Assembly: GCA_950295325.1 (NCBI GenBank)
Contig: OX485804.1
Span: 46,376,001 to 46,440,000, forward strand
From: Polytrichum commune
Taxonomy: Eukaryota; Streptophyta; Polytrichopsida; Polytrichales; Polytrichaceae
Direction of reading: 5' to 3'
Length of the DNA: 64,000 bases
Shown here: in pieces, positions 1 to 64,000 of the stretch
Layout of the letters: every line of letters begins with the position of its first letter
How positions within the stretch are numbered: position 1 is the stretch's first letter
Position numbers and translations under genes: made by a program
Notes under the pieces: model-generated
What the model saw: the letters and a program-made list of their open reading frames with translations, nothing else
The model's database searches: none
Told to the model about the DNA's origin: nothing

Positions 1-553
1 ACTCTCATCCAAAGGCCGTACCATGGGTGTTGGGAAAGCCATTTTATGTAGTCTTTGGCCCTCAAGCATAGTGTGAAGTGAGAATGAACCATGTTGCGGG
101 ACCATTGCATGTTTTGTTGGCGGAAAAAGAGGGGAGGATTTGGTTTAATATAATATGTCTCCAAGTTTATCAATTTAAGATAACTACTTGGTGGTGTTTG
201 TCTGTCCTGGAATCTATCTTGGAATCTGTCCTGGAATCTGCCATGCAGTCTGTCCTGAAATCTGTCCTGCTGAAAAAATATTAAAAAAATCATGGTCTCC
301 CGGAATTTGCGTCAAGCCCACCTCTTGGAGGTGGGCCTGACGCAAATTCCGGTAGACCATGCACCCTTATCCACAACTAGCCATGTAGGACTCCATGTAG
401 ACTTTTCATCCACGAACTTTTCTTTGGGCCTTTAGGCCTTCACCTCCTAGTGTGAAGTGAACTTGGACGGTCTCCGCCTTTTCGACCAATGAGAGCTCTT
501 ACATTGCCGTGGTCAAGGGCCTTCAGCCTTGTGTGTGAAGTGGCCCTTAGTAT
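1..553. mobile_element. Foldback MITE-like element, copy 1, cut by the window start
   Basis: Positions 1-415 repeat at 2532-2945, so this is a dispersed element and not unique sequence. Its right end, near 553, reads GAAGTGGCCCTTAG, the inverse of the CTAAGGGCCACTTC-type ends seen at 2471, 14204 and 60165. Inside it, 291-361 is a near-perfect hairpin with arms of about 35 bases and almost no loop. No protein is encoded. I infer a non-autonomous foldback element. The left end lies outside the window. Confidence 0.6.
291..361. repeat. 71-bp near-perfect hairpin
   Basis: The arms CATGGTCTCCCGGAATTTGC and GCAAATTCCGGTAGACCATG are inverted copies. The two arms, about 35 bases each, differ at only about three places and meet with no real loop. 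A diverged copy of the same length lies at 2796-2866. Confidence 0.85.
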
Positions 554-601
554 TGAGCAAGACAAATATAATTGGTGACACTAAACACGATGTTTAGTGT
601 A

Positions 602-1661
602 CACCCTAACCTTGATAATGTCACACCCTCCGTTTCACCAAAAAGTGTGATATAAACAAGGTGTGACATACTTGATAATGTCACATTTTGTGCATAATGT
701 GATATTATCAAAAAATATGTAGAAAATCAAAATATAATTACAATTTTAAAAAAATAACAAATACGAGACTTCAATGTTTTTGAATGTAAAATCTAATTCA
801 AAATTGTGAATAACAACAAGAGCACATTATAATGTGTCATTGAGATCAGGTAAAGACCTCTCACTAGAGACAAAGAAGCTTCTAATGTCACATTGTTTTG
901 TTGATGTTAAATGTGCAACACCAATTCTAATGAGTTTGTCATGGATTTTTTCCATTTCTAACAACTCATGAGTGCTGAAATATGAGAACCTTGGCTAGCC
1001 ATAAAATTCAAAACATCTTTAGCATATTTTTGTGCACCGCTTAGCTTCACTACTTTAGACTCATCATCACTGCTATCTCAATGGGTCCACTTCCATGGAA
1101 TCAAGAACCTGTTCGCCATCTTGCACTGATTGCACAAGCTCCTCAGTAGAAAATTCCACCTCAAAATCATCTTCACCTTCCATGTTTATGTACTCCAAAG
1201 GACAAAGCTTTTCTACAGGCTTGCCTTCAACATCCAAACCCAAATTTAATGCGGCGACGAGTCTACCCAATTCCAAAGTTGCTTCCTCCATTTTGGACTT
1301 CATACGTTCATCAAGATTGTTTATATATGCATTCTGTGGAGCTGCGAGAAGTTGATATGCGAGAGAAACCGTTGCTTCTTCGGCACATAAGATTCAAGAT
1401 TCAAGAACCCAAGATTCAAGCGGAAGCAGGTGAAGATGCCGACATCATCCATATAATTTGTTGTCCATCCGGCCTTTTTTCATCCATGTTACTTGTTATT
1501 ATCACACTTACACTACAAATTTTGAAAAAAAATGGTGACATTATCAAGGGTGATAGTGATAATAACGAGGGAGTTTTACACTATGGAAATCGGTTTCAAA
1601 CTTTTAGGTGACAATATCAAGGTGTTCTATTGACAAGTGTGATATTATCAAGGTTAGGGTG
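602..1661 (-). mobile_element. pogo/Tc1-mariner-type DNA transposon, internally deleted, TA target duplication
   Basis: The ends are inverted: CACCCTAACCTTGATAATGT at 602 and the inverse, ending ATCAAGGTTAGGGTG, at 1661. The dinucleotide TA flanks both sides (600-601 and 1662-1663), the target duplication of the Tc1/mariner superfamily. The 1060-bp length is too short for a full transposase gene, and only a transposase C-terminus is left inside on the minus strand. Copies of a TGATAATRTCACA-type motif recur near both ends and could be transposase-binding sites, which is inference. Confidence 0.75.
850..1303 (-). pseudogene. C-terminal remnant of a pogo/Tigger-like transposase
   Basis: An open stretch from 1303 to 1073 encodes 76 residues with an acidic tail (EGEDDFEVEF, then ELVQSV), resembling the segment after the DDE domain of plant pogo/Tigger (CENP-B-related) transposases. 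After a stop, and with a change of frame, the similarity continues down to about 850: AQKYAKDVLNFMASQ, a helical ELLEMEKIHDKLIRIG stretch, then KQCDIRSFF. The last motif fits the PCNA-interacting (PIP) consensus QxxIxxFF, and a C-terminal PCNA-binding motif is known for pogo transposase. The DDE catalytic domain is missing, so this copy could move only with transposase supplied in trans. The family call rests on the tail motifs together with the TA-flanked inverted repeats. Confidence 0.55.
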
Positions 1662-1663
1662 TA

Positions 1664-2466
1664 ACTTATTAGTGTCGTCGGAGAAGTGGGCCAATAAGAA
1701 AGAGGCGAGCAAGTATGACCCTTAGGGCATCCCCAGGAGAGATAGAAAGCAACCCGCCAAAAATAATATATTATATGGTGTTTAGGGTGTTTGGGGAGCC
1801 CTCCATCTTGGGCGGGGCAGCTCATCTTGAGTCAGAGCCCACCAAAGCCTAGGCATACCCCCGGTATAATTAGGAAGCAATCAATAAGACAACGACACCT
1901 ATTATCTGACATGGGATAAAGTAGGATATCGGAGTATCTGATATTAAAGTAATCTCTTGGCGGGCCGGAGGAGGGTCGCCATATGAACCATTTATGATGT
2001 TGGAAGGCCTTTACTATACCCGGGCCGGTTCTAAATTATGCCGGACCGGACATTGGTGGGGCTCAATTTATGCCGGTACCGCCACCTAAGAACCCAGGAT
2101 GCCCCATTTTTGGCGTTAGCATGCCCCATGGCGAGGCTGCTGGGGACGCTCTTATAGCTTGGGTGGTATGTGGGGGGTACAAATGTTGTCTTTGCTAACT
2201 TTGAGGCCGAGGTAGACATTAACATTAACTAGGTAAGAAGTACACACGGGCGGGAGGAATAAAAGGGGAGGCCTCACTTGGGGAGGAATTGAGATAGGGG
2301 AGGGGAGTCAAGGGGCACACAACCCTAGAATTAGTTGTACTTACCCTTGCCGAAAGTACACACACAACATGCCAACCTTTAGGCTCGCATGCTTCAATAG
2401 GGCCTATCAGTAATTAGAGTGTGTTGTTTTTTAATGTGGTATATTTGGTTTGTTTAGCCAAATGCA
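1664..2466. other. Intergenic sequence with a promoter-like AATAAAAG box
   Basis: I see no gene here. The stretch is more GC-rich than its surroundings, and a TATA-like AATAAAAG at about 2258 is followed by a G-rich leader-like segment. It could be part of an LTR or a decayed promoter, but I found no matching second copy or boundary. Confidence 0.3.
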
Positions 2467-2950
2467 TTATCCTAAGGGCCACTTCATACATGAGCCAAGA
2501 GTCGTGACCTTGTGATGGTGAGGACCCTCGAGTCTCATCCAAAGGCCGTACCCATGGGTGTTGAGAGAACCGTTTTATGTAGTCATGGGCCTTCGAGCAT
2601 AGTGCGAAGTGAGAATGGACCATGTTGCGGGACCATTGCATATTTTGTTGGCAGAAAAAAGGGGAGAATTTGGTTTAATATAATATGTCTCGAACTCTAT
2701 CAATTTAAGAGAATTACTCAGTGGTGTTTGTATGTCCTGGAATCTGCCATGCAATATGTCACGAAACATGTCGTGCTAGAAAAAATTAAAATAGTCATGG
2801 TCTCCCGGAATTTGCATTAGGCCCACATCTTGAAGGTTGGCCTGACGCAAATTCCGGCATACCATGCACCCTTATCCACAACATGCCATGTAGGACTCCA
2901 TGTAGACTTTCCATCCACGAACTTTTCTTTGGGCCTTTAGGCCTTCACCT
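2467..2950. mobile_element. Foldback MITE-like element, copy 2
   Basis: The left end is CCTAAGGGCCACTTCATAC at about 2471. From 2532 to 2945 it follows copy 1 (1-415) with substitutions and includes the second 71-bp hairpin at 2796-2866. Similarity stops near 2950, so the right end is missing or replaced. There is no coding capacity. Confidence 0.6.
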
Positions 2951-3025
2951 CCTTGTTTCATGACAAGTTTCGGATCTCATATGGATATGTTGTTCATTGT
3001 TAAAGTGAAGTTTATCGTGCTCATT

Positions 3026-3215
3026 AAATGGTCATATAGGCTTTTCTTCCTCCCTCCCAATTATGTTGATTGTTAAGTCTAGAATGGTTATCATATGTTG
3101 AGCATGCAGTCCAATCTATTTCAAAAAAACCCTTTTTCTTTTGTGTGTTCATTCTTGGAACCACACCAAACCACATACCACTCAAATATGGTTGTCTGAT
3201 TGAGATGAGTAACCA
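3026..3215 (+). repeat. Dispersed ~190-bp repeat, copy 1
   Basis: It starts TTAAATGGTCATATAGG and ends with an ACCACTCAAATATGG-like segment. Diverged copies lie at 63442-63630 (same strand) and 28588-28762 (opposite strand). No protein or terminal inverted repeat is evident. A short non-autonomous element is likely. Confidence 0.6.
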
Positions 3216-6200
3216 AATTAGGCACATCTCCCTTAATAATTCAGTGGTTATTTGGAAAATTTGATTAAGATGAGCGCTATTTCTTGATCTCTCTCTCGGG
3301 GAAAGTGGTGGATATTTTCCACTTGATCATTGTATATTGGTTACCATCTTGCAATTGAATATGTTCCGTTTGTACGAAAAGAATGAAATAAGATAAAACA
3401 ACGGGGATCCGCATTATAGTAAGATTTCTATTCCACTTTGTTTCTTTGGTGGAGTATGATGCTCATTCGTAAGAGTGCTAATACTAGTAGATTTGACAAC
3501 CTACTTTTCATTTCAAGCTTTTCAATGGAAATTTTCGGTGAATGCAAATGTTGAAATTTTGAAATTTTGAATTTAAAATTCATCACTTGGCAAAATTTTG
3601 AGAATTTAATCTTCACTAGATATGTACTTGCCTGTACTATAGTAGATTACTACTAAGTAACTTATAAAATACTCCTTTTTGTGGCTTCTATGTTACTTAA
3701 CGTGGTCCACATTAGCTAGGGTCCAAGATCAAAGAAACTCCAAATTGAGCGGTCATATTGATTGAGAGCAAAATATTGGACCTAAGGAGTTTATACTCAA
3801 CACAAATCTAAGGTATGAAAATTGAAGTGGCGTTAAGGTGGTTTCACTTTCCTTCCAACTTTTCAGCAGTCTCCTTTCAAGAAATATTCCTCCTAATTTG
3901 AGAGCCCAGTCTTCACGCATAGATCCAATCTTGATCGAGTTTGAAGATAAACTCTATTGAGTTTCTTGAGCTCGACCGTCGTTATTTTTTCATTGCACCT
4001 CATTCTCAACCATTGTCCCATTTCCCTAGTTGGAGCCCCTCAATCCTTTCACTCAATCCATAAGGTTGTCGTTTCACCACCACCCACCACATCCGCACAA
4101 ACCCATCTTGGTTTTCAACTCCACGACAATTCCCGGACTTATTTAAATTTTCCAAAAAACAAATTGAAAAAAAAATGATTTAGTTCATTCTTTATCAAAC
4201 TTTATTTGTTTTGCCGTCGTTTAGAGCTCTTTCTATTAGGGTGGGGGTTGGGTTGAGGACCCACCCCCGCAAACAATAATTATTTTGGCCTTGGTGTGGG
4301 GATGTGGGAATGTGGATTGACAACAACCCCATGCCCGTTTTAGGATCCTTGCATGAGCGCATGACAATGTCCAGCATGAGCATATGCTTCCTTCATGACA
4401 CTAGTATTTTGGTTTATTACAAATCATTGTTTGTTATTCGTATTTGATAGTTCCCCTTGTGTTGGAGAGCGGCGTCATGTGTCCACTTCCAATAGGCTTG
4501 CTGAACATGGATGGCACTTTGACTCACTTGAGAAATTTGGGGAACTCGAATTTCAATTCATTGATTAGCAAGCTTCACATGAAATCAATTTCAAAATCAA
4601 GATTTTGTATCCACGTTTGTCGATTGATTCCATTGCCTCTTGTCAAACCAATGATGGAGGCCAATGTGTAGCTTTAAGAGAATAAAATTTTAAGTGGTTA
4701 CAAAGAGGGTGTTAGGGTGTTGCGTGTTTCACAATATAACAAACATGGGAAACCTATGGACATAATTGCATATGACACTTGGGGTGAGCCTTGGCAATCA
4801 TTCAATGACTCATTTGAGGAAATGCTAAAAAATGATAAGGACTGCAAGAAGTTAGTGGGAAGGTGTTTTATGTCTAGGAGGGTAACCACATGATGATTGC
4901 TTCACGATGACATGTTGATAGGGTGCATTAGTGAACACAAAGAGTGGTATTACGCAATTGATTGCATAATGTTGGAACCTCGGGCGTTGACTCTTCATGC
5001 TTAGTACGAACTAACTTGAGTGTAAGAAGGGGTATCATTTGAGACATTAGCGTATATAGTACACGTAAGGGAGTGATACTATTTTTACCTAGTGTGTATA
5101 TTTAAAGAGGCCATTCATAATTTTGAAGTAAGATTAGATGTACAAAAGGGAACCATGAGGTTTTGAGAGAAACTTGACACTAGATGTGTTAGTTTCATCC
5201 AATCCACAGTTTCATTGATTATTTTCATATGGTAATAGTCCTCAATGACTACCATGTCCATTCTTGTTAGGATTTGCATTTGGGTTTTTGGTTTTACCCA
5301 TGAGGCACATGAAGTGTTGATTGGTCCTCTTTAGGTTTGCTCTATATGTTCAAGCCAAGATATTGTACTCTTGTCTTCGTTTGTTTGATGTAATCATTGA
5401 GTTACATGACATGGATGAAAAATGTTCAAAGACATTCTCATTGAAAAAATGCCCTGGGTGCACCTTTTATAACATGTATGAGTATATGTGAGTGCACAAA
5501 AGGGGTACTAATTTGAATTTTATTGTATTATGTATACATATGCTACATAAATTATAACTCATCGTTATGTGCATGTATGCACGAGCTTAAGGAAATATAC
5601 AACCTTTGTACTTGTATGGTAGGGTCACTTATTGAGGTTCATTTATTTGGAAGTACGGAGGAGGATAAGGATGTTGTCATAGAGATGGAATTGATGTAGT
5701 CACAACTTAAAAATGATTTACATGAAGTTGTGGAGTTGCAAAGTGAGATTTGACATGCTTTGGATGTTCTAACTGTTGAACATGAAAATGTTGAAATGCC
5801 CTCTCAATGTAATGTAAAGTTCGTTGTGGGTTATGTAGAGGTAAAAGAGTTTGGAATTTTCAAAAGTATTGTTGTTAATCAATTCAATAACAATCCAACT
5901 TTATCTAAAGATTGATTAACTTGGATTAAGGTTGGCATATTTTATATGAAATCTAAACTCCTTACCACCGCAAACCATGATACTATGTAAAATATTGATT
6001 GTGATTGTGAAGTGTTTTTTTAAAACTCCTAAAGCTAGAATTGTCAAAAAAAAACACGATAGACCAAAAAAAAATAGCTCCAATTAAGGTTTGGGTTGTT
6101 GGGAGGGTTTATAAAATACATAGAGAACTTGGTAATTGTTGGGTGGAGTATAGGGATCCAATTGATTTGATGGATTGTCCATCAAACACCTAGATTGGTT

Positions 6201-6260
6201 TATGTCGGTGTCAACATGGAACCGACAATAATGGACTTACAATCTCATTCCACACCGGTT
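3216..6260. other. No recognised gene; scattered decayed coding-like stretches
   Basis: The stretch is AT-rich. A broken frame at about 5820-6050 on the plus strand reads plausibly as protein (GIFKSIVVNQFNNNP, then FYMKSKLLTTANHD) with in-frame stops between. I do not recognise the family, and a decayed transposon protein is the likeliest source. Confidence 0.3.
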
Positions 6261-6524
6261 TTGTTAAAAGTGCAATTCAATATGTAAAAGTGCACATGAA
6301 CAAATTATTGCAAACGCGTAGATTTCAATGAAAATACGACCATATTATAATTTTATTGGCTATAAATAAATAAAATTTATAAATATGGGTACATTTAGAT
6401 CAATTTTCTTGGTCATTAATCAAAATATAATTTGATGATTTTTGTAAAAAGACTTCATCCTACAATAAGATGAGGAATTCATTTTATGGGAGTTATGTAT
6501 AATTATAAAATAAAAAACCAATTA

Positions 6525-7240
6525 CGGTTCCACAAGGTGTGGCATATGCCTCACCCCTATAAATCTTGAGAAAACCAATTACGGCTTCACAAGGTAAGGC
6601 ATATGCCCCACCCCCTTAAAACTTGGAAAAAAACTAATTATTGCTTTACAAGGTGAGGCATATGCCACACCCCCTTGAGGCATATGCCCCACCCCCTTCA
6701 AACTTGTAAAAAAAAACTAATTATTGCTTCACAAGGTGAGGCATATGCCCCACCCCTTAAAACTTGAAAAAAAACTAATTACTGCTTGACAAGGTGAGGC
6801 ATATGCCCCACCCCCTTAAAACTTGAAAAAAAAACTAATTATTGCTTGACAAGGTGAGGCATATGCCCCACCCCCTTAAAACTTGAACAAAAACTAATTA
6901 CTGCTTGACAAGGTGAGGCATATGCCCCACCCCCTTAAAACTTGAAAAAAAAAACTAATTATTGCTTGACAAGGTGAGGCATATGCCCCACCCCCTTAAA
7001 ACTTGAACAAAAACTAATTACTGCTTGACAAGGTGAGGCATATGCCCCACCCCCTTAAAACTTGAAAAAAAACTAATTATTGCTTGACAAGGTGAGGCAT
7101 ATGCCCCACCCCCTTAAAACTTGAAAAAAAAACTAATTATTGCTTGACAAGGTGAGGCATATGCCCCACCCCCTTAAAACTTGAATAAAAACTAATTACA
7201 GCTCCACAAGGTGTGGCATATGCCTCACCCCTTTAAATCT
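6525..7240. repeat. Tandem ~60-bp repeat array centred on GGCATATGCC
   Basis: About eleven units of roughly 58-62 bp have the form AACTAATTATTGCTTGACAA followed by GGTGAGGCATATGCCCCACC, a C-run and AAAACTTGAAAAA. Each unit holds the perfect 10-bp palindrome GGCATATGCC. The outer units are the most diverged and the inner ones nearly identical, as expected of recent unequal exchange or slippage. No coding frame runs through it. Confidence 0.9.
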
Positions 7241-8214
7241 TGTTTTTTATAATATATATTATTGTTATTATTTTGAAGTTATATTTATATTTATATTTAT
7301 ATATTAGATTAAATATATATAGAATGTCTATTTTATTTCCAAAAAACTAAATAATTAGTAGGTATGAGTAGAATAATGCCACCGGCCCACATAAAAAAAA
7401 TTCAAGTGTAACTTCTTAAATTTGTGCATGATAGATCAATACAAAGTTTGTCCACACATATAAAATTAAAAAATAAACGTTTACCCTAAACCCTAAAACG
7501 CCGCTTAGGGTTAGGTCAAGTTTTTTAGCTGCCGCTCTTCTCCAACACGGATCTACCTCGGCGCCTCTTACTCCTACAACTCTTACTCCAACACCTTCTT
7601 GTTTCTCTCCGATGGTACATCTTCACTACTTCTTCTAATTATTATTCCTCAAAAGTTCAGAAGTTTTTCTAGTACTACACCGTCTAACCTATTGCTGCAA
7701 ATTTTGATCATTCAGCTCTCTATCATTTTATTGCGTTCAATCCACTCTCCAATAACTCTAATGTCTTCATTTGCAACTCAAATGATCTTCGACTCTACTT
7801 TCAACTTATATAGGCGCTTCAACACCAACTCTTATTCAATATTCAAATACCATCGTATTTTACATATTTTACGCTTATTTTCAACTTTATTCAGAATGTA
7901 CTTCAATTCAACACTCCATTCATGTAATTGTTTAACTCTTCAATTTTTTGGGATTCAGATCTAAATATGATTTCGTTTTTCAAAGCAATACAATTTATTA
8001 ATTATTACAAAAGATTACAGTATACTTAGTACATGTAGTTCATACTATGAAATTTTTGTAATAAATGCCTCATCCTCATTTTTCAAACTCTGGAATATAT
8101 GATGTTTACCTTTATATAACCCTTCAAAATTGGTATTACTCATCCGTATTGCTGAATTTTGTTTTCTTCATTCTTGATTACAAAATATTGTATCACTTCT
8201 CTTCCTTTCAAGTT
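7241..8214. other. No confident gene; telomere-like motif and one unrecognised frame
   Basis: Two facing telomere-repeat-like motifs occur at about 7482-7520: CCCTAAACCCTAAAA, and TTAGGGTTAGG inverted beyond it. AAACCCTA is also the plant telo-box of many promoters. A 121-codon plus-strand frame follows at 7599-7964. It is low-complexity, rich in Ser, Leu and Phe, and unlike any family I know, so I do not call it a gene. Confidence 0.3.
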
Positions 8215-8451
8215 GAGGCAAATGTTTTGAATTTGTTTTTTGGGGAATAAGGCACATGCCTCACCCTCTTTGAAAAATGTGAATTTCTTCTTAAGTTTGT
8301 GCTTAGAGGTGAGACACGTGCCTCACCCTTATGAAACAAAATTCTAAGTTTTTTGAATTTAGTTTTTGGGAATGAGACACATCTCTCATCCTCCTTGAGA
8401 AATCTGAATTTCTTCTGAAACATGTGCTTAGAGGTGACATACATGCCTCAC
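8215..8451. repeat. Quasi-palindrome array, left part (GAGGCACATGCCTCA units)
   Basis: Units of about 75-80 bp carry GTGAGGCACATGCCTCAC, an 18-bp quasi-palindrome imperfect only at its centre, followed by CTTATGAAACAAAATTCTAAG or a TCCTTGAGAAATCTGAAT segment. The array breaks off inside a unit at 8451 and resumes at 10454, where the solo LTR was inserted. Confidence 0.85.
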
Positions 8452-9152
8452 TGTGAGCCCAAAAGGGTGCCCACATTTAGTCTTAGACCCTTGAAACGTT
8501 AGTTGATGCACTTTGAAGTAGCATGTTACTTCACAAAAATATAAAAAGAGTGAAATGTTAGTCTTAGAAGTACCATGTTGTAAGAGGCTAGGATGTGAGT
8601 TGTTATTGTGTTTTTACCTTCGGAAGGATTTGAGTGAATGAGGATAGGTAAGGAGAACTTGGATTGAGTAGTTAGTGAGTAGGCTAGTACAAATGGATGG
8701 AGACAACCAAAGTGACTCAAGAGGCAAGTGCATTCGAATTGGGATGAATGGAGGATCACATGGAGCGCACAAGTGGACCACCTCATCATGGCCACTTAAT
8801 GGGGAAGGCCCAAGGAAGAATGCAAGGTGGAGGATAAGCAAATTCTCAAAGCACCAATCAAATCACGAGTTAAGCATCGTGGTTTGAATTAAGTGGTGAG
8901 CGACGATTTAGGAAAGTAAGGGGAGAAAGTTATGGCGGCGGAAAGCGAAGGAGGCTAAGTTTGGGTTGAAGCATCCCAAGTTTGGTAAAGTGTGGTAGGT
9001 AGAAAGCCAAGGCTAGTTAAATGTTCGAATTAGGATCCTTGTTGATCATTTGAGGGAGGAAGACTTAGAAGATAGGATTGGCGCCTACTAAGTAGGAGGA
9101 AATCTCAAGGGCTTATCGTGAGCCTTGAGGGTGCTCACCCCCTCAAGCTTAC

Positions 9153-9163
9153 TATATAATCCC
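9153..9163 (+). promoter_or_regulatory. LTR TATA box
   Basis: TATATAATCCC is conserved in both LTR copies (here and inverted near 49602-49612). It precedes a T/C-rich stretch and AAGGCACCCCACG, consistent with an LTR promoter at a U3/R boundary. The role is inferred from position and conservation. Confidence 0.5.
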
Positions 9164-9662
9164 TCATTCTTCCCTCACTCATCATCTCTTTCCTTTGTGC
9201 TCCAAGGCACCCCACGAGTTATAAGTGTGGGTGTGGGAAGCCATATTGGAGCACATGTGTGTGCTTAGTTTTTAGTTTGAGAGCCAAAGCTTGTTAGCCT
9301 TGAAGAGGGCTTGACCTCTTGATAGAATTAGTGTTGACGTGAAGGATTTTAAAGTTAATTCATGATTCCAATTTGTGGTACTTTAAGTTCATGTTTTGAA
9401 TACACGTGGTTGCAAGTTCCATGTTTAAGAGTTGAGCACTTGATGTTGTGATGAGTGCAAAAATATACTTGTGTGGATTAGTTAGTCTTAGTGAAGTTAG
9501 GAAATTCTCTCTCCCCCTCTCCTCTCTAGGATTTTAGGATTTTAGGATTAGAGAAGAATTGTGTGATTAGAAAGGGGTTGTTAGTAGAATTAGGGAAATT
9601 AGGTAGGAAGATTAGTTAAGGGCTTGAATAATTAGTGAGGTAGTTGGGAATTACAACTACAA

Positions 9663-10100
9663 AGTTGTGGGTTCATGAAGGAGCTGGGTTTATGAAGGAG
9701 CTGGGTTTGTTTAGTTAGAAAGTAAAGAGCTGGGTTTATGAAGGACCTGGGTTTGTTTAGTTAGAAGCTAAGGAGCTGGGTTCATGAAGGAGCTGGGTTT
9801 ATGAAGGAGCTGGGTTTGTTTAGTTAGAAGCTAAGGAGCTGGGTTTATGAAGGAGCTGGGTTTATGAAGGAGCTGGGTTTGTTTAGTTAGAAGCTAAGGA
9901 GCTGGGTTCATGAAGGAGCTGGGTTTATGAAGGAGCTGGGTTTGTTTAGTTAGAAAGTAAAGAGCTGGGTTTATGAAGGACCTGGGTTTGTTTAGTTAGA
10001 AGCTAAGGAGCTGGGTTTATGAAGGAGCTGGGTTTATGAAGGAGCTAGGTTTATGTAATTAGAAAGTAAAGAGATGGGTTCATGAAGGAGCTTAGTATAT
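9663..10100 (+). repeat. Tandem repeat inside the solo LTR (AAGGAGCTGGGTTT units)
   Basis: Repeats of TGAAGGAGCTGGGTTTAT combine with TTGTTTAGTTAGAAGCTAAG in higher-order units of about 65 bp. The block is lacking from the inverted LTR relative near 49 kb, which helps explain the length difference (2002 against 1673 bp). Confidence 0.85.
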
Positions 10101-10453
10101 AGCCTACCTAATTAGCTCATAGACAAGTAGTTAGTTACATTATGCTAGTTAGTGTTATGTGTGGCTTTCACAAGTAAATGTATTTGAGATTGACTATAGA
10201 GAATAGTGTTTTTTTTAACACTTGCATCCTCTCTTTAAAAATAAACCACGTGCACAACTTAATGGAGAATGTGGAGCACTCTCGCGATGGCAAGACAAAG
10301 GAAGCAAAGACCAAAGTTAAATCCAAGACCACTTGAAGGATGAACCTTGCACTATGGACTCATCCAAGTCCAAATCCAATACCGCGGAGGAATGTGAGCC
10401 CAAACCCACTACTCGGACTACGGACGCTTAAGGGTGGGGGGTTTGGCCTCACA

Positions 10454-11295
10454 CTCACCCTTATGAAACAAAATTCTAAGTTTTAAATTTATTTTTTTGG
10501 GGTGAGACACATGCCTCAACCTGCTTGAAAAATCTGAATTTCTCCTTAAGGTTGTATTTAGAGGTGAGGCACATGCCTCACCCTTATGAAACAAAATTCT
10601 ATGTTTTGAATTTGTTTTTTTCGGGTGGGGCACATGCCTCACTCTCCTTGAGAAATTTGAATTTCTCCCTAAGGTTATGCTCAGAGGTGAGGCATATCCC
10701 TCACCCTTATGAAACAAAATTCTAAGTTTTGAAGGTGAGTCACATGCCTCACCCTCCTTGAGAAATCGGAATTTCTCCTTAAGCTTGTGCTTAGAGGTGA
10801 GGCATATGCCTCACCCTTATGAAAAAAAATTCTATGTTTTGAATTTGTTTTTTTGGGGTGAGGCACATGCCTCACCCTTATGAAAAAAAATTCTATGTTT
10901 TGAATTTGTTTTTTTGGGGTGAGGCACATGCCTCACCCTTATGAAACAAAATTCTATGTTTCGAATTTGTTTTTTTCGGGTGGGGCACATGGTTCACCTT
11001 CTTGAGAAATATGAATTTCTCCCTAAGGTTATGTTTAGATATGAGGCACATGCCTCACCCTTATGAAATAAGATTCTAAGTTTTGAAGATGAGGCACATG
11101 CCTCACCTCCTTGAAAAATCTGAATTTATCCTTAAGGTTGTGCTTAGAGGTGAGGCACATGCCTGACCCTTATGAAATAAAATTATATGTTTTGAATTTG
11201 TTTTTTTGGGGTGGGGCACATGCCTCACCCTCCTTGAGAAATCAAAATTTCTTCTTAAGCTGGTGCTTAGAGGTGAGGCACAAGCTTCATCCTTA
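10454..11295. repeat. Quasi-palindrome array, right part
   Basis: It continues the 8215-8451 array in the same phase. At least ten copies of GAGGCACATGCCTCA-type motifs alternate with ACAAAATTCTAAGTTTTGAA and CTTGAGAAATTTGAATTTCT segments. Short open frames on both strands are by-products of the repeat and not genes. Confidence 0.85.
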
Positions 11296-12316
11296 GTGAG
11301 AAAATCGATTTTTGTTGTGATTGCTTAAAACATAATGTGTTTAGAGGATATTTTTATGTCTTTAAAATGGTTTATGTGTGCTTGAATGAAGTGAGGTTGG
11401 AGGTGATATCATGCGGGACAAGGGGGGTGGGCCTTCCAGGGCCCCCCCAAATAAACATTTGAATCCTTCGAATGCTTTTAAGGATTATGGATGGTTTTTC
11501 ACACGCGATGACAAACATGTACTCCTAAAGATTTCTACTTATTTGCGGATGGAGAACAAAGTATGGTGTTCTAAAGCATGGTCCAAAGAAGAAATTGTTC
11601 AAGAAATTGTTATTCATGAATACACAAGATCTTGTTAAATACAAATATATTGAACGAAGTTTTGGACACAATCATGATGAAGAACTTGAAATAAATGCTA
11701 GTATACTTGAAGCAACAGAATTTGAAGAATATGCATTGGTACATCCAGATGTACGAAAAAATATGTTTTCTCTAGGTTTAGGTTTAGACTCTTTGGATGG
11801 TTAAAATTATTTTAGTTCAAATTTGTATGTTATTATATAGATATATATAGTTTGGAAAGAAAAATGTTTGTTATATTATATATTGATATTTCAATATAAG
11901 ATGACACAAGTATGTCGTTATTTTTTTTGGAACCATCTATTTCAATATTATTACTTCTATGGTGAAGCAAGTGTTGTATCACTTAGTTTCAATTTATTTT
12001 CATGTGTTTGATCCAAGGGTTAGGTGTATGTGTCGCACTTTTCATTAAGTTTATAAATAATGTATTTTAAGCTATGCACAAATGGATGTGTTTTATTCCT
12101 TTGATTTATTTCATAATCTAAATTTTTTTACTAAAAAAGTGAAACACAATATAAATATGATGGTCATATAGTGTATAAGCCTTGTCTTGAAATTATTTGA
12201 AACTAATAATATTTGAAAGTATTTGTATCAAAGTACGAATTTATTGCGCAATCATTCCAAAAGTTGAGAATAAAATATTAAAAAATAATCCCCCAAAAAA
12301 GTGCACATGCTTATGT
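11296..12316 (+). other. Unrecognised coding-like stretch at 11411-11804, otherwise none
   Basis: Two overlapping plus-strand frames join into a protein-like stretch across one probable frameshift near 11600-11640: DYGWFFTRDDKHVLLKISTY, then YIERSFGHNHDEELEINASI. The composition is protein-like, but I cannot name a family. It may be a decayed gene of the candidate element at 6.3-12.3 kb. Confidence 0.25.
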
Positions 12317-12339
12317 GCACTTTTAACGAAACTGGTGTT

Positions 12340-13926
12340 ATGGACCTTTTGATGTTAGCTTTAGATTCATTAATTGCATTAGCTTCTATGAGATATATTG
12401 TAGACTTAGATGCTTATGAGTTACATCCAGGGGATGAAAAAGTCTTCAACAAAATTATTGATGAATGCTAAGATTTTACATCATACATATGATAGGGGAT
12501 TATAATTACTCAAAATTATATTTGTGTACCTATGTTCATGACTATGCATGAATGTATTTTTTTTTTACATACACATATTATCATTGTATTTTTATCATTG
12601 AAATTGTAAGTGTATTGCTTGATTTTACAAAGAAAAACTTGTATATAGGGGGGGGATGAAAGTGGAATTTAAATGAAATATAGGGCCTATGTAATTCATG
12701 ATTTATAGTTTTTATACTTAGTGGAGGCATTTGTCACATTAAATTAAAAATCTCAATATAAATACATGAGTCCATTTTCCAGCATGCCATTAGTATGTAT
12801 ACATTTGTTTTCTCTACAACCCTCTTGTATATAGGGACTCTAATTTCGAAGCGACCCACGCACACCATTTAGGTTTCCAATGAAGAGTATGGAACTTGAC
12901 TAGGCTTGGAGCTTGTTGGCTCAATGCCATTCTTCTCAATGCCATGCATAAGTAATTCTCCCCTTCTTCTAGTATGTTTGTTTCTTTAATTTTTATGTAT
13001 GCCAATTTTCAAAGAACATCTATGTTTGTTGTTTAATGATTTCCCATGGTTTCCCAAGAGTAATATTCCAAATATGTTTAAAAGGGTAGGAAGCCCCAAT
13101 GTTCAAGATTGAAGACCTCATATGAGTCTCATTTTGAAAGGCTCTCAAATTTCAGCCTTACAGTTGAAGGTCTCGTTCAAGCCCAAGACGTCAATCTAAG
13201 AATATAGAAATGAAATACAAAACTTGTATTAAACTTGTGCATGAATTTTATGGTACATGTTTCTAGTACAATGTGAAGGATTAAGAATCAACCATCTAAC
13301 TCCACTTCTTGTAGTGACAATGCCCTACGCTTGTCGGTTCTTGTGGTGGACAAATTATATTGAGGACTTCAAGTGACGTCTTCATTTTCAATTTGGGGTT
13401 GTGTTTTGAAGGGATGTTTTGAGAAAGGTATATTTTGAAGGGCCAAATCGCATTTGAAGGGCGTTGAAGACTTCAAACTTGAACACTGGGAAGCCCATTT
13501 GGAATGCTCTTACTAGGGACGTGTTTTGTCAGTTTTTTGCCAAAACATGTATCATATCTTCTTGGTTATTTTGATATTTTAAATAGCTTAAATGGAAAAA
13601 ATATAACTTACATATATATATATGTGTGTGTGTGTATCTTTTTGTAGCATGAGTTGGCCTCTATGACCAAGGAGGCCTCTTTATTAAAAAAACCAATGGT
13701 GGGAGGCATTTGTTGCAGTTTAGAGTCTACTTATCTTTTCTCAGACTGGAATCAAGAGTGAACAAAGCTTCTTCTTCAAACCTCCATATGGTCACATGGA
13801 TCATGTGTGATCTGATCAATGACATTGTGCTCATGCATGGATCAATGCACACTAATTTTCCCGGGCGATTTCCAAGTTGGCATTTCACCCTATGACACTT
13901 GGCGTTCAAGTGTGCTTACTAATATT
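12340..13926. other. No gene recognised
   Basis: AT-rich sequence with short unsupported frames and a (TA)n(TG)n microsatellite at about 13612-13637. Confidence 0.4.
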
Positions 13927-14701
13927 TTGGCATGAGGGCCACTTCACACACAAGACTGAGTGCATGTGGCCATTACACTACAAGCACGAGATTGAGAGCA
14001 TGTGACCACTACACTTCAAGCACTCTCATTGGTGGATAAGGCAGAGCTGGTCCAAGTTCGCTTCACACTACGCTTGAGGGACCAACGGAGTATGTGAATG
14101 CAAGATGGATGTAAAGTCTACGTGGATTCCTTACATGGCATCAAATGGATCATGCTTCATGGTCACTGGGACTATTTTCAAAAACCACCTCTTGGAGGTA
14201 GGCCTAAGGGCCACTTCACACACAAGCCCAGAGTCGTGACCATGAAATTGTGAGATCCCAAAAGAAAGTGACAAGAGGTTGTCCCAAGACACCTCCAAAA
14301 TCATGTCGTGTGGTCACGGACCCTCAAGTGCAGTGTGAAGTCATATGATCCTGGGCCCTCAACCAACTGCTATTTCAATGAATTCCCATTCATGCATGTC
14401 CTCACACATGATACAATAGAATAAATCAACGGATGTGAGCGTTTGGAGTGCCATGGTCTCCCGGTCATGTGTTAGGCCTATCTCCAAGAGGTAGTTTTTG
14501 AAAGTAGTCCAAGTGAGCATGAAACATGATCCATTCGATGCCATTTAGACTTTACATCCATCTTGCATTCACATACTCATTTAGTCCCTCGAGCGTAGTG
14601 TGAAGAGAATTTGGACCAGCTCCGCCTTATCCACCAATGAGAGTGCTTGAAGTGTAATGGTCACATGCTCTTAGTCTCGTGCATGAAGTGGCCCTAACAC
14701 A
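13927..14701. mobile_element. Foldback MITE-like element, copy 3 (long inverted arms)
   Basis: The left arm (about 13930-14210) and right arm (about 14465-14701) are inverted copies over more than 200 bp. For example, AAGCACTCTCATTGGTGGAT on the left meets its inverse ATCCACCAATGAGAGTGCTT on the right. The ends are GGGCCACTTCACACACAAG and GAAGTGGCCCTAA, the same end family as copies 1 and 2. No protein is encoded. Confidence 0.75.
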
Positions 14702-14943
14702 AAATAGGGACCCCATGGCACTTTGAAATCTTACAACCATTCATTTATCATTTTGTCATGTGTGAGGAGCCCACATGAATAGAAATATATTAAAATAGCA
14801 TTTGGTTGAGGACCGGGTCACATAGGACTTCACACCACACTTGAGGGCTTGTGGCCACAATACACGATTTTGGAGGTGTCTTGAGACAACCTTTTGGAGA
14901 CTTCTTTTGGGCTCTCACAATTTCATAGTGATGGCCCTAAGAT
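14204..14943. mobile_element. Second foldback element interleaved with copy 3
   Basis: The left arm at 14204-14365 starts CTAAGGGCCACTTCACAC, then GTGACCATGAAATTGTGAG. It is inverted at about 14790-14943, which ends CTCACAATTTCATAGTGATG then GCCCTAAG. Its left arm lies inside copy 3 and its right arm outside, so the order is A-B-A'-B'. One element probably inserted in the other, with later rearrangement. Confidence 0.65.
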
Positions 14944-17213
14944 ACATTAATCAACCCGGGGTTATAGTCATCCCCCCCCAATCACATAGTCATAACCCTA
15001 GTCCTCTCTCGCGCGTACTCTGCACCATTGATTTTAGGGTTTGGATGGTGTTAATCTAGGGCAGACCATATGGTTGTGTCCCATTAACTTCACCGATTAC
15101 CTATTTATCATGAACTTATCAACATAAGTTTCTATACCTGAAAAAATTATAATATTGGAAAAGAAAAGAAAAGACAAGGAAATTGCCTTACCAATGTTAT
15201 ATAGCATGGTCCTCAACTCGACATGTGGTAACAAGTAACAAGCCTTTTAACTTATTCCATGGCCACAATGCTCCTCACTTTTTCGTACCAAGGCTCTGAA
15301 TATAGAACTAGTTATGCTTTCTAAAATGCAATTGAATTCCTCAAGAGACATGCGGAGCTAGATTTCAATTTTTTGTCAACAAAGGTTGGGCATTGTGGAA
15401 TGCGAACGGCTTTACTTAGTTATAACTTTCATTCTCGATTTAAGAGAGGATATACAACTATATGTACTCCGAATAGTAAGTGACACTAAATTACCATAAA
15501 TTGCATACTTGTGCTTTACATCCATCGTATGTGGATACATAATGAAACACATGTCTATGCAATTATAGTGCACAACCTTGTTGTGTCTAAAGTTTGTGGC
15601 CTTACCTAGAACATGCACTTCCCACTCCACACACAAATTGGATGGCTGGATCAAATTGGGGAATGCCTTGTCCAACAACAATTGCAAATGTAAAGATTGT
15701 TGTTCATAGTTGAGATGCAAATGTATAGGAATTGAAAGCAACAATCACCTAAGTTCTTTTTAAGTGGTCACACATGCCCTCCCAATTGTTCAGTAATGGG
15801 TTGGAAGTGTTCACATGTACTTAAGCGCAAGCCACCGTCCAACCATTCGGGCAGTCTGCTAGAACGTGGAGGATTGTGGACACATGCCGCTAGACTTCCA
15901 TGTGTTCACTAAATAATCTTCAACCTACAAGTGCCAGCCGCCGAAGGTTTTGAAGACATGTTTCAGAAGGAGGAGGAGGTTAGTAGGTGGGCCCGGATTT
16001 GAGAAGATGGGAGTAGCTACTTGACACATACGAACCCTATCCCACTAGATTCCCACTATATAATTGGTACAACAAAGGAAATCCAAATTTCACTTGGCTC
16101 TTATAATGCACTTGAAAAAAAAAAAAAAAAAAAAAAAACTCCTATATAACCCCATCAAAAACAAAATTCTATCACTATTTGACAATGTAGTATTAGGGAG
16201 CCTCCGATCTTTCTTTCAATTGGATCATCAAGTGGACATTAATCCCTGTCTCATGGAGGCCACCACACATTGCCACTCTAAGAAATCGGTTGGTTTAAAA
16301 CCATCATGATGTACTTTCAGTTCCAAACTCTAAATTCGATTTCATTTCGGTTGTTTTGTTTAATTGATTATTCACACACACAAAGGAAGCGTGAGTGGTT
16401 GCCAAGTGCAATGGTTGTACGTGTGTCCTTGTTGACAACCAATATATGCACATAAGTAGGTATGCACTTTAGACGAGCAAGGATGGCGGTGGCATTTTGC
16501 TATCTAGTCGGATGCTCCATAAACAACAACAAATTGTCATCCATCACATTTCTTGCACTTTTCTTTGTTCTTTCATTTCCCCCCGTTTCCGTGACAACAA
16601 CCTTTGCCCTTTGTATAACAAAATGTTTGCTAACTTATATGAGCAAGAATGTGTCCACTACTTTATATTCCCATCGAGATCCCACCCACCCATTCTTTTG
16701 TTGTTTGTTTGGATGGTGATCTCCGACCACATGTGGGCTTTAATGGGTTACCGATACCTATCATTGCGTGTGTAGTGTGTACGTGTGTTGTTCCGGGGAA
16801 GGAGGGGAGGGGTAGAAATCTACCTCCTATAGGTTGTTGATGATTCATCATGATTTAATTCCATAAGATGGAAGGGTTATATGTATATCCCACTTCTACT
16901 TGCAAAAGGACCGGAGTTTTTATCTATCTATCTATATCCCACTTCAAGGTTACGTATAGTCCCAAAATAATAGTAAGATGGGATCTGCAAAATATTCAAC
17001 ATTTTCATTTTCATCCATGGCAGATGCGAAGAATGGAGAATGTTGTTATGCAAGATTTGAGCTATAAAGACATGACATTTTTAGATTTTTTCTTCTTCTA
17101 ATGCTACCCCTTTGCATGCATCAATTTATCCCAACCACGATTTCCCCTCTCATGACCTTCCATCTATATACTTATAGATTCTAGAACTCTAAAATCTAAA
17201 ATCTACTTAATTG
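14944..17213. other. No gene recognised
   Basis: It contains a run of about 24 A at 16115-16138, possibly a retroposed poly(A) tail, and AATAGTAAGTGACACTAAAT at about 15470, which is a lone end of the MITE family seen at 17214. Frames at 15412-15744 and 16462-16851 show no family features. Confidence 0.4.
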
Positions 17214-17425
17214 CACTAAATATGATATTTAATGTCACTTACTATATGGATTTACACAAATTTTATTATTATTAATGTCATTTTTTTACCAAGTAAACTT
17301 GTTGATATTCTATAATGTCCAAACAACCAATTTAGTATTTTTTGATAAAATATGAGATATGTAGTAGATAGATATAGCACTGTGTAAATCCAAATAGTAA
17401 GTGACACTAAATGTCATGTTTAGTG
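17214..17425. mobile_element. 212-bp MITE with ~45-bp terminal inverted repeats starting CACTAAA
   Basis: Left end CACTAAATATGATATTTAAT; the inverse of the right end reads CACTAAACATGACATTTAGT. Both continue through GTCACTTACTAT and GGATTTACACA. I see no certain target duplication. CACTA-type ends suggest a non-autonomous CMC relative, but size and ends alone do not prove it. Related single ends occur at 576-599 and near 15470. Confidence 0.8.
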
Positions 17426-18959
17426 TAGTTGGCAAGTCACACACATGCTAAACCCCAAATAAACCCACAAGATGGCCAAATCAATATTAAGCACTAGCAT
17501 AAGCAAATAAAGTATTCATGAGAACCACACATATGTAGAAAAAAACAACCAAATCGTGTCACAACACAACATGGCTTATTGTAGACCAACTCACAACATG
17601 ACTGCCTCAATTTACTATGTGCCATGCATCTTTAGAAACACTCAATCGTTCTTTTAAAGTAAATCCCCTGCAAATAGTGAGGTCACCTTTGGTAGCCCAC
17701 CTCTACAAAAGTTTAGCTATTTTTTGAGGACTTTGGTGGAAGAAAATCACCTGGGGGGGTCACTTAGTGTAAAAAGTTGCATAAACGTGCAATACCCAAC
17801 ATATTTTAGTGGATGTTATTAATTTTGGCATACTTTTTGAGGACCCTATAATTACATAATATCATAATTCAAGCCTTTAGATGGGATGATATGTTAATTA
17901 TAAAATGTTAGAGCTTTTATATTTATAACAATATATTAATCTTAAGAAAATAAAAACTTTGAAAGTAAGATTAGAAGTAATAGAAGCATTCTCCAATATT
18001 CCAATACACAAAAACTAGCAATGAACTTTGTTTGGTAAACATTTATTGATGCAATGTAGTATAAAAATCGCATCACAAATGATTCAAGTATGAACCAATA
18101 AGGTCTAGCATACATATAGACAACTTAACCTCGGGTATAAACAAATTAAGCTAAACACTCAACATTTCTGCTATCCAATGCATAAACTTGGCGGATGGTT
18201 GATATGTCATTGCCATAAGTGATATAATTGAATTGACATTTATCCACTTAAAGTTTGGAGCGTCATATTTGTACTACAAAGAACCTCTAGCTTTTAAAAA
18301 CCAATACAATAAGACCATGATGTTGCAACTAGACCTAGTTTTCTTCCCATTGGATGATGGTTTGTTAAAAGGTCCACATGTTGTCATGGTATTCCCCATT
18401 TTAATCCCCCTTTGCATATTCAATGGGCTTCCTTTAATGCATGAAATATGGAATGTTATGAATGAAATTAATCTCATATTTGGGATAAAGATCGTTCTCA
18501 TTAGGCAAACATCCGAAGGTCTCCCTAAGGTCTATATAATAATTTGGCCTTTGTTCGCATTCTTCCAAAATTTTATCTCTACATACTTTTCATTTTTCTC
18601 TTATGGTATTTGCTCACATATATTACACATGATTGTTTCTAAAATCACATAACAACTGAGTTTTTTTTAAACCTAGTTTTGGATATAAAGGCCATTTTTT
18701 TAATAATAATAATAATAAATATCACCCTATCTTAAATTCCACTCCCTTTTGGAGAAAGTTGGAAGTGTGCCCCCAAGAAGAAAATCCAATGAGGAAGAAG
18801 GAATTAAAATACTTAAGTTTAAGGTGCATCATGTGTTCAAAATTTAAGCACTTTGATTTCTAATTGTTTGGAAAATCAAACAAATTTTTGTTGCCAAAAT
18901 AAAGTTAGTATGCAATTTCCAAAATATTCAATTTTCGCTAGACATGCCCTCGAAGTAGA
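17426..18959. other. No gene recognised; one unassigned 139-codon frame
   Basis: A plus-strand frame at 18233-18652 is hydrophobic and AT-driven, with no motif I recognise. I consider it chance or a decayed remnant. Confidence 0.3.
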
Positions 18960-21830
18960 GAACTATTACCTTGTTGACCACAAGAACTTTGGGCCCCATG
19001 TATTTGGGTGAGCATCTTATTGTGGGTGAGATTCCACAAGTCTCCGTTGATCCAAAAGAGTCAAGTGGGAGACTTCATATATTGCTCACAATAGGCTACA
19101 TCATCTTATGCCAATTACGGAGCACTTTCTCTTGCATCGGAACTCTACTTATTCAACTCTACTTGTTGATGGCAACATCAATAGTCATTACTACATGTTT
19201 CTTTTTATGTCCTAAAGAAATATGCAACCTCCCTAAAAGCACAACTAACATAGTTTCCCACCTCCACACGAAGACTATGGTATAAATACAACCTTCTTAC
19301 TATTGGACTATATCCATTGCATAGGGCAACAATTAATTCACGCCCTTAATGACCAAGGACAACTCCGCACTATCTATCAAGGCCTAACCAAACAAATAAG
19401 TGCAAAATTTGGTAGATCCCATTATCTACTCAAGCTACAATACCGTACGTATGGTCCCCCGTCGCTCAAACTATGTTCGTACTCAAGAGAACATACAAAA
19501 TATGCATCGATTCAAATAATTTTTTCCCAATAGAAACAACCCCCAATAGAATCCACTTTGATACCTCTCCATATCCGATGAACAAAAGAAGGATACCAAA
19601 AATATCTTCACAAACTATATATGTACATCATCACCATGATAGAACAAAACCAACGCCCCATCACCAAGACCATTCTATCCATAATAAAGTTTAAGAAACG
19701 ATACAAGGCCTCCCCAAAAACCAATAAGAAAGGCCGCCAACAAGCATGGCTACTATTCCCCACCCACCCCCCACCATCAATAACAAACACATGAAAAAAC
19801 AACACACCTACATAAAGACCAATACCAAGCCATCATAACTGTCAAGACCACAACCTGAAAAGATAAATGGGGGGCGCAAGCCGTCCAGACCACAACCTGA
19901 AAAGATAAATGGGGGGCGCAAGCCGTCCAGACATGCTACCTATGCCAATTGACCACATGAACAATGATCACCACCAATTGGGTGACCAAACCACAACTCC
20001 TCCACCCAAACAACACTATGTTAGACCAACCTACTCCAACTAAACACATTCCTCAAAAATATATGCAACAAAACACACTAGCCGCATATGAGTCTTGCAT
20101 CATCTTCACACAAGCTATAAACAAATGGTTTGTCTGCCCCCATAGATACCCCTACGCTCGCCCTCTCCATCAAAGAATGTAACCACGATAGAGATGTCAT
20201 CTCCAACATAAATACCATAGATATACAAGGCACAAAATCCCACATATTCAACCAAAAATATTTCACATTGCTACCATCTTAAAAATAAGACTATGATGAA
20301 TATGGGAAAGATTCAACCTAAATATCAAGCACCCTATGGCCAATTTTCTACAACCAATACCGCAAGACTTTGCCACAAAAATCATATTGATAATTGAAAG
20401 ATAGGTAACAATTATCCCCTTGAAAAAACAAAAAAAAATAGCCTCCCCTTAATAACCACCACACACTCCACCTCGCTCTACTAAACACATTAGTCAAAAC
20501 CCTTCAAATCACCCACTCCTACTACTCATCACCACTCACATGCCCCACAAAACTTATAGCATACAACTTGCCACACATTCGGGATATAATCTTTGGCTCA
20601 ATCCAACACCACCAAATCATCAAAATTGCAAGGAACCGGCTTCGCCCACCCCATTGACCCGATCACCACCACAAAGGCAATTTGTTGGACTTGAATGGCC
20701 ACCAAATAAAATCACAACTATAATAATACATAGTCACACGTAGCCTATCACTACTCATAAAGCATAAGGACATGCACACAATCATCACAATACCTCTAAA
20801 CATCATGCAATACAAAGCCAACATCAGAATGGCCACAATATTTCCACACTTACGAGACCAACTACACATCCATAATATGTATTCATAAACATTATCCCCC
20901 CCCCCCCTTCCCCCCAAGGCAATCAACAAATAATAAACACGTTCACACCACACATATCTCAACTATATGACACACATGTAACCACCAACCACATACAACA
21001 CATGCCGCTACGATATACGGTCAAACTCACAGAAGCTTGGCACACAACCCCAATCACCCTCATCTCTATACCCCCCCCCCCCCCAACCCATCCAATTGTT
21101 TATGGGGTTTCTTACTCCTTCTTTGCTTCATTAACTAGTTCACCGCTAGTCATGTCAAAGCCTTGCAAAAACACCTCCCAAGCTAGTCCCTCATCCCTAG
21201 AAATTGCTTTGAGGTATAATCCCCTAAAACTTTTGTTTAAGGCTTGAAAATATGCCATGGGCATTATCTACCAGCTCACATTTTTGGCCTGATCGCCCAA
21301 CTTCCGGAGGTCGTTTTACCAATATAATTTTGGATTTGGCATCTCTAACCTCTTACCAACCTATGGTAGAGTTTTCGGGTCATTCTGACCACTTTCATAC
21401 TTCCGACCAACTCATGTTTTTGGCCAGATCCGCCAACTTCCGGAGGTGGTTTTCGCAAACCAAGTCCGGATCTGACCTCTCTATAGGTTCCACTCTACAA
21501 CTACAACCAAACAAAATATATACAACTGCACACAACCCCCTCGTACATGAACTCTGCCTACAAGGCTAGAACGTCAAACCCTTTGTCATTATTACTGTTG
21601 GAGTAAGAGGAGCCATCCAAGAACAATCCATTGAAGTAATTATACGCCTCCGCATCCTCCCACAAGTAATGATGAAACTCATGAAACACATACACCGCAT
21701 ATCCATCAAACATCTCACCTACATGATACTCAATAGATGCAAGTTGGACAACTAACAAAACCATGTCAACCCAACTGCCAATGAAACGCCCCTGAAGACT
21801 ATTTGACCTATGGTGCCCATCTTCCAAAAG
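18960..21830 (+). pseudogene. Decayed LINE (non-LTR retrotransposon); 3' end of ORF2 recognisable
   Basis: The safe part is about 21560-21770. With stops ignored, the frame reads VGVRGAIQEQSIE, then LMKHIHRISIKHLTYMILN. This matches, residue by residue, the end of a clearer LINE at 58.6-59.5 kb (AGVRGGIHEHSIE, LMKSLHHNAIKYLTYLILN). The upstream 2.6 kb has a codon-like, C/A-rich plus strand with many short broken frames. It is probably the rest of ORF2, though I cannot place reverse transcriptase or endonuclease motifs with confidence. An exact 2 x 42-bp duplication lies at 19845-19928, with C-runs near 20897 and 21069. Confidence 0.5.
19845..19928. repeat. Exact 42-bp tandem duplication
   Basis: The unit AGACCACAACCTGAAAAGAT...GCAAGCCGTCC occurs twice with a 42-bp period and no mismatch, in otherwise heavily decayed sequence. 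It is a recent slippage event or an assembly duplication. Confidence 0.9.
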
Positions 21831-24119
21831 GAGGAAGTAATTTTATCGTTGACATTTGGTAAGACATGATTCACGTCGATGGAAACAAGAAATCATTGAT
21901 TTTTATTCATTTATTAAATCTTAATAAATGTCCACGTCTCCATGATATTGCATTCAGTAGGGGAATAACTTATACAACGTTTGCCTCTTGGTGAGTTAAG
22001 ATAACCCAACAAACTCTATGCATGCAACAAGGTGAGAACCCAAGGTGAAGTTTTCATTGTTCAGATACTACACACTACTTGTCATCGACCTATAATCATG
22101 GGGTGGCAACTAGAGAGGGTGCCTTATGACACTCGATGCTACATGACAAGTCACGAAGACCTCTTTAATTAACATGACCCGCCAAAATTGATGCCACACC
22201 AAATAACATGTTTGGTGCACCTACAACAAATGTCTATTGAGTGTGGTTTGAAATTTATTGAGGTTGTATTTCATCTAGGTGAAAACACGCAATTATCATC
22301 TTCAAATCATATGTTATGGAAAATGCAAGTGTTTGTAACCCACTTAGATGATAATTAGTGGGTTTTGTGAAAATAGTATAGTCCACATTAATCAAATGTT
22401 TTGAGTATATTTGTATTAAGTTGTTTCATATTGATAGAAAAATCTTAAAAACATGTTTGCTTGGATCACAAAATTGCATAATGGAAAACATCTATGCTAT
22501 GTAACCCCGGAGGGGGGGGGGGGTGCACTCCATTGTCAAGTTGAACACCACATGTGATATATATATATATATATATAATTAATTAATTTTTTTATTTTTA
22601 CATAAAGCATCACCAAAATGAGTCAAAATTTTATCAAAATTTTTTCCATGAGTAGATATATACAGTATCTATTACATAGTAGAACATAATAACCAAATTT
22701 GAAGATTTGTTTTTCTAATAAAACATATTGCTGCTAACTAGAATGACGCAAAATTGAACTAAAACAATTACTACAAAAATGAAGATGAATAAAAATATGT
22801 AAATAATATATAAATAATGGTTATGTACATGTAGAAAAAATATCATGAACTTTATAATTATCTATGGCATATAATATAAGGTAGCAAAATTTGATCCCAC
22901 GTGGTTATGAAATGTAAGTGGGTGTGATTGCCCTGAGTATGTAACATCTTGAGATTTTCAATTGAAGTAATGTCTTAATATTATTATGTATCATATGTCA
23001 AATTATATTACTAAAGAGCAAGTATTTACCATTGTTGGTTTGGTGTGGGTATCAAGGTCTAGTATCATGTTGGTATAAGTATTGGGATGAAGAACCAAAC
23101 CGTCATGGTATTCAAATCTAGGTGCCATTTAGTATTCCCTTACCATACCGATCTTTTTTTAAGGGTATACCTTGGTAATACCACACTAATATGGTAACAT
23201 GAGAGCATAGGGCAACCCAACACCAACGTCAAAGAAGGGCGGAGGCAAACCAAATGATATGAGCTTAGTTTAGGGTCAAGGTACGCGAATGGAAGGGAAA
23301 CGACAACAAAGGGATTTCAAGTGTCGAGATTTCATGCTCGTGGTTAAACATTCCTTCAACCATCGATTTGCTTGGGCCGCCTGAACATCACAATCTTGCA
23401 CCTACATTGACATCAATTTCATTGTTGACACCTTACCCCGTGAATCTAAGTGGTAAACCATTGGGATCGCAATTTCATTGTATGTTGGACAATGGTTGTT
23501 GGGTTTGGTAGTTTTTTTCTTTGAATCCTTGTATGTTGATTGCTTGTTGATAGTATAAGCATCAAACTTTTGCAAGGATAGACTTAGAGCTCAAAGCGGT
23601 TATGATGCGATCCACTGAATTTCAATATACATCGTGACTACGATGATGTGAGTATTGATAGAGAGACAAAGTACTGCTCCCAACAATAGTTGTGATGGCC
23701 GAGTTGGAGCAAGAAGGTGGGAATATGGCCAATGAGTTGGAAGGGACATAAAACACGATCAACCATGGGCCGGTGACTGATGTAGACGATTCGACATACA
23801 TGCTTACAGGGACCTGATGAATTACGCAAGGTTTTGGGCTCTGTACAATAGCATTGCACATGCTTGGACATTCATCATCCTGACCAATTCGGGAGTGGGT
23901 GTCTAAATAGCCATACCGCAAAGAATGCAATGCATCATGTGCCATCCAACATCCTCGAAGGCCTCCAACATGAACAATAATATTAAATCGACCAAAACAA
24001 AAAAAATACATTGTAATTTACAATCTCTCACATGAGGTTACAAGAATTAAAAAACATGTGAATAATGAACATGTTGCCACCTTGCATCAATACGAAGAAC
24101 AAAATAATACTGAAATGAT
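21831..24119. other. No gene recognised; AT microsatellite
   Basis: An (AT)n run lies at about 22556-22578 with a G-run just upstream at 22511-22523. Frames on the minus strand at 23622-24011 are uncharacteristic and overlap each other in shifted frames. Confidence 0.4.
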
Positions 24120-25060
24120 ATGAGTTGCCGGAAGTCAAAAAAGAGGAAACATGTTCCTCCTAGCGTTATTACTTCAATTTTCTCCTCCTTGAAACCTTGC
24201 AAATGCACACATTTGGGTCAACAACATTTCATTAAAGATTTGGTCATGTTTATAGCCAAGGGTAACATGTCCTTGTCGTCAATAGAAAATCCATGGTTGA
24301 GAACATTGTTTATGAGACAACGCAACCATGTCCAATTTCCTGGCATGAAACAACATGTGCAAGAGCACATTCCAACCATGTTATGGACATATATGTTCTA
24401 CCTTTGTTGGAATCTTTTGGCCACAATCATTGCAAGTTTTGATTTGTGGATGAGTAGAGTAGGGTTTGGCACGTTTGCCCTTGCCCTTGTCACTCCTTGT
24501 CAATGGGGTTGTTTGAGGCTTTGGAAACCTTTGGTGTAGATTTTGTTGAGCATGTTAAAGGTATTCTAGCACATTACAAACTCACCACAAATACTTGCAT
24601 ATGTGAAGGATGAGGGCAACAATTTGAGCACACTTGCAACTGCTCTCATTAGTGTTGTTATTGCAAATCTTTAACCTTAACTCAACCTTAGAGTGGCCAT
24701 TGCTTTGGCCACATTAGGTTTACAACTTGCCATTATGCAACATATGACAATAAGATTTGTTCAAACATGCAAGATATTATCATCAATGCAACACATATTA
24801 CTTTGCAAAAAACATTTACTTGGACTAATGTTTTTGGCAAAGGCCATCAAGAGTGGAGTATGGCATGTACAGATGTGGGGTTGCAACCAAGAATTTTGAA
24901 GACTCCCGCAAAGACTAGATACGGCTAGAAGGTTGTGTTTTTCCAAAAGCCTATTGAGTATTGTGCAACAATTAACTATAGTCAATGAAACTCTAGGTAC
25001 AAGCTCATGTGCCCTCAAGCTCTACTTAGACTGTAACGAAGGTAGTTTCAGAGACCTCGG
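24120..25060 (+). pseudogene. hAT-family transposase, broken by frameshifts and stops
   Basis: The first 110 codons read KDLVMFIAKGNMSLSSIENP and ASFDLWMSRVGFGTFAL, the conserved N-terminal core of a plant hAT transposase: the SSIENPWLR region, then a xFDxWxS segment holding the first catalytic Asp. The similarity continues in another frame (GLFEALETFGVDFVEHVKGI), then again (AYVKDEGNNLSTLATALISV), and after more shifts as LQKTFTWTNVFGKGHQEW and ILKTPAKTRYG. At least three frameshifts and several stops separate these blocks. The BED finger upstream and the C-terminal dimerisation region were not found. It is dead, but the family call is good. Confidence 0.75.
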
Positions 25061-28000
25061 GAGCAGTGTTTAGCCAATGTATTTTGAAACCAAACCCATG
25101 GATATTGGTTGTTGTTTTCTACCTTGTTTGCTTCTTTCATTAACAATATATGTATGTGTGATATACTTGGATTAAAAGATTCAATGTTTGATCACGCAAA
25201 AAAGAATACTAATATTTTGTTGTACTTAGTATGTGAGCATATGGTATTTGGAGTCAGACGACCCAAGAATGAATGATGCACAAAGATTAGACAACCCATG
25301 AAGGAATTGTGCACGGGAATTAGACAACTCCTAACATGTGGATGTATTCTGTTGGAGCTAGGCAACTCTCAATGAATAATTGGATCAAGTTAGAAGTAGA
25401 CATTTCCAACTAGAATGATAGATGAATGAATCAAGTTGGAATCAAACAGTTGGAACTAAAGGATTGTGATTGAGTCAAAAGATAAGAAAGGACCAAACGG
25501 TGAAATGATTTGTGTGTATAGATAAGGAAGCTTGAGTCCACATTTAGCAAGACTTGAGACTTCTAAAAGAATATCTTAGATACTATTGATAAAGATGGAT
25601 AACACTAGGAATGCCTTTGGAGAGAGAGCTCATGAGAGGAGAGAGGATATTTTGTCTCTCTCTTATAGTTGGGTGGTTCGAGCTCATAGCAATCACAATC
25701 TTGTGATTAAGTTGTAAAGCTTTTCTATTGTAGAAGGTTTGAAAGTTCTCAATACTAGCCCATATGATGTTTGTTTTGCAATTGGACCATCACTACAAAA
25801 GGGTGCAATTGATTATGGAGTAAGGCGGGAGAGACCATACATGAGTAGTTGTCTAGGTCCGAGATGACCCTAAACTACCAGGTGATAGTGGAGAGGGACC
25901 CATTTCATTGATGGAGTGGTTGACGGTTCGATTCCCGTTGTGAAATCTTCTCTCTACTTCACAAGGAAAAAAATTAGGTAGGTAGGTAGGAAGCCAAGAG
26001 CCCACCCACCGCAAGGTAGGCAGTAAACCCCATCATGCATCAAGAGGATTCTTGAGCAAGATAAGGCCAACTGGCTCAAATTCACAACGGATTACCCGAC
26101 GTTGATTAGTTATTCATTTATTTATGAGTAGTCGTTTAGGCATATAGTTTTCAGGCAACGACTTCATGCTACCTTACTGCCAATTTTTGAGTTTCAATAT
26201 TTTACCCATCGTGAACTTGTATACATTGATTTACTATGTGTTACATTGGTAAAACTTTCATGGGTTGTACATTTACTCAGTATTTTTACAATGCTCGATG
26301 TATACTTCACTATATATACATTCGTATGTAAACAAACTTGGTTTGAAATGCATAGGCTGATATGACTGATGCCCTTCCTTTTTCAAATGAATCACTTTGC
26401 AAGCCTTGAAAAATCCACCAACATTGCTCAGATAATAATGTGATCATAGGTTCCATTACGAACTTTGATTCATGTGTAATATAGTTACATTGTGCAGCTT
26501 TATGGTCCATACTAGTACTTGCTGGTATTCGTGGATTTCTTACTTATATTGATACCAGAGAGAAGAAACGTTGACCATGTGATCAGCATGATTGGAATGC
26601 CCGTTCGACCCACCCTTGGTATTTATACCCTTAGGGCATAATACCAGTGGTGCAGGACTACTAACCCCTCTCGGGGTGGGCACTATAGTGACACACTATA
26701 CTAGTTCCTAGCTAGCCACTAGTGCCTCGAGGATACCGGACATGGAATCCCCCCAAAGGGCTTTGAGGTGCCCATACAACAAGGTCGAAGGACTTGAAAC
26801 CACTACCAATGGGAATTGAAACCCCTTGTTATATATACTAGGCTAGTATCTCTTTTCCAACCAAACCTCGGCGAGAGCGCGTTTTCTTTCTTGGTTTATG
26901 CATTGGCGTTGGCTTTGTTGGCCTTCTATCTCAAAAATAAAATAAAATCATATCACTATAAGGTAGAGGGTGCTAAAACCAACACCTTACTGAAAAAGCA
27001 ACACTTACATACTTCATGATCCGTTCTAACAATCATAATGGATGCAGGTGCGAATGTGTCCATAATAGGGCCACAAGCCTTTGATGTTGTTGGGAACCTT
27101 GTCTTGATTTCAAAGAAAATACTACTTGGTACATGAACCCTTATGCAATCATTCTTCTTGGTCAAACACATACATGTGGATGGTATATTACTAGGTTTGT
27201 AGTTGATAAGGGATATAAAAATAGTGGGTTAAGATGAGATTGGACTATGTGCTCAATATCATAAAGGGATCTTTATTTCGACCAAAAAATAGGATTTCTT
27301 TCTAATCGTGTCATGTGCCATTCCTACATTGGCTGAGAACCTCAATCCCATATGGGAACTACATTCCGGCACTCATAAAGATGAAATAGAGTGCCCTCTA
27401 CGTTATGTAAATTACTATGAATGATATGCTACTAATATGACTACATGTTTGCACCACAAGTTAACTTACATTGGTCTCTAATGGTAATTGGTAACATTTT
27501 GCATCGAGGCTATCATAGAAATGTACGTAAATTTACACGAGGGGATGTTGTGCCACGTGTCATGCCTCTCTCATGGGTCTCTCGTCCCCCCCCCCAAAAG
27601 AAATGGTAGCTAAAGCCCGTGAAATCTTATGTGGCATATCATTTGCCACATCACCATGTTAAGCAAAGTGGCAACATGTCACTTTGTGCTAAGTTATAAT
27701 TTACTCATATTGTTAAATCTCGAGGTTTAGCTCAAAATTGAGGCGATATTTCATATGTGCAAAAAAGAAGACTAATAAGTCTATTTCAAATTCACCACTA
27801 GATATGGACACATGCATGCTGTGCTAAACAATGGCTGGCATGGGTGGGCACTAAGTAGTGTTAGACCAATAAAGCTTTGTTTTGTTTTGCCTTGTTTTGT
27901 TTTGTTTTTGTTTTTGTTTTTTTAATAACGTTTGTGTATTTATAATGAAAATTCTACATTTTGTAATACCGACACGATATGAGTATTTGACATTATTGTT

Positions 28001-28587
28001 GTTTTCCTTGCCATTGGGTCTATGTATCATGCAAGAACCTTCATACATGGGTAGAATCACCCATGTATCAATAAAGTTTTAGAATGGTCATGACCCAAAT
28101 AACAAAGAGTCTCTCGCTTGGATATACATACCCATCATATATCAAAATTTGATTGGTATTGCAAGTTTGATGCCCATGGTAGGTTTCTTTGATTCCATTA
28201 TTGATGTTGATTATGGATACCATGCAGTCACATCAAAATTTAATCTTTTTTTTTGTGTTCTTTAAACCCGTTTGTTATCTAAGAGAATCCACACAATTGA
28301 GATTATAATGCATCAAGGCCATTGTAATGCCCACCGTACACAATCTTTATGTGAGGGAGGAGTGCCTCTCGGGGTCGTGCATTGTGAAATTTCTCAGGCT
28401 CCTACCCTCGCACAAGTGCCCTTAAATTCCACACAACGCTTCCTTCAACCCTCTAGACATATATACCACACCAACACTCGTGCCAACAACAATAATACGA
28501 AACTACAGTTTCAAAGTGGTGTTAGACACTTAACATGAAGGCAGACGTGCCTAATTTGGTTACTCATCTTGATCGGACACCTATATT
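25061..28587. other. No gene recognised; LINE-like tail at about 25970-26110
   Basis: AAGCCAAGAGCCCACCCACC followed by GGCTCAAATTCACAACGG resembles the 3' tail after the LINE at 59480-59600 (AGAGCCCACCTCC, GGGCTCAAATTCACGCCGG), so a LINE 3' end probably sits here. A (GGTA)n run lies at about 25977. Elsewhere I see only short unsupported frames. Confidence 0.4.
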
Positions 28588-28762
28588 TGAGTGGCACGTA
28601 GTTTGGTGTGGCTCTGATAACGAACACCCCAAAAACACATGTTTTAACGAAACAAGACTTCGTGATTCAAATATGACAACCATTCTAGACTCAACAATCA
28701 AATAACTATGTAGGGGGAGGGGGTATCCATATGACCATTTAACTAACTAGCACAAGAACCTT
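28588..28762 (-). repeat. Dispersed ~190-bp repeat, copy 2 (inverted)
   Basis: The reverse complement reads GTTAAATGGTCATATGG, then TGTTGAGTCTAGAATGGTTG and AGAGCCACACCAAACTACGT, and aligns with 3026-3215. Confidence 0.6.
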
Positions 28763-28939
28763 CACTTTGAAAACAAACAAAGATACCTCATACAAGCTCC
28801 GAATATTGTGAGGAAAGTGGCTACGCCCTCGATTTGGATTTGCTACCCATCTTGTACTATGCTAGAAGAGGCGGGGTTAAGCCGGAGAAGACTAACCATT
28901 TAAGACCCCATTTAGCCTATGGAAGGCTAACACTTGGTG

Positions 28940-29115
28940 TGACCAGTCGTACCTACCTACATACCTACATACCTACCTACCCACCTACCAACATTCTAGT
29001 ACGGACCTAGTACCACCGCGAGGGCTCAGGCACCAGAACTCCAGAGTAGTACCTACCTACCAACCAACCAGGGAAACGACCTACCCAGTAGCGACCTACC
29101 AGCCAGTAGGTGCCA
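28940..29115 (+). promoter_or_regulatory. Cluster of ACCTACC/ACCAACC motifs upstream of the SPL gene
   Basis: Repeated ACCTACC and ACCAACC motifs occur within about 170 bp, directly before the TATA box at 29186. ACCTACC and ACCAACC match the plant AC elements bound by R2R3-MYB factors. The run CCTACCTACCTACC may be simple-sequence expansion, so binding is a hypothesis. Confidence 0.45.
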
Positions 29116-29185
29116 CCTACTCCGGGGCGCCGTACAGGGGTAGCAGGGCAGAAACATCTGGACAGGCCCCACGCGGTACGAGGCA

Positions 29186-29193
29186 TATAAAAG
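29186..29193 (+). promoter_or_regulatory. TATA box, probable SPL promoter
   Basis: TATAAAAG sits in a GC-rich stretch after about 28 kb of AT-rich repeats, with transcription expected to begin near 29215-29225. The next intact gene downstream on this strand is the SPL gene, whose coding start is about 1.6 kb away. Confidence 0.5.
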
Positions 29194-29214
29194 GGGGCCG
29201 GCGTCTTCCGGCAC

Positions 29215-30788
29215 TTTCTACGGTGGTTTCGTGGCGCAGGTCGAACTTCCTTTACTTACCCGCGGCTGCTGCTGCATAATACAGGGGCGTTGCTCGAGTT
29301 GATCGTAGCCTGCTTGGGTAGCATGCGCCGCAGTTCGATCTAAGCGAGCCTCACTCGCCTAAACAATCACCACCACAGCCGCACGTGCTGGCAACATCAT
29401 TCTGCCATCCGTGTGGGGAAGGGCCGGAAGGGAAGGGAAGGGTGAGCTGGCCGTGCGAACGGTGGGACGTAGTGGCAGATTTGTGACAACTGGGAGGGTT
29501 TGATGGTGTCTGCAGGTAGATGAGGAGGAGCGAAGAAGCGGGGATAACTTTAACTTGGTAGTTGTCTTCGGTTTGGAATGTAGGGGAGGCTCAATCGCCG
29601 TGAGGAGGGGGGTGGAAGTGGTGGTGATTACGACGAGGGTTTGATGGTGGACATCAGGTCGGATGTGAAGCTCATCATCTCGCCGCGGGAGTTTGGAGTG
29701 TAGGAAAGACGTGGCAGTACGGTGGGAAGGCAAGGAACAAACAGGAGGCGGATGTTGTGATGATGCGGGGTGGATGGTTAACAGACAGGGAATGCAGGAA
29801 ACGTCGTCCCGTGATTATGAGTGGATGAGGAGGAGGAGGGCGACGACGGAGGGAGGGAAAGAAGAGAAGTGGGCAGTCGGATGTGGTGTGTGATTGGTTG
29901 GGAGGGTTTGGTTGGTGGACACTCGGAGGAGGTGCGTGCAGGGCCTCAGGTTTGGGTGGATGCGTAGGGACACGAAATCCTTGTAGAGATGTAGGTAGCG
30001 CGGGAGGCCTGGAGATGGAAAGTAAGCAGGTCAGCTCTTTCGTCCATTTGCACATCCCTCGGTGAATTGAGCCTTTGCAGTAGTAGAATTGGCAGTCGGC
30101 ATGTGCGTTGTGGAAGTTTGCGAGGTGCAGAAATGGAGAAGTTTAGGACAGTAGCGACACGTGATGGTTCAATCTCAGTGTTGTTAACGGGAGATAACGT
30201 TGCTGAAATAGGTCTTGAGGAACCTTTCAATAGTATCTGCTTGCTGACCTGGGGACATCTCCGGAGCTGCTAACTCTTCAGCTCTTTCTTCTAGATTAAC
30301 TCCGTAAGGGCTCCACCTGGGAAAATGAAAAGAGGGAGGTCAGTGGGGCTTCGATCGGAGGAGCTGTGAACTTGCGGTCGAAGTTGCATGCAGTCTGCAG
30401 TAATTGAGCTGTTTCAGGTCTCGACGACCACGGTTACCTTGCTCTGGTAAGTTGGCTTATGGAGAGAATTTTAGCGGCATAAGTTTTGACGTGCGTCGTT
30501 CGTCCCGTGGCCGAGTTGGTGTGACAAGAAAAGGATGTCGATTTCTTCTGTCTTTAAGACTGTTTCATTTGAACACGTTGATTGCCAGCCCAAAAGCAGC
30601 TGTCCAAGTTAATGAAGGCAAACGTAGGATGACTCCTCCGCTTCATGTCCTGAAGGTATGCAGAAGGTGTTTTCAGGTCTCAAACGGCTAAGCTCAGAGT
30701 ATGCGACTCCTAGAGACCACTCTCAGTTGTGGCGGCCTTCATAGTAGGACTCGCGTCAAAGTTGCAGCCGTTTCACGTGATTCCTTGA
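29215..30788 (+). other. Probable long GC-rich 5' leader (and leader intron) of the SPL gene
   Basis: The sequence is GC-rich and CpG-rich, unlike anything else in the window except part of the element at 51-53 kb. Frames on both strands (for example 29359-29733 and 29675-30055 on minus) encode low-complexity Pro/Ser/His-rich peptides and look like by-products of base composition. Similar words recur (GAGGGTTTGATGGTG near 29496 and 29636; TTTGGARTGTAGG near 29573 and 29692), suggesting a partial internal duplication. Several upstream ATGs are present, so translation could be restrained by upstream frames. Confidence 0.45.
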
Positions 30789-33700
30789 ATGGAGCGTGAT
30801 TCGGGACAGATTAGTGTGGACAGCACTCCCTTCCAACAGCACCAGTTCTTTCCTGGAGGTAAATGCTTTGCTCGATTTTACTCGGAAACGATATGGGCTC
30901 TCACCTTATGGGTTCAGTTGACACATCACTTGATCTGCATCTCGGCAAAGGGTAGAGATAATGATGTCATCTTCAGATCAAAATACCAGTTTTAGGTCAT
31001 GTAAACATCTTTATTTTCATGTCAAGACGGGTGTTGGTGGAATTGGTCAGGTATCTATTGGGAATGCACAGATGATTGTTCGAATTTTGCATTCCTTGAA
31101 GAATTTTCGTGAATTTGGTAACAGTGCCATGAGTAGCTTGTGCTCTCCAGTACCTAACTTAGCTACTTTTTCTTGAAGGAGGAGGGACTCAGCTGCTACA
31201 CCCAAGTGGTCGGAGCCTGTCTGGTGTTGACCAGGGTGACTCACCTTGGTTGGCTGGGGCAAATTGGAGGTCCAGTGGTTCACAGCATGGAGAGTGTTCT
31301 TCAAGAAGAGATGAATGGCGCACAAAATCATGGGACTGGGATAGTGTGGCATTCACAGCTCAGAGAGCTAATGGACCAACAGGAGCAACAGGAGGGCCAG
31401 GTTGGGACATGCCAAGGACGGGTGTAAATGGTGATTACAGGAAGGATTCTGAAGTAAATTTTAGGGGAACAGGCACTCCTGAAGCGAATCATCAAGTCAT
31501 TCAGATAGATGATGATGATGAAACTGAGCTGCGGGGTCAAACGTTTTTTGGAAGAGAGACTCCCTCTCCTCCATTAAATGAAGCAAACCCTTATAATAGG
31601 GGAGATGACTCTCCTGAGGATGATGGTCCTTTGAGCTTGAAATTAGGGGGGAATGTCTATGAATACCTTGAAGACAATGGTGTACGAAATGGAAAACATG
31701 GTCGGTCGTCTTCTCCCCAATCTCAACTGCCCACTTGTCAAGTGGATGGTTGCACTGCAGATCTTAGTAAAGCGAAGGATTATCACAGGCGTCATAAGGT
31801 GTGCGAGATGCATTCTAAAGCAGGAAAGGTGCTGGTTGGACGGGTCATGCAGCGCTTTTGCCAGCAGTGTAGCAGGTATTTCCCTGCTCCTGCATGTATG
31901 CCCAGTGGTCATTTTAGTAGATGCTGCAAATATGCAATGTGCATGTATTTCACCAGAAAAATTTGAGGGTTAAATAAGTGAAGTGCTGTATGGCACGTAA
32001 ATCTGATATGCAAGTATATCTGATTTGTCAGATTCAAATTTGTAGGTCACTGAGTACTCTCCATGTGTCCATGATTAGTTTTCTACTTGGAATGGACTCT
32101 ATCGCAGAAGAATATCTATCACCCTGCAATTTATATCCAGCTTCGTGTCATTTTGAAAGTGGTGTAGATGAATCTAATTATGTCTTGTTCACAGTTGTCC
32201 TTTAGCATTGCTAATTTGTTTTATCAAATTGGTGTGCTCTGGTAATAAGTATCAGGGAATGAAGTGGAAACGTTAGTTTGTTCTGGAAGGACGTTGAATA
32301 TTCAGGACTGGATTTAGGAGTTGCCTGTTTGTGATTTATGATCGCATGTTGATGAGATAGCCACAATGTGATGGTTGGGTTGTATCTTGTCCAAACCATG
32401 CCTTCTGAAGCTGAGGGTCCGGACACAGAATAAATCTTAAATGGTTCTTTGCCCTCAATTTTTGTGGGTTTGATTTCATGGCACAGTGTACAACCTACAT
32501 CGGTAGGCTCATTAGAGGGTTGGGCATCCTGTGTTGAGATTTAGATCCATGCTTTATCTGCAGGTTTCATCCCTTGGATCAATTTGATGAAGGAAAACGA
32601 AGCTGTCGAAGACGCCTTGCGGGGCACAACAAGCGAAGGAGGAAAACTCAACCTGATCCTGCAGTTTCCCAAGCTTTCATGATGGCTGAGGGTCAAGCAA
32701 ATGGCAAAAGCTCAGATATTTTGACTCTCTTGAGTGTTCTTTCAAAAATCCAAGGTCTTGGGATGTACCCTCTTGAACAAATGGCAGCCTACTTGAAGCT
32801 GACTGAAATTTTTCCATTTTGTGGTACTGCTAGTGTAGATTTGAAGTAATTTCTTGATGTGTTAGGAAAGATGTGAGTGATGTGATATTTCTGCCCTATG
32901 ATGTGAGAGCATAATAAGATTCTTATTCAAATGGCATCTATGTTGACAGTTTCTCAAGCTGGAATCCTCAGGGTTTTTGTTTTATAAACAGGTCCCTTGG
33001 AGCGGACTAATAATGCAGCAAGTGATCAGGATATTCTTTTGCGATGTCTGAGACAAGCTGGCTGTCTTCCCACCAATGGACTGGAGGACCTTAATAGAGT
33101 TGCACCTTCGTGGAGTCAGTTATTGCGCAATTCTGATCTTGTAACATCACAAGTGGATCCTAGCCTTTTAATACCACAATCAAGTGGACTCAACGCCCTA
33201 CTATCTCCAGCCCAGCAGGAAGCTTACTCATTATTGCTTCAGAATAATTTGAAGCAGGTGGCCAGGGTAGCAGAGGAGAATCTTATGTCTCGTGTGGGGA
33301 TGAATGGCTTGTCGGGAACAATGCCCTATGGGTTGTCATTGGCGGAGGCATCAATAAACCAGGCAGGTTCTTTCCAAAGACATGATGAACAAGCATCTAT
33401 TGCACGTGGCATGCCACATTCACCTCCGATAAGATTACCTGGAGCTATAGATCCGGCACAATTGCTTGCAAGTGTAGCCCTCACCATGCAGCAGAACAAT
33501 CAGGTAGCTTGCCAAGGCAGTCACTATTCTGCAAATGGACACAGTATGTCAGCACCCTTGCACAATGTAACCCCTCCTTATTCATCAGTTGAAACAAGAG
33601 ATTTTATCAATGAGAGGCTGGATAAAAATCAGGAGAGGGACACAAGCTCTGGTTCTCAAGTGGATAGACAAGCACCGTGGTTAACAAATGCCGCATCAAA

Positions 33701-36700
33701 TTCCCATAAGAGACTCTTTTCAGAGACTCAGCATGCTCTGCAACGACCTTCAATAGACTTACAACGCCCTCCGTCACAGCAAGGAAGCGACTCCTCCCAA
33801 TCTGGTTCACCTTCAGGTCAACAGTCACCTGGGACGCCAGAGGCAATATGGGAGGTAGGTTTATCTATGACTTGTATCTTGTTCATCACTAAATGAGGGT
33901 ATGTGTCTCTTGTACCACAAGTTGAGGGTTCTTGACTAATGTAGTGGTTTAACACGATTGATTAATGTGTGGACTCTTGTGTAATTTTCAACAGAATCGC
34001 AATAGCCGTATATCTATCAAGCTTTTTGACAAACATCCTGGGCAGTTTCCAGAAGGGCTCCGCACTCAGGTATTGAATTTAGTTTGTTAGATGCTTCTGA
34101 CTTGATCTTAGTGGATCGTGTTTTTCATCATGTTCTGTATTGAAACCCCACTGACTCCAGCAAAATTGAATTGGAAGTAAGGAGCAGGGGGTAGGGTGGA
34201 CTCGAGCATTCTTATTATTCTGGTCTGGATGTAAAGCAGGATTCTTTTTGAAGCTGCACATTATAAGTGCCATCTTTTCCTCTTATCAATCATGTCTTTT
34301 TAAAGTTTGAGTCTACATCTCTGCTTTCAGATCGACAAGTGGCTATCACACCGGCCTTCAGATATGGAGAGCTATATTCGTCCAGGCTGTATCATCTTAA
34401 CAGTTTTCCTGTCAATGCCTGAATCTGCATGGGTTGAGGTGTGTCTTGTGCAGCTTACTAAACATTACTCATCTGTGGATATAGTTGATCTATTGAAAAA
34501 TTTCAGCTGCTTCCGATACAGATACTTTTTTAATTTCAACAATGTTTGTGCTGCATGATTAGTGTGAACTACAGGAAGCTTGTCTTGATGGTAGGTGTGA
34601 AGTGGCTCCTTATCAGTGTAAGGCTCACAGCCATTTTTAACTTTAGTAGTGTGCCTCAGTTGGTTGAGGATTTGTCAGGAAGCTTAAAGCGACTTTTGAT
34701 CAGCAGCAGTTGTGACTTTTGGTGCACTGGTCGCATCCTAGTGCAAGTGGAGCAGCAGTCAGTTTTAATCAATGACGGTGAGTTAAGGTGGCTGTTTGCC
34801 AAGATGATATTCTTGAAGAATGTGTCTCTTTATGGCATGTGTTAGCCTCTTATCACCCTCTATAAATTGCTAAAAATAAATGACGTTATAATCTAGAGGA
34901 GCCTCTCATGACTTCTGGTTGTGTTTTGCAGGCCAAATTATTGGGTGCAGGGTGTCTGACCCCTTGAGTAGTCCATATATTCAGTCTGTACGACCTCTTG
35001 CAGTTATTTCTGGTCAACAAACTAGCCTTGTTGTGACAGGCTTGAATCTCACTAAAACGGGCACAAGGTATGTCTGTGTTGTCCATGTACATTCTCATAT
35101 GTATGTCTGTCCTTCTATTATTATGTTTGTGAAAGCTATATATTTAGGTTATGTTTTTTCATGTTGTGTTAATATACATTTTTCTTGAAATGTTGTCTCT
35201 CTTTTTCCTTGCTCTCTCTGTTCTTAGGGGCTGCCAGTTGAGCATGTTTCTCGGGTGTGGGCACATTTCAGGTTGCTATGTGCGTTCAAAGGAAAGTATC
35301 TATCAGAAGAGGTTTTTGAGCATTATGAGACAGATGATGAAGAGGTGGCTTCAGGAGGTGTATCTGATGCAGAGGAAGCTGCAGTGCCTAGTAATAGTTT
35401 GCCTAGTAGTAGTAGAAGACAAGAAGAAACTGTCGTAACAATTGCTGTTAGTAGCAATTCTGTACCAAATGCAGCTGATGACCAGACAGGGGTTGCTGCT
35501 CATCTCCCAGGAGGAGAGCCAACCATTGTAGACGAGGCAGAGGTTTCTGGTGAAGTTTCTACGACTATTGATCGCATATATGATGAGGATGTAAATCCTC
35601 GAATTCAAGCTGTGGTGCAGGTCAATGGGACTTTTTGCATCTCTGGAATGTCATCCAGCAGCTTTGGTCGATGTTTTATTGAGGTGAATTTAATGTTGTC
35701 CCTTTATTTGCACAGTACATTAAAAGGTTTCTATTCATTTGTCAATGATGTATTGCAGTTGCTACTGACAGCTCCTGGCCAAAGTAAGAAAGTGTAATAT
35801 ATCAACATCAGTAGGTAGCTTTACTGGCTTTGTCTACATTTCATTGTATCTGCAACTGCTTGATTTGTACATGGATTAGGTTCTCTGAAATCTAACATGT
35901 ACTTAGATTCTGTATGCCAGACATGTGCACGTTATACTGTTTAAGAAGTGTCACAATTATTGTACATAATGAAAACAATATCCTTGTCAGTGGCTGGCTA
36001 TTGACCATGATGGTCTGGTAGATTCCTTTCTTCAGCAGCTCATTTATGGGACTGCAATCTTCTGGGGAATGTAGGTGGACCAGGACACTTTGGAAGGCAA
36101 CTGGAAGCCAATAATTGTCGCAGATGGTCCAATATGTGCTGAGGTTCGTAGTCTTGAACATGAAATTGAAGCAGCTGCTCATAAGGCAGGCGAGGCGGCT
36201 AAACAACAGGGACTTCAGCTCTCAGCTGTTCACTGTTGCATGGAATTGGCCCGGTTGGTTGAGGAGGAAGAAGTTGCTTGCTTTCTCCATGAACTTGGGT
36301 GGTTCTTTCAAAGGAGTTATGTGCAGTATTGTGATGGTTCTTCCCGTGCATCTCAGGTACTCATTTGTCTCTCTTGAAGGATACAGTTCAGTTTTTACAG
36401 TTTATTTTTGCAGGGTGCTTCTTTCTATTGTTCCACAATGTTACAGCATGAAGTCATGCTCTTTGAATGAGTGAGAAGTGTTACTTTAAGTGTCTCTGGC
36501 AACACTATATGGGCTAATGGGCTTATGGCGAGGTATCAAAAACATGTAAGCAACATGGCGAGCTCTACTCTTGGAGTATATGTAGTGGGGCCAGTTTGTT
36601 GATTTCATTTACCAATTTTTTTGGAACTTTGAAACAAAAGGAGTACTGGCACAGCAATATCCAGAAGATATTTGTGCTTAATTTTGGACACTGTCAGGGC

Positions 36701-38054
36701 TATTCATTTCTGGTGAAGTGCATTTGCAGGTCTCTTCACTGCGATTGAAACAGCTGCTAGTGTATTCAGTAGAACGTAATTGGTGTGCCGTAGTCACAAA
36801 GCTGCTGGACATTGCCTTTGGAAATGAAGACTTTGATGCGGCATTTATAGAGTTTTCTGCTGCACTGCAAGAAGAAGTGAGCTTACTACATCGTGCTGTT
36901 CGGAAGAAGTGTCGCCCAATGGTTGAACTCCTACTTTCCTACGTGCCTTCATTCTTGTCAGGAAATAATGACACAAACAGCAGGAGCTTCAAGCAGAAGC
37001 TCGAGTTCAAGGTGAAGTGGGGGTCTATATTCAAGCCAGATATGCGTGGACCAGCAGGATTAACTCCTCTTCATATTGCTGCCACCATAAAAGATGCAGA
37101 ACACATTGTTGATGCTTTGACGAGCGACCCTTGTCAAGTGAGTAAAATTTCACTTGCATGTCTGCTGTTGTGTTTCAATGATTGACATACTAGTTTGCTG
37201 TGTACTGTTGATCACTTAGGTGGAAATTGAGGGTAAATAGATAAATACGATGTTAAAGCAGACATCAGAGTTGAGTTCTAGATCTCAGATTCGCCCAGGG
37301 AGTGTACTCCTGTTATCATGAATTATCTTTGATGGGTTGCATGTAAGCAACCACATTGTGGTAATTCAACAATTGAGATCTTTGGCCAAAGTGATTCAGA
37401 ATAAGATTTATAATCTGCAAATTACTTTAGGAGCTTCATCGAAGTTTGGGAGAGACATACCTCATTCAAGTCAATCAGTTATCTTACTCAATGATTATTT
37501 GAAATTGCTCGAGAGATGCACTCCTGGTGTTTCCTCTGATAATTGTGTCCTTCCATTACTGATAGCAAAGTATATTTCAGGTTGGTTTGCGCGCCTGGTT
37601 AACAGTGCAGGACGATTCTGGAGAGACACCTCTGAGCTGTGCTCTGGTGGGGGGTAATAAAAAAGCTGTACAACTTGTGAGAGCAAAGCTTGCTCATCTT
37701 GAAAATCCTGACAGTACAACCATACGTATCATTCCTGACGCACATTGGGATCAGCATTTGAGGGGCGACTCGCTTGTGCAGTTGGAGTTGCCAGTATGGA
37801 GAACATCAGCAATAATGGAGGCTTCTGAGCCTCCCAGGGACTTTGAGCCAGTGAATTGCAGGGATGTGGACTTTTTGAGGTTGCCTCCACATGTCGGTGG
37901 TGTAAAGGGTGCTATATACAGGCCATTCTTAGTGAGCATCATGTCGATTGCTTGCATATGTGTGTGTGTCTGTTTGCTCCTGAAGAGTCCACCGCATCTA
38001 GAGTATGTGGTATCCCCTTTCAGTTGGGAGCTTTTGGAGCAAGGATTCCAATAA
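30789..38054 (+). CDS. SPL1/SPL12-type SBP-box transcription factor, 12 coding exons, 1277 aa
   Basis: A plant-specific SBP-box transcription factor that binds GTAC-core DNA. Exons: 30789-30858, 31179-31875, 32564-32754, 32992-33854, 33995-34069, 34331-34438, 34660-34777, 34932-35067, 35272-35683, 36075-36356, 36730-37137, 37581-38054. All introns are GT-AG, all phases agree, and the total divides by three. The SBP domain (about residues 210-285) starts CQVDGC and includes [14 protein letters not shown] and the basic signal [17 protein letters not shown]; an intron splits it after RFCQQCS, the usual place in this family. Ankyrin-like repeats follow (GLTPLHIAA, then [10 protein letters not shown], about residues 1020-1160), then one membrane segment (about 1236-1254) and a [12 protein letters not shown]-like tail, all diagnostic of the long SPL1/12/14 clade. 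That clade usually lacks the miR156 site, and I saw none. The first exon is inferred from an ATG, a GTAAAT donor and matching phase; the rest is strong. Confidence 0.9.
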
Positions 38055-40780
38055 GTAGCATTTGTGGAGTTGAACATTCTTGCTGAGCCGACCAGGAGCT
38101 ATATGCAGCCATGCGATCTCAAGAGAGAGAGAAGACCAACTCACTGGAGTGGCCCTCTTCGTCCTCACAGTAATTAATTTTAAATCCTTAATGGCGTGCT
38201 TCACTCTGGACAGAACCATTACAAATTCTCCCAAGTGGCGTCTCTGATTCACTGGCCTCCATTTCAGCTGAAGCAAGGGAGGCCAAGAAACTCCTGGAAG
38301 ATCTCTTATATCTGCAGCTGTGGAGCTCATTGACTGCAATCTATGCCACTCATGTATGCAAGCATGGTCCACAGGCACAGTTTGTGCTTTCGAAGGCTTC
38401 CATTTTGTGTGCATGGCTTGAATGTGCTTCAGGGCCTAAAGCTCACATTCCATATTCCTCATGGGTGGTGCAAGCAACGTACATGCAGGAGCTGCCTCAT
38501 ATGAGGATGCATCATGATTCATGACATGAGAGGTGAAGTATCTGCACTCAACCAGCAGATCATAGTTTTAGTTAGTGATACATTCCTGTCACTAAGATGT
38601 ATACCTCCTGGAGAAATCCAATTTATTCCCTGGCTCAACAACAGGGACTTCATCAAGGGTGGCAATTCACTTTGTAAAGTTAGTTTCAGGATTCTTAGCA
38701 TCCAGTCAAAGCACTGGCCTTTGAATGGTAGGCAGCCCTTGATTGAACAGATTACACATTTTGAGTGTGAAAACTGTATTTTTTTTTGGGATGCTCTGTG
38801 GCTCAGAGTGCATCAGCATATTTCTGCTCTTTCTTGTGTGCGATTGTTACAGGAAGTCAGCCTGAATTGGAAAGGGATAGGCATCACTCTGTAATTAATG
38901 AGAATTTTGTTCAGTATATGATTTTAATCCTAGAAATGAATCTTTTAAAAAACCAGCAACCCAAAGAGTGCACAATTTACCAATCTTGAATGAACCAATT
39001 TTGGTTATATCTGCGCCTAGAGAATGGGTAAGCTTCTTGCTTGAGCACCCTGTCCTAGGAAGGTGGATACTTCCCAGTGTTGGCAGGTTATTAAGTTCCT
39101 ACCTGTCTACGTCAATTTTATCTTTATGTATGTTAAGTAGACGCGCCTTAGAAGGATACTTCTCTCTGTGCACCCACTTCTTGCATGGTATGAAACATGC
39201 AAGTAGTGCAAGATGATTAGCTAATCCAAATTGTGCCCATGATTGCATTTGCATTCGCAACCTGTCATGAAAGTCTACAATATCCTACAAGTTTCATAGC
39301 GTTGAAGAGGTCCATCAAAATGGGTATTGGGTAGGATTGGGGAGGGAGCATGTAAGTCTCGAGCAACACCTGTTTGGTCATGATTGGTTATTAATTTCAT
39401 AGTACTATCGAGTGTCATTTTTTGTGTGGACAACAATGTGTCCGTGAAGGAGAAAAATGCCGGTGTTGACAGGTATGCAAAGTAGGACATGGTTGCCTTG
39501 AAGAATTGTCTAGCATTGACGCATTCAAACATGGCAGAAAGGGCCTTCGTGTGGATGAAGTACAAGCTTAGCTGAAATCTTTAGCAAACTTTGCCCAAAA
39601 CTAATCTGCACATGCTATGCTTTGCCAATTTTACCTGATGGTTGGATGGTTGTTCCATTGCTGAGTAGTGGCATGGCTGTCATTTGTGCTGCCGCCTTTG
39701 TCAATGCATGTGTGCTATGGAGAACGCGGAGCTTGGAGATGTGATTCATGTCTTCTTTGATGCCACAACCGTAGAATCTTGGTTAAGGTACTTCTCTTTT
39801 ATTAGCATGACACACGCGCTAGATTGTGAGATTTTGGTGGAGGCTGCGTATGAGTATGGTTCATTTGCATGCGCACATGGATGCAGATGACAATGTTGCT
39901 CATGCCACACCGGCTCTTGAGAATGATGTTGCACCTCTTGATGATGATATCGCAACTCTTGAGGATAATGATTCTCCCATGCGGATGAGGGTGAAATTTT
40001 TGAAGTGCTTCCATTTAGCTCGGATTACATATTGGTTGTGAACCTCACCGAGCAGGAGCACATGTTTGAGTGATCATAGAGAGTATGTTGTGTAGGTAGA
40101 TTTAATGTTATCTAGTCTCATGTTTAAGTAAATGCTCTAAGATTTGAGTAGTTGTGACATGTATGTCATTCATGTAGGTGGGCGAATAGGTATGTGTGTT
40201 GTTATGACTCAATATGTTCATATTTTTTAAATAATAATAATAACAAATTATTTTAAATCATTGTTTAATTTTTAATTTTTAATTTTAATGATTTAATTAT
40301 AAATCAATTTAAAATAAGATTTAACAAGAAGACGGGTAGAACCGTGAGGCTTTGTCCTTTACTTATAAAAGACTACAATTGTAGTTGCACACTTCGCTCA
40401 TGACAACTACAATTATAAAAGAAATCCTAGACTATTTCAAATGATGCTAAATTACTTACAAAATTTTGATTTACTTGTTCTGTATGAAGGCAAACTTAAG
40501 ACTTCAATATGGCATGGCGCATATCCACGTTGTTATATATTGGTGAAAGAAGAGTGTACACATCATAACCTAGTCATTCAATTGTAGCTGCACACTTCGC
40601 TTGTTGGTTTTCATTGGGAGCAATCATAAAGGAAGGCACATACAACTTGTTGGAGTGGTTGAGGTTTTGACATTACCAATATAAACAAGGGGGGGGGGGG
40701 GGGGTCACATGCTCATTGTAAGTGCCCTTACAATTCATATTGTTCATCCTCTTCCAGAACTTATGCTCCTTCTTGGTTTG
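38055..40780. other. SPL 3' flank; no further gene recognised
   Basis: The 3' untranslated region probably covers the first several hundred bases, but I see no decisive polyadenylation signal. Between 39250 and 40050, short frames with an Asp-rich stretch (ENDVAPLDDDIATLEDND) look like decayed coding sequence of unknown family. AT-rich sequence follows, with a G-run at about 40689-40703. Confidence 0.4.
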
Positions 40781-40839
40781 CTAGACTCTTATTATATTAA
40801 TTATCCGTCATCTATTGCAAGATCATACTTTGGAGCAGC

Positions 40840-42148
40840 ATGCCGAGATGCCTATTTCCAACCTTGCCAAAAAAAAAAACATAACAACTGGTTGCATGAA
40901 TCAAGTAACAAAATGAGATGCCTATAAGAGGCAAAGGTGGATGACATGATCCAAGCATTTATGCAAATCGCTAATGATTGCTCGTGGCTTAATGAGGGCT
41001 CTTCAAGGAAAGGGCATAACCAAACATCATTAAAACTAATAGCTACATTTCACACTAGTGATCCCTAACTCCTTGGAGAAACTATGAGGTCTTACCCAAG
41101 GGCAGAGGATCTCAATACAAGGAACCGTGCGTTGGAAGGGTTTGAACTATTTGCATCAACCAAGAGAAAATTGGACTTGCCACTAGGGTTTGAATGTGAT
41201 TCTCATTGGCCAAACAAGGTGAGTCACTCCATCCCTCGCCCTAACATAAGATCCACTAGGGCATGCATTGAGGAGTCCCTCAAAATTGACGTGAATGTGG
41301 TATCTCACACCACTAATGTGTTGGAGTTGAAGTGTTTGAAATACCAGTGGCACATTTCTAAATTATCTTATTCGTCTAAAAAAAAGTGTCAAGCGTTGCA
41401 AGCCATAGTACGGAAGAGAAAACATGGCACACCTGCGCCAACTTACACAGGTACGAAGAAGGAATTCCGGTCCAACAACGACGTAACTACAATTTTTGGT
41501 TTTGCGCAATTGACATCAATTGGTGTATGGATGGTAGCAAGAAAAAATGGGTGCTTGATTGGGCGAATCTCCAGCTATGTGACTGGTGAAGGTTGCAAAA
41601 AACCTCACACGGGAAGAGGTTTTTGCGTTGGAGGATGCTAGCTTACTACAAGAACAAGAGGCCTTTTCACCATGTCATCGTCTGACCACAATGCCCAATC
41701 TTTCCATCCCTCAATTATTTTTGTCTTTTAACAAGCTCAAAAATGCTCACCCCACCACATGGTTGTTTAAGGTAGTATGTTGTAATATGGTGGCATCATT
41801 GCTAGAGTACAAATATAAATGGGAGAGTGCTTTACATATGGATGGGTATTATGTGGTGGGAGTGACTGCCATTCTATACCTTGTATTCGGATGCATCATA
41901 AGCATAGTCTCCAAGGAGGAGAACACTTACCTCATGTCCATTGTAGATAATATACTTGATTGTGCAAAATGCCGTCAATGGCATTGAGGAAAAGGGGATG
42001 GTGGCTTTCATGCAAACATTTGTACTACATTTTCAAGTATTTGTGCTAGGTTGGCTATCCCGTCGACAATTTCATTGATGTACGCACATTCAACTACAAT
42101 GAGGTGATGCATCTTCTCAAGCTCGCAAGTGTGGTAGACAATGCTTAG
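40840..42148 (+). pseudogene. Decayed second copy of the MULE transposase C-terminal half
   Basis: Translated across several frameshifts, this parallels the second exon of the transposase at 44020-45489 but on the opposite strand. Paired segments are VDDMIQAFMQIANDCSWL against VDDYVRAFMQCVSYYQYL; STKRKLDLPLGFECDSHWP against SLKRKADLPPGSELDSHRP; WHISKLSYSSKKKCQALQAI against WHIARLPKTSAKACFAIQAM; and at the end MALRKRGWWLSCKHLYYIF against KALGKRGQWANCKHLYYVF. It includes the CxH half of the SWIM finger. Stops and frame changes show it is dead. It lies outside the inverted repeats of the large element and is clearly more diverged, so it is an older insertion of the same family. Confidence 0.8.
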
Positions 42149-43307
42149 AGCGGTGTTATTGACATGCATGGACACATAGTTTTTAGATATAGAGATGTAT
42201 ATGTTTGCCCCTATGAAATAAAATGCATGCTAATGCTGCAACTATTTGGTTGTTTGTCACACCAAGGCACTTCACATTTCCTTTGCATGTTTGCCATTTC
42301 AATAAAGCACCCATAATTGTGAAACAACAAGAACCCTGTTATCCATGGTAACATGACCCAATTTTATATTAATTATCCCTCAAATATATGATATCCTACA
42401 TTTATAACCCAAATATATTACAATCTGTACTTAAAATAACCTCTTTAAAGGTATAATTTAGCACTATGTCATAAGAACATGACCTTGGCAAACCAACTTA
42501 TAAAAACTAGACTAGTTGGCAATAGATTGTGAGAATGGTCGGAAACGACATTTTATTGGTTGACATCAAATATGTCTTTAGTACAACTAGCTATTAGAGC
42601 TTGCACTAGTTGGTTTTTAATTACTTTATTACTTAACACTACGTTTAGTAGTGGTAAATGTGTGACCTTAGTAATATAACCAACCATGAAATTACTTGTA
42701 GGTCCTAAGTCATTAGAACGATATTGTGAATCTTTCACTAGTAGACTATCTCTATGACCTTATGTGCCAATTGCTCGTGAACTGGACGTGGGGGAAAAAA
42801 ACACGTCAGAACAACTAGTTACAATGCTTTGTCAAGGTGTCAACATACCAAGTTGAACCATTTAGTAGGTAGTTGTTTTGAAGTAAATAAAGGTATCCCT
42901 AGAGGCTTTTGGCTCTCTTAATTCATATGTGTGAAGATAGCTTAGTAAGTGTGTGTAAACTTGTGAGTTTGATCAGGCCAAAAATGTGAGTTGGTAGGTA
43001 GGGTTCAAAGCATGTTTTGGATCCTAAATGGGAAGTTTAGGTTGGAGGAGCATTCTAGGGATGACACTAGCTTGGGAGGTGCTTTGATAAAGCTTGGGTG
43101 TGAGTAGTGGCGAACTAGTTAATGGAACAACAAAGGAGTGCGAAAACCCATTAACAACCTCTTGTTAGAAACTTTGTTCCTCATTGCTTGCATGTCATTG
43201 CTCACATTCTAGCTTCCCTAATTTTGGAGATATAACCAAAATGAAAAAAATGATTAAATAAGAATTTGCCCAAACCTGCATAACCTAGTCTTCCACATTT
43301 TTGCATT
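42149..43307. other. No gene recognised
   Basis: AT-rich flank between the decayed MULE copy and the target duplication of the large MULE. No inverted-repeat end for the older copy was identified here. Confidence 0.4.
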
Positions 43308-43317
43308 ATTTGGCAAG
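43308..43317. repeat. Left target-site duplication of the large MULE
   Basis: ATTTGGCAAG here is identical to 58494-58503, and a G follows at both sites. A 9-11 bp duplication is the Mutator-superfamily hallmark. Confidence 0.85.
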
Positions 43318-43365
43318 GAGCGACGCTATTTTGCGAGCAGTGAGCGGTGAGCGGTGAGCGATAAG
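43318..43365 (+). repeat. Left terminal inverted repeat of the MULE
   Basis: GAGCGACGCTATTTTGCGAG, then AGTGAGC and two GGTGAGC heptamers, then GATAAG. The right end has one fewer heptamer. Stacked heptamers in a MULE end are candidate transposase-binding sites, which is inference. Confidence 0.85.
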
Positions 43366-44019
43366 TTTTTCTTTTTTTAGTTAAAATAATAGTTTAATGT
43401 GCAGGGTATATTAAAAAAATGAATGTTTTGCAAATATATTTCCAATTATAGTAAATTTTAGGACCTATGCCCGTGGAAAATTCCTCCACAGTGATCGTTG
43501 CAAAGTTGTTTTTGGGATGTTTTTAGGGTTTAGGGAGTCGAAATCAATATTGACAAACATTGTGGAGTATTTCTATGCAGCAAAATTAAATTACATTGGC
43601 ATCTTTTGAGATCCGCGAGATTGAAGATGAATTCAAGAAAAGTGGAGATATCAGACACCTAAGGTTTCTAGACTATCAGAAAGAAAATTAAATGAAGCTT
43701 CGAGGTCAACAAAAACGTTGATACATCAAATACCTCGAAGTGGCCCTTTTAATCTCACTAGTTCATGATTAAAACAGAGGTTGCATACATACGTTTCTCT
43801 GAGAAGACAATGAACTCAACATCTTTACACAAGATTTTGTGTAATGAAGGAAACAGTAATTGATGAGTATTAAAACTAAACCATTCAAATTCAATACTGT
43901 AGCGCTTTTAAAGAGTGACGGTATAAAAATAATGCACTTGGTAGTGGCCCTTTCCGTCTCACTACCTCAATTTCATTGATGTGATTGAAATGAAATTACA
44001 AGAGTACTTCATCCAAAGC

Positions 44020-47000
44020 CTAAGAGGTTGTCTGGGTCAACAATCCACTCTGAAGGATTTGCTTGACCTCATTAAAGCTAAAACTAGCAGCATGAATAAA
44101 AGTATCAGAATCAGGATCAAGTCCACAAATTATCGTAAACACATAGTATAGGTGCTTACAATTGGCCCACTGACCGCGCTTTCCAAGTGCCTTGGTTGCC
44201 ATTTCCTTGAAATTGTGACAAGTGCACACCGGAAGCTGAGAAATAGTCAAGTGGTACTGGTGGATATTGGGAGGAGAACCAGAATCCAAGGTAACAATAC
44301 AACCAAGAGCTGGGGCAGGGACCATGCTAATGTTGCGAATGCAAGTTTTTAACGTGAGAGCAGAGGCACAGTTGTTGGCGTGACGTGTGGAAGGGGCCTT
44401 ACTCATGCGACGGATATTCTTCCCGGACCTGCGCTTGGGGAACTCATCCGGAGATGCCGGAGTAATATACGAAGTCAAGTCCACGTGGGAGAGGTTGTCT
44501 TGGAACAATCGTTTTGGAGAGATTTCTTGTCGTTGAGGAAGGCGAAATCCAACAATTTCCAATTGGAGGATCTCCTTGCGGGAAAGGTTTATCCCCATCT
44601 TGACAGGCCAAGTCTCAGGGACTTCAGGCCTTGATATAACCCACTTCCTGCGAGTTCCTTTAACACACCTTTCAATATCATCGTTACAAAAGAAGAATTG
44701 CAAGAGTTCTTGCTTATTCTTTCGGTAATTGGTCATCATCCCGGTGTACATTGGCGCAGCGGTATTCTTCCCGTCTTGAACAATACGGGCCACACACTTC
44801 TTCTTTGTCATCGCTTGTATAGCAAAGCAAGCCTTTGCAGACGTCTTAGGAAGACGTGCGATGTGCCACTTACTTTCGTCACAAGCGGATTTTTGAACTG
44901 TTGTAACATGCTGCAAAGGAGAAAGTGGGGTGACATCACTTACTCGAGTATTGCCGTTCGATTGCTGCGGCGCAATTGGAGTTGCAAACGTTTCAGGAAA
45001 TTCTGAATCAACGGTTGGTAAGGCCGTTTGAGAGTTTTTGATGGAAGACCGCGTTTGCACTCGGGGACGAGAGATGGAGATCTTGTCAGGTCGGTGAGAG
45101 TCAAGTTCCGAACCTGGAGGAAGGTCAGCCTTCCGTTTCAAGGATAGGAAGACTTCTTCACCTTCTAAGTGTGGCGTGCGGATGCAAAACTCTTGCGCTC
45201 CGGGCATTCTAGTCATTGCTTCGTGAAGGGACTTGGTGTTGCCGGTAATCTCCGAAGAACGTTGTGCGGCACGTAACTTCAGCTCTTCCTTGGACGGGCC
45301 AGTACCAGCACGATCTCCTTTTAAGTACTGGTAGTACGAGACACATTGCATAAATGCGCGCACGTAGTCATCAACTGTTGCAACATATAGATCCTTACCA
45401 CGGTGGCCGGATTGTTGGAGCCACTTATTGTGCACGGTCTCGGCCAAATTGCACGAAGGCATTTCAGCCAACTCAACTTCGTTCAAGTCCTATGGAGAAG
45501 GAGTTTAGAAAGAATCGATTAGGAAACATGTAGGAGACGATTGACGATTGCTTTATCAATGGATGGGTACACGTTCAATGAGCGAAGAACTTACCAATTG
45601 CATGAAGCCACCCCATTGGCGGTAGCGAAAATGCCAAAAAGCAAGCCAGAGGTCGAGTCGGGATATGGCATCCTCAGATGCGGCACCGGACGAAAGCCAT
45701 CACGCGCGAATGGTAAGGTAGCGCATTTCAGCTTCAGAAATGGTCTTGGCGTTCTTGTATTGCTTGCAAAGCAATCGGTGCTGATCTTGAAGGTCGAGTC
45801 TAATGTAGGCCTTTATGTGCTTCTCGAGGGACTGAGTCCAATGAAAGAGACACGTTTTCTCCTTGTTTTCCATGGGCATAGATGCATCTCCGTTTCCATA
45901 GACAATACGGATAGCATTCCAATTGGCTTGAGCGCTATCTGCCATAAACCCTTTGAAGTTTGGTTGAGAAACGTTGTGGCGAGCCATAACAGCGTTGAGG
46001 TTTTTCCAAACCACAATTTGAGCAGCGGTATCCTCGGACTGCATGTCGCAGACGGCAATGGTCATTACTTGACAAAAGGTGGCATCATAAACATGGCACG
46101 CCATTGTAGTCCAACTTTGCACACGCTTAACATGGTTAAACATGAGCCAGGCGTTTTCGAGGTCTCCACCGGCTTGCATCCGTTTCACGAGGTCGACTCC
46201 ACTACCCGGTCCTACCTCAGACATTTTGAACACAAAGACCTTGTCAGTTTCCGCTCTTTGGCCTGGAAACTTGTTCTCCTGGACATAAGGCCAGTTGCTT
46301 GACCCACGAAGTTTGGTGATGCTATCAATAACCCCAAATATACGGATGTATTTGAAACCCGATACAGTATTACGGATGCTAGGCAAAGTAAGGTGCTTAC
46401 AACGATCAAACAAAAGCAGGAGGTCATCTACAGAGAGGGATTTTGGTTGTGAACCCTCAGGCGCTAGGAGCATGTCTCCAACTAAGTCTTTGCTAGCTTC
46501 CAAAACTAAAGCGGAGTTGGTAGCTGTAGGAGTGCTTTGAATTTGTTCACTCAGGAAGCTGGTAGTATGCTCAATGGAGTCGCGATAATCACTAGTTTTG
46601 ACCGGATGGGCATGGATTCCGAAGTGAATACAAGCCCGAGACATAGATTCTGATCCAACTACATAATAAATCCTAGCCGGACACAAGGCAACACAACTCG
46701 GCGAAACCTTACATATGGAACAAACGATGGTTGAATCCTTGGGATGCACGGTACCACACTCAAAGGGCAAAGATGAGTTGCCCTCCCACTCCGTTTCATT
46801 AATAGGTGTGGTGCGGTGTACTCGAGTAAGGAACTCACAGTCAACATTATCGCACCGCAAATGACCTAAATAAGAAGAGGTTCGAAAAGTGAGACCAAAA
46901 TCGTTAGAGATGTTGGACGTGATAGTTCGGGTCCAGGCGTGGCCATCGAAACGTTTGTCCATACTATGAAGCTGTTTCGCTACAGTCTGCCTAGCGTGAC

Positions 47001-48219
47001 AGCCGAGTGGCGGAAATTCAAAAATGATATCTCCGTCAAATGTAGGCGGGAGGTACTCAACCCTCTCTATTGTAATGGTATCATAATCGATTTTGGAAAG
47101 AAAGTTCTTTGACCTTTTTCTGGATGCAAGTTGTTTCAGTGAATCTATGACACTAGTAGACTTGCTAGTAGAATTGCCAGTAGAATTGCTAGTAGGTTGT
47201 GAATCGGGGTCTTTGGGTAGATATTTTGTGCTATATTTCTCAAACGTGTGGCTGACATCGACATTTGGAAGAGGGCAAGAGTCTCTCAATTCATAGATAG
47301 TACGGAGTCCAGGCTCAATCTTCACTTTTCTAAGAGATGGTGTCTGAACGGATGACATGGATGACTCTCTGGAAGTAAGTAACTCGGTAGATGCATCCAT
47401 GAGAGAAATAGAGATTTCGTAGGCCCGAAATTTTCCTGGCTTCAAGAACCAAACCTTCCCGTCATCATTCCTGAAAGAGAGTTGTCCAATACTTTGACTA
47501 GCTTGAGGGGATTTGGATTCAAAAATTTCTTCCTCAATGTGGACAGACTCCTTTTTGAACAGAAATTGGAGAGCAAGACTTCGCTCACTGACGGTGGCAT
47601 AACCAGCAGGACCAACTGGAAAAGTGACTAGCACAGGATGATCATCAGCACGAATGAATGCTAAAGCGGAGGGCTGCACAGGGGTACTCGTCTCAAACAA
47701 ATTTGAGTTTGAAACAAGGACGTCCTCACTATCGGAATCGTCACTGAGGTTATGGATGGTATGATGATCAGGTTCTACTTTGACTTGTATAGGAACGAAA
47801 GGATCAATGCTAACAGTGAACGACTGTCGAGGAGTGAGTTTTTTAGTGGAAGCAGGCATAACAGAATCAGGAAGTCCGTATGCTCGATACTTTCCGGGTT
47901 TAAGCGACCAAAACATACCGGCATCGTTCGTACTATGCAACTGACCAATTGCGTGCAAGAGGATTCCAGAGTCATTGTCAAAAACCTCCTCCTCGACATA
48001 CAGTGCATCTTCACGAAATTGGAACCTCAGACTAATCGTAGTTGAGCTAACGATGGCATAACCATTCGCACCCAAAGGAAACGTAACATGCACATAATGC
48101 GAATCAGCACGAATGAAGGCCATTGAACCATAAACAACAGAGGAAGAAGAAGAGATTGGATCAAAGAGGGAATTCAAGAGACGATCTGAAGCGAGAGTTC
48201 TGAAATTTATAAGCGCCAA
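44020..48219 (-). pseudogene. MULE transposase with SWIM zinc finger; two exons, one premature TGA
   Basis: Exon 1 is 48219-45595 and exon 2 is 45489-44020; the 105-bp GT-AG intron is phase 0. The joined frame is 1364 codons with one in-frame TGA at codon 840 (45702-45700), after which exon 1 stays open to its donor (RLDLWLAFWHFRYRQWGG). Two homologous modules lead (about residues 33-125 and 187-280; AFIRADSHYVHVTFPLG against AFIRADDHPVLVTFPVG, each ending LKPGKxRAY). Next comes a CxxxxC...HxH zinc region of the WRKY-GCM1/FLYWCH kind. The MULE core includes HVYDATFCQVMTIAVCD, GFMADSAQANW and the CLFHWTQSLEKHIK segment typical of MULEs. Near residues 1300-1320 is a SWIM finger, CTC...NCKH. All are typical of autonomous MULEs. 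The minus-strand start ATG lies just inside the nested LTR. If the TGA is real the product is truncated before the SWIM part. Confidence 0.85.
45700..45702 (-). other. Premature TGA in the transposase
   Basis: TACCTTACCATTCGCGCG-TGA-TGGCTTTCG on the minus strand. CGA to TGA is the simplest origin. The open frame and family-like sequence resume directly after it. Confidence 0.7.
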
Positions 48220-48282
48220 AACACCGGTTTAGGAATACCCTGAATCCAGGCTACCAAACTTTGTCTAATAATATGGTGGTAT

Positions 48283-49955
48283 TGTCACCAAAAAGCCTCC
48301 ACCCTTCAATTTCGTCCTAGCCCGAATGGAGAAGTTTATAATGACATGTAGAGATTTCTTTCTTTGTAACACAATGTATGATTCCAATCTATCGTTGGAA
48401 TATACACAACTTAGCCAAGTCTATACTATGTCTTCTTACACTCTTTAACCTCGGGAAATGTCACATCCTTATACTTCTCTAAAGTCCACCCGACCGCTTT
48501 GGCCACGCATGCCTTCAAAGATATCCCTCTTGTGAAGCGAGTCCTTGCCGTCGACTCCACACTACTACATGAGTTCTCGCTTATTGATTCCATGAATTAC
48601 ACAAGTTTAAGTATTGATAAATACTTGTCACTTATTGTAGTTTTCTCCTCACGCTTCAACCACTATATTGGTTTAATGAACTAATGGTTATCCCTAATGG
48701 AACCAAACAAACTTCCTTTGTTCCCCTAGATTTTACTAGCTAATAGTGTAACTTTCCCATTACTTCTCGGAATGTCCTGAAATTTTATCTGTAACTAGGG
48801 AGACAAAGCAAAAAACATCTCACCAATTTGTGAGCCTATCCCATTTTCTGTCTGACAGTTATGACCATTTTAGTGTGTCAGTCTACCCAGATTTCAGAAT
48901 GTCATAACTTCCTCTCACAGGCTCCAAAGAACTTCAAATTTTGGGAGAAATCACAAAAACTAATTTTTTATGATCCCCTGAAATTTCAAACTATTTTCAT
49001 TTTCTGCCAAAACGTTATGGCCTTTTTAATCTGCAACTCTTGAAAACACTTCAGAATGATATATCTTCTTCTCATCTATTCGGAATGACTTGAAATTTGT
49101 ACCACAACTAGGAAACCTAAGAACAAAGCATCCCTCAAAATTTCATGCGTTTCCAAGCCTCTGTCCAGGAGTTATGTCCATTTCAGCTTGAAAATGTAGG
49201 CGAAGTTCAGAATATCATAACTGCTGCTCCAGTACTCCAAACATCCTCAGATTTTGACCATGTTCATATAAACAAGTTATTTACTAATCCTCTAAATTTC
49301 AACGAAATATCTTCTTCTGCTCGAAAGTTATGCCACTTACAACCTAGACTACTCAAGAAATACCCAAGAAATATGAACTCAAGTACTACAACTTGAAGCC
49401 ATAAAATATCTTAAAATTATTCACACCAAAACTAATTCTAACAAGAGGTCAAGCCCTCTTCAAGGCCAACTAGCCTTGGCTCTCCAACTAAAAACTAAGC
49501 ACACACATGTGCTCCAATCTTGCTTCCAACACACCCACACTTATAACACGTGGGGTGCCTTGGAGCACGAAGGGAAGAGAGGATGAATGAGGGAAGAATG
49601 AGGGATTATATAATGAGTTTGAGGGGGTGAGCACCCTCAAGGCTCACGATAAGCCTTCGAGATCTCCTCCTACTTTGTAGGCTCTAATCCTATCTCCTAA
49701 GTCTTCCTCCCTCAAATGATCAACAAGGATCCTAATTCAAACATTTAACTAACCTTGGCTTTCTACCTACCACACTTACCAAGGTTTGTCCTTCTCCTAC
49801 TTAAATCCACTCCACAAAAGCCTAATGCTTCAAACTAAGCTTTCTTCAAGCTTCACTCTATTTATATTTTTGTGAATAATCATAAATCACCAAAACACCA
49901 CTTGTAATGTTTTACAAGTGTTAACAACCAATGTGGGCATCAATTTGGGCTCACA
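48283..49955 (-). mobile_element. Solo LTR, copy 2 (1.67 kb), with GGTAT target duplication
   Basis: It begins TGTCACC and ends CTCACA on the plus strand. GGTAT flanks it at 48278-48282 and 49956-49960. The reverse complement starts TGTGAGCCCAAA and aligns with copy 1 at 8452, sharing AATTAGGATCCTTGTTGATC and the TATATAATCCC box (here at 49602-49612). It landed 59 bp upstream of the transposase start codon and pushed apart the two divergent genes of the MULE, which it must post-date. Confidence 0.9.
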
Positions 49956-49960
49956 GGTAT

Positions 49961-50452
49961 ACATCAGCCTAAATAATTATAATTACTGTGAAATGTGATA
50001 AGGAATCGCAATTAAAAAATGGATATGCATTAATATGAAACTCTCAACAACGATATGCATTAATTGCCCGCAGCTTGAAATGAGCAACTTAACATGTCAA
50101 ACATTGAGTGGAATAAGACGTGGGCTTCGGAATTAAAAATTGACTGGAATAAGACGTGGGCTTTGACGGCGCAGGCTCTATAATACAACGCAGCCAGTCG
50201 AATTTAATGGTAGACGTCAGACGCATGGTATCTAGGTCCAGCATGGATGATCCACATGTTCATCTATATATGGTTTAAAACCCGCTGGAATAATTCAAAG
50301 AATGGATGGATTTCGGTAGTCGTTAAAATCTTCCCATGTAATAAATGTATATTTTGAAATGTAATAAATGGGTTTAGGGTTTAAGAAGAGTCTTCTAAGG
50401 CTCGAAAATGTAGATCTTTAAATCATATAAGAGCAATCTGAAGTAATTTGTA
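49961..50452. promoter_or_regulatory. Right half of a possible divergent promoter of the MULE genes
   Basis: It contains CTATATATGG at about 50262 and a GGGTTTAGGGTTTAAG telo-box-like word at about 50370. If the LTR at 48283-49955 and one duplication are removed, the transposase start (48219) and the candidate upstream exon (50453) are only about 555 bp apart. The promoter role is inferred from geometry. Confidence 0.4.
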
Positions 50453-51060
50453 GTGAGCGAGATCAGAATGCTGGGAGTGAGTTCAAGAAAGAGACGCAAG
50501 CGTGGTCTCCTCTTTACAAGTGCAAAGTCTTTGAAGCGCAACAAAATGGTGCGGACGAGGCGTTCAAACGAGGAGAGGTGTGACATTACCGATATTGCGA
50601 AGGTGCTCAGCTACAATGATGAAGGACAGGAGAACCAACTAGAAGGCATACCAAAAACGCAAGAAGGGGGAAGCTCTGATAGTGAAACTCATGATGCCCC
50701 AAGGAGCGATGACAGGGACGACAGAGAGGAGGACTCGGTAAGTCTCAAAACTTAAAATTTTAGAACAAGAGTTGGGGCAAGCGGAACGGAAGAGTTGGAG
50801 GGTTTTGTAGAGGCTAGTAGGGCAGGCATTGTGGAGGATAGAAGGGCGGGCAAGTGCTATTGAGAGGGTTAGGCAAGCAGAAACCCTAGAACATCAAAGG
50901 TCAAGCTTTTGAGAGGGTCGCAAGCTGTGGCAGATGAATCCTGCGCCGACAGCCATGGACACCAGGGAGGTCACCGCGGGCAATCAAAGAGGTAGTTCAT
51001 CGAGACAGCTTGGAGAGTCGTCAACGACGGAGGTGCGCAACCTCGAGGGCGACATCGCAG
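50453..51060 (+). pseudogene. Candidate 5' exons of the ParB-methyltransferase gene (alternative start)
   Basis: Exon a, 50453-50737, has a GTAAGT donor. It encodes a basic start (SRKRRKRGLLF, KRNKMVRTRRSNEER) and an acidic end (DDRDDREEDS), as in nuclear proteins. Exon b, 50934-51060, follows TGTGGCAG and has a GTGAGC donor (NPAPTAMDTREVTAGN...EGDIA). Exon a is phase 0 and exon b ends in phase 1, the phase needed by the exon at 54326, so the frame can run directly into the ParB-like domain across a 3.3-kb repeat-filled intron. The alternative is a short first exon at 54054. I cannot choose between them; transcript reads would decide. Confidence 0.4.
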
Positions 51061-51250
51061 GTGAGCATTGAAACATGATGAAACCCTAATGAAACTCTAC
51101 CTCTCGCCTTTCGATATTGGAATGCGATGGTCAGGCGCGCGCTTTCACACGTTGAGTCGCAGCGCAGAGGTGCAGTGTTTTTCCTCTTGGGTCGGTGCAG
51201 CAACCAAACAAGGGTTTCAATTTTTTGCTTTCAGCGCGGAGGCGCTCTAG

Positions 51251-51625
51251 ACACCCCGCCGGTGCCGGCTGCCCTCTTGGTGGCAAAAATTTTGCAGTTG
51301 CAGGAACCGAAATTTAGTTTTTCATTTTCAGGTGACAGAGATACCCCCGCACGTCCAGGTGACTGAGATACCCCGCCGGTGCCGGCTGCCCTCTTGGTGG
51401 CAAAATTTTTGTAGTTGCAGGAACCGAAATTTAGTTTTTCATTTTCAGGCGACAGAGATACCCCCGCACGTCCAGGTGACTGAGATACCCCGCCGGTGCC
51501 GGCTGCCCTCTTGGTGGCAAAATTTTTGTAGTTGCAGGAACCGAAATTTAGTTTTTCATTTTCAGGCGACAGAGATACCCCCGCACGTCCAGGTGACTGA
51601 GATACCCCGCCGGTGCCGGCTGGCC
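51251..51625. repeat. 117-bp minisatellite, just over three copies
   Basis: ACCCCGCCGGTGCCGGCTG recurs at 51253, 51370, 51487 and 51604, exactly 117 bp apart. Each unit also carries TTTAGTTTTTCATTTTCAG and GTGACAGAGATACCCCCGCA. Because 117 is a multiple of three, long frames stay open on both strands (51231-51671 minus, 51332-51655 plus). These give 39-residue repeats that I regard as by-products. Each unit contains an AG-[27 nt]-GT segment that looks like a tiny exon. Confidence 0.9.
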
Positions 51626-52424
51626 TCCCCGTCCGCGATAAATTATCGCTTATAGTATAGTCTAAACCCAAACCCTAAACCTCAGCCTAAACCGGCAGCT
51701 GAGGGAGCTTTGTTCGGCGGCAGGTGCAGTTCGGTGGCTGAGGGAGCTGCTGGCCGAGGCACCCCAGCCGGTGCCGGCCGACCCTTTACAGACCCTCCCT
51801 ACTCTCCCTCAGCCTCTCTCCCTCTCTCTACCTCTTTCTCTCTATCTCTCTCTCCAATGATCGGGGAGAACCGGCAGTTAGTTACAAATAACCGGTTGAA
51901 TTTGAGAAATAACCAGTTGAAGTTCAAGACTGTAGGAAAATTACTGATCATTTTAGAGGAATTTATAGAATATACCCCAATTTAACCGCAAACACTAGGA
52001 TCTCAACCGGTTATGCCTAAAAATCTCCCCAAACACTGTCTCTCTCCCTCTTTCTCTCTATCTCTCTCTCCCTCTCCCTCTCTTCCTCTCTTTGGCCTAG
52101 GCACCCCAGCCGGTGCCGGCCGAGGGTTTTCAGTGTCCTCTCTCCCTCTCTCTACCTCTCCCTCTCGCTCTCCCTCTTTCTCTTCCTCTCTCGCTCTCTC
52201 CCTCTCTCTGGCCTAGGCACCCCAGCCGGTGCCGGCCGAGGGTTTTCAGTGTCCTCTCTCCCTCTCTCTACCTCTCCCTCTCGCTCTCCCTCTCTCTGGC
52301 CGATCCAGGTGGAAGACATTCTCAGGTGGGGAGTTTGGCTGGGGCGCCCCAGCCGGTGCCGGGCGAGGGTTTTCAGTGTCAGGTGGGGAGTTTGGCCGAT
52401 CCAGGTGGAAGACATTCTCAGGTG

Positions 52425-52671
52425 GGTTTGGCTGGGGCGGCACATCTGTTAAAAGATAACGCAGGTGTCCTAAGATGAGCTCAACGAGAACAAAAATCTC
52501 GTGTGGAACAAAAGGGTAAAAGCTCATTTGATTTTGATTTTCAGTACGAATACAAACTGTGAATGCATGGCCTATTGATCTTTTAGTCTTTCGGAATTTG
52601 AAGCTAGAGGTGTCAGAAAAATTACCACAGGGATAACTGGCTTGTGGCAGCCAAGCGTTCATAGCGACGTT

Positions 52672-52716
<45 letters not shown>

Positions 52717-52812
52717 GAATCCACCAAGTGTTGGATTGTTCACCCACCAATAGGGAACGTGAGCTGGGTTTAGACTGTCGTGAGACAGGTTAGTTTTACC
52801 CTACTGATGCGC
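52425..52812 (+). pseudogene. 25S rRNA gene fragment (peptidyl-transferase region), copy 1
   Basis: The sequence matches the plant 25S rRNA 3' part: GTTTGGCTGGGGCGGCACAT, GCTCAACGAGAACA, the invariant ACCACAGGGATAACTGGCTT, GCCAAGCGTTCATAGCGACG, and the GGTTAGTTTTACCCTACTGA end. It is about 385 bp and lacks the rest of the gene and any spacer. Several differences from the consensus as I remember it are C-to-T or G-to-A (for example ATTTGATTTTGATTTTCAG), fitting cytosine deamination. It is a captured relic, not a working rRNA gene. Confidence 0.9.
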
Positions 52813-52842
52813 GGTGGCACCCCAGCCGGTGCCGGCCGAGGC

Positions 52843-52970
52843 CCTTCAACGAGAACAGAAATCTCGTGTGGAATAGAAGGGTAAAAGCTCATTTGATTTT
52901 CATTTTCATTACGAATACAAATTGTGAATGCATGGCCTATCGATCCTTTAGTCTTTCAGAATTTGAAGCT

Positions 52971-53011
<41 letters not shown>

Positions 53012-53053
53012 ACAGCCAAGCGTTCATAGTGACGTTGCTTTTTTATCCTTCGA
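52843..53053 (+). pseudogene. 25S rRNA gene fragment, copy 2 (shorter)
   Basis: It repeats CAACGAGAACAGAAATCTCG through ACCACAGGGATAACTGGCTT to GACGTTGCTTTTTTATCCTT, that is, the inner part of copy 1. It differs from copy 1 at many sites: it keeps CAGAAATCTC where copy 1 has CAAAAATCTC, and has its own changes such as GTGACAGCC. The two are therefore separate or early-diverged captures, not a recent duplication. Confidence 0.85.
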
Positions 53054-53240
53054 ATGTATGCTGCAGGTGAGTTCGGTGGCTGCTGGCCGAGGCACCCCAG
53101 CCGGTGTCGGCCGAGGGTTTACAGACCCTCGTTCTCTCTCTCTCTTTCTCTCTCTCTCCCTCATTCTCATTCTCTCCCTCTCTCTACCTCTCTCTCCCTC
53201 TCCCTCTCTTCCTCTCTCTATCTCTCTCTCCCTGCAAGTG

Positions 53241-54053
53241 AGTTCGGCAGGTGCAGTTCGGGAGGTGCAGTTCGGCAGTATGTCACATCACGACCCGGCA
53301 TGCCTCGGGCAAACGGGCTCACAACCTGAAGGCCTACTAAACCAACATCATGACTCAGGTCTATAAAAATCCGAGCATCTGTCTGATGCCTCCCTTCTTG
53401 AGACAAACATCGAGTTGTGTTTGTGCCTTGGTTATAATCTGCAGTGTTTTCCAATAAGTGTCTTGGCCTTGCTCTTTCCAGCTCATTGTCATTAATGTCA
53501 ACAGTCTCTCCCACTCTTCCTAACTTTCTGACTCTCTTAAGCGGGTTGGGTTCAGATATATGTACACCAATCCCTCCAACTGGATGAACCATAAGCTGAC
53601 ATATCCTTTCCAACCACTTCTTCCCTCACAATTAAAGTGGGGCACTTCATACTTTTATCCACATTTCGCAATTTCCCCTTCCAATTCATTTCAAACCTCA
53701 TCATCTCACCATCACTTGAGGTACCTCATTCAAATGTGGGTGCTTCTGATATGAGCTGAAGGTGGCATTGTGTTGAACTTGTTTAAGTTCAAGCAAGTGT
53801 TGTGAGTCCAGGAGATGGTGGAGATGGTGGAGAAGGTGCATTCCACATTGCTTTGTGGGGTTTATTTATTCATTCCAATTTCATGATGTTTGGTATTGCA
53901 TTCCAATTTCGTGAATGAACCTTGTCGATTATGAGGTGCGTACATTGTTAGGGGTCATTCACCATGTAGTCAAATGCCTCTCTTCTTCTGATATTTTAGA
54001 AATCGAGTTCATTTTGTTTGCACACAATTTTATTATGACTTTTATTGACTGAT
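53241..54053. other. No confident gene; promoter or intron of the methyltransferase-like gene
   Basis: A small frame at 53279-53365 (starting MSHHDPACLGQTGS) and two GTGGAGATGGTGGAGA-like repeats at about 53815 are present. Depending on where the gene starts, this is intron or 5' flank. Confidence 0.4.
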
Positions 54054-54599
54054 ATGGCATTGTGCGCTTCCTCAGCTTCTTCGGGTGAGCCTGCCGGTGG
54101 TACGTTCTACGTCGGTCACGAGTCCAAACCTGGCTGTCATCTGTTCAATTTGCAGTTTACTATTAACTCATTAGTGGGATTTTCAAAATAAACATTCACT
54201 CACGATTTTGGCTCTGTATTCACGTATTGCTTTCTGGACTGTTGATATACATGTCGCATTCTCTTGAGGCAGAAGTCTCATGCAATATCTCATGCAATAT
54301 CTGATGAATTTGCCTTCATTTTCAGACAATCCAATAGATGTTCGCTCGAAGCTCCATACCATGGTCTCTAATGAGATTCCCAGCACCAAATCCAGGATTG
54401 AGGGACTTAGATTTCAACCGAAGAACAAGTCCAAGATCTTCATTCCTCTATGTCGAATGGTTTGTCTTCCCGTGGTCCGTCCCTTCCTTAAGAATGATGT
54501 CCTTAAGTTGGCTTGGCATTTCCAGAAGAACGGTTACATGAAAGGTAATGGTGTTTTTTATGTTGCCCTGGAGGACAATGAAGGCAAAACTTCAGACGT

Positions 54600-54800
54600 T
54601 TCCGCAGAGATCATTTCCACTTGGAGTCAGCATTGGGTGACAGTGAACAACGAATTTGAGGCTATGCTAACCGCCGATCCAGCTCTCCAAGTCTTTTGTG
54701 GGAAGATGTTCCATGTTTGGGATGGCAACCACTGCATCTAAGCTTGGATGCCAATTATCAACAATGACCACCTGGATGATATTTCTTGGCATTATATGGT
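54600..54800 (+). other. Damaged ParB catalytic box
   Basis: GATGGCAACCACTGCATCTA then AGCTTGG reads D-G-N-H-C-I-stop-A-W. The family pattern G-x-H-R-x-x-A would be restored by two separate changes, TGC from CGC (Arg) and TAA from CAA (Gln), both C-to-T. Confidence 0.55.
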
Positions 54801-57534
54801 CGAGAGTATTATTCTCGTTGTGAATGGGGATGTTGTATCCATGCTCACTGCCTTACACGAGGTCAACTGGTATGTTTTCATTGCAATCACATGCTCTCTT
54901 GATTTCATCTCATTTTTGTCATGGTACCTCATCTCTCATTTAATCTTGATTTTCTGCCACCCAGGAGAAATGAAAATTCACATGTGGTTGCAAACCTTGT
55001 GCATCGGCTCTACCGCACTCAGAGTTTTGCCAAACAGCCATTGGAGTTCTTCAAGTCTTTGGTGTCTCAAGATGATGTTCAAGCTGCGGAGACAAAACAG
55101 AAGAATCCTAAAACCAAGACTTGGCTCATCCTTACAACTGCATCGCTCACCTCCATACTCTACCAGGTTCAATTGTTTTCATACTCTTCCTATGGTTTCA
55201 TTCCTACTTTTAACTTCTTCTATATTTTCGCATTGCTAATATACTAATTCCTTGCTTTTCAAATGTCTCAGCAAAAAATTGGAGTGGTTGCTGCATCTGC
55301 AGAGCGGAAATTTTATGATCGATATCCAAACCCTGAGGACTAGACATCTCAACGCGTTGATGACATCGTTGGCAAGGCGGTTACACGTGCCAAGGTGCAT
55401 TTCAAAAGTGACTTAAAGAAGATCTTACCAATTGCTAATCCTCAGAACACTCCTGCTTTTCTTGCCGAAGTGAAGACTCATGATGAGTGTCGTGATGACG
55501 GTGTTGAGATGAAGTTAGAGAAGTTATGGATGTTGGCTGTGTCTGCCATGGATCCTTCCATGAAGGTACTTTGGCTTGAGCGTTGGAATCAGCCTCCAAG
55601 TCTTCGGGTGCAACTGAAATTTCCCAAGCAAGGTTTCAACGATGACGTCTTTTACACTTGGTTGAATAAGGCAACATGGTGGGCTCAAGTATGTGATTCT
55701 CCACCTGCCCTCTTTGTTGAGTTCTCAAAAATTGTTTTTTTGCTTTTGAACTTTCATTGCTAGGCCATTGCAAATTTTGTTATCTTCTTTGTTCATAACT
55801 CCTCTATCGTGCTATGCAGTTGGCAGTGGAAGCACAAAAGCTTCTCGATGGTGTCCTGCGTGATCAAAAGGCCACAATCAACTATCAACATGATGGCCGG
55901 GATCCAATTCCAACATTTTTTTATTATATTGAGCAGATTCGCATATTATTATGGGACACGGTATTCTTCCGCGAATTCGCAGTGGAGAAAGGAGTGAACA
56001 AGAACAACACTATCGACAAGCAATACTTGTTCAAGCCAGCATTACACCGTGTCCTGTACCAGTACTTCAAATATGTCCTCTTCCCCTCCAAGGCTATCTC
56101 TAGATCCCCTCCCTTCTTTGTTAATTTCTTGGAGAGAGATAGTGAGGATTTCATGCTCACTGAGGGGATCATAAAATCATGGGATTCTGTGCACTGGGAG
56201 TGATGTGGGTGGTATCTTGACTGCCCAGCTTCGAAGGCCCCTTCGTTTGACATTGTTCTTCGAGACTCCATCCAACCACCTTCCCTTTGAACTGGGACTC
56301 CCTCGGATACCGTCGACACTCCGTTTGAGGTGCTTGCCAGTCAACGGCCGGCCTCAAAATCCAAGAGGCAACCGAGGCAGAAGAAGGCTCCCGTTTTTTA
56401 TCAGGTTCAGAGGGCCACTTCCCCGGTTGGGACGCCGCCCCTCTTCTCTGCAGTAGATGCTGCATTTGCTTCAAGTGCATGTAGACTTCCTGCATCACCA
56501 CCGAGTCCTTTAGTACTTCTAGCAGAGCCAATTACAAAGCGCCAAAAAGTTGATGTCCCGGAGTCCAGTACTGCCACCACGTTCTTGTCTCCCCCTAAGC
56601 GTCATCCCATGAAGGTGAAGGCTGTTGCATTGTCAACTGCATATACTTCTCAGCAACTTCTTGTGAATGATTCTTTTGTTCGTATTGTGGAGGAGAAGAC
56701 AATCACTGGAAAGTTCAGCACCAACTACGAAGACATTGTTTACTTTCTGAACAAGGTCTCCCCCTAATTTTCCAATTCACTACAGTATTGCTTTCATTTT
56801 TTCAATGTCATGTTGTAGGTTGGTAGTTGGATTTTTGTGGTATTTTTTCAATGTCAAGTTCTAGCTCGGAACTCCCAGGACTTACATTCCTCTCCGTTTA
56901 GGTTGGCACTGGACGCCACTTCTACTTTGATGGCAAACTCATTCAGAAACCTGCAGTGGACTTGCTTATTGCTGAGTACCCTGACGGGCAGAGAGTTCCT
57001 GGAGTTTCTAATCCCCCGTCTCAGATCCCACCTTGGAATGAGTACTCCGATATTTTTCTTAAAGTGACCATGGGATTTGCATATTCCTACTTGCATGACG
57101 ATGGAGCCTTCATTCTTTTCTACCCCGACAGTCCCATGGTTCGCAAGGAGATTTCATCATTTTTCAAGAATTACAAGATGAAGGTTCTTGACGAGTGGAC
57201 CATCATCAATTATTTGCACCTTGCCAATCCTCTCGTGCCAGCCAAAAATGTTTGTTTCTTGTCCTTGTCTCTTTTCTACTATTTTAACTAAGTTTTTTCT
57301 TCTCTTCCAATTTTTCTTCTTAAGACTTGGCTGATTATTTGATTTACCTTTGCAGACTTTGAAGTTCAAGGCTATTCTTATAGTCAGATTTGTCCCTACT
57401 TCTGAGGCTAGGCAGCCAAAGATCCTCACGATCACTCCAGACCCTTCAGTCCCTCAGGTGGACTTAGCGTGTGATGATGTTCTCTTCAATCCTGTCACAT
57501 CCGAGACCCAGCTGATTCGTAAAAGCGATGGTTC

Positions 57535-57800
57535 GCCATGGTGAGGCCTGAAGGAGAAATCGGATGTTCTCATGAAGCTCTTTGTGCATGGATTATCTCC
57601 TCTAGATGGTATTGTCGCCGACCTAACCGCTTCCACAGGTACCTCATACCCACTTCTCCTTCTTTTTTTACTTTTAATTTTCATACCATGTTTCATGTCC
57701 TAATTTATCCCATTTTTCCAGGAGCTACTATTCGCGCAGCCCGTGCATGTAATCGCCACATTCTGGCTTTAGAGAGCGACTCTATGCTCTTTTTTGAAGT
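57535..57800 (+). other. Methyltransferase motif X/I region with TGA stop
   Basis: PW-stop-GLKEKSDVLMKLFVH, then ADLTASTG, a phase-1 intron inside the glycine codon, then ATIRAARACNRHILALESD. It corresponds to the K-P...DPFxGxGTTxxAA...GRxxIGIE segment of beta-class enzymes. The Phe-x-Gly-x-Gly of motif I is replaced by TASTG. Confidence 0.55.
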
Positions 57801-58453
57801 CCTTGAACCCCTGGCAGTTCCACCTCCAAATGCTTCGACTTTCTCTACTGCAGGCGACCTGAGTGATGATGACGAGGCCATTCCAGATGCCCTTTTGCAC
57901 GATATATGTGAGTAAGTCCACGCCTTCGTTGGTTGATATTGTTTTCTATTTATCTCTTTCTTGTAATCCATCCTTTGTCCATCCCTAAATCTTGCTCTGA
58001 ACATGGCAGTTTGACAAATTCAGGGAGACCACTACGAACTCCACCTTCAACTTGGTACTTTCCGTCGCCGCCCCCAAGTCCTTGTGGCTTACCTGTATAT
58101 GCTGAAGCCATGGCCTTGGCGTATGCCCATGGTAGCTCTGGGAATTCGGCATCCTTCTTCACTCCTAAGAATCATGTTGACCCTCGAATTCTACGCTACT
58201 TTGATTTAGAAGCAGTGTTGAGCCCTCTATGTAGCAGTGATTGAAGTAATGACGACCTTCTTGATCATACAAAGTATCTTGAGCTCCCAGGAATTGTCAT
58301 GGATATAGGCCCCTTTAATAAAAATTGTGTTCTAAAACTTTCAAGTTTTCAGTGAAAACTGCGGTCATAGAGCTCAAAAGTTCTCAAATTTTTGCTCTAG
58401 TCCTGATTATAGGGCTTTATTTTCAATACAAAATTTCTAAAAACTGTAGAAGT

Positions 58454-58493
58454 TATCGCTCACCGCTCACCGCTCACAAAATAGCATTCCTCA
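58454..58493 (-). repeat. Right terminal inverted repeat of the MULE
   Basis: The reverse complement reads GAGGAATGCTATTTTGTGAG, then C and two GGTGAGC heptamers, then GATAAC. It matches the left end at 43318 apart from one heptamer and a few substitutions. Confidence 0.85.
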
Positions 58494-58503
58494 TTTGGCA
58501 AGG
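58494..58503. repeat. Right target-site duplication of the large MULE
   Basis: ATTTGGCAAG, identical to 43308-43317. Confidence 0.85.
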
Positions 58504-58599
58504 ACCCACTGAAACAACTTATCACATACAGTAGATGGCACATTTAAGCAAATATATGGAAGACTATGTGAGGGGGAATGGCACTAAAGAAACTAGAGA

Positions 58600-59625
58600 A
58601 TTCGTAACAAGCTAAATCACAAATAAAAGGCAATTGGCTTGGGATCCATAAAAGGAGAGTTGCAACTTGCAATGTTCATCATGAACTCCATGAACTAGCT
58701 CCAGATTTTGATCGAGAACTTATCATAGATCATAGATGTTGCACATTTGATCCATCAAGCGCCATCTAAGTATTACAAATCGGGCTAAAACGCCAACTGC
58801 ACATTGTGCTATAAAAACGATAGAGACACATGGCCACACATCCTCTCAATGTGCGAAAACCCCTACCTCAAGGGCCTAAGAATTCCCAGACACGATAAGG
58901 CGGTGCATCTCATCACACAAACACTACAAGCTAACAAGCATACCCGCTTCTTTACACTAACCAACGCCGGTAAAACCAATAACAAACCCCCTTACCAAAC
59001 AATCCCATAATGGTTACTCAAATGTACATGCCCACAAGCCCCTTGCCAATGCCAAGCCAAACTCATACCATACATCCTCTGCATAATCGGAGCCCCAAAC
59101 CATATACAAACACCCATGGCACCATCCCCCACAACTACAGTCCAACTCATAGAATTCACATATTGGCATGATAGATTCCCATAACAAGCCATCACACAAA
59201 AACATACCAAATACGACCCACTAATTAACGCTATACAAAATAATGGGTGGAAAACCAACCCCCTTATAACCATCATAGCAGGTGTAAGAGGAGGAATACA
59301 CGAACATTCTATCGAGAAACTAACCAAACTAAAAATTCCTAAAACCAATATTAAAACCCTCATGAAAAGCCTACACCACAATGCCATTAAATACCTCACC
59401 TACCTAATCCTAAACAAAAGAAAACTAGATAACAAACAAACACCGATCCCACCACCATAATGAAATTGGATGAATATTACACCTACCAAGAGCCCACCTC
59501 CTAACGGAGGCATAAATCTCTTGCTGCATCACGGGACACCATGATCAGCATAAGACCAACGGGCTCAAATTCACGCCGGTATTTAGATACGGGCGTAATT
59601 TTTCATTTTCTTTTTCTTTCTTTTC
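58600..59625 (+). pseudogene. LINE ORF2 3' end with CCHC zinc knuckle and 3' tail
   Basis: The frame reads CTLCYKNDRDTWPHILSMC, a CxxC...H...C knuckle as found at the end of LINE ORF2 proteins, then RIPRHDKAVHLITQTLQAN and TRFFTLTNAGK. After a stop it continues LIEFTYWHDRFP, another stop, KHTKYDPLINAIQNNGW, AGVRGGIHEHSIEKLTKLKI and AIKYLTYLILNKRKLDN, ending at a TAA near 59460. An untranslated tail with GGGCTCAAATTCACGCCGG and T-rich sequence follows to about 59625. At least two stops disable it. The 5' part, with endonuclease and reverse transcriptase, is not here: the LINE is either 5'-truncated, as usual, or cut by the MULE next door. It shares its C-terminus with the LINE at 19-21.8 kb. 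Confidence 0.75.
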
Positions 59626-60164
59626 TTACAAATCGGGTAGACAATTCAAACTCTCAAGTTAAAATCTCAAATGTAGAGTTCAGTTCATGAACGAGTATGC
59701 ATACAAGGCTCTCCGCCATTGAGAAGGCTCCTTTGTTAAAACTCTTGGATTTTCAAGCACTCAACCTCTCCAAGTAGTGTAAATGAGCCTTAAATAAATA
59801 ATGGGCGTAACACTATGGAGCAATATGGACAAGGCCCTTTTTGGATTCTAGAGTAGGTAATCTTAGGACTTGGTTTTCTACATGATGACTCACAACCCAA
59901 TGTGGCCTTATCTAATAAGTCAAAGCAAGCAAATTACAATATCTGTAGTTAGGGATAAAACTCTCTAGGATCTTGTGCAAGTAATATTCTTTCTTGTAGA
60001 AAGATCAACACAACATGCTTTGTACTATGCTATGATTCCACTCCTAACCAATATGGAGTCGTGAATAAACGCATTGTTCGAGAACCCCCGGGGACAAAAT
60101 AATCCGATACGCAAAGTTGCCGTACAAGATTAAAGGGCCATGCTTCAATGTATTATTGTATTAT
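59626..60164. other. No gene recognised
   Basis: Sequence between the LINE tail and the MITE-like element, with no coding or repeat structure I can name. Confidence 0.4.
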
Positions 60165-60678
60165 CTAAGGGCCGCTTCACACTATGGCTGTCCAAGTCGA
60201 GAGGCCATGGGATTGAATGGCCAAACTTTGTTGAGGGTCCAAAGAAATGGGCTGAAAATAGCCAATGATATATAGGAATTGGAGCCTTCGGCCGGGCAGA
60301 GTGGGAAGCCTCCAAAAGCCAAGCCCAAAGCCCAAAGAAAGAAGGAGCATCCCACTTTATTCCCTACCCAGAACAACCCCTCCAATCTAACAGCCAAGAT
60401 CTTGTTAGTTTTTAGATTTTTTTTTATGAAAAAAAATCGACGGCCTCTTGACCATAGTTTGGGTTTCCATACCTGTCGGACCCGGACCCGGACTTCCTTC
60501 GAGAGTCCGTCGATTTGGTCAAAAAGTACTGGCATGTAGGCATTTTGAAGAGTGATGGCCTTTGGACTTTGACCTCTAATGTGAAGGATCGAGAGACCGA
60601 ATTCTTGGTTTCTTGCAATATGATTGGTGGAAATCAATGGCCTCTCAACCTTTGACCGTAGTGTGAAGCAGCCCTAAG
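60165..60678. mobile_element. 514-bp MITE-like element with ~45-bp inverted ends
   Basis: Left end CTAAGGGCCGCTTCACACTA; the inverse of the right end reads CTTAGGGCTGCTTCACACTA. Both continue through GTCGAGAGGCCAT / GTTGAGAGGCCAT. This is the same end family as copies 1-3, but with shorter arms and an unrelated middle. A minus-strand frame at 60182-60637 runs almost the length of the element but has no family features, so I do not call it a gene. Confidence 0.7.
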
Positions 60679-63441
60679 CTTAGGCCCAAGGGAGCATGAG
60701 TTAATATCTTTCATCCTTATGTATTGTTGGGTTTGGCACTGGCACGAGGATAATAACATGTAATTACTTGTAATCCCATGTGGTTTAGGCAAATTATTGT
60801 TTATTTATTCTCAAAAGTCCATGTCTATGAATATCATATACAGATAGGTTGTTATTTTTCCAAAAAATATGGTTTTCGGTATTAAAAATTTTCAAGAAAT
60901 TCAACGAATCTTGAAATACTGTCAATAAACGCTGAAACCGCGATGGTATTAAGCTAGTACAAGATGATTAGTAGATTCAAGACTACTCGAATCAACTTGG
61001 TGGCCACTATCCTAGTAAAATCTAGAGCTCATGATCAAAGTAACGTTTCTTTCTTAAATGATCAGAGAGGTCCCCTTTAATCGTGGGGGCTATTGAGCTT
61101 GAATTAGTTAACAAAGTTTGAACACTTAGTCTAATCACTTGGGAGCACATTCCTTTTTAGTATATGTTTTTAGTTCCACACCTAACCAAACACCGCTAAT
61201 ATAGGTTGTGTGTTAAAATGAGTAACTAAATATGTTGCTTACATAGCATTACTAGCAAAATTAACTTGTTCTCTTTTCTATTCATGGATAAGGGCTACAT
61301 GAGTTATGTAGGTGAACATTGTCAAGAGGACAAGAGCCTTGTGTATCCTCCCTCTTTCAAGGAGAGCCGTGGAAATGCTTCCTCATTGCATCACCTTCAT
61401 GAGACTCATGTTTAGCAGTGTAGATGTTGGGAACAATGAGAGTAGGATTTGAGCACAATGCATGGGATATTTGGGAGCCCGCATAACAAGCTCAGGTTTT
61501 GGAGTAAATATTGTACCTTGTCCTGGTTATGTGTTCTCAATAGATGTAGAACCCATGATGCAAATTTGCGTGTGTGTTTCGTAGATTTATTTTATTTTAA
61601 ATAATGACATGAAACCACCTTTGGCCATTGAAACATGCTTTCCTAATTCATGGACCCTCCACCTCCATCGAATCCTCTAACAATGTCGCACCAACATGAT
61701 GATGACATACTTACCTGCGAGAACCTAGACCATGAAGTCCACCACCCTCTCTTCTTCATGGCCCCCACAATAGCATAAAAAATGACAACAAAATGAAGAT
61801 TGTGAAAGACAACAACAAGATTGATATCAACCACCAAAGAAACAACAAGAATGCTACACCTTCAACAAGAAAATCTGGGTGAGTTGCATGCGGCAATATA
61901 ATAAGAACATAAAGGAAAGCATGGTGGGAAATTGGAGATTATTAACTATATTATCAAGTTGACAACCACTCACAATCCTCACACATAAGTCAAAGGGAGA
62001 TCTCCAAGATCAAACTCAAGTTTGTCCATCAATCAAACAATTGCACTTGTATCACATTGATTTCAAGTTAGTTTGCACACTTATTAACTTATACAACCTG
62101 CTCCCCCAACCCTATGGAGCCTACCTTCTAGAAGGAAAACAATACACCTTATTATGCAACTTAGTCACACATGACCAACATAAGGATAACAAATTCATAT
62201 TCATGTTGACACAAAAACATCAACATTTTCTTTAAAATAAATTTATTACCAACTTGCTTAATACATGATCATGCCCCATCGCTCCAATTCTTATTTGGTC
62301 CTTCCTTAGTGCCTTCAACACATTGATCCACCAGAAACTCCATTTGCACAATGCCTCTGGAGTAGTAAAAAAGACCACGCCATTAAGAAAATTTCACCAA
62401 GGTTAAAATATGAAGTGCGATGCGGATTGATACAATATTACATATTGCAAGAATTTGGAACATTGTCATGGCGGAAAGAGAGGGTGTTTTCCAACTTTTA
62501 TACGAATCTTCAACCATTCACTATCATATTATTTCACTTCTAGTTGTGGATGAACTATCAAATCAAAGCTTTTGAGAATGGGAAACCAAAGAGCCCACTC
62601 TCACTTCCTAGGTTCAAGATTTGAGGGAAGATATTAGATAAAACATCAATATTGACAGAAAGAGAAGACGGTCTTTGAATTGCACCCAAATGCCAATTGA
62701 TAGGATCTAATCTTGGTGGCTATGGAGAGAGTTGGAGGTGGTATGCCTAATTGGTTGAGTATCAGAGGCAATCTTTGTGTCCATGGTGAGAGCTCAACAA
62801 GACAAATCCAAAGAGTCTTAGACTAGGTCCTTCAAGAATTGAGGGAGACAACATCGAAAAGAAAAAGAAAAAAAGGACTTTGAACGATCATTGCTCCCAA
62901 ATGACTGAGAGTTAGGAGGCGATCTTGTTGTCTATGGAAAGAACGTGATAAACATTGCAAGATGGAATTTAGGAACGAAGATTGAAGGGGATAGCACCAT
63001 ATGAAGGGGTTGGAGGTGTTTCTTGAAAGTTGATTTTGGTGATGAACATCTTCTTTAATAGGCATGTGTTCACTTCAAGGTGAGAATGCTTCTTGTGGAA
63101 TATAAGTTCAAAGGTAAGAAACCCACTGGTTGACTTGAAATTGAACCATGCAATGAAGCATATCAATGCAAAAATATGTGTGTAACTAGTGATGGCTTGC
63201 GCTGGACACTAGATCAATGACTATATCATTCTATATATATGTATATAATTAAAAAAGATTTTTTTTCATTTTACATTAATGATTGTCAATAATACTTTGA
63301 ATCTCTTGTGGAGGATGAACCTCTTGTGAAGAAAATCCTAAAAGTACTCCAATCTCACTATTCTTGATGTTTAGCAAATCCAAATCAAGATGTAACCATT
63401 TTTGCTTAGAATTTTTGAAGCTCATTCAACTATTGTATTTG
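60679..63441. other. No gene recognised
   Basis: AT-rich sequence with short frames (for example 61643-61837 minus, 62041-62235 plus) that lack recognisable motifs. Confidence 0.4.
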
Positions 63442-63630
63442 TTAAATGGTCATATAGGTCCCCCCCCCCCAATTATGATGTTGATCATTAAACCTAAAAG
63501 GGTTATTATGTTTTGAACACACAATCCAATCTCTTTTAAAGCACATGTTTTTTTGGTATCCGTACTTGGAGCTATACCTAACCCTTGTATTACTTGAATA
63601 AAGGTGTGCTAATAAAAAAAAGTAACTAAA
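63442..63630 (+). repeat. Dispersed ~190-bp repeat, copy 3
   Basis: It starts TTAAATGGTCATATAGG, then a C-run and AATTATGATGTTGATCATTA, and parallels 3026-3215, including AATCCAATCTCTTTTAAAG against AGTCCAATCTATTTCAAAA. Confidence 0.6.
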
Positions 63631-64000
63631 TAAACGGTAGTCTACCTTATGCTCGTGGTTATGCAACCAAGTCTCTATGCTTGAGTCACAAATGTTGAGT
63701 AATTTAAGTGAAGTTATTAAGTCATTCACCACACCCCAAGTTAATGTGTAACAAATTTGAAACGTGTGTAACTTACATCAAATATGGCCGACTTTCGAAA
63801 CACAAAGTGTTTTTTAATAATATTTTTAAAATTAAATCTATATTTTCAATATATAAATTTTGTCAATAACATGTGAAAGTACTTACTTATAGTACACACG
63901 AAGACAATTCACTTACATGCACTTAGCATGGGAGGGTTGGGGTTTTTTTTTTCCCACAATTGGAACCGTCTCTCAATCACAAACAAAAAGCATTGCTCCT

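Follow-up and report, generated by a model that had tools for sequence, protein, structure and literature searches.

A two-gene DNA transposon lineage of Polytrichum commune encoding a transposase and a second protein with a ParB fold and methyltransferase homology

The window, the whole stretch of 64,000 nt of Polytrichum commune DNA analysed here, contains a dead element, broken in both genes, that belongs to a lineage of two-gene DNA transposons. In this lineage both genes travel within shared inverted repeats, 10-bp target duplications are made, and the products are a transposase and a spliced protein of about 1050 residues with an N-terminal ParB fold and C-terminal homology to beta-class methyltransferases. 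We consider it quite probable that this second protein is an accessory protein of the lineage, likely a factor needed for the success of the element and not cargo.

Structure of the element and related elements in the genome

The features of the element are listed in Table 1, and positions given without a contig prefix follow the numbering of the window. An earlier note on this DNA, made from the letters alone, had described inverted repeats and an exact 10-bp target site duplication (TSD). Both were recovered: ATTTGGCAAG is present at the two flanks, positions 43340-43380 and 58437-58477 pair at 88%, and the two ends also match in their outermost bases (left, GAGCGACGCTATTTTGCGAGC; right, GAGGAATGCTATTTTGTGAGC). 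The element had been placed at 43318..58493; the start was correct, whereas the right end was one base too long, and the element spans 43318-58492.

Table 1. Features of the element in the window (strand "." where none applies).
Feature	Position	Strand	Basis or remark
TSD, left copy, ATTTGGCAAG	43308..43317	.	exact match to 58493-58502
Left terminal inverted repeat (TIR), GAGCGACGCTATTTTGCGAGC then tandem heptamer GTGAGCG	43318..43380	+	sequence; match to the C3 copy
Transposase gene, 2 exons	44020..48228	-	open frame 48228-45700; second exon 45489-44020
Intergenic tandem repeats: 117-bp x 3.2, 116-bp x 2.2, C/T-rich arrays	51249..53278	.
Second gene, exon 1, ParB-like domain, in-frame TAA	54304..54869	+	motif VWDGNHC (VWDGNHR in relatives)
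Exon 2	54965..55166	+	boundary conserved in relatives
Exon 3, in-frame TAG	55272..55688	+	relatives
Exon 4, two in-frame stops	55820..56755	+	relatives
Exon 5, methyltransferase fold (first half); EYPDG at the place of motif IV	56902..57249	+
Exon 6, DLTASTG in the motif X/I region of the methyltransferase fold; in-frame TGA	57356..57638	+
Exon 7, methyltransferase fold, remainder of motif I and following region	57722..57907	+
Exon 8 and stop	58024..58244	+	relatives
Right TIR with heptamer array	58437..58492	-	pairs with left TIR
TSD, right copy	58493..58502	.	exact match to left copy

Two other elements of the same genome share with that of the window the TIRs, the exact 10-bp TSDs and two divergently oriented genes. 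One of them (C3:13618233-13632073, 13,841 bp) has the same ends, the first 28 bases of the left TIR being identical, and is flanked by exact copies of CATAGATAGC; its second gene is open across 1052 codons. The intergenic repeat block of the window element lies within a middle segment that was not alignable with this copy. The third element, C6:36477434-36489934, is divergent (lineage B) and is flanked by exact copies of CTTAATTTCC. Heptamer arrays of variable copy number are found at both ends and were seen in lineage B too. Since no such array was found in the 11.8 kb around an inspected copy of a transposase subfamily 61-66% identical, the heptamer is not a universal target. Lineage C is incomplete: transposase and second gene are partial within the 10 kb read, in which the methyltransferase part, the first transposase exon and the element ends were not found.

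Recurrent pairing of the two genes

Nineteen transposase copies with 92-100% identity, the window's included, were among the matches listed for the genome. The earlier note had proposed checking whether such copies repeatedly adjoin the second gene, and in their own genome they do: 15/19 are accompanied within 20 kb by a divergently oriented close second gene, while random placement of 19 sites, repeated 2000 times, gave a mean of 0.0125 and a maximum of 1. The gap between the genes ranges from 4.1 to 16.4 kb across pairs. Among the four copies with no divergent partner, one lies 4.2 kb from a lineage-C gene on the same strand, and for the other three no second gene is listed within 20 kb. Seven of the 22 close second-gene loci have no close transposase within 20 kb, and truncation may be the cause of the unpaired loci. 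The gene pair is also found beside one copy of the 61-66% subfamily. For two of its 35 listed copies a second gene is listed within 20 kb, in neither case divergent, and the one inspected by sequence has an unlisted, more divergent second gene.

Intron positions and phases are shared across lineages. Between lineages A and B, pN is 0.304 and pS 0.780 (saturated) over 1013 codons of the second gene, and 0.378 and 0.806 over 1119 codons of the transposase; the second protein is shared at only about 35-60% identity between the lineages that hold the pair. In a comparison of identities among four sequences per gene, with sequence P0002 standing in for exon 2 of the subfamily transposase, the lineage A transposase was nearest the 61-66% subfamily and the lineage A second gene nearest lineage B. 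The distances of the two genes therefore disagree, pointing to partner exchange or unequal rates of evolution.

The transposase

The transposase gene of the window has an intron at 45490-45594, a first ATG agreeing with relatives at 48123 and a single in-frame TGA at 45700-45702. The protein database contains 11 relatives, and none were found in viral contigs. TSD length, TIRs and motif order speak for the earlier assignment to a MULE/SWIM transposase, which no profile confirmed. TIRs and exact 10-bp TSDs occur in 3/3 elements with both ends read, as expected of MULEs (TSDs of 8-11 bp) and in agreement with the ranges listed for MULEs in PMC6446971, and a CxC...CxH block was recognized by eye in the transposases of the window, the lineage-B copy and P0002.

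A rather doubtful alternative, compatible with the two-gene reading, is that the element represents a separate, unnamed DDE-type superfamily that shares 10-bp TSDs and the CxC...CxH block. It would agree with the Pfam searches, in which pieces of the window transposase matched no family at E 1 (SWIM included) and six database relatives gave no transposase family, only two weak unrelated matches. The PF10551 matches listed for the genome, 142 in number, do not include the window transposase, and an hhalign comparison with MULE domains from this genome yielded a probability of 0.1. However, that weak alignment sits on the corresponding block (D..A/N..C..H), and this, like the MULE-type TSDs and TIRs, argues against a separate superfamily.

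The second gene and its product

A multi-exon, full-length, intron-containing gene does occupy the right arm, as had been described; it comprises 8 exons and 1052 codons with 5 in-frame stops. A search with the whole protein against 5.8 billion proteins, using at most 100 words per query and only proteins of similar length as candidates, returned nothing useful under those limits. Exon 1 alone found 257 relatives in the protein database, and the one that is named among the 120 listed comes from the moss Ceratodon purpureus; no exon-1 relatives were found in viral and prokaryotic contigs, and no known domain was found in exon 4. Searches of PHROGs, NCBIfam and PDB sequences gave nothing or, in two cases, one weak unrelated match each, and phage records compared with the methyltransferase part yielded three records at E 3. 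A viral (endogenous) origin was considered; no relative of the transposase or of exon 1 was found in viral contigs.

A ParB-like domain had been predicted, and a fold of the ParB/sulfiredoxin superfamily was found in relatives of the second protein. Bacterial ParB/Noc structures (7bm8, 6sdk, 7bnr) have the same fold as the N-terminal domain, with 10-16% identity in those matches; unlike in these proteins, a parS-type DNA-binding domain was not identified in the second protein. Where ParB has its GERR box, the second protein has GNHR. In a set of 80 sequences every residue of DGNHR is kept by 90% or more, and we infer that this motif is the equivalent of the ParB arginine box (GERR/GxHR type).

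The C-terminal part had been called beta-class methyltransferase-like. Homology was found on relatives, but the catalytic motifs are altered. The only Pfam match of the second protein was a weak one to PF01555 (E 0.0034, below its cut-off). Comparison with beta-class methyltransferases by hhalign gave probabilities of 94.6 and then 97.6 (E 6.9e-8 and then 3.3e-12, for a single comparison), the latter over 190 columns in the N6_N4_Mtase motif order IV...X-I. Controls reached maxima of 2.4 and 1.8 with 40 shuffles each, at most 0.5 with three other protein regions and 0.2 with the reversed sequence. In place of the catalytic motif (D/N/S)PP(Y/F/W), three lineages have EYPDG, DYPDG and DLPEG, so that each of the three lineages read carries an acid instead of the aromatic residue of motif IV, and TASTG or STSTG stands in place of the SAM-binding FxGxG. 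Two of six phage methylases used as a yardstick also depart from DPPY (DPDY, DLPY), and the tyrosine and the motif I GSG are kept in 6/6. The altered motifs are alike across the three readable lineages and not randomly eroded. Judged from these motifs, the term methyltransferase should better be worded "methyltransferase fold with altered catalytic motifs". Structure prediction of this part gave a pLDDT of 33 and no usable model, and nothing about the fold is concluded from this prediction.

Possible functions of the second protein

As a best guess, we tentatively propose that the second protein may be a sequence-directed binder of the repeats of its own element. It would load onto these repeats, with two candidates for the sites: the arrays of the heptamer GTGAGCG within the TIRs, or the tandem repeats between the genes; the heptamers may equally be sites for the transposase. 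The ParB domain would serve as a nucleotide-controlled grip, and the methyltransferase fold with altered motifs would read or hold DNA without ordinary catalysis, the outcome being a shield from host silencing or the assembly of a transposition complex. A more specific version, which we regard as somewhat unlikely, is that a ParB-type nucleotide-switched DNA clamp fused to a repurposed methyltransferase fold recognizes its own element and keeps it open against host silencing. If true, a prokaryote-style partition/modification protein would have become an anti-silencing factor of a eukaryotic transposon. The proposed role is likened to that of second proteins of other plant elements, such as VANC, whose anti-silencing role is known, or mudrB of MuDR.

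It is unlikely that the protein acts instead as a nicking or nucleotide-driven DNA-processing helper whose ParB domain cuts or clamps the element ends. A ParB-methylase fusion of Bacillus cereus is reported to have nonspecific nicking activity (PMC5512222), and the conservation of DGNHR would suit such a helper. However, a common fold shows no activity, and the proteins of ParB-like fold among the structure matches include binders, a kinase and sulfiredoxins.

Less probable still, the protein may work as an amino-methyltransferase (N4-cytosine or N6-adenine) that marks the DNA of its own element, which the host or the transposase would then treat differently. Homology to beta-class enzymes over the whole domain, with the motifs in the correct order, the similarity of the altered motifs among the three lineages and the 4mC that the bryophyte Marchantia makes with its own DNA methyltransferases (PMC8566409) are consistent with an enzyme, but the acid at the motif IV aromatic and the lost FxGxG argue against it.

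That the second gene is a Pack-MULE-like passenger, a host gene picked up recently or at random, is very improbable, and this reading was rejected. The commonness of gene capture in MULEs (PMC13317346) and the variable gap between the genes would speak for it, but the second gene is full-length and not a fragment, is divergently arranged in 15/19 close copies and in divergent lineages, and has shared introns. The test by which the earlier note would have given up its idea came out in its favour, with transposase copies repeatedly adjoining the second gene and both predicted domains found. The suggestion of the earlier note that the gene is a long-standing accessory thus agrees with its recurrence, since repeated pairing, divergent lineages and conserved introns fit a long-standing partner far better than random capture.

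Relation to known systems

To our knowledge, few second genes are known in Mutator-type elements, and little is understood about them. With a partner of ParB and methyltransferase folds that accompanies a transposase through deep divergence, probably in mosses, a new example can be put to the test, and the element connects phage- or plasmid-type DNA-handling modules with eukaryotic transposition. Binding to its own repeats, use of CTP or SAM and the effect on methylation of the element become testable questions. The earlier note knew of no described plant element of this kind, and none was found in the part of the open-licence PMC literature covered.

Arabidopsis VANDAL elements with VANC are plant Mutator-like DNA transposons, as the element described here probably is, and share with it a non-transposase gene and internal tandem repeats; VANC acts on its own family (PMC5735166, PMC13317346, PMC6446971, PMC10398659). 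The descriptions of VANC in the sections covered are without ParB or methyltransferase domains, and the likeness is one of role, drawn from descriptions. VANDALs are non-TIR elements according to PMC13317346, whereas a table in PMC6446971 gives them 9-bp TSDs and TIRs that measure 46-174 bp. Two-gene Mutator elements whose second protein is accessory or thought to be so include maize MuDR, which carries mudrB, and Mutyl, which carries mutB; ParB and methyltransferase domains go unmentioned in their descriptions in the relevant parts of PMC6446971, by which they are set apart. MULEs with a SET or ovarian-tumour gene, listed in the table of the same paper, show that Mutator-type elements can carry enzyme domains for modifying chromatin or proteins, different ones by description. 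Prokaryotic and phage ParB-methylase fusions (Bce_0392, PMC5512222) also join a ParB fold to a domain of adenine-methylase type, whereas the second protein is of about 1050 residues, with a long middle, introns and altered motifs, and belongs to a eukaryotic transposon. At the sensitivity used, the searches brought up no close relative from prokaryotes or viruses.

Related relics in the window

The window also contains decayed relics related to both genes. One, at 4465..4986 (+), resembles exon 1 of the second gene, with 99 alignment rows from 120 relatives, the best four 30-32% identical. The other, at 40599..42121 (+), lies just outside the element and resembles the transposase, with tblastn pieces at 33-44% and a best E of 6e-24.

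Results

An exact 10-bp duplication, ATTTGGCAAG, lies on both sides of the two-gene transposon, and its position sets the right boundary at 58492. The earlier note had given an extent of 43318..58493, of which the left end stands and the right end does not; it was right about the duplication and the inverted repeats. The latter open with GAGCGACGCTATTTTGCGAGC (left) and GAGGAATGCTATTTTGTGAGC (right), each start leading into a short run of tandem GTGAGCG heptamers. The transposase occupies the left arm on the minus strand as an 842-codon open frame with one intron and a 489-codon second exon, and its reading is broken by one in-frame TGA. The multi-exon second gene of the right arm was recovered on the plus strand with 8 exons, 1052 codons and seven introns that all start with GT and end with AG; it contains five in-frame stops. 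Because of the stops in both genes, the window copy is dead. At the N-terminus of the transposase (48123-47200, -), two similar units, AFIRAD..V.VTFP.G..GYA.VS, lie 153 codons apart and have no match in Pfam. Both also occur in the near-identical database protein P0001; the other relatives with sequence examined seem to have one.

The copy in contig C3 is flanked by its own exact duplication, CATAGATAGC, and its second gene (C3:13627810-13631794, +; positions 3811-7795 of read piece L059) is open through all 1052 codons. Toward both ends, this copy and the window element agree at 96-98%. The middle of the window element (about 47.58-53.99 kb) has no alignment to this copy and includes the first 217 codons of the transposase frame, to which the C3 transposase has no homology. 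Tandem repeats between the two genes (51249-53278), among them a GCCGAGGCACCCCAGCCGGTGCCGGCCGA-type unit in six copies, sit in the unaligned segment.

Coordinates of the elements and of neighbouring features in the window
Feature	Position	Strand	Length	Remarks
Window element	43318-58492		15,175 bp	
C3 copy	C3:13618233-13632073		13,841 bp	same ends as window element, both genes
Lineage B copy	C6:36477434-36489934		12,501 bp	both ends read
Relic of related transposase	40599-42121	+		with stops; 1.2 kb outside left end of element
Exon 1 relic of related ParB-like second gene	4465-4986	+		identity 30-32% in the best rows; distance to element about 38 kb
Host gene, SPL type	about 31163-38500	+		SBP domain and ankyrin repeats

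The genome searched comprised 408 Mb in 64 contigs, seven of them of 42-78 Mb, the window being C2:46376001-46440000. The 842-codon frame found at least 19 transposase copies at 92-100% (the window's included) and at least 35 at 61-66%, both lower bounds with 54 of 2287 candidates scored. The second protein gave at least 146 exon matches (44 of 3337 candidates scored). Manual merging of the matches listed produced 34 loci: 22 close ones (lineage A), 9 of a middle group (lineage B, 45-68% for most exons) and 3 of lineage C, about 39-54%. A close second gene lay within 20 kb in divergent orientation at 15 of the 19 close transposase copies listed, which answers the earlier note's question of whether the two genes repeatedly co-occur. 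One copy had a lineage C second gene on the same strand instead, and three had no second gene within 20 kb among the matches listed. Random placement of 19 sites (2000 rounds) gave a mean of 0.0125 pairings and a maximum of 1. Conversely, a close transposase was listed within 20 kb at 15 of the 22 close second-gene loci and not at the other 7. Of the 35 copies at 61-66%, 2 were within 20 kb of a second gene among the matches listed, neither divergently.

The lineage B copy, flanked by the exact duplication CTTAATTTCC, carries heptamers in inverted repeats whose core reads GCTATCTTG/A, and holds both genes, divergent again and both broken. Its transposase is 46.6% identical to that of lineage A over 1119 codons, and its second gene 57% over 1013 codons. 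At C6:41.49 Mb, lineage C retains second-gene exons 1-4 and, divergent to them, transposase exon 2 at 48%; the remaining parts of both genes and the element ends were not found within the 10 kb read. For the 61-66% subfamily, 11.8 kb were read upstream of one copy (C6:7.766 Mb). No second gene was found within the first 5 kb, and no heptamer array in the 11.8 kb; a divergent second gene of the same make-up, representing a fourth lineage, starts 5.4 kb from the transposase. Its exon 1 is 33-45% identical, all domains are present and it has two stops. This partner is absent from the genome-wide second-gene list, which therefore misses such divergent partners. Among the 120 relatives of exon 1 listed, the only named one was P0064, annotated as a hypothetical protein in the moss Ceratodon purpureus, which makes a moss the likely host.

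Second-gene intron positions and phases agree among lineages A, B, C and the fourth for most comparable introns, the fourth having extra ones. Lineages A and B show saturation at synonymous sites (pS 0.780 in the second gene, with 0.304 for non-synonymous differences; 0.806 and 0.378 in the transposase), and window versus C3 gave dN 0.023 and dS 0.050 over 1047 codons. Both genes were thus long maintained as proteins, the decay of these copies coming later. The two genes moved together and were co-maintained for long, in line with the long-standing partner gene that had been proposed. By its transposase, lineage A stands closest to the 61-66% subfamily and shares 50.5% with lineage B in the core; by its second gene, it is closest to lineage B (59.7% versus 39.6% in exons 1-2). 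This differing kinship could reflect partner exchange among elements or unequal rates.

Discussion

The target-site duplication and terminal inverted repeats fit a Mutator-like element (MULE). Of the MULE/SWIM transposase named in the earlier note, the transposase was borne out; profile tests did not confirm the MULE class, and the 142 PF10551 matches listed genome-wide do not include the protein. We treat the element as a two-gene Mutator-like transposon, the MULE assignment being provisional. Such two-gene transposons are already known; what is unusual here is the kind of second gene. As the earlier note expected, no plant element of this kind appears in the titles and abstract openings of the papers listed by searches of the open-licence PMC library, and 'ParB' and 'methyltransferase' are absent from the available portion of a review from 2026 on how plant elements capture genes (PMC13317346).

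The second protein likely serves the element. In the mechanism that we prefer, tentatively and with some doubt as a whole, it would bind repeats of its own element, the ParB domain acting as a nucleotide-controlled grip, and once bound would either shield the element from silencing or help assemble transposition. Precedents are the VANC proteins, each of which recognises tandem-repeat motifs of its own VANDAL family and strips off silencing marks (PMC5735166; PMC10398659), the second genes of MuDR, Mutyl and Hiun (PMC6446971), and a bacterial ParB-methylase fusion reported to have nicking activity (PMC5512222). The protein might instead be an active 4mC/6mA enzyme, 4mC being reported in Marchantia sperm (PMC8566409), or a nickase helper.

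Elsewhere in the window, the SBP domain of the SPL-type gene spans 31163-31966 (Pfam E 1.7e-18) and its ankyrin repeats lie at 36682-37185. Long tandem arrays at 6512-7242 and 10454-11295 have repeat units of about 59 and 123 bp, and TGAGGCAYATGCC occurs in both.
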